Below, one piece after another: positions 1 through 36,873 of a stretch of 36,873 bases of DNA (position 1 is its first letter; each line of letters starts with the position of its first letter). A model generated the notes under the pieces. The model was given only the letters and a program-made list of their open reading frames with translations. It did not search any database and had not been told where the DNA came from. A program made the position numbers and the translations under genes. Source of the stretch: Hyphomicrobiales bacterium. GTDB lineage: Bacteria; Pseudomonadota; Alphaproteobacteria; Rhizobiales; Methyloligellaceae. The stretch lies in the NCBI GenBank assembly GCA_021775575.1, contig JAJFHO010000186.1, positions 1 to 36,873 of the forward strand. The letters are read 5' to 3'.

Positions 1-767
1 TAAAGGAGCCGTTCGGGCGCCAGCATCGGATCGACCAGTTCCTGATCCTCAAGCGTCTCGGCAAGAATGCGGACGCGGTTCCAGTCTTCCGGATTCCGGT
101 CATCGCCAGGCAGCGCGTCGAGATCGACCCTGACGCCGCTCTGCCCGCCCTCACGCGACAGGTTCTGCATCATCAGCCCGCCGGCACGCCATCGCCAAGC
201 GCCCTCCCCGCCGTTGGCTGACCCAGTGTAATGGCGCGCAACGGCGACACGCAGGAACGTGTCGAGCTGGACCGACTGGCGAAAATAGGTGTCGGCGGCC
301 TGATTCAGGTCTGAATGATCCAGTGGCACAATGCCCTGATAGCGTTCCATATCGGCGCCCTGATCGATGGTCATCGCCATATGGCCCTTACCCAGCAGCA
401 TTTCCGGCGTCGCTTCTTCCGCTTCCTGCAGCGCCGCCACGCTGTCCCGGTCGAAGGCGGCATGGCCGCGCAATTTCCCCGGCGAGGTAAAGTCGGCGAC
501 CAGCAGATGAACGGGACCGTCGGTCTTGGTCTGGAGAATAAAGGTGCCGTCGAATTTCAGCGCGGCGCCGAGCATCGCGGTCAGCGCCACCGCTTCGCCA
601 AGCAATTTCGACACCGGCTCGGGATAATCGTGATGAGCGAGAATCTCGTCGACCACGCCTCCCAGCCGCACAACCCTGCCGCTTGCGCCGGCATTGTCGG
701 TCTGAAAGGGCAGGATCAGATCGTCCGGCGCCGCGTCGCCCAAGACGGTTTTCTCCGCTTCTTTCAT
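1..767 (-). CDS. hslO: Hsp33 redox-regulated holdase chaperone, C-terminus cut by window edge
   Basis: This frame is absent from the ORF track because it runs off the window. Reading the minus strand from the ATG at 767 gives an uninterrupted frame of 255 codons. It contains Hsp33-like stretches such as GKLRGHAAFD, GADMERYQGIVPLD, YFRQSVQLDTF and, at the edge, LVDPMLAPERLL. Hsp33 is a cytoplasmic chaperone activated by oxidation; its C-terminal zinc site (CxC...CxxC) would lie beyond the window and cannot be checked. The start is supported by GGAGA placed four bases before the ATG, immediately after the argF stop codon (7-base gap). It is therefore the third gene of the argD-argF-hslO operon. 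Family identity is secure from the N-terminal domain; only completeness is unknown. Confidence 0.93.
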   Translation of the reverse strand, partial: MKEAEKTVLGDAAPDDLILPFQTDNAGASGRVVRLGGVVDEILAHHDYPEPVSKLLGEAVALTAMLGAALKFDGTFILQTKTDGPVHLLVADFTSPGKLRGHAAFDRDSVAALQEAEEATPEMLLGKGHMAMTIDQGADMERYQGIVPLDHSDLNQAADTYFRQSVQLDTFLRVAVARHYTGSANGGEGAWRWRAGGLMMQNLSREGGQSGVRVDLDALPGDDRNPEDWNRVRILAETLEDQELVDPMLAPERLL

Positions 768-774
768 TGTCTCC

Positions 775-1692
775 TTACGCCAAGCCGAAACACCAGGCCA
801 ATATCGCCTTTTGCGCGTAAAGGCGGTTTTCAGCCTCGTCAAATACGATCGACTGAGGTCCGTCGATCACCTCCGCGGTCACTTCATCGCCGCGATGGGC
901 CGGCAGGCAATGCATGAAAACGGCGTCGGTCCCGGCCTTGGCCATCAGCGCGGCATTGACCTGATAGGGGGCAAGCAGCGCCTTGCGTTTCTCCGGCTCG
1001 TCGTCGCCCATCGATACCCAGACATCGGTGACAACGGCGTGTGCGCCGGACACAGCCGCGCCGGGATCATCCAATACCCTGACCGATCCGCCTTGCTTTT
1101 CGGCCCAGCCGAGAATGTCCTCGCCCGGCGCCAATTCCGCCGGACAGGCGATTCTCAACTCGAAACCGAAGCGAACCGCCGCGTGAATCCAGGAATTGGC
1201 GACATTGTTGCCATCTCCAACCCAGGCGACCGAACATCCCTCGACCGACCCGCGATGTTCCTCGAAGGTCTGGATATCGGCCATCACCTGGCAGGGATGG
1301 GAATTGTCGGTGAGCCCGTTGATCACCGGAATATCCGCATTGGCGGCCAGCTCGGTCAAATTGGAATGGGCGCCTGTCCGCAGCATGATGGCATCGACAT
1401 AGCGCGAAAGCACCCGGGCTGTGTCGCCGATCGTCTCGCCGCGTCCAAGCTGCATGTCGCCGCTGTTGAGGACGATCGTCTGGCCGCCGAGATGGCGCAT
1501 GGCGACGTCGAAAGAGACGCGCGTTCGGGTCGAGGGTTTGTCGAACAGCAACGCCAGCACCGTATCGGAAGAAACCCGCCGCTGCCCTTCACCGGCCCGG
1601 CCGGCTGCCTTCATATCTCGCGCGCGAGAGAGAATGCCGCGCAGAAACGCGGTGTCGAATTGATCGATATCGAGAAAATGCCTGAGCGCCAT
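775..1692 (-). CDS. argF: Ornithine carbamoyltransferase
   Basis: It converts ornithine and carbamoyl phosphate to citrulline in arginine biosynthesis, in the cytoplasm. The 305-aa product carries the carbamoyl-phosphate motif STRTR ([14 protein letters not shown]), the HPCQ motif ([10 protein letters not shown]), the ornithine-loop DVWVSMG, and HCLPA near the C-terminus. The track ORF begins 37 codons earlier, inside the end of argD. I chose the internal ATG giving [12 protein letters not shown] because it matches the family N-terminus and normal length and lies 22 bases after the argD stop. The upstream Shine-Dalgarno is weak (GGGAATGGA), so coupling to argD translation is likely. All signature residues are intact. 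Confidence 0.96.
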
Positions 1693-1714
1693 AGCCGGTC
1701 CATTCCCTGCAAAA

Positions 1715-2911
1715 TCAACGCGCCGCGCGCGCGGCGGGCGCAAGTTCAGCCAGGGCCCGGGAAAGCCGCCCGCAGGCCTCGTCAATTTCCGCGTCGGAGA
1801 CAATCAGCGGCGGCAGCAGGCGCACGACATTCTCGCCCGCGGGAACCGTGAGCAAGCCTTGCCGCGCGGCCGCGGCAACCACATCGGCATTGGGAACGCG
1901 GCATTTGAACCCCAGCAGCAATCCCTCGCCGCGAACATCCTCAACGACATCGAAATTTTCGTCGCAAATGGCCGCCAGTTTCTGCTTGAAGTGCAGACCC
2001 GCCGCCTGCACATGATCGAGAAAACCGGGCTCGAGGACAACATCCAATACCGCGTTGGCGGCTGCGGCGGCGAGAAGATTGCCGCCGAAGGTCGAGCCGT
2101 GGGTTCCCGCCGTCATGCCCTTTGCGGCCTGTGATGTCGCAACGCACGCGCCAATCGGGAAGCCGCCGCCAAGCCCCTTGGCGAGCGCCATGATATCGGG
2201 CGCCATACCGCTCCATTCATAGGCAAAGAGTTTGCCGGTTCGCCCGATGCCGGTCTGCACTTCGTCGAACAGCAGCAGCAGGCCTTTTTCATCGGCGAGC
2301 GCGCGCAGCTCGCGCAAAAATCTCCAGGGGACGGTGCGGATACCGCCCTCGCCCTGTATCGGTTCGATCAGAATTCCCGCGGTCTCTTCGCCTATGGCCT
2401 TCTTGACCGCATCGATATCGCCGAACGGCACCTGATCGAACCCGTCGACCGGAGGCCCGAAGCCTTCCAGATGCTTCTCGTTGCCGCCGGCGGATATGGT
2501 TGCCAGAGTACGGCCGTGGAAGGCGCCCTCGAAGGTGATCAGCCGGTAGCGCTCCGGGGCGCCGCACGCGCTTTGATATTTACGCGCCATCTTGATCGCG
2601 CATTCCAGCGCCTCGGCGCCGGAGTTTGCAAAAAAGGCGCAGTCGGCAAAGCTCGCCCCGACGAGCCGCTCGGCAAGCCGCTCCTGACCGGCAATCCGGT
2701 ACAGGTTGGACGTATGCCACAGGGCATCGGCCTGCTGCTTGAGGGCCTCGACCAGATGCGGGTGGCCATGACCAAGCGCAGTGACGGCGATACCGGCGCC
2801 GAAATCGAGAAATTTCTCGCCCGACGCGGTAAACAGCCACGCGCCCTCGCCCCGTTCGAAAACGAGGTCGGTTCTTGCATAAGTCGGCATCACCGCGGAC
2901 ATCGGGGGCAT
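1715..2911 (-). CDS. argD: Acetylornithine aminotransferase
   Basis: A class III PLP-dependent aminotransferase acting on N-acetylornithine in arginine biosynthesis; such enzymes often also serve succinyl-diaminopimelate. The 398-aa frame shows [10 protein letters not shown] and [10 protein letters not shown] near the N-terminus, the cofactor region [15 protein letters not shown], the Asp motif [13 protein letters not shown] and the PLP-lysine segment [14 protein letters not shown]. It is the first gene of the minus-strand operon, followed by argF and hslO. Three in-frame ATGs lie close together (2911, 2902, 2890). I keep 2911 because GGAAAAAG sits just before it, but 2902 fits the usual family N-terminus equally well. 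The third ATG overlaps the stop of a possible leader ORF (TGATG). Confidence 0.95.
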
Positions 2912-2976
2912 CTTTTTCCGTTCACAAGCCCAAAAAGCTCAAAAAACCAAAAAAGCCGCCGGACCGGCGGCGACAT
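2890..2976 (-). other. Possible leaderless leader-peptide ORF upstream of argD
   Basis: A 28-codon minus-strand frame starts with an ATG at or next to the predicted transcription start of the argD promoter. It reads [20 protein letters not shown] and then ends KRCPRCPR. Five of 28 codons are Arg, including a CGG CGG pair inside the downstream arm of a hairpin. Its TGA stop shares one base with the third in-frame ATG of argD. This would suit an arginine-sensing leader, but the frame may be accidental because much of it is encoded by the terminator and its T-tracts. Listed as a hypothesis only. Confidence 0.25.
2941..2971 (-). terminator. Intrinsic terminator-like hairpin with two U-tracts, between argD promoter and argD
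   Basis: On the minus strand GCCGCCG-GTC-CGGCGGC forms a 7-bp all-GC stem with a 3-base loop, followed directly by TTTTTTGGTTTTTT. This is a textbook Rho-independent terminator in the direction of argD. It lies only a few bases downstream of the predicted transcription start. It could be the old terminator of the decayed minus-strand gene just upstream, or an attenuator in the argD leader. Confidence 0.8.
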
Positions 2977-2983
2977 GAACGCG

Positions 2984-3011
2984 ATTGTAGAGTCTCACGG
3001 GAGTGTGTCAA
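2984..3011 (-). promoter_or_regulatory. Sigma70-type promoter of the argD-argF-hslO operon
   Basis: The minus strand has a perfect TTGACA (3006-3011), a 16-base spacer and TACAAT (2984-2989). Transcription should start near 2976. A GAGTC (GANTC methylation site) lies within the spacer next to the -10 box. The promoter begins eight bases after the stop of the remnant gene. Confidence 0.7.
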
Positions 3012-3278
3012 TCGCGCCTCAGCTTCCAAGCTTTTTACAAAATTCGTCCACTGCCCCTTTCTTTTCTGGGGACAGTCGTGGCAGAATCTCAATTAGCCGT
3101 GGAAAACAGGCGGGCATGTAGAACGGGCGCTTGCCGTAGTTTTCCAGGATATTGTAGCGTTCAGGAAGTCGGCCACGACATTTTTGTCAGTGTCTCTCAC
3201 CGAGTCGGCTGCGGCCTCACGTAAAGCGTTTGCATAATCGCAATTGCCGCTTCGCGGTATGCGGATGGATTCCGAGTC
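2990..3278. promoter_or_regulatory. Cluster of five GANTC sites upstream of gcrA and argD
   Basis: GANTC, the recognition sequence of the alphaproteobacterial methyltransferase CcrM, occurs at 2990, 3084, 3202, 3268 and 3274. Random sequence would give about one per 256 bases. GcrA is known to act at promoters carrying methylated GANTC, so the cluster beside gcrA is functionally plausible. One site sits in the argD promoter spacer. Confidence 0.5.
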
Positions 3279-3304
3279 GCTTCAGCCTGGAGGGCCAGCG
3301 ACAC
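3019..3304 (-). pseudogene. Frameshifted remnant of an unknown minus-strand gene
   Basis: Within the 414-base gap between argD and gcrA the minus strand reads like protein in three successive frames. The first is SLALQAEATRNPSAYREAAI, then ANALREAAADSVRDTDKNVV, then ERYNILENYGKRPFYMPACF continuing to CKKLGS and a TGA at 3019-3021. The pieces abut without overlap, as expected for a gene with two frameshifts. No full-length start is visible; a GTG at 3304 could open the first piece. I do not recognise the family. The hairpin at 2941-2971 may be its terminator. The composition is much less Arg/Pro-rich than antisense shadows in this window, which is why I believe it was coding. Confidence 0.42.
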
Positions 3305-3325
3305 TATGTGGAGGAACTAAATAAG

Positions 3326-3847
3326 ATGGCGTGGACCGACGAACGTGTTGATATATTGAAGAAACTTTGGGCAGAAGGCCTGAGCGCAAGCCAGATTGCA
3401 AACCGGCTTGGTGGGGTTACTCGCAACGCGGTTATAGGTAAGGTGCACCGGTTGGGGCTTTCGGGCCGAACAACGACATCGCGTGCGAATTCATCGCGTC
3501 CGCGCCGCAGGGCCGCGCCGAAAACAACGAGCAGAGGCGGGAGCGGCGGCCTGAGATCCCATGGCAATCTGGCCCTGAAGGCTTATTATGACGCTGATCC
3601 AGACGCCGAGCCGGAGCTTGTATCGGCTCAAATCGAGGAGCTTGTGATTCCGATTAACGAGCGCGCGAGCATCCTGACGCTGAAGGAAAGCATGTGCCGC
3701 TGGCCGATAGGCGATCCCGGCGACAGTGATTTTCATTTTTGCGGCAGATCGTCGGATCAGGGCATACCTTATTGCGAATTCCATTCGCGCATAGCCTATC
3801 AGCCGCCCCAGTCACGGCGCAGGGACAAAAGGAGCGCGGTGCGTTGA
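3326..3847 (+). CDS. gcrA: Cell-cycle transcriptional regulator GcrA
   Basis: GcrA binds sigma70-RNA polymerase and activates promoters in an alphaproteobacterial cell-cycle circuit linked to CcrM methylation. The protein opens with the conserved helix-turn-helix MAWTDERVDILKKLWAEGLS, continues with ASQIANRLGGVTRNAVIGKV, has a basic Ser/Arg-rich linker (residues 45-75), and ends with the Cys/His C-terminal domain (MCRWPIGDPG, FHFCGRSS, IPYCEFHS). The track ORF has 32 extra N-terminal residues. I chose the internal ATG because GGAGG lies 11 bases upstream and the resulting 173 aa is the length I recall for Caulobacter GcrA. It diverges from argD, and five GANTC sites lie in the shared upstream region. 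Confidence 0.95.
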   Translation: MAWTDERVDILKKLWAEGLSASQIANRLGGVTRNAVIGKVHRLGLSGRTTTSRANSSRPRRRAAPKTTSRGGSGGLRSHGNLALKAYYDADPDAEPELVSAQIEELVIPINERASILTLKESMCRWPIGDPGDSDFHFCGRSSDQGIPYCEFHSRIAYQPPQSRRRDKRSAVR

Positions 3848-3894
3848 GACACGTATCGTTGCTTTGGCGCGCCAACAGACCCGCTTCATATAGA

Positions 3895-3931
3895 GGGCAC
3901 CGGTAAACCCGCACAAAAGGTGCCGGTGCCC
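3895..3931. repeat. Inverted repeat downstream of gcrA
   Basis: GGGCACCGG (3895-3903) and CCGGTGCCC (3923-3931) form a 9-bp perfect stem around a 19-base loop, 48 bases after the gcrA stop. No U-tract follows on either strand, so it may be a weak or Rho-assisted terminator or an mRNA 3' end structure. The rest of the 203-base gap before the next gene shows nothing else recognisable. Confidence 0.45.
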
Positions 3932-4050
3932 CTTGGGTCCGCCTGACGATTTCGTGAAATCTCTTCCATTTCGCGCGTGAAACCGCATATTAGGGTCTGG
4001 TAAGTGACGGGAGCGGGGGCGCTCGCACGTTCAGGCGGTAGTGCCACGCG

Positions 4051-6486
4051 ATGCTTGACATTGTCCGTTATTGCGCCCGGCTCATCGAGTTGCTGCTCGC
4101 GGCACCGATCCGCGCCCTCCGCCTTTTGTTCTCGGCACTGATATTCAATCCAAGACTCGGCCGGTTCCGCATCCTGACCGGGTTCGCCGCCGGCTACGTC
4201 ATCTTCGGCCTGGTTCTAGTCTATCCCTTCGCCTTTTTCTGGGGCCTGGTCGGCCAGACCTGGATTGGAAAGGCGCTGACCTACGCCAATGAACGCTCGC
4301 TCGGTACGGCGATCTACGACACCCAAGGCCGTTTCGTCGGGATCCTCGATCCGATTCTCGATAGCCAAGAGGATTTCAACTATACGGGTAAGCCGATCGA
4401 GCTGCCGGGCTATATTGCCTACCCGGACCACAAGTCGCTGCATGTCAGCGTGATCCCGGAGCATTACTGGAATTGCCTCGCTTTCCACGAGGACCGCCAT
4501 CTGCGCAGCGTGTCCAACCCGTGGGGCATCGACCTGACGGGTTATCTCAAAATCCCTGTCAGCACCCTGCGTCGCTCCATCGAGGCGCGCAGCCTGAAGC
4601 TGGGCGCGGGCGGTTCGACCCTGTCGATGCAACTCGCCCGCATCTTTTTCAAGACGCCGCCTAGCGCAAGCGAAGGCGCGCTTGGCAAAATCGAACGCAA
4701 ATTCAAGGAATGGTGGCTGGCGCCGGTGATCCACCGCGAATTGACCCGCGGCGGCGACATCACGCCGCTCAAGCGCTGGGCCGCAAACCATTTTCCACTG
4801 GCCCAGCGGACCGGCGGCGCGCCGCTCTACGGCGTCGAGCAAACCAGCCTGATCGTGTTCGGCAAACCCTCCGCCGAGCTTGGCGCTGCCGAACAATATG
4901 TCCTTGCCGCCGCCGTCAACCAGCCGATCATTCTGCTTGAGGGCGGCGAAAGACTGAACCGTTATCGCCTGGCGAGCTGGAAACGCGTCGCCGGCACCCG
5001 TGCGCGCCAATGCGCGGACGCCCTGATCACGGACCTGCCGGAGCGCGAGCGGATAGTCGCTGCGCTTGAGGAGATGGCCGATAGCCAGCCGGACCCCAAA
5101 ACACCGGTTGAAATAGCGGCTGTACTGGCCGAGCTAGCGCCCGACGCCGCAAGACCCGCGGGCGCCAATCCGGTGCGCCGCGCCAATGCCCTGATCCCGG
5201 CCGCGAAATATGGCGTGCGCGGCGAAATAAGGGACCGTTTCGGCTTTGGCTGGCGGTCGCATGTACGCGGCGTGCAACTCTCATTGAACGTCGCGGAAAA
5301 TCTCGCCTTTCGCGAACGGATTCTCGATCGGCTTAAGACCATTCAAAACAGGTTCCAGGCACGGATAAATCCGCGCTACTCGCTCGATGTCAGGTCAATA
5401 CGCACCAGCGATAACGCAAGCGATGCGCGCATCCCCGATATCGTCATCGCCGCGGCCGACGGTTCAGGCGCAATCGTGCGTTATTTCGAAAGCAACTACA
5501 CAGCCGCCTATTTTGGCTCCGCTTTGGGCCGCGATCCCGCTACGGGCAAATATAACCCGGCACGCGAGAGCCGCTTCATCGCCTCGGTCGCCAAAATGGC
5601 GGCGGCGGTCGCGATCGCCAATGAGGGGTCCGATGCACCCGACAGCGGCTATCTCGACGTCGCGGCGCCGGCGAGCGGTCTGGAGGCCTGCAAAAAGGGC
5701 CGTGAACGACGGCTGCGCCGCGCCGATGTCGCATTCGCCTGTTCTCTCAACGTGCCCATCGAGTGGCGGATGCGGCAAATCACCGGCCGCAAACTGCGCC
5801 GCATCGTCAATCAGTTTTCGCTCACCCTTCCCGACAACGGGCCCGCGCTGGCGAAGAGCCTGACGGTCGGCCAAGTGGCTGCCAGCCCGCGCACTGTGCA
5901 CGCGATGGCCGGAACCGTCCTCGCGGCACTGACCGCCGGCGACAAGAGCCCCGGCGGCGCGCAGCCGCCATCCCTGCTGCATCGTATCGACCATACGAAA
6001 AGCGCAAACGCAGCGCGCGCGATTGTCCGGCCGGCACCCGCTCCGCCCCCCAATCCGGTTCATGCCGAGGCCCGCGGACTTTTGGCCACCCTGCTCTCCG
6101 CCCCCATCTGCTACCGCTACGGGACCTTGCGCCGGATCTCCGACTGGTGCGCGGCCAAACGCGATGACGTAGCGCTGCACTTCGCCAAGACAGGTACGCG
6201 CGGCACGGGCGCACTGTCTCCCGATGCGGACGATACCGTCGATCTGTGGGTTGCGGGCGGCATAAAATTCAAAAGCGGCCCCGCCTACTCCTACGTCATT
6301 CTCGTCGGTACGGGAAACCCGAATCTGCCCTGGGGCCGCGATCTTTACGCGGGCTCGTTGACCGAGCCGCTGTTGCGGGCGCTGCTTGAGGACCTTGCTG
6401 GACTGGCCGTTGAAAAAGAAAAAAAAGACAAGACTGCCAGTGCCTTAACCCCACAAGCGACGGTTAACGAGGGGTTAAGCCGTTGA
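4051..6486 (+). CDS. Divergent class A penicillin-binding protein (GT51 transglycosylase plus transpeptidase)
   Basis: A bifunctional peptidoglycan synthase of 811 aa acting at the outer face of the inner membrane. A transmembrane segment lies at about residues 44-72. The glycosyltransferase domain has the catalytic Glu in FHEDRHLRS (E147), then GGSTLSMQLAR, KIERKFKEWW and YGVEQTSLIVFGKPSAELGA. The penicillin-binding domain has the catalytic SVAK (S512), SLN (565-567) and KTGT (713-716), so all three transpeptidase motifs are present. The first GT51 motif departs from the usual EDxxFxxHxG: Phe and His are missing and the sequence runs EDRHLRSVSNPWGID. It stands alone downstream of gcrA. A specialised or regulated PBP1C-like role is possible; the exact subclass is uncertain. 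Confidence 0.88.
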   Translation: MLDIVRYCARLIELLLAAPIRALRLLFSALIFNPRLGRFRILTGFAAGYVIFGLVLVYPFAFFWGLVGQTWIGKALTYANERSLGTAIYDTQGRFVGILDPILDSQEDFNYTGKPIELPGYIAYPDHKSLHVSVIPEHYWNCLAFHEDRHLRSVSNPWGIDLTGYLKIPVSTLRRSIEARSLKLGAGGSTLSMQLARIFFKTPPSASEGALGKIERKFKEWWLAPVIHRELTRGGDITPLKRWAANHFPLAQRTGGAPLYGVEQTSLIVFGKPSAELGAAEQYVLAAAVNQPIILLEGGERLNRYRLASWKRVAGTRARQCADALITDLPERERIVAALEEMADSQPDPKTPVEIAAVLAELAPDAARPAGANPVRRANALIPAAKYGVRGEIRDRFGFGWRSHVRGVQLSLNVAENLAFRERILDRLKTIQNRFQARINPRYSLDVRSIRTSDNASDARIPDIVIAAADGSGAIVRYFESNYTAAYFGSALGRDPATGKYNPARESRFIASVAKMAAAVAIANEGSDAPDSGYLDVAAPASGLEACKKGRERRLRRADVAFACSLNVPIEWRMRQITGRKLRRIVNQFSLTLPDNGPALAKSLTVGQVAASPRTVHAMAGTVLAALTAGDKSPGGAQPPSLLHRIDHTKSANAARAIVRPAPAPPPNPVHAEARGLLATLLSAPICYRYGTLRRISDWCAAKRDDVALHFAKTGTRGTGALSPDADDTVDLWVAGGIKFKSGPAYSYVILVGTGNPNLPWGRDLYAGSLTEPLLRALLEDLAGLAVEKEKKDKTASALTPQATVNEGLSR
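6464..6478. promoter_or_regulatory. Perfect CtrA-type box TTAA-N7-TTAA
   Basis: TTAACGAGGGGTTAA matches the full CtrA consensus TTAA-N7-TTAA exactly. It lies over the last codons of the penicillin-binding protein gene, about 270 bases before the start of the next gene. CtrA is the master cell-cycle regulator of alphaproteobacteria. Another TTAA (6445-6448) lies just upstream. Binding is not shown; the match alone could occur by chance. Confidence 0.5.
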
Positions 6487-6748
6487 ATATGAAAAAAGGT
6501 CGCCGCACCGTGCTGGGCGGCCATGCCGGGGCAGCAGATATGACGTATGCAGAGCATTGGCCGCGGCGGGAGGGATTTGCGCTTCCCTCCTCGCGCGCCC
6601 ATATTAATCCTGTTGGGCTCCGGGGGCGCCAACCGGGAAACCGCGAGGTTTCCGCGCGACAGCATAATTTTCTTGGGGCCGGTTGCGAGGGCGCACCAGA
6701 TCGCCATCCAGCTGCCTCCGATTGCTACAGGAGCCTGCGGAACCGCCC
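6487..6748 (+). other. Intergenic region, no gene seen
   Basis: The 262 bases between the penicillin-binding protein gene and the membrane protein gene hold no convincing ORF; overlapping track entries are Arg/Pro-rich. No hairpin with a U-tract and no clear -35/-10 pair was seen. The CtrA box lies just upstream of this stretch. Confidence 0.6.
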
Positions 6749-8608
6749 ATGACGCTTCCCGGCACACCACCACGCGGGGTCAAATTCGACCGCGCCGTCG
6801 ACGCTCTGGAAAATGGAACCCAGCGCTGGCAGCGCCTGCGCTCGGCCTTTCCCGGCTTCATCAAGATCTTTCTGATTCTGGGCCTCGCGGCACTTTCCTG
6901 GCTTGCAACCTACTCCGGAATGATCGAGCTGATCGCCGCCAACACCGGCCCGATCGATCTGCAATACCAGATCGCCATTGGTTTCGCGGTCGCGATGCTG
7001 ATGGCGATGATCATCTATATTCTGGACACGCTATTCTCGCCGATCGGCTGGGGCCTGCGCACTCTTTATATATTCGGTTATGTGTTCCTGACGCTTATTT
7101 CGGTCGGTTTCGGCTTTGGCTTCTACTGGAAATTCCTGGAATCCCGCGCCGAGGCGACCCGGTCGGCGGAAACCGCAATCGCCCATGTCCAGGGCTCGCT
7201 GCAGAAAAGCCAGGTCCAGCTCGATCAGCTCCAGGAAACACTTGTCACGCTTACCGCACTGTCGAAACAGAAGGCGGTGGATGAGCGCGAAAAAGGCAAC
7301 ACCTGCCCCAACTCCAGACCGGGCGACGGTCCCCGCCGCCGCCTGCGCGACGCCGATGCACGGGATTTCGCGTTCATTTCCGAATTCATTGGCGGCCGGT
7401 CGAAGACAGTCAAGGCCGACTTCGACGCGCTTGCCGGCGACCTTACCATGATCATTCGCAACGACCCCTCGACCTTCGATCCGGCGACGGGAACGCGTAA
7501 CAATTTCATGCGTGCGCTGAACCGCAAGCTCGACCTCACAATCACCCGCTTCAATGCACTTCGGGCCGATCCTCAACTAAGTGAACATCGCGACCGGCTT
7601 GCCGAACGGTCGCAGAAGACGACGTTCAGCGACGGCGGCACGACCTTCGCCTGCCCCGACCCGCAATTGCAAAGCGCGCTGCGCGGCGTCGTCAAGGCCA
7701 TCGACCGGCTTCCGGAGATTGAAAAGCCGGATGTCACCGCGGTGGAAGGATCGGAAGCCATCGTCGAGGCGTTCCGCCGCTTGACGGTTACCATGATCGG
7801 CGCCGTGCAGTTCAAACTGCCGCCGGGACCGGAAGAATTGAGAGAGCTGCAGAAAAGAGCCGTTCGCTCCGTGCAGCAGCCGCCGCAGGCCAGCAATACC
7901 GACGTGCTCAGCCTCAATCCCGGATTGGGGAACCGCGACTATATCCCGCTGTTCATCGCGCTGTTTGTCGACTTCTGCATTCTGCTGGTTTCGATCAACC
8001 GGCCGATCAACCGGTTCCAAATGCTCGTTCACCTCGCCAGGGAAGCACGCGAAGGGCCTATCGCGGAGATCCTTGCGCGGTTCCACGACACCCACATGGG
8101 TGGTCTGCGGCAGGAATTCCAAGTCTTCCAGCATGTCGTATTCGATTTTCTCGGCGATTATTATGTCGCGGTTCCCTTGAGCGCGAAAAGCATGGACGCG
8201 CGTTACCTGGCCAATCTGTTTGTGAGTCTCGAGGGCAAAGGCATCGTCGACCGCGTCCTTCTTCCACCCACCTTCATCGTCCGCCGCAAACTGGCCCGGC
8301 AGAGCAGCGATTTCGCCGGCGAGCGGAGCTTCCGCCTGTACAGGTTCCGCGACGGAGCCTGGTCGAAGATGGTGCTGGATGCGATCCTGGGAACTGAATC
8401 GAACGAGAGGCCGACGGCCGCGGCCATGGCAAATAGCAGCCGGGCTAATGGCGGCAATGGCAGCGGACCGCACAAGGCCGGCGAGAGCGGCAATGGCAAG
8501 ACGCAACAGACGCCGGCGGCGCGCGAGCCGATGACCGTCTACAACCTGCCCGGCGAGGACCTGCCAGCCCTGCCCGGTCCCGGGCGACAAGACGGCGAAC
8601 CGTCCTGA
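6749..8608 (+). CDS. Four-helix membrane protein of unknown function
   Basis: I do not recognise this 619-aa protein. Three predicted transmembrane helices lie near the N-terminus (about residues 36-56, 75-96 and 105-126). A Gln/Leu-rich coiled-coil-like stretch follows (about 135-175), then a long soluble region with one Cys near CPNSRPG and another near FACPDPQ. A fourth helix is at about 398-418 (YIPLFIALFVDFCILLVSI). The cytoplasmic C-terminal part ends in a low-complexity Asn/Gly/Ser tail. The topology resembles families such as DUF4407, but I cannot assign it. The start is the internal ATG giving MTLPGTPPRG; the track's 22-residue extension is Arg/Ser-rich and has no better ribosome site. 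A CtrA box lies upstream. Confidence 0.85.
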   Translation: MTLPGTPPRGVKFDRAVDALENGTQRWQRLRSAFPGFIKIFLILGLAALSWLATYSGMIELIAANTGPIDLQYQIAIGFAVAMLMAMIIYILDTLFSPIGWGLRTLYIFGYVFLTLISVGFGFGFYWKFLESRAEATRSAETAIAHVQGSLQKSQVQLDQLQETLVTLTALSKQKAVDEREKGNTCPNSRPGDGPRRRLRDADARDFAFISEFIGGRSKTVKADFDALAGDLTMIIRNDPSTFDPATGTRNNFMRALNRKLDLTITRFNALRADPQLSEHRDRLAERSQKTTFSDGGTTFACPDPQLQSALRGVVKAIDRLPEIEKPDVTAVEGSEAIVEAFRRLTVTMIGAVQFKLPPGPEELRELQKRAVRSVQQPPQASNTDVLSLNPGLGNRDYIPLFIALFVDFCILLVSINRPINRFQMLVHLAREAREGPIAEILARFHDTHMGGLRQEFQVFQHVVFDFLGDYYVAVPLSAKSMDARYLANLFVSLEGKGIVDRVLLPPTFIVRRKLARQSSDFAGERSFRLYRFRDGAWSKMVLDAILGTESNERPTAAAMANSSRANGGNGSGPHKAGESGNGKTQQTPAAREPMTVYNLPGEDLPALPGPGRQDGEPS

Positions 8609-8811
8609 GCCTCCAGGACAACGGCCGCATTTTCAGATTTCAAATTGTTTGTTTCCGCCCGCGGCATTGCCGCTCGCGGCCAGTCCCAACGATTTCCGTT
8701 TCGGGACAGCGGTCAAGCTTTCCTTAACTCCCAGCAGTTAGTGTTAGCGCATCAAGACCAGAAACCGCCGCCGCGTGGCGCTCCAAAACACACCACAGGA
8801 AATCCAGCTCG

Positions 8812-9453
8812 ATGAATCTGATGTCTCAACTTCGGAACAACAAAAAGACCGTGGAAACCACAGCTTTCGAACGGCATGACGCATTCATCTCGCTTTTTTT
8901 GGAATCGCTCGCCGATAAAACAGGCGCCGGTTCGCGGAACCGGACTATTTCGATCATCGCCCGCTCGCCGGAATCGCCGGTCGTCAAGGCGATCATTTCA
9001 CGCAGCGACGAACTCAAGCAACATCATGCTTCGGTGCAAGCGATCTTCGCCGACATGAGTGCCGAAGGCGCCCTTGCCGAATTCTCCGGCGCGCTCTCCG
9101 GACTCAATGCCGGAGCGCACGCATGTGACAATATCAGATGGGCGCGCAATGCCTGTCTCAAGGATGCTCACGAGCAACTTATTCTCGGGACAGAAATGTG
9201 CTGGTCGGGCGATTGCATGCGCAGGGAACCCGGCAAATGCAACAGCCTGGATCTGTTCGAGGCGGCCGCTCCCGGCGTCGTCCGCCTCGGGATTCTCGCC
9301 TTCGACGCCATCTGGGCGATTTCCGAGCCCGTATCGGCGTCACGCCTGCGCGCCAGCAAGCCGTCGGCCGCGTACGCCGCCGGGCATGAAGCCCGGCTGT
9401 CGGCCTTTTCGTTCCTGCGCAAGTCCGACCGTTCCAGCCCGATCGCGCACTGA
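8812..9453 (+). CDS. Hypothetical cytoplasmic protein, 213 aa
   Basis: Not recognised. There is no signal peptide or membrane helix. The N-terminal half is helical and Ala/Ser/Glu-rich (about residues 20-100). The middle has four Cys in a short span (SGDCMRREPGKCN, preceded by ACDNIRWARNACLKD), which might form a metal site or disulfides. The C-terminus is basic and Ser-rich. AGGAAA lies about nine bases before the ATG, supporting this start. A 203-base gap precedes it and holds no other gene. Codon and residue composition are normal compared with neighbours. The gene is probably real, function unknown. Confidence 0.7.
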   Translation: MNLMSQLRNNKKTVETTAFERHDAFISLFLESLADKTGAGSRNRTISIIARSPESPVVKAIISRSDELKQHHASVQAIFADMSAEGALAEFSGALSGLNAGAHACDNIRWARNACLKDAHEQLILGTEMCWSGDCMRREPGKCNSLDLFEAAAPGVVRLGILAFDAIWAISEPVSASRLRASKPSAAYAAGHEARLSAFSFLRKSDRSSPIAH

Positions 9454-9575
9454 ACGGCGCACGATTTTCAGGAATGGAATATCGACATTTATCTTCCGGC
9501 TTAATCGTCCTGCAATATTCTCCATCTACGGTCCGAAGCCATTGATTGTCTTCTTGTGTAGTGGGGGTGATTGAC

Positions 9576-9932
9576 ATGGCCATGAGACCGGTATCGGTGC
9601 TTATCGCAATCCTTCATATCCTTGTTGCGGCATCGCTGTTCACGCCGGCATCAGCCGCCAGCGGCTCCAAGGATAAAGCCAATTGCAAAAAACCGATCGC
9701 GGCCAAGGGTATACCCAATCTCATGGAAAGCGTCGCCGGCCTGAGCGCGCTGCGAATGTGGAGCCAGACCGCTGAAACCAAGCATGGCGCGGGCTATTCC
9801 ATGTGGCACAATGCCGGCGGACAGGCGGTCAAATGCGAGCGGAAGGGCAACTCGGATTTTCATGTCTGCGTTGCCACCGGCAAGCCGTGCCAGGCGACCA
9901 CGCCGGACAAAACCGCCAAGCAGGCGCGCTGA
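9576..9932 (+). CDS. Small secreted protein of unknown function
   Basis: The 118-aa product has a clear Sec signal peptide: basic start MAMRPVS, hydrophobic core VLIAILHILVAASLF and an Ala-x-Ala-like site near PASAAS. The mature part is about 90 aa, with Cys in ANCKKP, VKCER, HVCVATG and KPCQA. Four Cys would allow two disulfides in the periplasm. The track starts ten codons earlier; I prefer the ATG at 9576 because GGGGGTG sits six bases upstream. It is convergent with the minus-strand P-loop gene, with only 12 bases between the stops. Function unknown. Confidence 0.72.
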   Translation: MAMRPVSVLIAILHILVAASLFTPASAASGSKDKANCKKPIAAKGIPNLMESVAGLSALRMWSQTAETKHGAGYSMWHNAGGQAVKCERKGNSDFHVCVATGKPCQATTPDKTAKQAR

Positions 9933-9944
9933 GCGCGGTGGCCG

Positions 9945-10982
9945 TTATTTTCCTGATCCTGGCCCGGAGTCCTCGCCTCTGGCCAGTGTCCGCACCAGAA
10001 GCGATTCAAGCGCGGCCAAACCCTCCACGCTCGCCAGATTGAATGCGGGCAGGCCGGTAAGCTTGCCGACCAGATCGGCAGACGCGATATTGTTGGCCGC
10101 CTGCCCGGTAACAAAATCGGGCGCACAGTCGCACATATCGCAGAAACCGCGCGCGGCGTAGGCGTCGCTCGCGCACAAGGCCGTCAGTTTTATATGCGGT
10201 TTGAGCCGCTCGATCGCGGCGGCTCCGTTATAGGGTTCCAGTGGCGATGCGCCGACTTCGCCGACCGCGACGCCGGCGTCGGTGGCGGCCATCATGGCAA
10301 GCAGAGTTTCCAGGCCGGCATCAAAGTCCTCGCGCGCGCACACGGTCGAAACAAGCCCTGCGTCGACATAGTCGAAGATATGATCGGCGCCCGCATCCCT
10401 GTATGTCAGCGCATCCTTATACCCGGCCGCGCCGGTCAGTTTCGCCGCGACGACACCGAAACCCTGCTTCTTCAACAGGTGGATGATCGTCCGGCCCGTC
10501 ATGGTCTTGCCGGCCGACATCGACGTGCCCGCGACCAGCACGACCGGCATCGCGAAACCGCTGTTCTTCACCGGCGTCACAAAGTCGGCGATATTCATTT
10601 TTCCCGCGCGCGTCACATGACCGCGATAGACGATCTCCATCGGCTTGCCGACCCAGCTTGAATTGGAGACGACCTTGCCAAAAACGCCCGCGCCGGTCAG
10701 CTGATGCAACATGAGATCGTCGCCGGTCTCGCGCCAGTCACCAACGCATTCCAGCGTCGCGGCGCGACGGCCGAGCGCACCCACCAGCCGGTCGCCCGGC
10801 AACACCTGCGTACGCCGGCCCGATACCAGTTCGACCCGGTAGAGGGGACCCGGCGTCCCAACCACCTCGCACATCACATAATCGCCTGTCGCCCATGCAT
10901 CGCGCGGCAACGTCTCGACGTCGAAGGGCCGGCTGGCCAGGTCGGAGACGCGGGTTATCGAGGTTAGGAATTGCTGTGCCAT
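9945..10982 (-). CDS. P-loop NTPase-like protein (BioD/DUF1611-like)
   Basis: A 345-aa protein with an N-terminal beta-rich region (residues 1-140) and a C-terminal P-loop domain. The loop VLVAGTSMSAGKT (G152-T160) resembles the GTDTGVGKT loop of dethiobiotin synthetase and the loop of DUF1611 proteins. Later segments AGADHIFDYVDAGLVS and GEVGASPLEPYNG fit a nucleotide-binding fold, and a Cys-rich FCDMCDCAP lies at about residue 265. The start ATG has AGGAAA at good spacing; the track's 64-residue extension is a shadow of the ORF upstream. DUF1611 members include amino-acid-related enzymes, but I infer no substrate here. The preceding small ORF overlaps its first codons. Confidence 0.72.
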   Translation of the reverse strand: MAQQFLTSITRVSDLASRPFDVETLPRDAWATGDYVMCEVVGTPGPLYRVELVSGRRTQVLPGDRLVGALGRRAATLECVGDWRETGDDLMLHQLTGAGVFGKVVSNSSWVGKPMEIVYRGHVTRAGKMNIADFVTPVKNSGFAMPVVLVAGTSMSAGKTMTGRTIIHLLKKQGFGVVAAKLTGAAGYKDALTYRDAGADHIFDYVDAGLVSTVCAREDFDAGLETLLAMMAATDAGVAVGEVGASPLEPYNGAAAIERLKPHIKLTALCASDAYAARGFCDMCDCAPDFVTGQAANNIASADLVGKLTGLPAFNLASVEGLAALESLLVRTLARGEDSGPGSGK

Positions 10983-11254
10983 GCCTGTCGTTTCCTGTTC
11001 ACTGCGCTTCGCCATATCGCATCGTGAGATCGAACGACAGCCTTGATATTCTCTCGAAGCATGAATTCCGGGCTCGGACGGGATTTCGCGAGGGTTGGAA
11101 CTCCAAGGAGCGCCTCGCCCATTTTCATGCCCGCGGCCGCGTAATCTGTTGCCTGCAGGCCGCAGGTATAGCAAAGAAACATCGGTTCAAACGGCAAGTC
11201 CGCGGCATTCGGTGCAATCTTGTTGACAGACATGGACGGCGCAGCTTGAGTCAC
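10964..11254 (-). CDS. Possible small protein overlapping the P-loop gene
   Basis: A 96-aa frame starting with GTG (or an ATG at 11233) whose end overlaps the start of the P-loop gene by 19 bases. It contains FEPMFLCYTCGLQATDYAAA and EFMLRENIKAVVRSHDAIW, and is far less Arg/Pro-rich than the competing frames here, so it may be coding. AAGAGG lies close before the GTG. Overlapping stop and start would couple it to the downstream gene. I do not recognise it. If it is not real, this stretch is simply the upstream region of the P-loop gene. Confidence 0.42.
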   Translation of the reverse strand: MTQAAPSMSVNKIAPNAADLPFEPMFLCYTCGLQATDYAAAGMKMGEALLGVPTLAKSRPSPEFMLRENIKAVVRSHDAIWRSAVNRKRQAWHSNS

Positions 11255-11273
11255 GTGCCTCTTGCGCTATACG
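11246..11273 (+). promoter_or_regulatory. Candidate promoter of the ABC transporter operon
   Basis: TTGAGT (11246-11251), 16-base spacer, TATACG (11268-11273). Each box matches four of six consensus bases. The predicted start would give a leader of about 35 bases before the dioxygenase ATG, which has a strong GGGGAGG ribosome site. A weak call. Confidence 0.3.
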
Positions 11274-11313
11274 GCATCAAAAACCAGATAAAAAGGGGGG
11301 AGGATAACAGCCG

Positions 11314-11880
11314 ATGATCCAGGCGACCGAAATCCTGCAGGATCTCGACCCGGTCCGTTCCGCTGTTGCCGGGGTCGATGCGCTCCTGAAAGAACATGGC
11401 CAGCTTTCCGTCACCTCACGGCCCGGCGCCGCTGAACCGCTTCTCGATGCCCTGGGCTGGCTGCCGGAAGATGCGCGGGAGGCCGACTATTCAGTCGTCA
11501 ATGAGGAATTCAGGGGTGGCGCCATCGAGGAATTGTTGCGCAAGCTCCCGTTTCGCCATGGCCGTGTCCGGCTGATGCGGCTTGCGCCGAAATCCTGCCT
11601 TTCAATCCACAAGGATTCGACCCGGCGTTACCATTACGCCGTTAGAACCTCGCCGGATTGCTATCTGGTGGAGATGAATGCGACAAGCGGCATCTTCCAT
11701 CACATTCCGGCCGACGGGCGGCTTTACGAGATGGACGCGCGGCGCACGCATACGGCAATCAATGCCGGCCGCGAAGGCCGGGTCCATATCGTCATCTGCA
11801 ACGCGGACGAAACCGACGCGCTGCAAGCGGACGCCGTCGGGCGTGTTCGCGGCCTTGCGCCGGCGGAGGGTTCGGCATGA
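11314..11880 (+). CDS. Aspartyl/asparaginyl beta-hydroxylase-like Fe(II)/2-oxoglutarate dioxygenase
   Basis: A 188-aa single-domain protein. The core RVRLMRLAPKSCLSIHKDST resembles the Asp/Asn beta-hydroxylase fold, with a metal-binding HxD (H99, D101), a second His in RRTHTAIN (H146) and a downstream RVHIV (R156) suited to 2-oxoglutarate. Such enzymes hydroxylate side chains of proteins or small molecules. It has a strong GGGGAGG site and opens an operon with a complete ABC importer, so it may act on the imported substrate; that link is inference. There is no signal peptide, so it should be cytoplasmic. The protein looks complete. Substrate unknown. Confidence 0.8.
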   Translation: MIQATEILQDLDPVRSAVAGVDALLKEHGQLSVTSRPGAAEPLLDALGWLPEDAREADYSVVNEEFRGGAIEELLRKLPFRHGRVRLMRLAPKSCLSIHKDSTRRYHYAVRTSPDCYLVEMNATSGIFHHIPADGRLYEMDARRTHTAINAGREGRVHIVICNADETDALQADAVGRVRGLAPAEGSA

Positions 11881-11962
11881 CCGGATGCGGGACGAATGCC
11901 CGCTCGCTGCTACGTCGAGGCCCCCGGGTCCGCAACCGCCATGCCGCAGCAGGCCGCCAAGG

Positions 11963-13915
11963 ATGAGCATGGCGGCGGGCAATCTCACCAGGAGACCGTC
12001 GCGCAAGCGCGCCCCCCCGGCCGTGCCGAAAGATAACCTTGTTACGGTTCGCAACCTGCGTATCGCTTTTCAGGAGCACGACCAGGATGTCGAGGTCGTC
12101 AAAGGCGTCTCCTTCCGCATCGAGGCGGGCTCGACAGTCGCGCTGGTCGGAGAATCCGGCGCCGGAAAGTCGGTAATCGGTCAGTCGATCATGGGCATCC
12201 TGCCCAAGATTGCGAGAGTCACGGCCGGTGAAATTCTGTTTGCCGATGCCAAGACGGGCGAGGTGACGGACCTCGCCCAGGTCGATCAGGATTCCAAGCA
12301 GTATCAGCAAATCCGCGGCGGGCGGATTTCGGTGATCTTCCAGGAACCTATGACATCGCTCTCGGCCTATCATACGATCGGCGATCAGATATCCGAGGCC
12401 CTGTTCCTGCATCGCGACGTAACGCACAGCGAGGGTATGGACCTTGTTGTCGAGATGCTCACGCTGTGCGGTTTCCCCGACCCTTCCAAAGCGGTCAAAC
12501 GCTATCCCTTCGAGCTGTCGGGCGGTCTCCGGCAACGGGCCATGATCGCCATGGCGCTGGTCTGCCGTCCGGCCCTGCTGATCGCGGATGAACCGACGAC
12601 CGCGCTCGATGTATCGGTTCAAGCCCAGATTCTAAAGCTCATCAAGGATCTGCAGGCCAAGCTCGGGATGGCCGTCCTGATCATCACCCACGATCTTGGC
12701 GTCGTCGCCAATATGGCCGACGAGGTGATCGTTCTGTTCCACGGTAAGATCATGGAAAGCGGAACGATCAACGACATCTACACCAAACCCAAACACGCCT
12801 ATCTGAAGGGATTGTTCGGCGCTGTGCCGCATTTCGACATGAAGCCGGGCGAGCGGTTGATTTCACCGGCCGATTTGACGCTCGTTTCCCCAATGCCGGA
12901 AGACAATGCCGCCAAGGAAAAAGAGGAAGCAAAGAGGCCCGCGCGCGCCCTGCTGGAAGTTCGCAACCTGACCAAGGAGTTTGTCGCGCGCAAAGGCGGG
13001 TTTTTCGGAGCGTCAACCGAAAACAAGGTCGTCGCGGTTGACGATGTCAGCTTCGAGATTCGGGAGCATGAATGCCTTGGCCTGGTGGGCGAATCGGGTT
13101 GCGGCAAGACCACGCTGTCGAAAATGATCATGCGCGCGCTGGCGCCGACATCGGGAGAAATACTGGTTCACCGCAAAAGCGGCACGGTCGATCTGGCCCG
13201 GAACCGGGACCATGGCGGAGAACTCAATCAGGCCATCCAGATGGTTTTTCAAGACCCTTTCGGGTCGCTCAACCCCCGCATGACCGTTTTCGATATCATC
13301 CGCGAACCCCTGGTGATCCACCGGATCGGCGACCGCGCCGACCATGCCGTGAAAGTGCAGGAATTGATGCGGCTCGTGCGGCTCGATCCGCGCTTTCTGA
13401 CCCGTTACCCGCACAGCTTCTCCGGTGGCCAGCGCCAGCGGATCGGTCTGGCGCGTTCGCTCGCCCTCGACCCCGAACTGCTCATTCTCGACGAACCGGT
13501 TTCCGCCCTCGACGTGTCGATACAGGCGCAGATCCTCAATCTGCTGAAGGACATGCAATCCGAGCTCGGGCTGACCTATCTTTTCATTTCCCACAATCTT
13601 GCGGTGGTCGATTATGTGGCCGACCGCATCATCGTCATGTGCCAGGGACGCATCGTGGAGTCGGCGCCGCGCGAGGTTCTGTTCCGCAATCCCGTCCACC
13701 ATTACACGCGCGCGCTTATTTCCGCCGTCCCCTATGCCGAACTCGACCGGCCGCTCGATTTGAGCGCGCTGCAGGCCGGCGACGGCACGGCCCCGTCGGC
13801 ATGGCCCCCTCCATTCACTTTCGCGCCCGGACAGAAGATGGAATTTCTCGATCTGGGCGAGGAACATAAAGTACTTGTCGCGGTCGGAGCGACGAAGAAG
13901 GACCTTCCCAAATGA
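11963..13915 (+). CDS. Double-NBD ABC importer ATPase (oligopeptide-type)
   Basis: One polypeptide of 650 aa carries both ATPases of a peptide-type importer, like YejF or GsiA. NBD1 has Walker A GESGAGKS (63-70), signature LSGGLRQR and Walker [16 protein letters not shown]2 has GESGCGKT (376-383), signature FSGGQRQR and [13 protein letters not shown] charged linker ([18 protein letters not shown]) joins them, and each ends in the usual oligopeptide-binding C-terminal segment. The track begins 95 residues too early, inside the dioxygenase gene. I use the ATG at 11963 (AGG nine bases upstream); an ATG at 11969 with AAGG at six bases is an alternative. The stop overlaps the next start by four bases (ATGA). 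Confidence 0.93.
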
Positions 13916-15846
13916 GCCGGTTTCCATGGGTGATTGCGGTCCTTCTGGCTTTCATTTTGCACGCAAGCCCGGCCTGGCCCGCCGAGCTGAAGGAACCGCC
14001 CTATCTGCAGAGCTTGATCGCTTCGGGCGCCTTGCCGCCGGTGGCCGAACGCCTTCCCCAAGACGCCATGGTCGTCGACATGACCAGCGAGGGAAAAATG
14101 CCGGGCCGCCACGGCGGCGCTTTAAAAATCTTGCTCGGCAAGCAAAAAGATACGCGCATGATCACCGTCTACAGCTATGCGCGTCTGATCGGCTACACGC
14201 CCGACTTCGAACTGAAACCGGACATCTTGAAGAAAATCGATGTTGAGGAGGGGCGCATTTTCACCTTCCACCTTCGCCGTGGCCACCGCTGGTCGGACGG
14301 GCATCCCTTCACCGCGGAGGACTTCCGCTACTATTGGGAAGACGTCGTGGGAAACAAGCAGCTTCGTCCGGGCGGGCCGCCCAAGCAGATGCGGGTCGGC
14401 AAGGAGATCGCGAAATTCGAGGTTATCGACGAAGTCACCGTGCGTTACAGCTGGTCCAAGCCCAATCCGCGCTTCCTGCCCTGGCTTGCCGGTTCCAGCC
14501 CACCGGCGATCTACCGGCCCGCGCACTATCTCAAACAGTTCCATGACAAGTATGGCGATGCGGCGGAAATCCGCAAACGCGTCGAGAGCGAGGGCCGGCG
14601 CAACTGGGCGGATGTGCATTTCAGCCGCGATCGGCCATACCGCGCCGACAATCCCGACCGGCCAATGCTGGAGCCGTGGGTGAACGTCACCGCGCCGCCG
14701 TCGCAGCGCTTCGTGTTCCAGCGCAACCCCTATTACTACCGTATCGATGAAAATGGCCGGCAGTTGCCCTATTTGGACGAAGTCATGGTTACGCTGGGTT
14801 CGGTCGCCATGGTGCCGGCCAGAACCGGCTCAGGAGAAACCAATCTGCAGGCCCGCTATCTGCGCTTTGAACATTACACCTTCCTCAAGCAGGCCGAGCA
14901 GCGCAACAATATGTCCGTGCGCCTCTGGCAGATTCTGAAGTCGTCGCATAAGGCGATCTACCCCAACATGAACACCGCCGACCCGGTCTGGCGGAAACTC
15001 ATGCACGACGTCCGGTTCCGCCGCGCCCTGTCGCTTGGCGTCAACCGGCATGAGATCAATCAGGTGATCTATTACGGTCTTGCGAATGAGAGCAACAATA
15101 CGGTTTTCCCCGCCAGTCCTCTGTACAGGCCCGAATATCAGTATAACTGGGCGAAGTTCGACATTGAGCAGGCCAACGCGCTGCTCGACGAGATCGGTCT
15201 CACCAAACGCGACGAAGAAGGAACGCGATTGCTCCCCGACGGACGGCCCGCGCATATGATCATAGATCTGGCCGGCGAGAGCACCGAGGAAAGCGATATT
15301 CTCGAACTGGTCCGCGAAAGCTGGGGGCAGATCGGCCTTAAGCTGTTCCCGCGCCCGTCACAGCGCGAAGTGTTCAGGAGCAGGGTTTTCTCCGGCGAAG
15401 CGCTGATGTCGATGTGGGCGGGCTTCGGAAATGGCCGCTCCACGGCGCAAATGAGTCCTTACGCCTTCACGCCGACGCAGCAATATCAGTATCAGTGGCC
15501 GCAATGGGGCCTTTATGTTTCCACCCGCGGCAAGAAAGGGCAGAAGCCGGAGCTTCGCGAGGTCAACCGTCTGATCGAGCTCAACAAGGAATGGCTCGGC
15601 TCTGTCGGCGAAGAAGATCAGACGCGCATCTGGCGGGAAATCCTTCAGATCAACGCCGATCAGGTGTTCACCATCGGTACGGTCAACGCGACGTTGCAGC
15701 CAATCGTCGTATCCAACGACATGCAGAATGTACCTGAGAAGGGATTTTACAACTGGGACCCGGGCGCCTATTTCGGCATTTACAAACCTGACACTTTCTG
15801 GATCAAGCAGATCGAGAAAAGCGCTGCGGTTGCGGCGGACAAATAA
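13912..15846 (+). CDS. Periplasmic solute-binding protein, family 5 (oligopeptide-type)
   Basis: The 644-aa product begins with a signal peptide ([20 protein letters not shown], then AWPA) and is the substrate receptor of the importer. The SBP_bac_5 fold is recognisable from FTFHLRRGHRWSDGHPFTAE with DFRYYWEDV, VRFRRALSLGVNRHEINQVI and YNWAKFDIEQANALLDEIG. Family members bind peptides, nickel chelates or oligosaccharides. At about 620 mature residues it is longer than DppA/OppA (about 520), as in the YejA or AgpA-like group. Start and stop overlaps couple it to the ATPase gene. The late NWDPGAYFGIYKPDTFW segment is typical of this long subgroup in my recollection. Substrate not determinable. 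Confidence 0.92.
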   Translation: MSRFPWVIAVLLAFILHASPAWPAELKEPPYLQSLIASGALPPVAERLPQDAMVVDMTSEGKMPGRHGGALKILLGKQKDTRMITVYSYARLIGYTPDFELKPDILKKIDVEEGRIFTFHLRRGHRWSDGHPFTAEDFRYYWEDVVGNKQLRPGGPPKQMRVGKEIAKFEVIDEVTVRYSWSKPNPRFLPWLAGSSPPAIYRPAHYLKQFHDKYGDAAEIRKRVESEGRRNWADVHFSRDRPYRADNPDRPMLEPWVNVTAPPSQRFVFQRNPYYYRIDENGRQLPYLDEVMVTLGSVAMVPARTGSGETNLQARYLRFEHYTFLKQAEQRNNMSVRLWQILKSSHKAIYPNMNTADPVWRKLMHDVRFRRALSLGVNRHEINQVIYYGLANESNNTVFPASPLYRPEYQYNWAKFDIEQANALLDEIGLTKRDEEGTRLLPDGRPAHMIIDLAGESTEESDILELVRESWGQIGLKLFPRPSQREVFRSRVFSGEALMSMWAGFGNGRSTAQMSPYAFTPTQQYQYQWPQWGLYVSTRGKKGQKPELREVNRLIELNKEWLGSVGEEDQTRIWREILQINADQVFTIGTVNATLQPIVVSNDMQNVPEKGFYNWDPGAYFGIYKPDTFWIKQIEKSAAVAADK

Positions 15847-15916
15847 GCTTGAACCGGGGGAGAATCGGGGCAGTGAGCGGCAAGAATCGCAATATCGGTG
15901 AAGCCGGAGGCAAGCC

Positions 15917-16915
15917 ATGATCGGTTTTGTCTTGCGCCGCATTCTTTTGATGATTCCAACCCTCTTGGTGATTTCAATGATCGTTTTCACGATCATTGAA
16001 TTACCGCCCGGCGACTATCTGGAAAGCTATGTTGCGGAGCTGCAGGCGCGGGGCGAAACGGTCAACGAAGACGAGATCAATTTTCTCCGCGAGCAATATG
16101 GCTTCGGCCAGCCCGTCGTCCAGCGCTATGTCGACTGGGTCTGGGGGATGCTGCATGGGGATTTCGGATATTCGTTTGAATACCGGTTGCCGGTTTCCGA
16201 TATCGTTGGCGACCGTATCCTCCTGACCATCGTGGTCTCGCTGGCGACCATTATATTTACCTGGCTCGTGGCGTTTCCAATCGGCATCTACTCGGCCACG
16301 CATCACTATAGCTGGGGCGATTACGGTCTGACCTTCCTCGGCCTGCTTGGACTGGCGACGCCCAACTTTCTGCTCGCCCTTGTCCTGCTCTATCTCGCAA
16401 ATGTCTGGTTCGGAACCTCGATCGGCGGTCTCATGGAACCGAAATATCTCGACCAGGCCTGGTCCTGGGGCAAACTCGTTTCAGTGCTGGAGCATTTGTG
16501 GATTCCGGTGGTCGTCGTCGGCACCGCGGGCACCGCGGGTCTTGCCCGCCGGCTGCGCGCCAACCTGCTGGACGAGTTGCAGAAACAATATGTCACAACC
16601 GCCAAGGCGAAGGGGTTGTCCCCGGCCAAGGTGCTCATCAAATATCCGCTGCGCGCGGCGATGAACTTCTTTGTTTCGGACATCGGTCATCTGCTGCCGG
16701 CGATCATTTCCGGCGCCGAGCTGACCGCGATCGTGCTTTCGCTGCCGACGACGGGACCGGTGCTGATCTCTGCCCTGCAGAGCCAGGACATGTATCTGGC
16801 CGGGTCCTTTCTGATGTTCCTGTCAACGCTGACGGTCGTCGGCGTTCTGGTGTCCGACCTGGCGCTCGCGGTCCTGGACCCCCGGATTCGTCTTGAAGGG
16901 GGGCAAAGCCGGTGA
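15917..16915 (+). CDS. ABC importer permease, DppB/YejB type
   Basis: A 332-aa inner-membrane permease with about six transmembrane helices, starting MIGFVLRRILLMIPTLLVIS as is usual for DppB-type proteins. The cytoplasmic coupling loop reads TTAKAKGLSPAKVLIKYPLR. A strong GGAGG lies six bases before the ATG; the 70-base gap after the solute-binding protein gene has no other feature. It pairs with the next gene product to form the channel energised by the double-NBD ATPase. Its stop overlaps the next GTG start (GTGA). Confidence 0.93.
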   Translation: MIGFVLRRILLMIPTLLVISMIVFTIIELPPGDYLESYVAELQARGETVNEDEINFLREQYGFGQPVVQRYVDWVWGMLHGDFGYSFEYRLPVSDIVGDRILLTIVVSLATIIFTWLVAFPIGIYSATHHYSWGDYGLTFLGLLGLATPNFLLALVLLYLANVWFGTSIGGLMEPKYLDQAWSWGKLVSVLEHLWIPVVVVGTAGTAGLARRLRANLLDELQKQYVTTAKAKGLSPAKVLIKYPLRAAMNFFVSDIGHLLPAIISGAELTAIVLSLPTTGPVLISALQSQDMYLAGSFLMFLSTLTVVGVLVSDLALAVLDPRIRLEGGQSR

Positions 16916-18090
16916 AACCGCGCCAGATACCCAAACCCGGGCAGAAATTGCCGCATTACACCTCCCGGGAACCATTCGAGCATGCCGCCGCTGCCCGTCT
17001 GACGCCCGAACAGGAGCGCTACTATCTCGCCTCGCAATGGCAGTTGATGTGGTGGCGGTTCAAGCGGCACCGGCTCGCCGTGATCTCCGCAGTCTTCCTG
17101 CTGCTGGCTTACGGCTCGATTTTTATTACCGAGTTCCTGTCGCCTTACAATCTGCATTCCCGGCATGTCGACCAGATCTACATGCCGCCGCAAAGCGTCC
17201 ATCTGTTACACGACGGCTCCTTTATCGGCCCGTTCGTTTACGGAACGCATTACGAGCTCGATATGCAGAATTTGCGGCGCGTCTATACCGAGGACAAGTC
17301 GAAGATTCACCGTCTCCAATTCTTCTGTTCCGCCGACAGCTACAAATTCTGGGGGCTGATTGAGGCCGACAACCACCTGTTCTGCGTCGAGGATGGCGGT
17401 ACGATATTTCTGCTCGGCACCGACCGTCTGGGACGCGATATCCTGTCGCGCCTTTTATCCGGCGGCCGGATTTCGCTGACCATCGGTCTCATCGGCATTG
17501 TCCTGAGTTTCACCATGGCGATCACGATCGGCGGCCTTGCGGGCTATTACGGCGGGATTGTCGACCTCTTCGTTCAGAGGGTCATCGAAATCCTCCAGAG
17601 TTTCCCGCAAATTCCGCTATGGATGGCGCTGGCCGCGATCCTGCCGGTCACCTGGTCGCCGCTGCTGATCTATTTCGGCATAACCGTCATTCTCGCCCTG
17701 CTCGACTGGACCGGACTTGCGCGCGCAGTGCGTTCCAAGCTGCTGGCGCTGCGCGAGGAGGATTATTGCATGGCGGCCCGGGTCATGGGCGCCAGTCCCA
17801 ACCGCGTCATATTCCGCCATCTTATGCCCGGCGTCATGAGCCACCTGATCGCGTCGGCGACATTGTCGATCCCGAATATGATCCTCGGCGAAACCGCGCT
17901 GAGCTTCCTGGGGCTCGGCCTCAGGCCGCCAATCACAAGCTGGGGCGTTTTGCTGAACGAGGCACAGAATATCAATGTGGTCGCGTTGTACCCCTGGCTC
18001 ATTTTTCCAGTGGTTCCGGTGATCCTTGTGATCCTCGCCTTCAATTTCGTCGGCGACGGGATGCGCGACGCCGCCGATCCCTACAAGTAG
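16912..18090 (+). CDS. ABC importer permease, DppC/YejE type, with a large periplasmic insertion
   Basis: A 392-aa permease starting with GTG and overlapping the previous gene by four bases. After the first helix (about residues 55-75) comes a roughly 85-residue extracytoplasmic segment. It includes VHLLHDGSFIGPFVYGTHYE and LQFFCSADSYKFWGLIEAD before the usual LLGTDRLGRDILSRLLSGGR. The coupling loop is EDYCMAARVMGASPNRVIFR and the core ends LSFLGLGLRPPITSWG. Standard DppC proteins (about 300 aa) lack this insertion; I recall it in a rhizobial subgroup linked to oligosaccharides. The insertion may contact the binding protein. Otherwise intact. Confidence 0.92.
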   Translation: MKPRQIPKPGQKLPHYTSREPFEHAAAARLTPEQERYYLASQWQLMWWRFKRHRLAVISAVFLLLAYGSIFITEFLSPYNLHSRHVDQIYMPPQSVHLLHDGSFIGPFVYGTHYELDMQNLRRVYTEDKSKIHRLQFFCSADSYKFWGLIEADNHLFCVEDGGTIFLLGTDRLGRDILSRLLSGGRISLTIGLIGIVLSFTMAITIGGLAGYYGGIVDLFVQRVIEILQSFPQIPLWMALAAILPVTWSPLLIYFGITVILALLDWTGLARAVRSKLLALREEDYCMAARVMGASPNRVIFRHLMPGVMSHLIASATLSIPNMILGETALSFLGLGLRPPITSWGVLLNEAQNINVVALYPWLIFPVVPVILVILAFNFVGDGMRDAADPYK

Positions 18091-18098
18091 CGGCGAAT

Positions 18099-18869
18099 AT
18101 GAGCGACCGGAAGGCCATGTGCTACGTCGACAGGTTCGATAACGCGACGATTGAGCATCACGGGCCGTTCCTGACGCCTCCAGGCGCACCGCGCTCCAAC
18201 TGGCAGGTCGTGCAGCCCGCCGGCGAAAACCCTTATCTGGAGCTCACCGTCTGGCATGGGCTCAACGCCATGCATCCCGTCAACGGTCTCTCCAACGAGC
18301 GCAGCGAATATATAACGCCTTACGATACCACCGCGATTGAGGGCCGGACCTTTCACTATGGCTTCCGGGTCCGCTATCCCGGCTACCGGAAGATCAACTC
18401 CCGGCACATGCTGACCCAGTTCAAGGTGAATATGCGCGACGGCGTAAACCCCTCGCCGATTGTCGGCATCTATCTGGAGACCGGCGGCGCACGGCATCTG
18501 GAGAAGATCAAGGTCTGCCACGCCTATGACTATGCGACACGCAAATGCATCTGCGAGAACCACCTCATTGAGGAAGACAGCGAGCATTTTCCGCTGCTGC
18601 CGCCCGATGAGTGGATAACCCTGAAGCTGTCGATTTACGTCAGCAAGGGAGATGGCGGCTGGATCAGGATCAGCAAAAACGGGACTCTCGTGTGGGAGTA
18701 TAACGGTCCGACAAACTACTGGAACACGACATTCGAGAAATTCACGATCCGCTTCGGTCTCTACCGCGACAGTGGTCCCGAAGGGTCGCCCCACGCGGAC
18801 GCCGTCGCCCATTTCCGCGACTTCGCCTTTTCAACCGACGAAGCGTTTGTCGACGAGATATTGGGATAG
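18099..18869 (+). CDS. Polysaccharide-lyase-like jelly-roll protein
   Basis: The track ORF starts far too early, inside the permease gene; the ATG at 18099, eight bases after the permease stop, gives 256 aa. Segments FHYGFRVRYPGY, HMLTQFKVN, SPIVGIYLETGG, DEWITLKLSIYVSKGDGGWI and FTIRFGLYRDS match the beta-jelly-roll of the heparin-lyase-like polysaccharide lyase family (PF14099 type) in my recognition. No signal peptide is present (MSDRKAMCYVDRFD), so it should be cytoplasmic and could act on an imported oligosaccharide. Catalytic residues cannot be identified with certainty by eye, so binding without cleavage is also possible. Last gene of the operon; the ribosome site is weak. Confidence 0.72.
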   Translation: MSDRKAMCYVDRFDNATIEHHGPFLTPPGAPRSNWQVVQPAGENPYLELTVWHGLNAMHPVNGLSNERSEYITPYDTTAIEGRTFHYGFRVRYPGYRKINSRHMLTQFKVNMRDGVNPSPIVGIYLETGGARHLEKIKVCHAYDYATRKCICENHLIEEDSEHFPLLPPDEWITLKLSIYVSKGDGGWIRISKNGTLVWEYNGPTNYWNTTFEKFTIRFGLYRDSGPEGSPHADAVAHFRDFAFSTDEAFVDEILG

Positions 18870-18915
18870 GCCGCAAACGCCGGTTGAATGAGCCGGGCCG
18901 GCCAGGCGGTAACAA

Positions 18916-19941
18916 TCAATCCCGGGCGATATACCGGCCGCTCTTCTGCATGATCTTATAAATACGGCATGTGGTGCAGGGCACATCGTCCCGCGCCTCC
19001 GCCCGGCCGGTCACCATGGCGCGCGCATAGTTGACCTGCTCGCTGTTCAAGGCCGCCTCCAGACCATCGTCGAAGGCATTGACGTCAAACGCCTTCCAGG
19101 TGTTCCGGCAACAGCCGAATATCTCGCCATTCCAGTTGACCTGCGGCTGGTCCCAGAGCTGGTGGCAAAGCCGCTGCATGTAATGGTGGCCGAATTTCTC
19201 CTTGAATTCGCTGCGCGAGGCAACGCCGTCGGTCTGCTTGGCGCGAACCGCCTGCACATCCTGGACGGGCGAATAGGATTCATCCCAATTCAGCTTCATG
19301 AAGAAGTCCATGCCCAGGCGTTCGGCCATGGCGCGCGCATCATCGATCTCATGCTCATTGTGGCCGAAAACGACGAATTGCCAGGTCAGTTCAGGATACC
19401 GGCTTGCGTGCTTCTCTTTGTGACGGTTCAGCGTCTCTATGTTGGCGATGACGGTATCGAAATCCCCCGCAACGCGGTATTTCTCATAGGTCTCCGCCGA
19501 CGCGCCGTCGAGCGAGACGCGCATATGGCGGAACCGGTAGCGCACCAGATCCTCCAGCACTTTGGCGCGAACAGTGTTGAGATTTACACCGTTCGACGCT
19601 GTCAGCCGAACATTATGCTCATGGGCATAACGCACAATTTTCGACATATGCGGATTGAGAAAAATCTCTCCATTGTTGGAAAGCTCAACTTCCTCGACCC
19701 AGGGATTCTCGTCGACAAGCGTCCTGAAGTCATCGAATTTGAGGAAGCCGGCGCCGATATATTTGTGGATTTCACCGGTCGCGGTCTGACAGACGGGACA
19801 TTTCAGCTGACAATGGGTGCAGGCCTCAAGGCGAATATTCGGCGGCCGCGATGCCGCCGGCGGGAGGGCTGTCGTCTCGTCCGCGGCGTCGGTCATTTCC
19901 ACCAAGGCTACTTCGTCGCTCAGAGTCATTTTGTCCGTCAT
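18916..19941 (-). CDS. Radical SAM/SPASM-like enzyme (paralog 1)
   Basis: A 341-aa radical SAM protein. The [4Fe-4S] motif is CQLKCPVC (C44, C48, C51), preceded by another Cys (C41). VEEVELSNNGEIFLNP and HMRVSLDGASAETYEKYR are typical core strands. The C-terminus has a SPASM-like Cys set (RLCHQLW, GEIFGCCRNT, PCTTCRIY) that could hold auxiliary clusters. The start MTDKMTLSDEV was chosen over the track's upstream ATG because AGG lies six bases before it. Such enzymes modify peptides, sugars or small molecules; the substrate is unknown. It diverges from the glycosyltransferase operon and is paralogous to the enzyme at 24120: both carry FDT(V/I)IAN and a similar HNxHxxDxA segment. Confidence 0.85.
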   Translation of the reverse strand: MTDKMTLSDEVALVEMTDAADETTALPPAASRPPNIRLEACTHCQLKCPVCQTATGEIHKYIGAGFLKFDDFRTLVDENPWVEEVELSNNGEIFLNPHMSKIVRYAHEHNVRLTASNGVNLNTVRAKVLEDLVRYRFRHMRVSLDGASAETYEKYRVAGDFDTVIANIETLNRHKEKHASRYPELTWQFVVFGHNEHEIDDARAMAERLGMDFFMKLNWDESYSPVQDVQAVRAKQTDGVASRSEFKEKFGHHYMQRLCHQLWDQPQVNWNGEIFGCCRNTWKAFDVNAFDDGLEAALNSEQVNYARAMVTGRAEARDDVPCTTCRIYKIMQKSGRYIARD

Positions 19942-20373
19942 GGCCGCCTCGCGGTACTTTCGGTAAACCGATTGGGTTTTGACCCTAGCATTGAAATAGG
20001 GTGAACAGAATGGACCGGTTGAGCGCACGGAGGGAGGGCCTTGGTGACAAATCTAAGCCTGGCGGTTCGCGGCCCGCCTCTCAACCTGTCGGCGCAGAGG
20101 CTCATCATGCCTTTAATATCGCTGACTAAAAACCCGTTTGCGCCGTTCAACGGTGCGCGTTAACCATAAAGATATTCGACAAACTGTGTTGGCGAAACCT
20201 GCCATTTTGCAGGGTAAATTGTGCGTGTCATTGTCTGTTCACCATAGTAGGATTGAGCGAATATAGGGGTTGCGAAATGCCCCTTTTTCGTTCCGTTGCG
20301 GGGGCATGGAACGCAAAGCACCTTAGAGGGTAAATTTCGAAAATCGATTCTGGCCGGGTAGGGGTAGAGAGTT
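19942..20373. other. Divergent intergenic region between radical SAM and glycosyltransferase genes
   Basis: These 432 bases contain no convincing gene and are AT-richer than their surroundings, fitting a divergent control region. A 10-base direct repeat AGGGTAAATT occurs at 20211-20220 and 20327-20336. An inverted repeat ATGCCCC (20277-20283) / GGGGCAT (20301-20307) lies between the copies. Only weak promoter-like pairs were seen, such as TTGTGC with CATAGT 18 bases later. Confidence 0.5.
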
Positions 20374-21588
20374 ATGAGCGAGCGGCTCGACGGCGCGCGT
20401 ATGTTGATTTACAGCCACGATACATTTGGCCTCGGTCATTTGCGTCGGTGCCAGGCGATCGCCCACGCGCTGGTCGAGCGCTACAAGGGCCTTTCCATCA
20501 TCATTCTGTCGGGCTCCCCGATCATCGGCAGTTTCGACTTCCGGGCCCGTGTGGATTTCGTCCGTGTGCCGGGCGTAATCAAACTCTACAATGGCGAATA
20601 TACCTCGCTGGCGCTGCATATCGATATTCAGAGCACCCTGGCGATCCGCGCCTCGATCATCAGGCATACAGCGGAGGTCTTCCACCCCAATCTGTTCCTT
20701 GTCGACAAGGAACCGCTCGGTCTGCGTGGCGAAATCACCGAGACCCTGCACCTGCTCAAGGGCATGGGAACGAAACTGGTGCTTGGCCTGCGCGATATCA
20801 TGGACGAGCCGAAATTGCTGCGCCGGGAATGGGAATCGCGCCAGCTTATGCCCGCGCTGGCCGGCCTCTATGACGAAATCTGGGTCTATGGCCTGCAGGA
20901 GGTCTGGAATCCCCTGACCGATCTGGAGATACCGCAGCAGGTTACCGACAAGATGCGCTACACGGGTTATCTCAAACGCTCGCTACCGCAACGCGTCAAG
21001 CGCACGCCGGCCGCGGAAGTGAAAGAGCCCTATATTCTCGTGACCGGCGGCGGCGGCGGCGACGGACATGACCTGATCGACTGGGTGCTCCGGGCCTATG
21101 AATCCGATCCCACCCTGCCTTATGCGCCTCTGTTCGTCCTCGGCCCCTTCATGAACGCCGATCAGCAGGAAGAGCTGACAGGGCGGATCGAGCAATTGCC
21201 GGGCGCCAACACCATCACCTTCGACAGCCATGTCGAATTCCTGATGGCGGAGGCAGCCGGCGTCATTGCGATGGGCGGCTACAATACCTTTTGCGAGATC
21301 CTGTCCTTCGACAAGAAGGCGATTATCGTGCCACGCTGCAAGCCTCGGCAAGAGCAGCTTATCCGGGCGCAGCAGGCCAGCCGGCTTGGACTGGTGCGGA
21401 TGATCGATCCGGAAAGAATAAAGGATCCATCGGTCATGGCGACGGCAATCCGCGAGCTTCCCAATCAGCCCAGGCCATCCTCGACGCTTCTGCCGGGGAT
21501 GCTTGACGGATTGGACAAGGTCGCCAACCTGGCGCGGCCTCACCTTCTCGGCGTCGAAGAGAAGCAGGCCGTCGTCGAAGCGGTTTAG
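20374..21588 (+). CDS. MurG-like (COG4671-type) glycosyltransferase, paralog 1
   Basis: A 404-aa GT-B fold protein. The N-terminal domain opens MLIYSHDTFGLGHLRRCQAI, and the C-terminal nucleotide-sugar domain has the Gly-rich ILVTGGGGGDGHDLI, then FLMAEAAGVIAMGGYNTFCE and IIVPRCKPRQEQLIRAQQA. This is the layout of MurG-related predicted glycosyltransferases. There is no signal peptide or membrane helix, so it probably acts at the cytoplasmic face. GAGAG lies just before the ATG. It heads a plus-strand run with the GT4 gene (14-base gap) and a second paralog (ATGA overlap), then a radical SAM gene. Donor and acceptor unknown. Confidence 0.85.
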   Translation: MSERLDGARMLIYSHDTFGLGHLRRCQAIAHALVERYKGLSIIILSGSPIIGSFDFRARVDFVRVPGVIKLYNGEYTSLALHIDIQSTLAIRASIIRHTAEVFHPNLFLVDKEPLGLRGEITETLHLLKGMGTKLVLGLRDIMDEPKLLRREWESRQLMPALAGLYDEIWVYGLQEVWNPLTDLEIPQQVTDKMRYTGYLKRSLPQRVKRTPAAEVKEPYILVTGGGGGDGHDLIDWVLRAYESDPTLPYAPLFVLGPFMNADQQEELTGRIEQLPGANTITFDSHVEFLMAEAAGVIAMGGYNTFCEILSFDKKAIIVPRCKPRQEQLIRAQQASRLGLVRMIDPERIKDPSVMATAIRELPNQPRPSSTLLPGMLDGLDKVANLARPHLLGVEEKQAVVEAV

Positions 21589-21602
21589 GAGCGCGCCTGC
21601 CG

Positions 21603-22859
21603 GTGACCGGCACTGTCGCATTCATCCTCAAGGGGTATCCGCGCCTCTCCGAAACCTTCATCGCGCAGGAAATTCACGGTCTCGAACAACTCGGTCTCGA
21701 TATCCATATCTATTCCCTGCGTCCGCCCCGCGAGCCCGAGAGACATCCTGTCCACGCCCAGATTCGCGCGGACGTCACCTATTTGCCGGAACGCCTGCGC
21801 GATGATCTCCCGCGCGTCTGGCGCGCGCTCAGGCAGGCGACAAGCCGCCCGGGATTCAAGAAGGCGCTGAGACGCTGGATCTCCGATATGCTGCGCGCAC
21901 CCTCTCCCGACCGTGCACGCCGCTTTGGCCAGGCGCTGGTGCTGGCCGGCGAAATCACGCCGGAAACCACGCACCTGCACGCCCATTTTCTGCACACGCC
22001 TTCCTCAGTCGCCCGATACGCGGCCGCGCTCACCGGCCTGCCCTGGAGCTGCTCGGCGCATGCGCGCGATATCTGGACGATCGGCGATTGGGAAAAGCGC
22101 GCCAAACTCGGCGAGATGGACTGGCTCGTGACCTGTACGCGGACGGGCTGCGCTCATTTGGCGGAACTCACGCCAACACCGGCAAAGGTCGAGCTGGTCT
22201 ATCACGGATTGGATTTGGAGCGCTTCTCTCCTCCGGCGGCGCGGGCGCCAGCGCGCGACGGCACGAAAGCGAGTGATCCCGTCCGGCTGCTCTCGGTCGG
22301 GCGGGCGGTGGAGAAAAAAGGTTTCGACCTTTTGCTGAAGGCGTTCGCTTCCCTCGACAAAGGCACCCATTGGCGCTGGGTCCATATCGGCGATGGGAGC
22401 CTGATCGATCCGCTGAAAGGTCAGGCGCGCAGATCGGGTCTGGAAGAGCGGATCACATGGCTTGGCGCGTGCCCGCAAGCTCAGGTGATCGATCAATATG
22501 CCCGTGCGGATTTGTTCATTCTGCCCTCCCGCATAGCCTCGGACGGTGACCGCGACGGACTTCCCAACGTTCTGGTCGAGGCGCAATCGCAGGGCCTGTG
22601 CTGCCTGTCGACCCGCCTGCCCGCGATATCGGAACTGATCGACGACGGCATGACGGGGCTCCTTGTGCCGGCGGACGAGGCCAGCGCCCTCACCGCGGCA
22701 CTGGCGCAATTGATCGGCGATCCGGATTTGCGCCGGCGGCTTGGCGAAGCGGGCCTGAAAAAAGTGCGCCGCGACTTCTCTCACCACACCGGTCTGGCCA
22801 AGCTCGCCCGGCGCTTCGGCCTGCCGCCCACCGACCAAAGCACACGGCCGGCGGCATGA
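21603..22859 (+). CDS. GT4-family glycosyltransferase
   Basis: A 418-aa retaining glycosyltransferase with GTG start. The N-terminal domain has FILKGYPRLSETFIAQEI and THLHAHFLHTPSS. The C-terminal domain has LLSVGRAVEKKGFDLLLKAF, then LFILPSRIASDGDRDGLPNV and the donor-binding ExxxxxxxE-like segment LVEAQSQGLCCLSTRLPAI. SETF at the N-terminus and the DRDGLPNV loop are common in colanic-acid-type and other envelope GT4 enzymes. It lies 14 bases after the first MurG-like gene, and its stop overlaps the next start. Probably adds a sugar to a glycan or lipid-linked intermediate; the donor cannot be told. Confidence 0.9.
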   Translation: MTGTVAFILKGYPRLSETFIAQEIHGLEQLGLDIHIYSLRPPREPERHPVHAQIRADVTYLPERLRDDLPRVWRALRQATSRPGFKKALRRWISDMLRAPSPDRARRFGQALVLAGEITPETTHLHAHFLHTPSSVARYAAALTGLPWSCSAHARDIWTIGDWEKRAKLGEMDWLVTCTRTGCAHLAELTPTPAKVELVYHGLDLERFSPPAARAPARDGTKASDPVRLLSVGRAVEKKGFDLLLKAFASLDKGTHWRWVHIGDGSLIDPLKGQARRSGLEERITWLGACPQAQVIDQYARADLFILPSRIASDGDRDGLPNVLVEAQSQGLCCLSTRLPAISELIDDGMTGLLVPADEASALTAALAQLIGDPDLRRRLGEAGLKKVRRDFSHHTGLAKLARRFGLPPTDQSTRPAA

Positions 22860-24022
22860 CCCGGCTTCTGATCCATGTCCAGTATCTCAAGGGAATTGGC
22901 CACCTGCAGCGCGCGAAGCTGATTGCCGAGGCCGCCGCCGCGCGGGGGCTTGATGTGCATATCGCCTCCGGCGGCCTGCCGGTTGCGGATTTCCGTCCCG
23001 GGGGCGCCGCGGTCCACCAGCTCCCGGCGCTTCAGGCCGGCCCCGGCGGCTTCACGGATCTGCGCGACGCAGATGGGAAGCCGGTCGACGACGCCTGGCG
23101 CGCAACGAGACAGGATAAATTACTGGCCCTGTTCAGGCAGGTTCGCCCGGATATTCTGCTGGTCGAGAGCTTTCCTTTCGGCCGCCGCGCGCTGTCATAC
23201 GAACTGGTGCCCCTGCTGGAAGCCGCGCACGGGCGAAGCCCGCGTCCGGCGGTTCTGTGCTCCCTACGCGACATTCTTCAGACCAACCGCAAGCCCGGCC
23301 GGACGAAGGAAACCCTTTCGCGCCTGCGCGAGTTTTTCGACGGCGTGCTCGTCCATGGAGATCCGGACTTTGTTCCGCTGGAGGAGACATTCGCGAGAAC
23401 GCCGGAAATCGCAGGCCTGCTTCGCTACACAGGTTTCGTCGCGGCGGACAAAGAGGCCTTCGAGCCGCGCCCCGAAACGCCGCGCGGCGAAGTCATCGTC
23501 TCCACGGGCGGCGGCGCCATTGGCCCCGCGCTTCTCGACGCGGCGCTCGCCGCGCGGCCCGATACGCCGTTTCACGATACGCCCTGGCGGCTGATTGCCG
23601 GCCCGCACCTTGCGCAGAGTGACTATGAACGGCTGCTCCATACCGCGCCCGATGGCGTCGCCGTGGAGCGGTTCCGTAATGATTTCAGAGCCTTGATGGC
23701 GGCAGCGAAGCTTTCCATCTCCTATGCCGGCTATAATACGGTAACGGATCTTTTGCGCGCGCGCGTGCCAAGTGTGCTGATCACCTATGGCGGCGAAGAG
23801 GGGCGCGAGACCGAGCAGGCGATGCGCGCGGCACGGCTCAGCGGCGGCGGACTGGCAGCAACGCTGTCCGATGCGGAACTTTCGCCGGACACCCTTTTGC
23901 GGGCGATTGAGGAGGCCGATGCATGCCGGCCCGTGCCCGCATGCGATTTCGATCTGGAGGGCGCCGCCAAGTCGGCCGATATATTAGCTGGATATGATTG
24001 CGAGGCAGCGGCCGCGGGTTGA
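22856..24022 (+). CDS. MurG-like (COG4671-type) glycosyltransferase, paralog 2
   Basis: The true frame starts at the ATG overlapping the GT4 stop (ATGA) and gives 388 aa; the track's 86-residue extension is a shadow of the GT4 gene. It begins LLIHVQYLKGIGHLQRAKLI, parallel to the first paralog. It has a Gly-rich VIVSTGGGAIGPALLDAA, then LMAAAKLSISYAGYNTVTDL and VPSVLITYGGEEGRETEQA. The GHL(R/Q)RA and GYNT motifs are shared with the gene at 20374, so the two are probably duplicates specialised for different acceptors. Cytoplasmic, with no membrane helix. Function inferred only from the fold. Confidence 0.84.
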   Translation: MTRLLIHVQYLKGIGHLQRAKLIAEAAAARGLDVHIASGGLPVADFRPGGAAVHQLPALQAGPGGFTDLRDADGKPVDDAWRATRQDKLLALFRQVRPDILLVESFPFGRRALSYELVPLLEAAHGRSPRPAVLCSLRDILQTNRKPGRTKETLSRLREFFDGVLVHGDPDFVPLEETFARTPEIAGLLRYTGFVAADKEAFEPRPETPRGEVIVSTGGGAIGPALLDAALAARPDTPFHDTPWRLIAGPHLAQSDYERLLHTAPDGVAVERFRNDFRALMAAAKLSISYAGYNTVTDLLRARVPSVLITYGGEEGRETEQAMRAARLSGGGLAATLSDAELSPDTLLRAIEEADACRPVPACDFDLEGAAKSADILAGYDCEAAAAG

Positions 24023-24119
24023 CGCCACAAGCGCCAATCCTGCCTGGATGCTATGATACGCCACTGACAAATTCGAAAACAGACATGCGCCGCATCGCGA
24101 ATGAGGTAAAACTGGCCGG

Positions 24120-25226
24120 ATGTATACACAGAGCGACATAAGGGCGATCCATCTGGAGGTTACGACCCATTGCAACGCGCATTGCCCGCAATGCCCGCGC
24201 AATATCGATGGCGGCGCCCGCAATCCGAACATGCCGCTGACCCAGCTCTACCTCGCCGATATCGAAAAGATCTTTCCCCGCCCCGACTTTCCAAACCTCA
24301 AGCGGATACAGGTGTGCGGGAATTATGGCGACGCGATCATGGCCCGGGACTTCCTGGAGATTGCGCGCTATCTCAAGAGCCTCTACCCGCATATTTCGAT
24401 AACGCTCGCAACCAACGGTTCGTTGCGCCCGGTGGATTGGTGGCGCGATCTGGCGGTGCATGTGGACCATTGCGTGTTCGGAATAGACGGTCTGGCCGAC
24501 ACCCACGCCCTCTATCGCCGGGGAACCGACTTCGACACGATCATTGCCAACGCGAAGGCCTATATCGCCGGCGGCGGACGGGCCGAATGGGCCTATCTGA
24601 TCTTCAGGCACAACCAGCATCAGGTCGACGAAGCGCACCGGCTGAGCCAAGAACTGGGCTTCCATGAATTTTCCGCCAAGGCGACAAGCCGTTTTTACGA
24701 CGAGGGCCGCAAGGCGGCGACAAGTCCGGTGCGCGATGAAAGCGGGGAGATCGTCTATCGTCTCGAAGCGCCTAGCGACGTCCGGCTCGGCAATGCCGAA
24801 CTCGACCGCCTCGACCAAACGCTGCTCGGCGACGCGCAAAAATTCAACGACTACATCACCAGCACCAAGATCGACTGCAAGGCGATCAGCCGCGCCAAGC
24901 TTTATATCAGCGGCGAAGGGCATGTCTTTCCCTGCTGCTGGGTCGGAAATATTTATCCTTCCGACAAGTCCTGGCGGGATACCCAAAGAGGAGGCGCCAT
25001 CCTGCGCAGCGGCGGACTGGATCTTCTCGACGCCAAAATCCACCCGATTGGCGCCATTCTCGAAGGCGAGTTTTTCAAACGCACCGTGCCGGAGGCATGG
25101 AAATGCGGCCCTGACCGGCTGAAGGTCTGTTCCAAGATGTGCGGTGAAGTCGATATCAATCTGGCGCAATATGTCGACTATACGCCTCGGTCCGAAGACC
25201 GGGAGGAGGAACAGCTGGAGGCGTAG
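24120..25226 (+). CDS. Radical SAM enzyme (paralog 2)
   Basis: A 368-aa radical SAM protein with CNAHCPQC (C18, C22, C25) for the [4Fe-4S] cluster. ISITLATNGSLRP and CVFGIDGLADTHALYRRGTD follow. C-terminal cysteines (TKIDCKAIS, HVFPCCWVG, KVCSKMCGE) resemble a SPASM or twitch domain for an extra cluster. It follows the second MurG-like gene after 97 bases with no gene or terminator, so it may share that operon. FDTIIAN and FRHNQHQVDEA align with segments of the radical SAM protein at 18916. The stop is convergent with the methyltransferase-like gene, 16 bases away. Substrate unknown. Confidence 0.86.
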   Translation: MYTQSDIRAIHLEVTTHCNAHCPQCPRNIDGGARNPNMPLTQLYLADIEKIFPRPDFPNLKRIQVCGNYGDAIMARDFLEIARYLKSLYPHISITLATNGSLRPVDWWRDLAVHVDHCVFGIDGLADTHALYRRGTDFDTIIANAKAYIAGGGRAEWAYLIFRHNQHQVDEAHRLSQELGFHEFSAKATSRFYDEGRKAATSPVRDESGEIVYRLEAPSDVRLGNAELDRLDQTLLGDAQKFNDYITSTKIDCKAISRAKLYISGEGHVFPCCWVGNIYPSDKSWRDTQRGGAILRSGGLDLLDAKIHPIGAILEGEFFKRTVPEAWKCGPDRLKVCSKMCGEVDINLAQYVDYTPRSEDREEEQLEA

Positions 25227-25242
25227 CGGTTCCGGGTCGGCG

Positions 25243-25959
25243 CTATTTCCGCCCGATCAGCATGAAGCGGGTGTATTTCTCAAGTTCAAGCTGCCCGGCG
25301 AACAGCAGCTCGCTCATCGGCGCCTGGCGCTTGAAGGCCTCAAGGCTTTCAACGCAATTCACATGCTCGGGGATCACCACATAATTGTTCGACTGGAGAA
25401 CCAGCGTCACACCGTCCGGCAGGCGCGCATACCAATCGTCGAATGCAGCCAGATGCTCGCAGCTCGTATTGACGATGATGTCGGGTCGGGTGAGACCATC
25501 GGGCAGTGCTGAATAGTCCAGTGCGTAGATGTCGTGGCAGGCGAAGGCGAAGCGGCCTGTCTTCGCATGGGTCGCATTCAGGCTGAGTGCTACTTCCTCG
25601 CAGGAGGGATCGACATCGACAACAGTGAGTTTCTCCACCTGCAACTGCTTCTCCGCCAGCAGCATCGCGCCTAACAGGCCGTACCAGCCGGCAAGGATAT
25701 GAATTGTCCCCAGCTCAGGCCCGCAGGCGCGCGCCAGCTCCTCGACAAGCCACTTCTTGCAGGCCGTCTGCTTCTTGTTGAGGGCGATGCCGAGTGCCGA
25801 GTCCGGATAGGCGAGAACGGTGTCGCGGACATCCCGGATAAAGGGGTTCTGGTAGAGGACCGCGAGCCCGTCCAGAATGTCCTTGAAGGACTGAACTGTC
25901 GGATCGAGATCGCGTCCGACCGCTTCCGGCCAGACCGGCCACCGCTTTGTCACATCCAT
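25243..25959 (-). CDS. SAM-dependent methyltransferase-like protein
   Basis: A 238-aa Rossmann-type protein. IHILAGWYGLLGAMLLAEK fits a SAM-binding first loop (the usual GxGxG is looser here), followed by LTVVDVDPSCEEVAL with an acidic residue at the end of strand 2, then DIIVNTSCEHLAAFDDW. The ATG comes three bases after the stop of the 1033-aa ABC-like gene (TGA GGG ATG), so translation is almost certainly coupled. Helical N-terminus, no membrane segment. It could also be a related NAD- or SAM-binding enzyme; the motif match is moderate. Confidence 0.65.
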   Translation of the reverse strand: MDVTKRWPVWPEAVGRDLDPTVQSFKDILDGLAVLYQNPFIRDVRDTVLAYPDSALGIALNKKQTACKKWLVEELARACGPELGTIHILAGWYGLLGAMLLAEKQLQVEKLTVVDVDPSCEEVALSLNATHAKTGRFAFACHDIYALDYSALPDGLTRPDIIVNTSCEHLAAFDDWYARLPDGVTLVLQSNNYVVIPEHVNCVESLEAFKRQAPMSELLFAGQLELEKYTRFMLIGRK

Positions 25960-25962
25960 CCC

Positions 25963-28900
25963 TCAGGCGGCCTTTTGCTGACTCATCATCGTATTGGCCA
26001 GCCGCTCGCTGGCAATACGCGCCGCATTCGCGGCAACTTTCGGGTCGTTCTCGATGATCTGCAGGAACGGCTCCTTTTCTATTTCAAGGGCGACGACCTT
26101 GGAAAAGGCCCGGGCGCCGGCGGTCCGGGGCACCGTCGCGAGCAGCGCGATCTCACCAACCGGTTCGTGCTGGCCCAGACGCGCAACCTGTTTCTCATCC
26201 GGCGTGCCATCGTCGAGCAGGATGTCAACTTCACCGGACAGGATCACATAGGCCGCATTGCCCTTATCGCCTTGACGGAACAGGGTCTCGCCCCTTTCAA
26301 AGGTGACGCGCTTGGAGCCGAATGCCAGCAGTTTCAGATTGGAGGAACGGATATCGCGGAACATCGGCACTTTCGCCAGCGCCGCCGCCTCCGCCTGGAT
26401 TGCCATGGGCGCTTCGGCCTCCTCTTCCGCTTCGGCGGCAACCGGTTCAACGACGTGCTCTGTCGCGTCGACGATACGCTTCTCGATTCGGCCGTCGCGC
26501 AGCACGAGAACCTCGTTGAAATCCTCAGCTTTGGGGGTTTCACTATCGAGCCAGATGACGCTCGTCCCGGGCAATAGTTTGAAAATATTCTGCCGGATAC
26601 GGTCGACGGTCTCGCGATCATATGCGCCAAGCGCATTGTTGATGATCAGGATTTTCGGGCGTTTGATGATGCTGCGGGCCAGCCCCAACCCCTGGCGCGC
26701 GGCCGTGGTCAAACGCTGACCGCCAATCCCGGCCTCGGAATCCATGCCGGATATGATCACGTCTTTCAGCAAATCCATTTCCGTAATCACGTCGTGCAGC
26801 AACTCGTTCACTTTCGACTCCGCATTGGCGCGCTGCTGATTGTTCCGCCCCATAATCAGGTTGCGCCGGATCGAAAGCTGGGGATTGAATTTGTCCGGCT
26901 CGTAAAATGCAATCGCATCCGCCAGCTCCTCGGGCAGCGTGTCGTGGAACAGTTTGCGGGCCTCGACGATTTTCGACTGGAACGCTTCGTCGATATGGCC
27001 CAGCCGGTGCCGCTCGACACTTATCCGCGACGTCAGGGAAATCAATTCGGCCCTGTCTTTTTTGTCCAGCGCCGCAATGCCACCGTCCTCGCCCTTGGCC
27101 AGTATTCCCGCCAGCCGGTCGACTGTCGCATTGTCGACAAAGCTGAGCCGCTCAAGCAGGCCGGATTCGGCTTCACCATCGCCAAACATGTCAACCAGAT
27201 TGCCGGCAACCTCGAATCCGATTTCCTCGAATTGCCGTTCCAGTCCCGTTTCGGCGAGGATCGACCGGATAAAGGCATTGGTGCCGAAATTCTTCGGCGC
27301 CAGCCGATCATCCATGGGCTGCCCGAACAGCAGGTTGGTTCCGATCGCCGCACTGACGTTGAAAGTGTCGAAATCATACCGGCGGATGAGCTGGCTGAGC
27401 GCCTCATCCGACTCGAGCCGGGCAACAATATGTTTGCGGGCTTCCAGCAGTTTTTCGGGCAGGTGCGGGGTCCGGGTTTCGTCCACACGCGCGTTCAGGG
27501 CATGCTGCAAGACAATCTCATCGAGCTCGACGGATCGGATAATCTTGAACCACCAGTCCTGCAATTCCTCGACACTCGAAACGCCTGCCGACTTGAAATC
27601 CGTCCAGTCCTGGTCGCGGTCGTAGGGGCTGTTGCCGGAGGCCGCGGCTTCCATCGGGTCATACTCGCCGATATTGCCGGGAATTTCGCGCATCAGCCCG
27701 TAAACCGAGTTGTAGCCGATCGAGCCTTCGAAAATATAGGTCTCCGCTCCGGCATAGCCGATTTGCGAGCCGAGAACCTTGTCGGAGACCTGCGCCAGAT
27801 TGCGGCCGCCGACAAACACCTGCCCGCTACTCGGCTGGGTCAGGCGCGTCATGATCTGGGCAAGCCGGTCGCGGCCGGTATCACCCGCGACGATCGCCAG
27901 CTTGCCGCCCGGCGGAACCTCGAACGACACCGAGTCCAGCGGTTTGCTGCCATCCTCATCCGACACCGTCAGCTTGTCGAATTTGAGTGATCCGGCGAGA
28001 GGCTCCGCCTCTCCGGTGTCAGGCTCCAATATATCTCCGTTCAACAGAGACCCCAGTTCGAAATTCTCGACCAGTTGCTGATATTTGAGCCCGGCATCGC
28101 CAACGCGCTGATAATATTTCAACAACTCCTTCCAGGGAGTCGTGAGCTGGGCGTAAGCGCCCAGCGCCGCCACCAGCTGACCGACATCCAGCCTGCCGCT
28201 GAGGATCAGGAGCCCGCCGACCGAATAGAACAGCAGCGGCGTCATCTTCAGCAGAAACACATTGAGCGCCTTCATGAAATATTTGGTTTTGAACAGCCTG
28301 TAACGGACCTTGAATATGCCATCTAGATGTTTGGAAAAATCCGCCTGACTGAACACCTCGGTATTGTTGGCGCGGATATCGCGAATGCCTGAAACCGATT
28401 CGCCGACGCGCCCGGAAAGTTTGCGGGCCCGCTCGATACGGTCGCGGTTCATCAGATTGATTTTTCGCTGCAGCTTGGGGATTACATAGGCCTGCAGCGG
28501 TATCAGCGCGATACAGGCGACACCCATCAGCCAATCCTGGACAAACATAAAGGTCAGAATGACCAGCAATGTTCCGCCCTGGTAGACAGGCAGTGCAATC
28601 GCGTCGGCGATAAAATCGCGGACCAGCTCGACTTCGCCGGCGATCATCGTCGAAAGCTCGCCCTGGGAGACGCGCTGAAAATGCGGCAGGGGAAAGCGGA
28701 GTATGCGCTGATACAGCATATAGCGAAGCCGCCGCGTCATGCGCTCCGACATCAGATTCTTGGTCGTGTTGGTCGTCATGAGGAAATAGGCGTTCGCCAT
28801 GAGCAGAAAAAACAGAACGGCGCACAGGGTCAGCAGATAGCTCGCCTGGTCGAATTCGATCCCGAAGCAGACACGCGGGAATCCGCCACCCTCGCAGAAA

Positions 28901-29064
28901 AATGGAGCTGTCGTGGAGGTGGTCTTCAGGGCATCGTTGACGATGATTTTCGGTAGCTCGAGCGTCGCATAGAGAAAGGGGAAGGAGGCGAGCGTGATCA
29001 GCGTGATCGCGAATTGCTGCCGCTTGCTGTAACGCCAGATAAAATCGTAGATACTTTTTTCCAT
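25963..29064 (-). CDS. ABC-exporter-like protein with degenerate ATPase, long insert and C-terminal cyclic-nucleotide-binding domain
   Basis: A 1033-aa membrane protein. Residues about 15-320 are a six-helix exporter-type domain (SQGELSTMIAGEVELVRDFI, KLSGRVGESVSGIRDIRANN). An ABC-like domain follows in which hallmark residues are lost. Walker A is GDTGRDRLA (394-402; Lys to Arg, Gly to Asp), the Q-loop reads GYAGAETYIF, the signature is IGGQRLTTAARQ (780-791), Walker B is ILIINNALGAYD (N809, N810 replace Asp-Glu), and the H-loop His is replaced (SVIWLDSE). Between Q-loop and signature lie about 320 residues with an internal repeat. Residues about 885-1005 form a cNMP-binding domain with GEIALLATVPRTAGARA (970-986). 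It is probably a non-hydrolysing, ligand-regulated protein. GGGGAT precedes the ATG. Partner gene: the methyltransferase-like protein. Confidence 0.88.
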   Translation of the reverse strand: MEKSIYDFIWRYSKRQQFAITLITLASFPFLYATLELPKIIVNDALKTTSTTAPFFCEGGGFPRVCFGIEFDQASYLLTLCAVLFFLLMANAYFLMTTNTTKNLMSERMTRRLRYMLYQRILRFPLPHFQRVSQGELSTMIAGEVELVRDFIADAIALPVYQGGTLLVILTFMFVQDWLMGVACIALIPLQAYVIPKLQRKINLMNRDRIERARKLSGRVGESVSGIRDIRANNTEVFSQADFSKHLDGIFKVRYRLFKTKYFMKALNVFLLKMTPLLFYSVGGLLILSGRLDVGQLVAALGAYAQLTTPWKELLKYYQRVGDAGLKYQQLVENFELGSLLNGDILEPDTGEAEPLAGSLKFDKLTVSDEDGSKPLDSVSFEVPPGGKLAIVAGDTGRDRLAQIMTRLTQPSSGQVFVGGRNLAQVSDKVLGSQIGYAGAETYIFEGSIGYNSVYGLMREIPGNIGEYDPMEAAASGNSPYDRDQDWTDFKSAGVSSVEELQDWWFKIIRSVELDEIVLQHALNARVDETRTPHLPEKLLEARKHIVARLESDEALSQLIRRYDFDTFNVSAAIGTNLLFGQPMDDRLAPKNFGTNAFIRSILAETGLERQFEEIGFEVAGNLVDMFGDGEAESGLLERLSFVDNATVDRLAGILAKGEDGGIAALDKKDRAELISLTSRISVERHRLGHIDEAFQSKIVEARKLFHDTLPEELADAIAFYEPDKFNPQLSIRRNLIMGRNNQQRANAESKVNELLHDVITEMDLLKDVIISGMDSEAGIGGQRLTTAARQGLGLARSIIKRPKILIINNALGAYDRETVDRIRQNIFKLLPGTSVIWLDSETPKAEDFNEVLVLRDGRIEKRIVDATEHVVEPVAAEAEEEAEAPMAIQAEAAALAKVPMFRDIRSSNLKLLAFGSKRVTFERGETLFRQGDKGNAAYVILSGEVDILLDDGTPDEKQVARLGQHEPVGEIALLATVPRTAGARAFSKVVALEIEKEPFLQIIENDPKVAANAARIASERLANTMMSQQKAA

Positions 29065-29269
29065 AGCCAGATCCCCATGGGCGCCATATCCCGCTTCATG
29101 CGCCCTAATGCCGCACGCGCCAATCTGACCACCTGCCTAACAGGAATACAACGCTGGAAATGTCGAATAACAATATCTGCCAACGGTGTGTGCGGCCTGG
29201 ATTTATTCGACGGGATTGGTCTCGCGGGCTAGCTGAGCGCATATATTACGTATAAGCAGAGACTTAAAG
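29065..29269. other. Divergent intergenic region between the ABC-like and cupin genes
   Basis: 205 bases without a gene. On the minus strand TTGTTA and TGTATT, 17 bases apart, could be a weak promoter for the ABC-like gene. On the plus strand an AT-rich GCATATATTACGTATAAG just before the cupin gene may hold its -10 region. No terminator or clear operator was seen. Confidence 0.4.
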
Positions 29270-29926
29270 ATGCCGCCTTATCATAATGAACATATCCTGG
29301 CCGACGATGCCGCGCGCAACGCTTTGCGGAAGCTGGCATCGTCATGCGCCCAATTCGCGGCGGCCATGCCCGACGACGAGGAGGCACAAGGGAACGCATT
29401 GCAGGGCCTGATCGCGGAAGCCGGAGAACAGATACGAACGCGTACTCTTCGTCTCGCCGACAACTTCGCCGGGAAAGATGAGGTTATCCGGCTTTACAAG
29501 GCGCCCGTCGGCGCGGGCCGGCTGAAACTGCAACTGTTCCCGCTCGATGAGGGCGACACCCATCCGCCCCATGCGCACTACAATCTTATCAGCTGCCAGA
29601 TCGTCCTTAAGGGCCGTGCGCGGATACGCGAATATTCGCTGCTCAGACGCCTGGCCGGCGATGAACTGGAAATTCGGGAAGAGCCGGTCAGGTTCGTGGA
29701 GCCGGGCGACGGGGTTTATACGCTGCAAAAGCGCAACAACATCCATTGGCAGGAGGGGCTTGAGCCCGGCACCGTGCTGCTCAACATCAACTGGCAAGGC
29801 TTCTTCACCGACAATGTGATGGCGCCGGACCGCGCCGTGCACGGACGCTGTTATATCGACTGGGAGCGTGCCCGTCCGGCGGAGCGGGCCGGCTGTTTCA
29901 TCGTGCCGGAGGTCGTCGGCGCCTAA
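29270..29926 (+). CDS. Cupin-fold protein, possible metal-dependent dioxygenase
   Basis: A 218-aa protein. THPPHAHYNLISCQIVLKG (H98, H101, H103) resembles cupin motif 1, with Gln where Glu is usual. EPGDGVYTLQKRNNIHW (H159) would supply the last ligand of motif 2. The N-terminal 60 residues are helical. The arrangement recalls cysteine-dioxygenase-like cupins, but the substrate is unknown and it could be a non-enzymatic binding protein. It diverges from the ABC-like gene and is convergent with the redoxin gene (9 bases between stops). No signal peptide. Confidence 0.7.
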   Translation: MPPYHNEHILADDAARNALRKLASSCAQFAAAMPDDEEAQGNALQGLIAEAGEQIRTRTLRLADNFAGKDEVIRLYKAPVGAGRLKLQLFPLDEGDTHPPHAHYNLISCQIVLKGRARIREYSLLRRLAGDELEIREEPVRFVEPGDGVYTLQKRNNIHWQEGLEPGTVLLNINWQGFFTDNVMAPDRAVHGRCYIDWERARPAERAGCFIVPEVVGA

Positions 29927-29935
29927 ATCGCGTCC

Positions 29936-30568
29936 CTAGCGCGCATATTTCACCGAACAGCCATAGGCGCGGGTCGCGCGCGGATCCGGCAGCTTGCCCG
30001 CGGCCATCGCCGCAAGGGCGGAGCGGACATAATTCGTCGCTTTGGCGACATCGTCGTGGCTGGCACTGGGAATATCGTCAATCGCTCCCTTGTAGGCGAG
30101 CACGCCTTTATCATCGACAACATACATATGCGGCGTCGCGGTCGCCTCATAGACGCGGCCAATGTCGCCTTCCTCATCGAGGATGACCGCCGCCGGGCTG
30201 GCGCCTCGGCTTGCGGTCAGCTCGTTGGCGCGCTGCGGCGAAACATGCCCCTGCCGGCCCGGCGCGGACGAAATCACCGAAAGCCACACGATATCTTTGT
30301 TGCCGGCTTGCTTTTGCAGCGCCTGCATGTTGCCGGTGCCATAATGCTTGCCGACAAAAGGGCAACCGTGATTGGTCCACTCCAGAACCACGGTCTTGCC
30401 CCGATAGTCGCCGAGCTTCACCGTCTTGCCGTCGCTGGTCTGGCCCGTGAATTCAGGCGCCGGCTTGCCGACAATGGCATCCGCCCTGACGGGCGGCGAC
30501 AGGGCAAAACATGCGAGCGTCAGTGCCACGACGGCCGCTGAGTGCCGGTACAGCGCAAATTCGACCAT
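29936..30568 (-). CDS. Secreted thioredoxin-like redoxin (AhpC/TSA-type)
   Basis: A 210-aa protein. The signal peptide is visible (basic start, core SAAVVALTLACFALS, cleavage near PVRADA). The mature part has VGKPAPEFTGQTSDGKTVKL, typical of AhpC/TSA-redoxin proteins, and EWTNHGCPFVGKHYG with a single Cys (C69) in place of a CxxC. VVDDKGVLAYKGAIDDIP is the thioredoxin-fold beta hairpin. Another Cys lies near the C-terminus (RAYGCSVKY). It likely acts in the periplasm as a peroxide or thiol reductase-like protein. The ATG with GGGAGG six bases upstream was chosen over the track's start 22 codons earlier. Confidence 0.84.
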   Translation of the reverse strand: MVEFALYRHSAAVVALTLACFALSPPVRADAIVGKPAPEFTGQTSDGKTVKLGDYRGKTVVLEWTNHGCPFVGKHYGTGNMQALQKQAGNKDIVWLSVISSAPGRQGHVSPQRANELTASRGASPAAVILDEEGDIGRVYEATATPHMYVVDDKGVLAYKGAIDDIPSASHDDVAKATNYVRSALAAMAAGKLPDPRATRAYGCSVKYAR

Positions 30569-30742
30569 CCTTGGCCTCCCGATCTGAAAACAAGTCCTTC
30601 CACAAGTATCTGTGCCGCAACTTGTCTTTTTCAAGACGAACCGTGAGCGTGCGGGAAAAGGGTCAAGCTGGGAATATGACCGGAAGGGGGATGCGGTGAT
30701 CCGTATCGTGACGGGATCGGGTCACGGGTTTAGGCTAAAGGC

Positions 30743-31015
30743 ATGCAGCAGCACCCTTCCGGAAACGCCAACTTGTTCCAGGACGCGGTGATCTGCGGCG
30801 CGATCGCCGGCGGCATCGCCTGGCTGTTCGGCAGACACCTGTTTTTCTGGATGCTGGTGTGCGCGATAGTGGGACCGATCATTGTTCTGTGGGCCGGACG
30901 CGCGGTTCGGGCATTGCCCTTCGATCTGCCGGGAAAACAGAGCGGAACGTATGAATTCGCGGTTTTTTCGCTGCTCGCGGCGATTTTGATCGCCCTTGAT
31001 CCCTTTGGCTTGTAG
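30743..31015 (+). CDS. Small membrane protein, 90 aa, unknown function
   Basis: Probably three transmembrane segments: DAVICGAIAGGIAWLFG, FFWMLVCAIVGPIIVLWAG and FAVFSLLAAILIALDPFGL. AAAGG precedes the ATG. It is divergent from the redoxin gene, with 174 bases between that hold no other gene. The composition is strongly membrane-like, which a chance frame would not show. Not recognised. Confidence 0.6.
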   Translation: MQQHPSGNANLFQDAVICGAIAGGIAWLFGRHLFFWMLVCAIVGPIIVLWAGRAVRALPFDLPGKQSGTYEFAVFSLLAAILIALDPFGL

Positions 31016-31103
31016 ATGTGGCCGGTGGAGGGAATACTTCCATTCGATGGCCCGGCCGCGCGCCAGCCCTATTGTGCAAGTGCCCAGCCACGCGAGGACG
31101 GAT

Positions 31104-32474
31104 ATGAGCATCGCCAGACAGCATGACGCGGAACAGCATTTTCCGGTCACCGCGGATTTCGCAGCCTGGATCGCCGGGCTCCGGGAGAGCGATATTCCCG
31201 AAACCGCCTTTGTTCGAGCCCGCCATGCCTTGCTGGACTGGTTCGGCGTAACGATCGCCGGCGCCCGCGAGCCTCTGGTGGAGATGATGGCAGCCGAATA
31301 TGCGGGCGAGCCTGGCGACCCCTGCACCCTCGTCGGCCGTGGCGCGCGGGCGCGGCCTCACGATGCCGCGCTCGTCAATGGCACAGCCTCGCACGCGCTC
31401 GACTATGATGATGTTAACCGCCGCCTGCACGGCCACCCGACGGTGTGCATGGCGCCCGCCGCGCTGGCGCTGGGGGAACTTCTGAAATCCAGCGGCCGCG
31501 AAGTGCTGGTCGGCTTCATCGCCGGCACCGAGGCCGGCTGCAACTTGGGCGAAATGTCCGACGAGGCCCATTACGAGGCCGGCTTTCATGCCACCGGCAC
31601 CATGGGCACCTTCGGCGCGGCGGCTTCTGCCGCGAAGATGATGCGGCTCGACGCCGGCGCGACGGCGAACGCTCTGGGTATCGCGGCATCGCAGGCCGCC
31701 GGTCTCAAAGCCAATTTCGGCACCATGACCAAGCCGCTGCATGCGGGCAAGGCGGCGATGAACGGCATCATCGCGGCGCGGCTGGCGGCGCGCGGGTTCA
31801 CGGCCAACACGGCCGCCATCGAAGCGCCACAGGGATTTGCCGCCACCCAGGCACCCGATTTCACAGCCGGTCCGATACGGGGCGACGCCAACCGGGCCTA
31901 TGCGGTGGAGGAGATATTGTTCAAATATCACGCGGCCTGTTACCTCACCCATTCCTGTCTGGAGGCAATTGGCGAATTACGGGAGAAACACGCGATCGCG
32001 CTCGACAATGTGAAGACGGTGAGGCTGCATATCCGCCCGACTCACTTCTCGGTCTGCTGCATCCCGGCGCCAAAGACGGGCCTGGAGATCAAATTCTCCA
32101 TTGCCCATCTGGCGGTATTGGCGCTGGACGGCGTCGATACCGCGGCGCTCGAAAGCTATAGCGATGCCAATGCGAACGACCCCCGCTACATCGCGGCGCG
32201 CGAGCAAAAAGTGCAGATTGACGGGCGGAGCGATATCGACCGCCTCGCCGGAGCGGTCACGCTGGAGCTTGGCGACGGGCGCACACTTACTGCGCAGGGC
32301 GATGTCGGCCGGCCCGCCGTCGACCAGGATGCACAATGGCAGAAGTTGAGCGCCAAATTCCACGCTCTGACCGCGCCGGTGATCGGCCCTGAGCGCGCCA
32401 GGGCTATCGAAGATCAGATTGCCCGGCTCGACGGGACCGCCGACCTCGGCGCGCTGATGCAGGCGGCCCATTAG
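31104..32474 (+). CDS. MmgE/PrpD family protein
   Basis: A 456-aa cytoplasmic protein of the family that includes 2-methylcitrate dehydratase (PrpD), cis-aconitate decarboxylase and uncharacterised members. Characteristic segments are ALLDWFGVTIAGAREPLVEM, NGTASHALDYDDVNRRLHGH, GTMGTFGAAASAAKMMRLDA and KANFGTMTKPLHAGKAAMNG. The internal ATG (GAGGACGGAT upstream) gives the normal family length; the track's 36 extra residues are a shadow. It lies 7 bases before an MFS transporter gene, so the pair may import and use an organic acid. The substrate cannot be told; no methylcitrate synthase gene is near, so PrpD itself is not assumed. Confidence 0.92.
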   Translation: MSIARQHDAEQHFPVTADFAAWIAGLRESDIPETAFVRARHALLDWFGVTIAGAREPLVEMMAAEYAGEPGDPCTLVGRGARARPHDAALVNGTASHALDYDDVNRRLHGHPTVCMAPAALALGELLKSSGREVLVGFIAGTEAGCNLGEMSDEAHYEAGFHATGTMGTFGAAASAAKMMRLDAGATANALGIAASQAAGLKANFGTMTKPLHAGKAAMNGIIAARLAARGFTANTAAIEAPQGFAATQAPDFTAGPIRGDANRAYAVEEILFKYHAACYLTHSCLEAIGELREKHAIALDNVKTVRLHIRPTHFSVCCIPAPKTGLEIKFSIAHLAVLALDGVDTAALESYSDANANDPRYIAAREQKVQIDGRSDIDRLAGAVTLELGDGRTLTAQGDVGRPAVDQDAQWQKLSAKFHALTAPVIGPERARAIEDQIARLDGTADLGALMQAAH

Positions 32475-32481
32475 CGCCCTC

Positions 32482-33708
32482 ATGCAAAGAGCCACGACCG
32501 AGACGAATAGGACGCCTTACAAAGGTCACTGGTTCATCACCGGCCTCGGCGTCGGCCAGCTCGTCTCCTGGGGGACATTCTTCTACGCCTTCCCGCTGAT
32601 CGCCGAACCGATGGGGCGGGAGTTGTCGCTGACCAAACCGGAAGTCTACGCCGCCGCCAGCATCGGACTGGCCTTTGCCGGCATTGCCTCTTATCCGGTC
32701 GGCGCGGCGATCGACCGGGGCAACGGCCGCGCCATCATGGCGATCGGATCGGCGATTGGCGGGCTGCTGTTCATTGCCTGGTCGCAGGTCAACAGCCTCT
32801 GGACCTTTTACCCGCTGCTGGCGGGGATGGGGATTGTTCAGGCGATGACCCTGTATGAACCGGCTTTCGCGGTGGTGGCGAGGCGGTTCCGGGAGGATGC
32901 GCGCGGCGCCATCACGACGCTGACATTGTGGGGCGGCTTCGCCTCGACGGTCTTTGTTCCGCTCACCCAATTGCTGATCGACAATTTCGGCTGGCGCCAT
33001 GCCCTCATTGCACTCGGCGTCATCAATCTGGGACTGTGCGTCACGCTTTACGCGGTGACCATCGATCCGAAGTCCGATCCGCCGCCGCTGCACCCGCCAG
33101 GAGCCGATGCAGCGGAAGCGTTGTCGGGGCGCGAGGTCGTGCACTGGGCGTTCGGGCAGCCGGTTTTCTGGGGCGTGCTCATTGCGTTCTCGCTATATCT
33201 CGGGATCCATTCGGGTCTTATCTTCCACCTCTATCCGCTGCTTCTCGAGCGCGGTTACGACACCGCGACCACGGTTGCCGCGCTTGCCATCATCGGCCCG
33301 GCGCAGGTAGCGGGGCGTGTCGCCATCTGGTTGTTCGCGTCAAAAGCGACGATCCGGACAGTCGGAATGGTTACGGTATTGCTGTTCCCTGTCGGCATCG
33401 CCGTGCTGTTTCTCGATTCACTCGGCTTTCTCGCTCCCGCCCTGTTCGCGGTCATCTATGGCGCGGCCAACGGAATTTTCACCATCGTCAGGGGGACAGC
33501 GATACCGGAGATGCTGACCCGCGAGGCCTATGGCGCTATCAACGGCGCAATCGCGGGTCCCGCCTTCGTCCTGCGCGCGCTGGCGCCCGTTGCAGTTGCG
33601 TTTCTATGGAGTTCGGGAGGGTCCTATAGCACGGTGCTGATCGGCGCGATCATCGGAACCGCTTTCGTCGCGATGGCCTTCTGGTTCGCAGCCCTTGCGC
33701 GGCGGTGA
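32482..33708 (+). CDS. MFS transporter
   Basis: A 408-aa protein with about twelve transmembrane helices. The N-half holds GLGVGQLVSWGTFFYAFPLI and YPVGAAIDRGNGRAIMAIG, the usual loop 2-3 MFS pattern (GxxxDRxxxR). The C-half holds AIIGPAQVAGRVAIWLFAS. It starts 7 bases after the PrpD-like gene, so both are likely one transcript and the protein may carry the PrpD-like enzyme's substrate. Monocarboxylate or organic-acid transport is the best guess, based on context only. Confidence 0.92.
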   Translation: MQRATTETNRTPYKGHWFITGLGVGQLVSWGTFFYAFPLIAEPMGRELSLTKPEVYAAASIGLAFAGIASYPVGAAIDRGNGRAIMAIGSAIGGLLFIAWSQVNSLWTFYPLLAGMGIVQAMTLYEPAFAVVARRFREDARGAITTLTLWGGFASTVFVPLTQLLIDNFGWRHALIALGVINLGLCVTLYAVTIDPKSDPPPLHPPGADAAEALSGREVVHWAFGQPVFWGVLIAFSLYLGIHSGLIFHLYPLLLERGYDTATTVAALAIIGPAQVAGRVAIWLFASKATIRTVGMVTVLLFPVGIAVLFLDSLGFLAPALFAVIYGAANGIFTIVRGTAIPEMLTREAYGAINGAIAGPAFVLRALAPVAVAFLWSSGGSYSTVLIGAIIGTAFVAMAFWFAALARR

Positions 33709-33751
33709 AGATGACGTAGAACTCTTGCGGTGAAACTCCGGAGCAACCCTC

Positions 33752-34675
33752 GTGCGGGATGATGTGGCCCATAAAGCTGTGAAATGCCCCGTCTGCGCGG
33801 CGGCGATGACGCAGCGCAACCCCGACTGGTGGCATGTCTGCGGGGCATGCGGCATGCAGGCATCCACTCTGCAGCCGGCGTTCGACGATACGCCGATGGA
33901 GGAGATGTTCGATTGGGAGCAGCGCGAAACCGCCTTTGCTCCTCTGCGCCAGGCAAATGCGGAAAAGCTTCTGGACAGGCTTGAAAAGGTTGCTCCGCCG
34001 CCCGCCCGGCTGCTGGATGTGGGCTGTGCCGAAGGGTGGTTCGTCCAGGCGGCCTGCGCGCGCGGCTACGAGGTCCAAGGGCTGGAGCCAGACGAACGCA
34101 TGGCCCGGAAAGCGGACAAGACGCTTAACATCCGCGCCGGATTTTTCCCCGATGCGCTTGGCCGCGCGGAAGGTTTCGACATCATCGTCTTCAACGATGT
34201 GTTTGAACATCTGCCCGATGTCCGCGCGGCAATGCGCGCTTGCGAAAAACACCTCGCGCCAAAGGGCATTCTGGTCATCAATTTCCCAAACGCGCTCGGC
34301 GGAATTTATCGCCTCTCCTGCGTTGCCGCCCGGCTTGGCTTTTCCGGACCGTTCCGGCGGATGTGGCAGCAAGACTATCCCTCGCCGCATCTGACCTATT
34401 TCACGCCGGCGACGCTTCTCACGCTCGCTGAAAGCGCGGGACTGGGTGAAAAGTGCCGCTTTGCCCTGCCCGCGATGGAACCGGCGGAGCTTTGGGCGCG
34501 GATTCGCTGCGACCGCAGCCGATCGCTCGCTTATTCCATAGCTGCCTGGACGTCTGTCATGGGCGCCATGCCGCTGCTTGCGATGATGCCCTCGGATATA
34601 AGCGTTCAGATGTTCGCAAAGACGGCACGGAACGGGCCCGCGCGGCGGCGCAAGAAAAATCCCGAAGTTTCCTGA
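33752..34675 (+). CDS. SAM-dependent methyltransferase with N-terminal zinc ribbon
   Basis: A 307-aa protein with GTG start. An N-terminal Cys4 site (C12, C15, C30, C33: CPVC and CGAC) should bind zinc. The methyltransferase domain has motif I LLDVGCAEGWFVQAA, then VQGLEPDERMARKADKT, DIIVFNDVFEHLPDV and KGILVINFPNALGG. It resembles the Methyltransf_23/class I methyltransferases often found in surface-glycan clusters, with a zinc ribbon as in some sugar C-methyltransferases. The C-terminus is basic (PARRRKKN). It stands between MFS and the convergent transporter gene. Substrate unknown. Confidence 0.86.
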   Translation: MRDDVAHKAVKCPVCAAAMTQRNPDWWHVCGACGMQASTLQPAFDDTPMEEMFDWEQRETAFAPLRQANAEKLLDRLEKVAPPPARLLDVGCAEGWFVQAACARGYEVQGLEPDERMARKADKTLNIRAGFFPDALGRAEGFDIIVFNDVFEHLPDVRAAMRACEKHLAPKGILVINFPNALGGIYRLSCVAARLGFSGPFRRMWQQDYPSPHLTYFTPATLLTLAESAGLGEKCRFALPAMEPAELWARIRCDRSRSLAYSIAAWTSVMGAMPLLAMMPSDISVQMFAKTARNGPARRRKKNPEVS

Positions 34676-34737
34676 TCGGGTTTTGCCGCATGGCCGCCCC
34701 CGCGCGATCAGCCGGAGCCTTTTCGGGCTATCGGACC

Positions 34738-35088
34738 CTAGGTCGCGCTGACGACGATCCCGGCGACGATGAGAAACACGCCGGCCCAATATCTCAGGCT
34801 GAGCGCCTCGCCGAACACCAGCCACGCGCCAACCGGCACCAGCACGAAGGCCAGCGCCATGAAGATATAGGCGCGGCTCAATGGCAGATCCCGCAGGGCC
34901 AGTACCCAGAAAATCGTTGCAACGCCATAGAGCACCAAGCCGGCGGAAAAGGCCGCGAGAATATCGGCCTGGGTTATCAGCGAGGTGAACGAATTTCCGC
35001 TCAGCCTGTTCCCCACAAATTTGAAGATGAGCTGCCCGAGCGAAATGCCCACCATGCACAGCAAGGCCCAGAAGTAAGCCTTGTTCAT
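34738..35088 (-). CDS. Four-helix SMR/EamA-like transporter
   Basis: The track ORF is too long; the ATG at 35088 gives 116 aa with four hydrophobic helices, e.g. AYFWALLCMVGISLGQLIFK, GLVLYGVATIFWVLALRDLP and YWAGVFLIVAGIVVSA. This is the size and layout of SMR-type or ArnE/ArnF-like flippase subunits: the LRDLPLSRAY loop is typical of EamA/ArnE-like proteins. The start codon overlaps the stop of a small Cys-rich ORF (ATGA), which supports this start. With the nearby GT2 gene it suggests flipping of a lipid-linked sugar; that is inference. Confidence 0.8.
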   Translation of the reverse strand: MNKAYFWALLCMVGISLGQLIFKFVGNRLSGNSFTSLITQADILAAFSAGLVLYGVATIFWVLALRDLPLSRAYIFMALAFVLVPVGAWLVFGEALSLRYWAGVFLIVAGIVVSAT

Positions 35089-35294
35089 GACGGCGCACCG
35101 TTGGCCGGGCGGGCGCTTGATTGCGGAGCGAGGTTCAAATCGAACCAGTGTCCGGGCTGGCAGTCGCGCGCGGCCAGCATGTGCATTGGCGGCGGTATCG
35201 GGCCGGACAGCCCTGCCGCATCGTTGTTCTGACAGCAAACACAAACCCGGCGCTGACAGAAGCCGCTGTAAACCGGGTCGGATGTCATTTGCAT
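35085..35294 (-). CDS. Small Cys-rich protein coupled to the SMR-like gene
   Basis: A 69-aa frame whose TGA overlaps the ATG of the transporter gene, a strong sign that it is translated. It contains four closely spaced Cys (GFCQRRVCVCCQNND) and a fifth in ARDCQPGHWF. Such clusters bind metal or form disulfides. The ATG has AAGGG 12-15 bases upstream. Not recognised. Confidence 0.5.
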   Translation of the reverse strand: MQMTSDPVYSGFCQRRVCVCCQNNDAAGLSGPIPPPMHMLAARDCQPGHWFDLNLAPQSSARPANGAPS

Positions 35295-35726
35295 TGAAAG
35301 GATTTCCCTTCAGCGTTTCTGCGCGACCCGTCGCCGCCAGCCATTCGAACCCGCCATAGCGGAGAAGCCGGTTCAAGACAATAGACTAATCATAAGCCGA
35401 ACCCGCAAGGCGCGGCGCAGGCGGAAGTATTGACTTTCGCAAGGCCTGCCATTCTGATCAGCATCATGCCGCCCGGCGTGGCCCTTCTGCAAACGCGGTC
35501 GCGCGTCGCCTTGACTTTGCTGGCCGTTTGGGCCTGATTTGCGCGCCCTCGACACATCCGGCGGACACGGGTCGGGCGCGGCGTTTGAAAACGGAAGGGG
35601 CACGGCATTGGCCGCCACGATATCGCAGAAAGAGGCGAGTTCCCGCCACCTGTTCGACCGAAATATTCTGACAGATCCGGTGAAGCTCATGCTCGTTACG
35701 CCGCCGGCGCGGCGGACGGGGGCGTC
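35295..35726. other. Intergenic region between the Cys-rich ORF and the GT2 gene
   Basis: 432 bases with no convincing gene. A plus-strand TTG-start frame of 63 codons (35539-35730) overlaps the GT2 ATG by four bases, but it has no ribosome site and unremarkable composition. A long minus-strand frame (35373-35816) is Arg-rich and antisense-like. Promoter-like motifs are only partial matches. This is presumably the divergent control region. Confidence 0.45.
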
Positions 35727-36728
35727 ATGACCGATACGGCGCCGCGCATCGCAGTCCTGGTGCCCTGCTATAAAGTGGAACGCCATGTGCTGGACGTGCT
35801 GGCGCGCATACCTCAATCCGTATGGCGAATCTATTGCATAGACGACGCCTGTCCGAATCGCTCAGGCCGCCTGATCGAGGAGAAATGCGCCGATAGCCGC
35901 GTAAAAGTGCTCTATCACGAGAGCAATCGCGGGGTCGGTGGCGCGGTAAAAACCGGTTACCGCGCCGCGCGGGCGGATGGCTGCACCATCGCCGTCAAAA
36001 TCGACGGAGACGGTCAGATGGATCCCGAGCTCATAGACCGCTTCGTCGCCCCGATCCTTGCCGGGCAATGCGACTACACCAAAGGCAATCGCTTCTATTA
36101 TCTTGAAGACGTAGAAGCCATGCCGGTATTCCGGATGTTCGGGAATGCGGCGCTAAGCTTCCTGTCCAAATTGTCGAGCGGCTACTGGTCGCTTTTCGAT
36201 CCGACCAACGGTTACACCGCACTGCATCTGGCGTTGCTGGACGTGTATCCGCTTGACAAGGTGCATGACCGCTATTTCTTCGAATCCGACATGTTGTTCC
36301 GCCTTAACATCGCCAGGGCGGTCGTCAAGGATATCCCGATGCGGGCCCTTTACGCGGATGAGCGGTCGAATCTGAGCGTCACGCGGGTCTTCCTGCCATT
36401 TCTCGGCAACCATCTCCGCAACCTGGGCAAACGCCTCTTCTACAGCTATTTCCTGCGCGATTTCCAGGTCGCCTCCATCGAGATTATCACTGGACCAGTG
36501 CTGCTGCTGTTCGGCGTTCTTTACGGCGGCTACCACTGGTGGCAGTCGGCCCATGCGGAAGCTGCGGCGCCCACCGGTACGGTGGTCATTCCGGCGCTTG
36601 CCATTATTCTCGGAGTGCAGCTCATCCTGTCGGCGCTGAATTTCGACCTGCGCAACATGCCCGACGACCCCGTGCATCCCTACCTGCCGACCGGAGAAGA
36701 GCGCGACGGACGGTCGGGGACGGACTAG
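35727..36728 (+). CDS. Membrane-anchored GT2 glycosyltransferase (DPM1-like)
   Basis: A 333-aa GT-A glycosyltransferase. IAVLVPCYKVERHVLDVLA opens the fold, NRGVGGAVKTGYRAA binds the donor, and the metal motif is KIDGDGQMDPE. Two C-terminal helices (about 250-275 and 285-307) anchor it. This is the layout of polyprenyl-phosphate sugar synthases such as dolichol-phosphate-mannose synthase or ArnC-like enzymes, which load a sugar on undecaprenyl phosphate at the cytoplasmic face. GGACGGGGG lies five bases before the ATG. A small SMR-like transporter gene across the intergenic region could flip the product. Sugar identity unknown. Confidence 0.9.
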   Translation: MTDTAPRIAVLVPCYKVERHVLDVLARIPQSVWRIYCIDDACPNRSGRLIEEKCADSRVKVLYHESNRGVGGAVKTGYRAARADGCTIAVKIDGDGQMDPELIDRFVAPILAGQCDYTKGNRFYYLEDVEAMPVFRMFGNAALSFLSKLSSGYWSLFDPTNGYTALHLALLDVYPLDKVHDRYFFESDMLFRLNIARAVVKDIPMRALYADERSNLSVTRVFLPFLGNHLRNLGKRLFYSYFLRDFQVASIEIITGPVLLLFGVLYGGYHWWQSAHAEAAAPTGTVVIPALAIILGVQLILSALNFDLRNMPDDPVHPYLPTGEERDGRSGTD

Positions 36729-36734
36729 CGGCCT

Positions 36735-36873
36735 ATGTTCCCGCTTTCCGACGACAATCCGAGCCAGATTACCCCGGTCGTTACATGGGCGCTGATCGGC
36801 GCCTGCATCGTCGTTTTTACCTGGCAGCTTTCGCTCGGGGAAAAGCAAGGGGAGCTGGCTATCTTTCGCCTCG
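36735..36873 (+). CDS. Rhomboid-family intramembrane protease, N-terminus only (cut by window edge)
   Basis: Too close to the edge for the ORF track. Starting at the ATG six bases after the GT2 stop, the plus strand reads MFPLSDDNPSQITPVVTWAL, then a first membrane helix ending FTWQLS, and LAIFRL at the edge. This matches the N-terminus of bacterial rhomboid serine proteases (short cytoplasmic DDNP segment before helix 1). Catalytic Ser and His would lie beyond the window. Confidence 0.68.
   Translation, partial: MFPLSDDNPSQITPVVTWALIGACIVVFTWQLSLGEKQGELAIFRL

Follow-up and report, generated by a model that had tools for sequence, protein, structure and literature searches.

An ABC exporter-like protein with a degenerate ATPase and a cyclic-nucleotide-binding domain, probably involved in the making of surface polysaccharides

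The locus and its gene neighbours

The window analyzed here is a stretch of 36,873 nucleotides from a Hyphomicrobiales bacterium. It encodes a 1033-aa protein, here called pseudo-ABC, which is by its layout a half-size ABC exporter (Table 1). The protein matches the Pfam families ABC_membrane (residues 76-310, 8e-29) and cNMP_binding (PF00027, residues 920-1007, 6e-19, 68 bits), as well as a fragment of ABC_tran (residues 376-448, 2.6e-6). Pfam, Foldseek and the AlphaFold2 model (mean pLDDT 86.5) support the order of a six-helix exporter-type transmembrane domain (TMD) followed by a nucleotide-binding domain (NBD). The Pfam matches and the model bear out the original prediction of an ABC-exporter-like body with a fused cyclic-nucleotide domain. 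The NBD is interrupted between the Q-loop and the signature by an insertion of about 255 aa, a feature the original prediction did not mention.

The gene directly downstream encodes a product without a match in the family search. Its AlphaFold2 model (pLDDT 84) retrieves SAM methyltransferases in Foldseek, and the modeled product has a class I methyltransferase fold. The methyltransferase-like partner suggested earlier is thus supported in its fold, but it is conserved downstream of pseudo-ABC mainly in the clade of the window, and glycosyltransferases are the class-wide neighbours. GT28 and GT4 homologs mostly lie divergently upstream of pseudo-ABC, the GT28 homologs at a median distance of 182 bp among 80 loci. 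The pseudo-ABC gene is tied to this glycosyltransferase cluster. Oligopeptide-type ABC importer genes often share the cluster.

The Sinorhizobium meliloti ortholog is located on pSymB (841,723-844,378) and adjoins orthologous glycosyltransferase genes. From position and gene order, we infer that it belongs to the cluster smb21252-smb21271 for the phazolicin-protecting polysaccharide (PPP; PMC10128002), and by our gene count it is SMb21269. In the cluster, orthologs of the GT28, GT4 and importer genes are grouped with the pseudo-ABC/cNMP pair. The PPP cluster and its glycosyltransferase mutants are already published: these mutants are phazolicin-sensitive, cyaA mutants are mildly so, and relevance of the pathway to symbiosis is reported as likely (PMC10128002). 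The texts searched describe neither the exporter as ATPase-dead nor its cNMP partner. S. meliloti MsbA2 was rejected as the ortholog, because its operon, SMb21188-21191, lies near 938 kb (PMC3687685) and the ortholog at 841.7 kb.

Table 1. Features of the pseudo-ABC locus, in window coordinates. Residue numbers refer to the 1033-aa protein.
Feature	Position	Strand	Evidence or remark
Pseudo-ABC (1033 aa) with its fused cNMP domain	25963..29064	-	ORF, Pfam, AlphaFold2
Exporter-type six-helix TMD, residues 1-335	28060..29064	-	Pfam ABC_membrane; helices in model; identity 56%
Degenerate NBD, N-terminal part, residues 345-460, Walker A to Q-loop	27685..28032	-	
Degenerate Walker A AGDTGRD, residues 393-399	27868..27888	-	Lys to Arg398, Ser/Thr to Asp399
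Q-loop/helical segment copy A, residues 434-457	27694..27765	-	Gln to Ala440
NBD insertion of about 255 aa, residues 461-715	26920..27684	-	Mostly helical
Q-loop/helical segment copy B, residues about 558-583	27316..27393	-	hhalign, B versus C
Q-loop/helical segment copy C, residues about 716-741	26842..26919	-	Profile-profile comparison
Degenerate NBD, C-terminal part, residues 716-862	26479..26919	-	
Degenerate signature LTTAA, residues 785-789	26698..26712	-	LSGGQ replaced; Ser to Thr786
Degenerate Walker B ILIINN, residues 805-810	26635..26652	-	Asp to Asn809, catalytic Glu to Asn810
H-loop position	26542..26544	-	His to Ser841
Cyclic-nucleotide-binding domain, residues 920-1007	26044..26307	-	Pfam PF00027, 68 bits
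Intact phosphate-binding cassette GEIALLATVPRTA, residues 970-982	26119..26157	-	
Class I methyltransferase-fold protein (model)	25243..25959	-	Start codon lies 4 nt past the stop codon of pseudo-ABC
Oligopeptide-type ABC importer genes: two-NBD ATPase, SBP_bac_5, two permeases	11678..18090	+	
GT28-type glycosyltransferase	20374..21588	+	Homolog near pseudo-ABC in 61/80 named loci
GT4-type glycosyltransferase	21603..22859	+	Homolog near pseudo-ABC in 60/80 named loci
Second GT28-type glycosyltransferase	22598..24022	+	True start probably internal

Catalytic residues, conservation and the NBD insertion

Motif positions were assigned by reading the window protein against the family alignment. 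The protein retains none of six core catalytic residues (Walker A Lys and Ser/Thr, Walker B Asp, catalytic Glu, Q-loop Gln and H-loop His). The Q-loop Gln is Ala440, and the D-loop Asp is kept as D816. The alignment confirms all replacements read from the sequence at the outset, namely Arg for the Walker A Lys, Asn-Asn for the Walker B Asp-Glu pair, and the missing Q-loop Gln, H-loop His and signature Ser. The replacements are not a matter of chance because canonical exporters of the same genome keep their catalytic motifs.

A single-protein query matched none of the named genomes, and homologs were found with an alignment query. The family is spread across the Alphaproteobacteria and is present in at least 129 of 385 sampled genomes at the class level (about a third), at least 93 of 298 at the order level and at least 9 of 30 at the family level, all lower bounds given that scoring was limited to two candidates in each genome. 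The six core residues never occur together among the aligned members (0/57 and 0/66). Among the 57 members, the Walker A Lys (33/57) and the catalytic Glu (32/57) are kept most often within the core set, and the Walker A Ser/Thr (9/57), Walker B Asp (12/57), Q-loop Gln (13/57) and H-loop His (12/57) are rarely kept. The signature Ser (42/57) and the D-loop Asp (48/57) persist, and the signature glycines are mostly lost. Several relatives retain four or five of the six core residues, including Thalassospira (K, S, D, E) and L121 (K, S, Q, E, H), and by alignment the window copy lies at the degenerate extreme of the family. The losses are scattered across the family tree. The catalytic set is incomplete in all members examined, but which residues are replaced varies.

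Conservation within the family follows an unusual pattern. Pairwise identity is highest in the TMD (56%) and lower in the NBD (36-40%), whereas canonical exporters of the same genome show the opposite (TMD 17-22%, NBD 42-54%). Judged from these identities, constraint has moved onto the membrane domain. dN/dS is well below 1 in every domain of the two cleaner pairs, with the NBD looser than the TMD in both and the cNMP value close to the TMD value in the fused pair. The pair L091/L092 was left out as too close, and dS was saturated or undefined for L095/L148, L111/L125 and L110/L158. The most constrained residues fall within the TMD and include the TM5-TM6 core as well as an LPKxIxN motif located where TM1 ends. 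In these comparisons, strong constraint rests on the TMD and on the cyclic-nucleotide pocket.

The phosphate cassette of the window protein retains G970, E971, R980 and T981, including the phosphate-binding Gly-Glu and Arg expected of PF00027. These positions are near-invariant in the named homologs (G 78/78, E 72/78, R 76/78, T/S 77/78), in agreement with the live-looking pocket described originally. The domain is predicted to bind a cyclic nucleotide. Nine class III cyclase domains are encoded in the same genome, and a source of ligand therefore exists. The cNMP domain is usually a separate gene just downstream of pseudo-ABC; the fusion noted earlier is real in the window protein, but it is a minority state rather than the family rule.

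The NBD insertion is built partly from two extra copies of the protein's own Q-loop/helical segment. Profile-profile comparison with hhalign gave 97.9% (E 5e-13) for copies B and C, and profile-profile values were 89.7% for A and B and 83.9% for A and C.

Relatives and known transporter systems

The genome of the window also encodes two sister proteins (L075 and L076), which share the TMD-NBD-cNMP order, with the cNMP domain fused or in the next gene, and carry an NBD insertion of 252-256 aa at the same place and of the same length. Unlike pseudo-ABC, both have a complete Walker A, Q-loop (PQ), LSGGQ, Walker B DE and H-loop, and their TMD shows almost no detectable similarity to that of pseudo-ABC. 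Homology between the insertions was dropped despite the shared place and length, as an insert-only profile comparison gave 1.8% and no significant match. The intact sister type was rare in a search with the insert region, and its class-wide count is unreliable since it rests on two scored candidates in each genome. A phage origin was also dropped, as matches were weak and confined to the canonical exporter region.

Roseobacter relatives consist of the TMD only, having lost the NBD and both coupling helices. They retain nearly all invariant TMD residues of the family and are located in copper-resistance gene clusters on four plasmids. The window protein keeps its coupling helices, which are lost only in these TMD-only relatives.

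Pseudo-ABC shares its fold and its order of six-helix TMD and NBD with Type IV ABC exporters, and sequence and Foldseek matches include TmrAB, TM287/288, MsbA and ABCB1. The GE of the first intracellular loop and the D-loop Asp are likewise kept. Unlike these exporters, every member examined has an incomplete catalytic set, the NBD carries the repeat-containing insertion of about 255 aa, the TMD is better conserved than the NBD, and a cNMP domain is fused or encoded by the next gene. Heterodimeric ABC exporters with one degenerate site also tolerate non-canonical catalytic residues within a working family, but in pseudo-ABC the site is degraded on both faces, and a search near the gene in 80 loci detected no linked partner.

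SbmA/BacA (SLiPT) are proton-driven peptide transporters with an ABC-type membrane domain (PMC13316013). Like the family in the reading proposed below, they have an exporter-type TMD freed from ATP, and the TMD-only relatives likewise lack both coupling helices (PMC13316013). Unlike SbmA/BacA, most pseudo-ABC members have kept a pseudo-NBD along with a cNMP partner, and the window protein keeps both pseudo-NBD and coupling helices. SbmA/BacA carry peptides, whereas the context of pseudo-ABC is polysaccharide or copper. SbmA/BacA were not among the sequence relatives in the searches made, and an SbmA-like glutamate ladder was not identified.

Possible functions in surface-polysaccharide assembly

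Pseudo-ABC probably works in the making of surface polysaccharides without running on its own ATPase, since ATPase residues are lost family-wide, the TMD and the cNMP sensor are conserved, and surface-sugar genes are the neighbours. The lack of any full catalytic set and the near-invariant pocket back the original prediction of a dead ATPase next to a live-looking ligand domain, and hence of no ordinary pump. The sensor, channel or scaffold offered in its place and ATP-free transport are alike compatible with the data. We suggest, with about even confidence, an ABC-derived, cyclic-nucleotide-responsive component of surface-polysaccharide assembly or export that is independent of ATP hydrolysis and consists of a homodimeric TMD with a pseudo-NBD lever. 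The homodimeric membrane domain would move a surface-glycan precursor or hold it for assembly, the precursor belonging to the pathway that makes the PPP envelope polysaccharide in S. meliloti. Energy might come from a source other than its own ATPase, by analogy with SbmA/BacA. The repeat-expanded pseudo-NBD would dock on the coupling helices as a dimerizing lever, and through this lever a cyclic nucleotide on the fused or neighbouring cNMP domain could set the state of the membrane part.

More tentatively, and somewhat short of even confidence, the family might be a second case of an ABC exporter that independently escaped from ATP, with its intermediates still alive, and its main branch a cyclic-nucleotide-gated, ATP-free glycan transporter. 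These stages would be the members whose NBD is partly intact, those that retain a fully dead NBD as a cyclic-nucleotide-gated lever, and those without NBD and coupling helices. Such intermediates would allow the path of an ABC exporter to ATP independence to be tested directly within one family, with SbmA/BacA as precedent. Databases mostly label the family as "ABC transporter ATP-binding protein", so ATP-driven transport is assumed. If the family is ATPase-free, a class-wide surface-polysaccharide pathway has an unrecognized transporter or switch, one that would sense a cyclic nucleotide at the membrane itself. The S. meliloti version of this pathway protects against an antimicrobial peptide (PMC10128002).

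Pseudo-enzymes are often scaffolds. A pure scaffold or sensor would translocate nothing, its TMD anchoring glycosyltransferases (in some clades the methyltransferase) and relaying cyclic-nucleotide or membrane signals. The degenerate ATPase, intact ligand pocket and tight GT28/GT4 neighbourhood fit this explanation. We consider it rather unlikely, because the most constrained residues (LPKxIxN and the TM5-TM6 core) lie in the membrane domain and persist without the NBD, a pattern more in keeping with a function in the membrane than with a platform for docking.

The relatives with four or five core residues are a counterpoint to ATP-independence, and ATP binding or slow turnover may be compatible with the sequence data. 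A protein that binds the nucleotide or turns it over very slowly, short of ordinary hydrolysis, could drive a conformational switch. The retained NBD fold, purifying selection and the frequent Walker A Lys and catalytic Glu are in line with this, but such a switch is improbable, with the other four core residues lost in most members and all six absent from the window copy. Slightly less probable still is a degenerate half of a heterodimeric exporter, powered by an intact partner encoded elsewhere (as at the TM287/288, TAP and MRP-type sites). Pairing is common among ABC half-transporters, canonical half-exporters are present in the genome, and the signature Ser and D-loop Asp are widely kept. 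However, no second exporter was detected near the gene across 80 loci, a search of linked genes only, the signature glycines are mostly lost, the window copy lacks the signature Ser, and a composite site is impossible for TMD-only relatives. A decaying pseudogene, the concern raised originally and compatible with the scattered catalytic losses, is hardly credible, being contradicted by full-length ORFs across the class, purifying selection, the shift of constraint to the membrane domain, and the invariant TMD and near-invariant cNMP residues.

Degenerate ATPase and conserved ligand pocket

Pseudo-ABC combines an exporter membrane domain (TMD), a fragment of an ABC nucleotide-binding domain (NBD) and a cyclic-nucleotide-binding (cNMP) domain, as recognized by Pfam. 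The original prediction held that the ATPase hallmarks are replaced, and every one listed is substituted in the family alignment. The Walker A Lys is Arg398 and is followed by Asp, the Q-loop Gln is Ala440, the signature LSGGQ reads LTTAA, the Walker B Asp-Glu pair is Asn809-Asn810 and the H-loop His is Ser841. The D-loop Asp is retained. The cNMP pocket had been described as keeping Gly-Glu and the phosphate-binding Arg, which agrees with a complete cassette GEIALLATVPRTA. The AlphaFold2 model is confident (mean pLDDT 86.5) and matches ABC exporters in Foldseek, e.g. TmrAB, TM287/288 and MsbA.

Features of the window and of related loci
Feature	Sequence	Coordinates	Strand	Description
Pseudo-ABC ORF	window	25963-29064	-	1033 aa
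METHYLTRANSFERASE gene	window	25243-25959		starts a few bases from the stop codon of pseudo-ABC
GT28-type gene	window	20374-21588		
GT4 gene	window	21603-22859		
Radical SAM gene	window	18916-20028	-	
Radical SAM gene	window	24120-25226	+	
Divergent gene	window	29270-29926	+	no Pfam match
Transglycosylase-domain gene	window	4051-6486	+	811 aa; Transgly, PF00912
Intact paralog	L075	4525-7611	-	1028 aa, fused cNMP, window's genome
Intact paralog	L076	1312-4356	+	1014 aa, cNMP gene directly downstream, window's genome
TMD-only relative	L176	7758-8996		roseobacter plasmid copper-resistance cluster
TMD-only relative	L177	7773-9077		roseobacter plasmid copper-resistance cluster
TMD-only relative	L202	5773-7077		roseobacter plasmid copper-resistance cluster
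TMD-only relative	L203	5773-7077		roseobacter plasmid copper-resistance cluster
S. meliloti 1021 ortholog	pSymB (NC_003078.1)	841,723-844,378		L201 about 26724-29379
MscS-type channel gene	L201	5287-7500		S. meliloti
MscS-type channel gene	L178	1-342		Sulfitobacter plasmid

When the window protein is taken together with 56 named relatives (57 sequences in all), the signature Ser is retained in 42, the Walker A Lys in 33, the catalytic Glu in 32, the Q-loop Gln in 13, the H-loop His in 12 and the Walker A Ser/Thr in 9. The Walker B Asp is kept in 12 and replaced by Asn in 33. Homologs with all six core catalytic residues are absent from this set (0/57, best five) and from a second set (0/66, best four). 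The window protein, with none of the six, lies at the degenerate extreme. Hence the set is incomplete in all sequences examined, but individual residues vary rather than being conserved as replaced. The losses are scattered over the membrane-domain tree, a pattern that would follow from an early release of the ATPase constraint and stepwise residue loss thereafter.

Within the family, pairs of sequences share on average 56% identity in the TMD and 36-40% across the NBD and insertion. The order is reversed in four canonical exporters from the same genome as the window (TMD 17-22%, NBD 42-54%); as within-family pairs are compared with paralogs, the reversal counts and the absolute numbers do not. 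For L118/L161 and L135/L136, the cleaner of the close pairs (dS still >1), dN/dS is 0.04-0.06 in the TMD and 0.06-0.30 in NBD parts; the cNMP domain gives 0.09 in the one of these pairs that is fused, and other pairs had saturated or too small dS. The cNMP cassette hardly varies (G 78/78, E 72/78, R 76/78, T/S 77/78). Together, these measures indicate an NBD maintained under looser constraint, with the TMD and ligand pocket held tightly. This argues strongly against the simple gene decay that had been raised as an objection.

Insertion, intact sister proteins and distribution

An insertion of about 255 residues lies between the Q-loop and the signature. Profile-profile comparison finds the Q-loop/helical segment three times, near residues 434-457 (copy A), 558-583 (B) and 716-741 (C). 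Copies B and C match at 97.9% probability (E 5e-13), A and B at 89.7%, and A and C at 83.9%. In the AlphaFold2 model, B and C share a strand-helix-strand pattern spaced 158 residues apart. The insertion has therefore arisen, in part at least, by expansion of the helical segment of the NBD itself.

Two paralogs, L075 and L076, have the same domain order and an insertion matching in place and length. Their ATPase motifs are complete (GGSGSGKS/T, YMPQ, LSGGQ, LDE, THD), so the architecture can carry a working ATPase. Their NBDs match the pseudo-family over the whole length (100% probability, E 8e-52), but there is next to no similarity between the membrane domains, and insert-only profile comparison gave no significant match. 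Such proteins are rare in other genomes searched. The pseudo-family may have descended from a similar intact form.

At E <= 1e-60, and counting the window's own genome, relatives occur in 9/30 genomes of the family, 93/298 of the order and 129/385 of the class. A phylum-wide sample gave 16 genomes with matches, all from the window's class and including its own genome. Most named members belong to the Alphaproteobacteria (Azospirillum, Thalassospira, Reyranella, Sneathiella, Tistrella, Inquilinus, Roseibium), many are on rhizobial plasmids, and a few are in MAGs labelled Gammaproteobacteria or Anaerolineae. Judged by these names, the class of the window would be Alphaproteobacteria. The predicted cNMP fusion is real in the window protein but a minority state, found in its clade and a few others; most members have a separate cNMP ORF directly downstream.

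Glycosyltransferase gene neighbourhood

Homologs of the GT28-type and GT4 genes flank 61 and 60 of 80 named loci, respectively, and in 45 cases each they lie upstream of pseudo-ABC in the opposite direction (median gap to GT28 182 bp). Oligopeptide-importer genes are often part of the cluster. The window's layout, with pseudo-ABC and the methyltransferase followed by glycosyltransferases and importer on the other strand, recurs elsewhere. The coupled downstream gene has no family match and no PDB sequence match; its predicted structure matches class I SAM methyltransferases, bearing out the earlier assignment. Across the window clade it is conserved downstream of pseudo-ABC, and the S. meliloti pseudo-ABC gene also has a neighbour whose product is 38% identical. 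Its product may modify the glycan.

Other genes were noted in the region. The two radical SAM genes flank the glycosyltransferase genes, the second lying between these and the methyltransferase. The divergent gene upstream of pseudo-ABC has a 54% identical counterpart upstream of the closest homolog (L077). A transglycosylase-domain protein is encoded in the same region.

The S. meliloti ortholog adjoins the orthologous importer, GT28 and GT4 genes. In strain 1021 it is published as two reading frames and has one base more than the GR4 and 2011 copies, reflecting either a sequencing error or a strain mutation. Travin et al. (PMC10128002) report that PPP, an uncharacterised envelope polysaccharide, is the product of nine genes in the smb21252-smb21271 interval; smb21252 and smb21265 (glycosyltransferase) mutants are about eightfold more phazolicin-sensitive, and cyaA (adenylate cyclase) insertions were depleted, with a twofold lower MIC. 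The glycosyltransferase at the region's end is GT4 by Pfam and lies about 13 genes from the GT28 gene by gene count. This spacing matches 21252-21265, so pseudo-ABC would be SMb21269, the cNMP gene SMb21270 and an FkbM-type methyltransferase SMb21271. The window's genome encodes nine class III nucleotide cyclase domains.

Stand-alone membrane domains and proposed mechanism

Roseobacter plasmids encode relatives of 413-435 aa without an NBD, directly behind a cupredoxin-type gene in copper-resistance clusters in all four records examined. Two aligned examples retain nearly all family-invariant TMD residues, and the two coupling helices on which an NBD docks are deleted or replaced. Proton-driven SbmA resembles them in its changed coupling helices (PMC13316013). 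These relatives are the best evidence that a pseudo-ABC-type TMD can work without an NBD; they do not prove the same for NBD-bearing members.

Drawing on the incomplete catalytic set, shifted constraint, intact pocket, conserved glycosyltransferase context and NBD-less relatives, we suggest, at about even confidence, that pseudo-ABC is an ABC-derived protein for surface-polysaccharide assembly or export without its own ATP hydrolysis. Cyclic nucleotide binding to the cNMP domain would act through the pseudo-NBD to gate the membrane domain, the polysaccharide would be the substrate and energy would come from an alternative source. The most serious rival, a pure scaffold, is possible though clearly less probable. 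ATP binding without ordinary hydrolysis seems unlikely. A heterodimer half with an unlinked partner is also unlikely, and no linked exporter partner gene was found at the 80 named loci. Degenerate NBDs are known, as are, in separate cases, ABC folds lacking an NBD. A class-wide family in which every member examined is catalytically incomplete, the cNMP pocket hardly varies and some offshoots consist of the TMD alone had no description in the searchable literature, which covers few subscription journals. Separately, a gene for an MscS-type mechanosensitive channel is found close to the polysaccharide cluster both in S. meliloti and on a Sulfitobacter plasmid.
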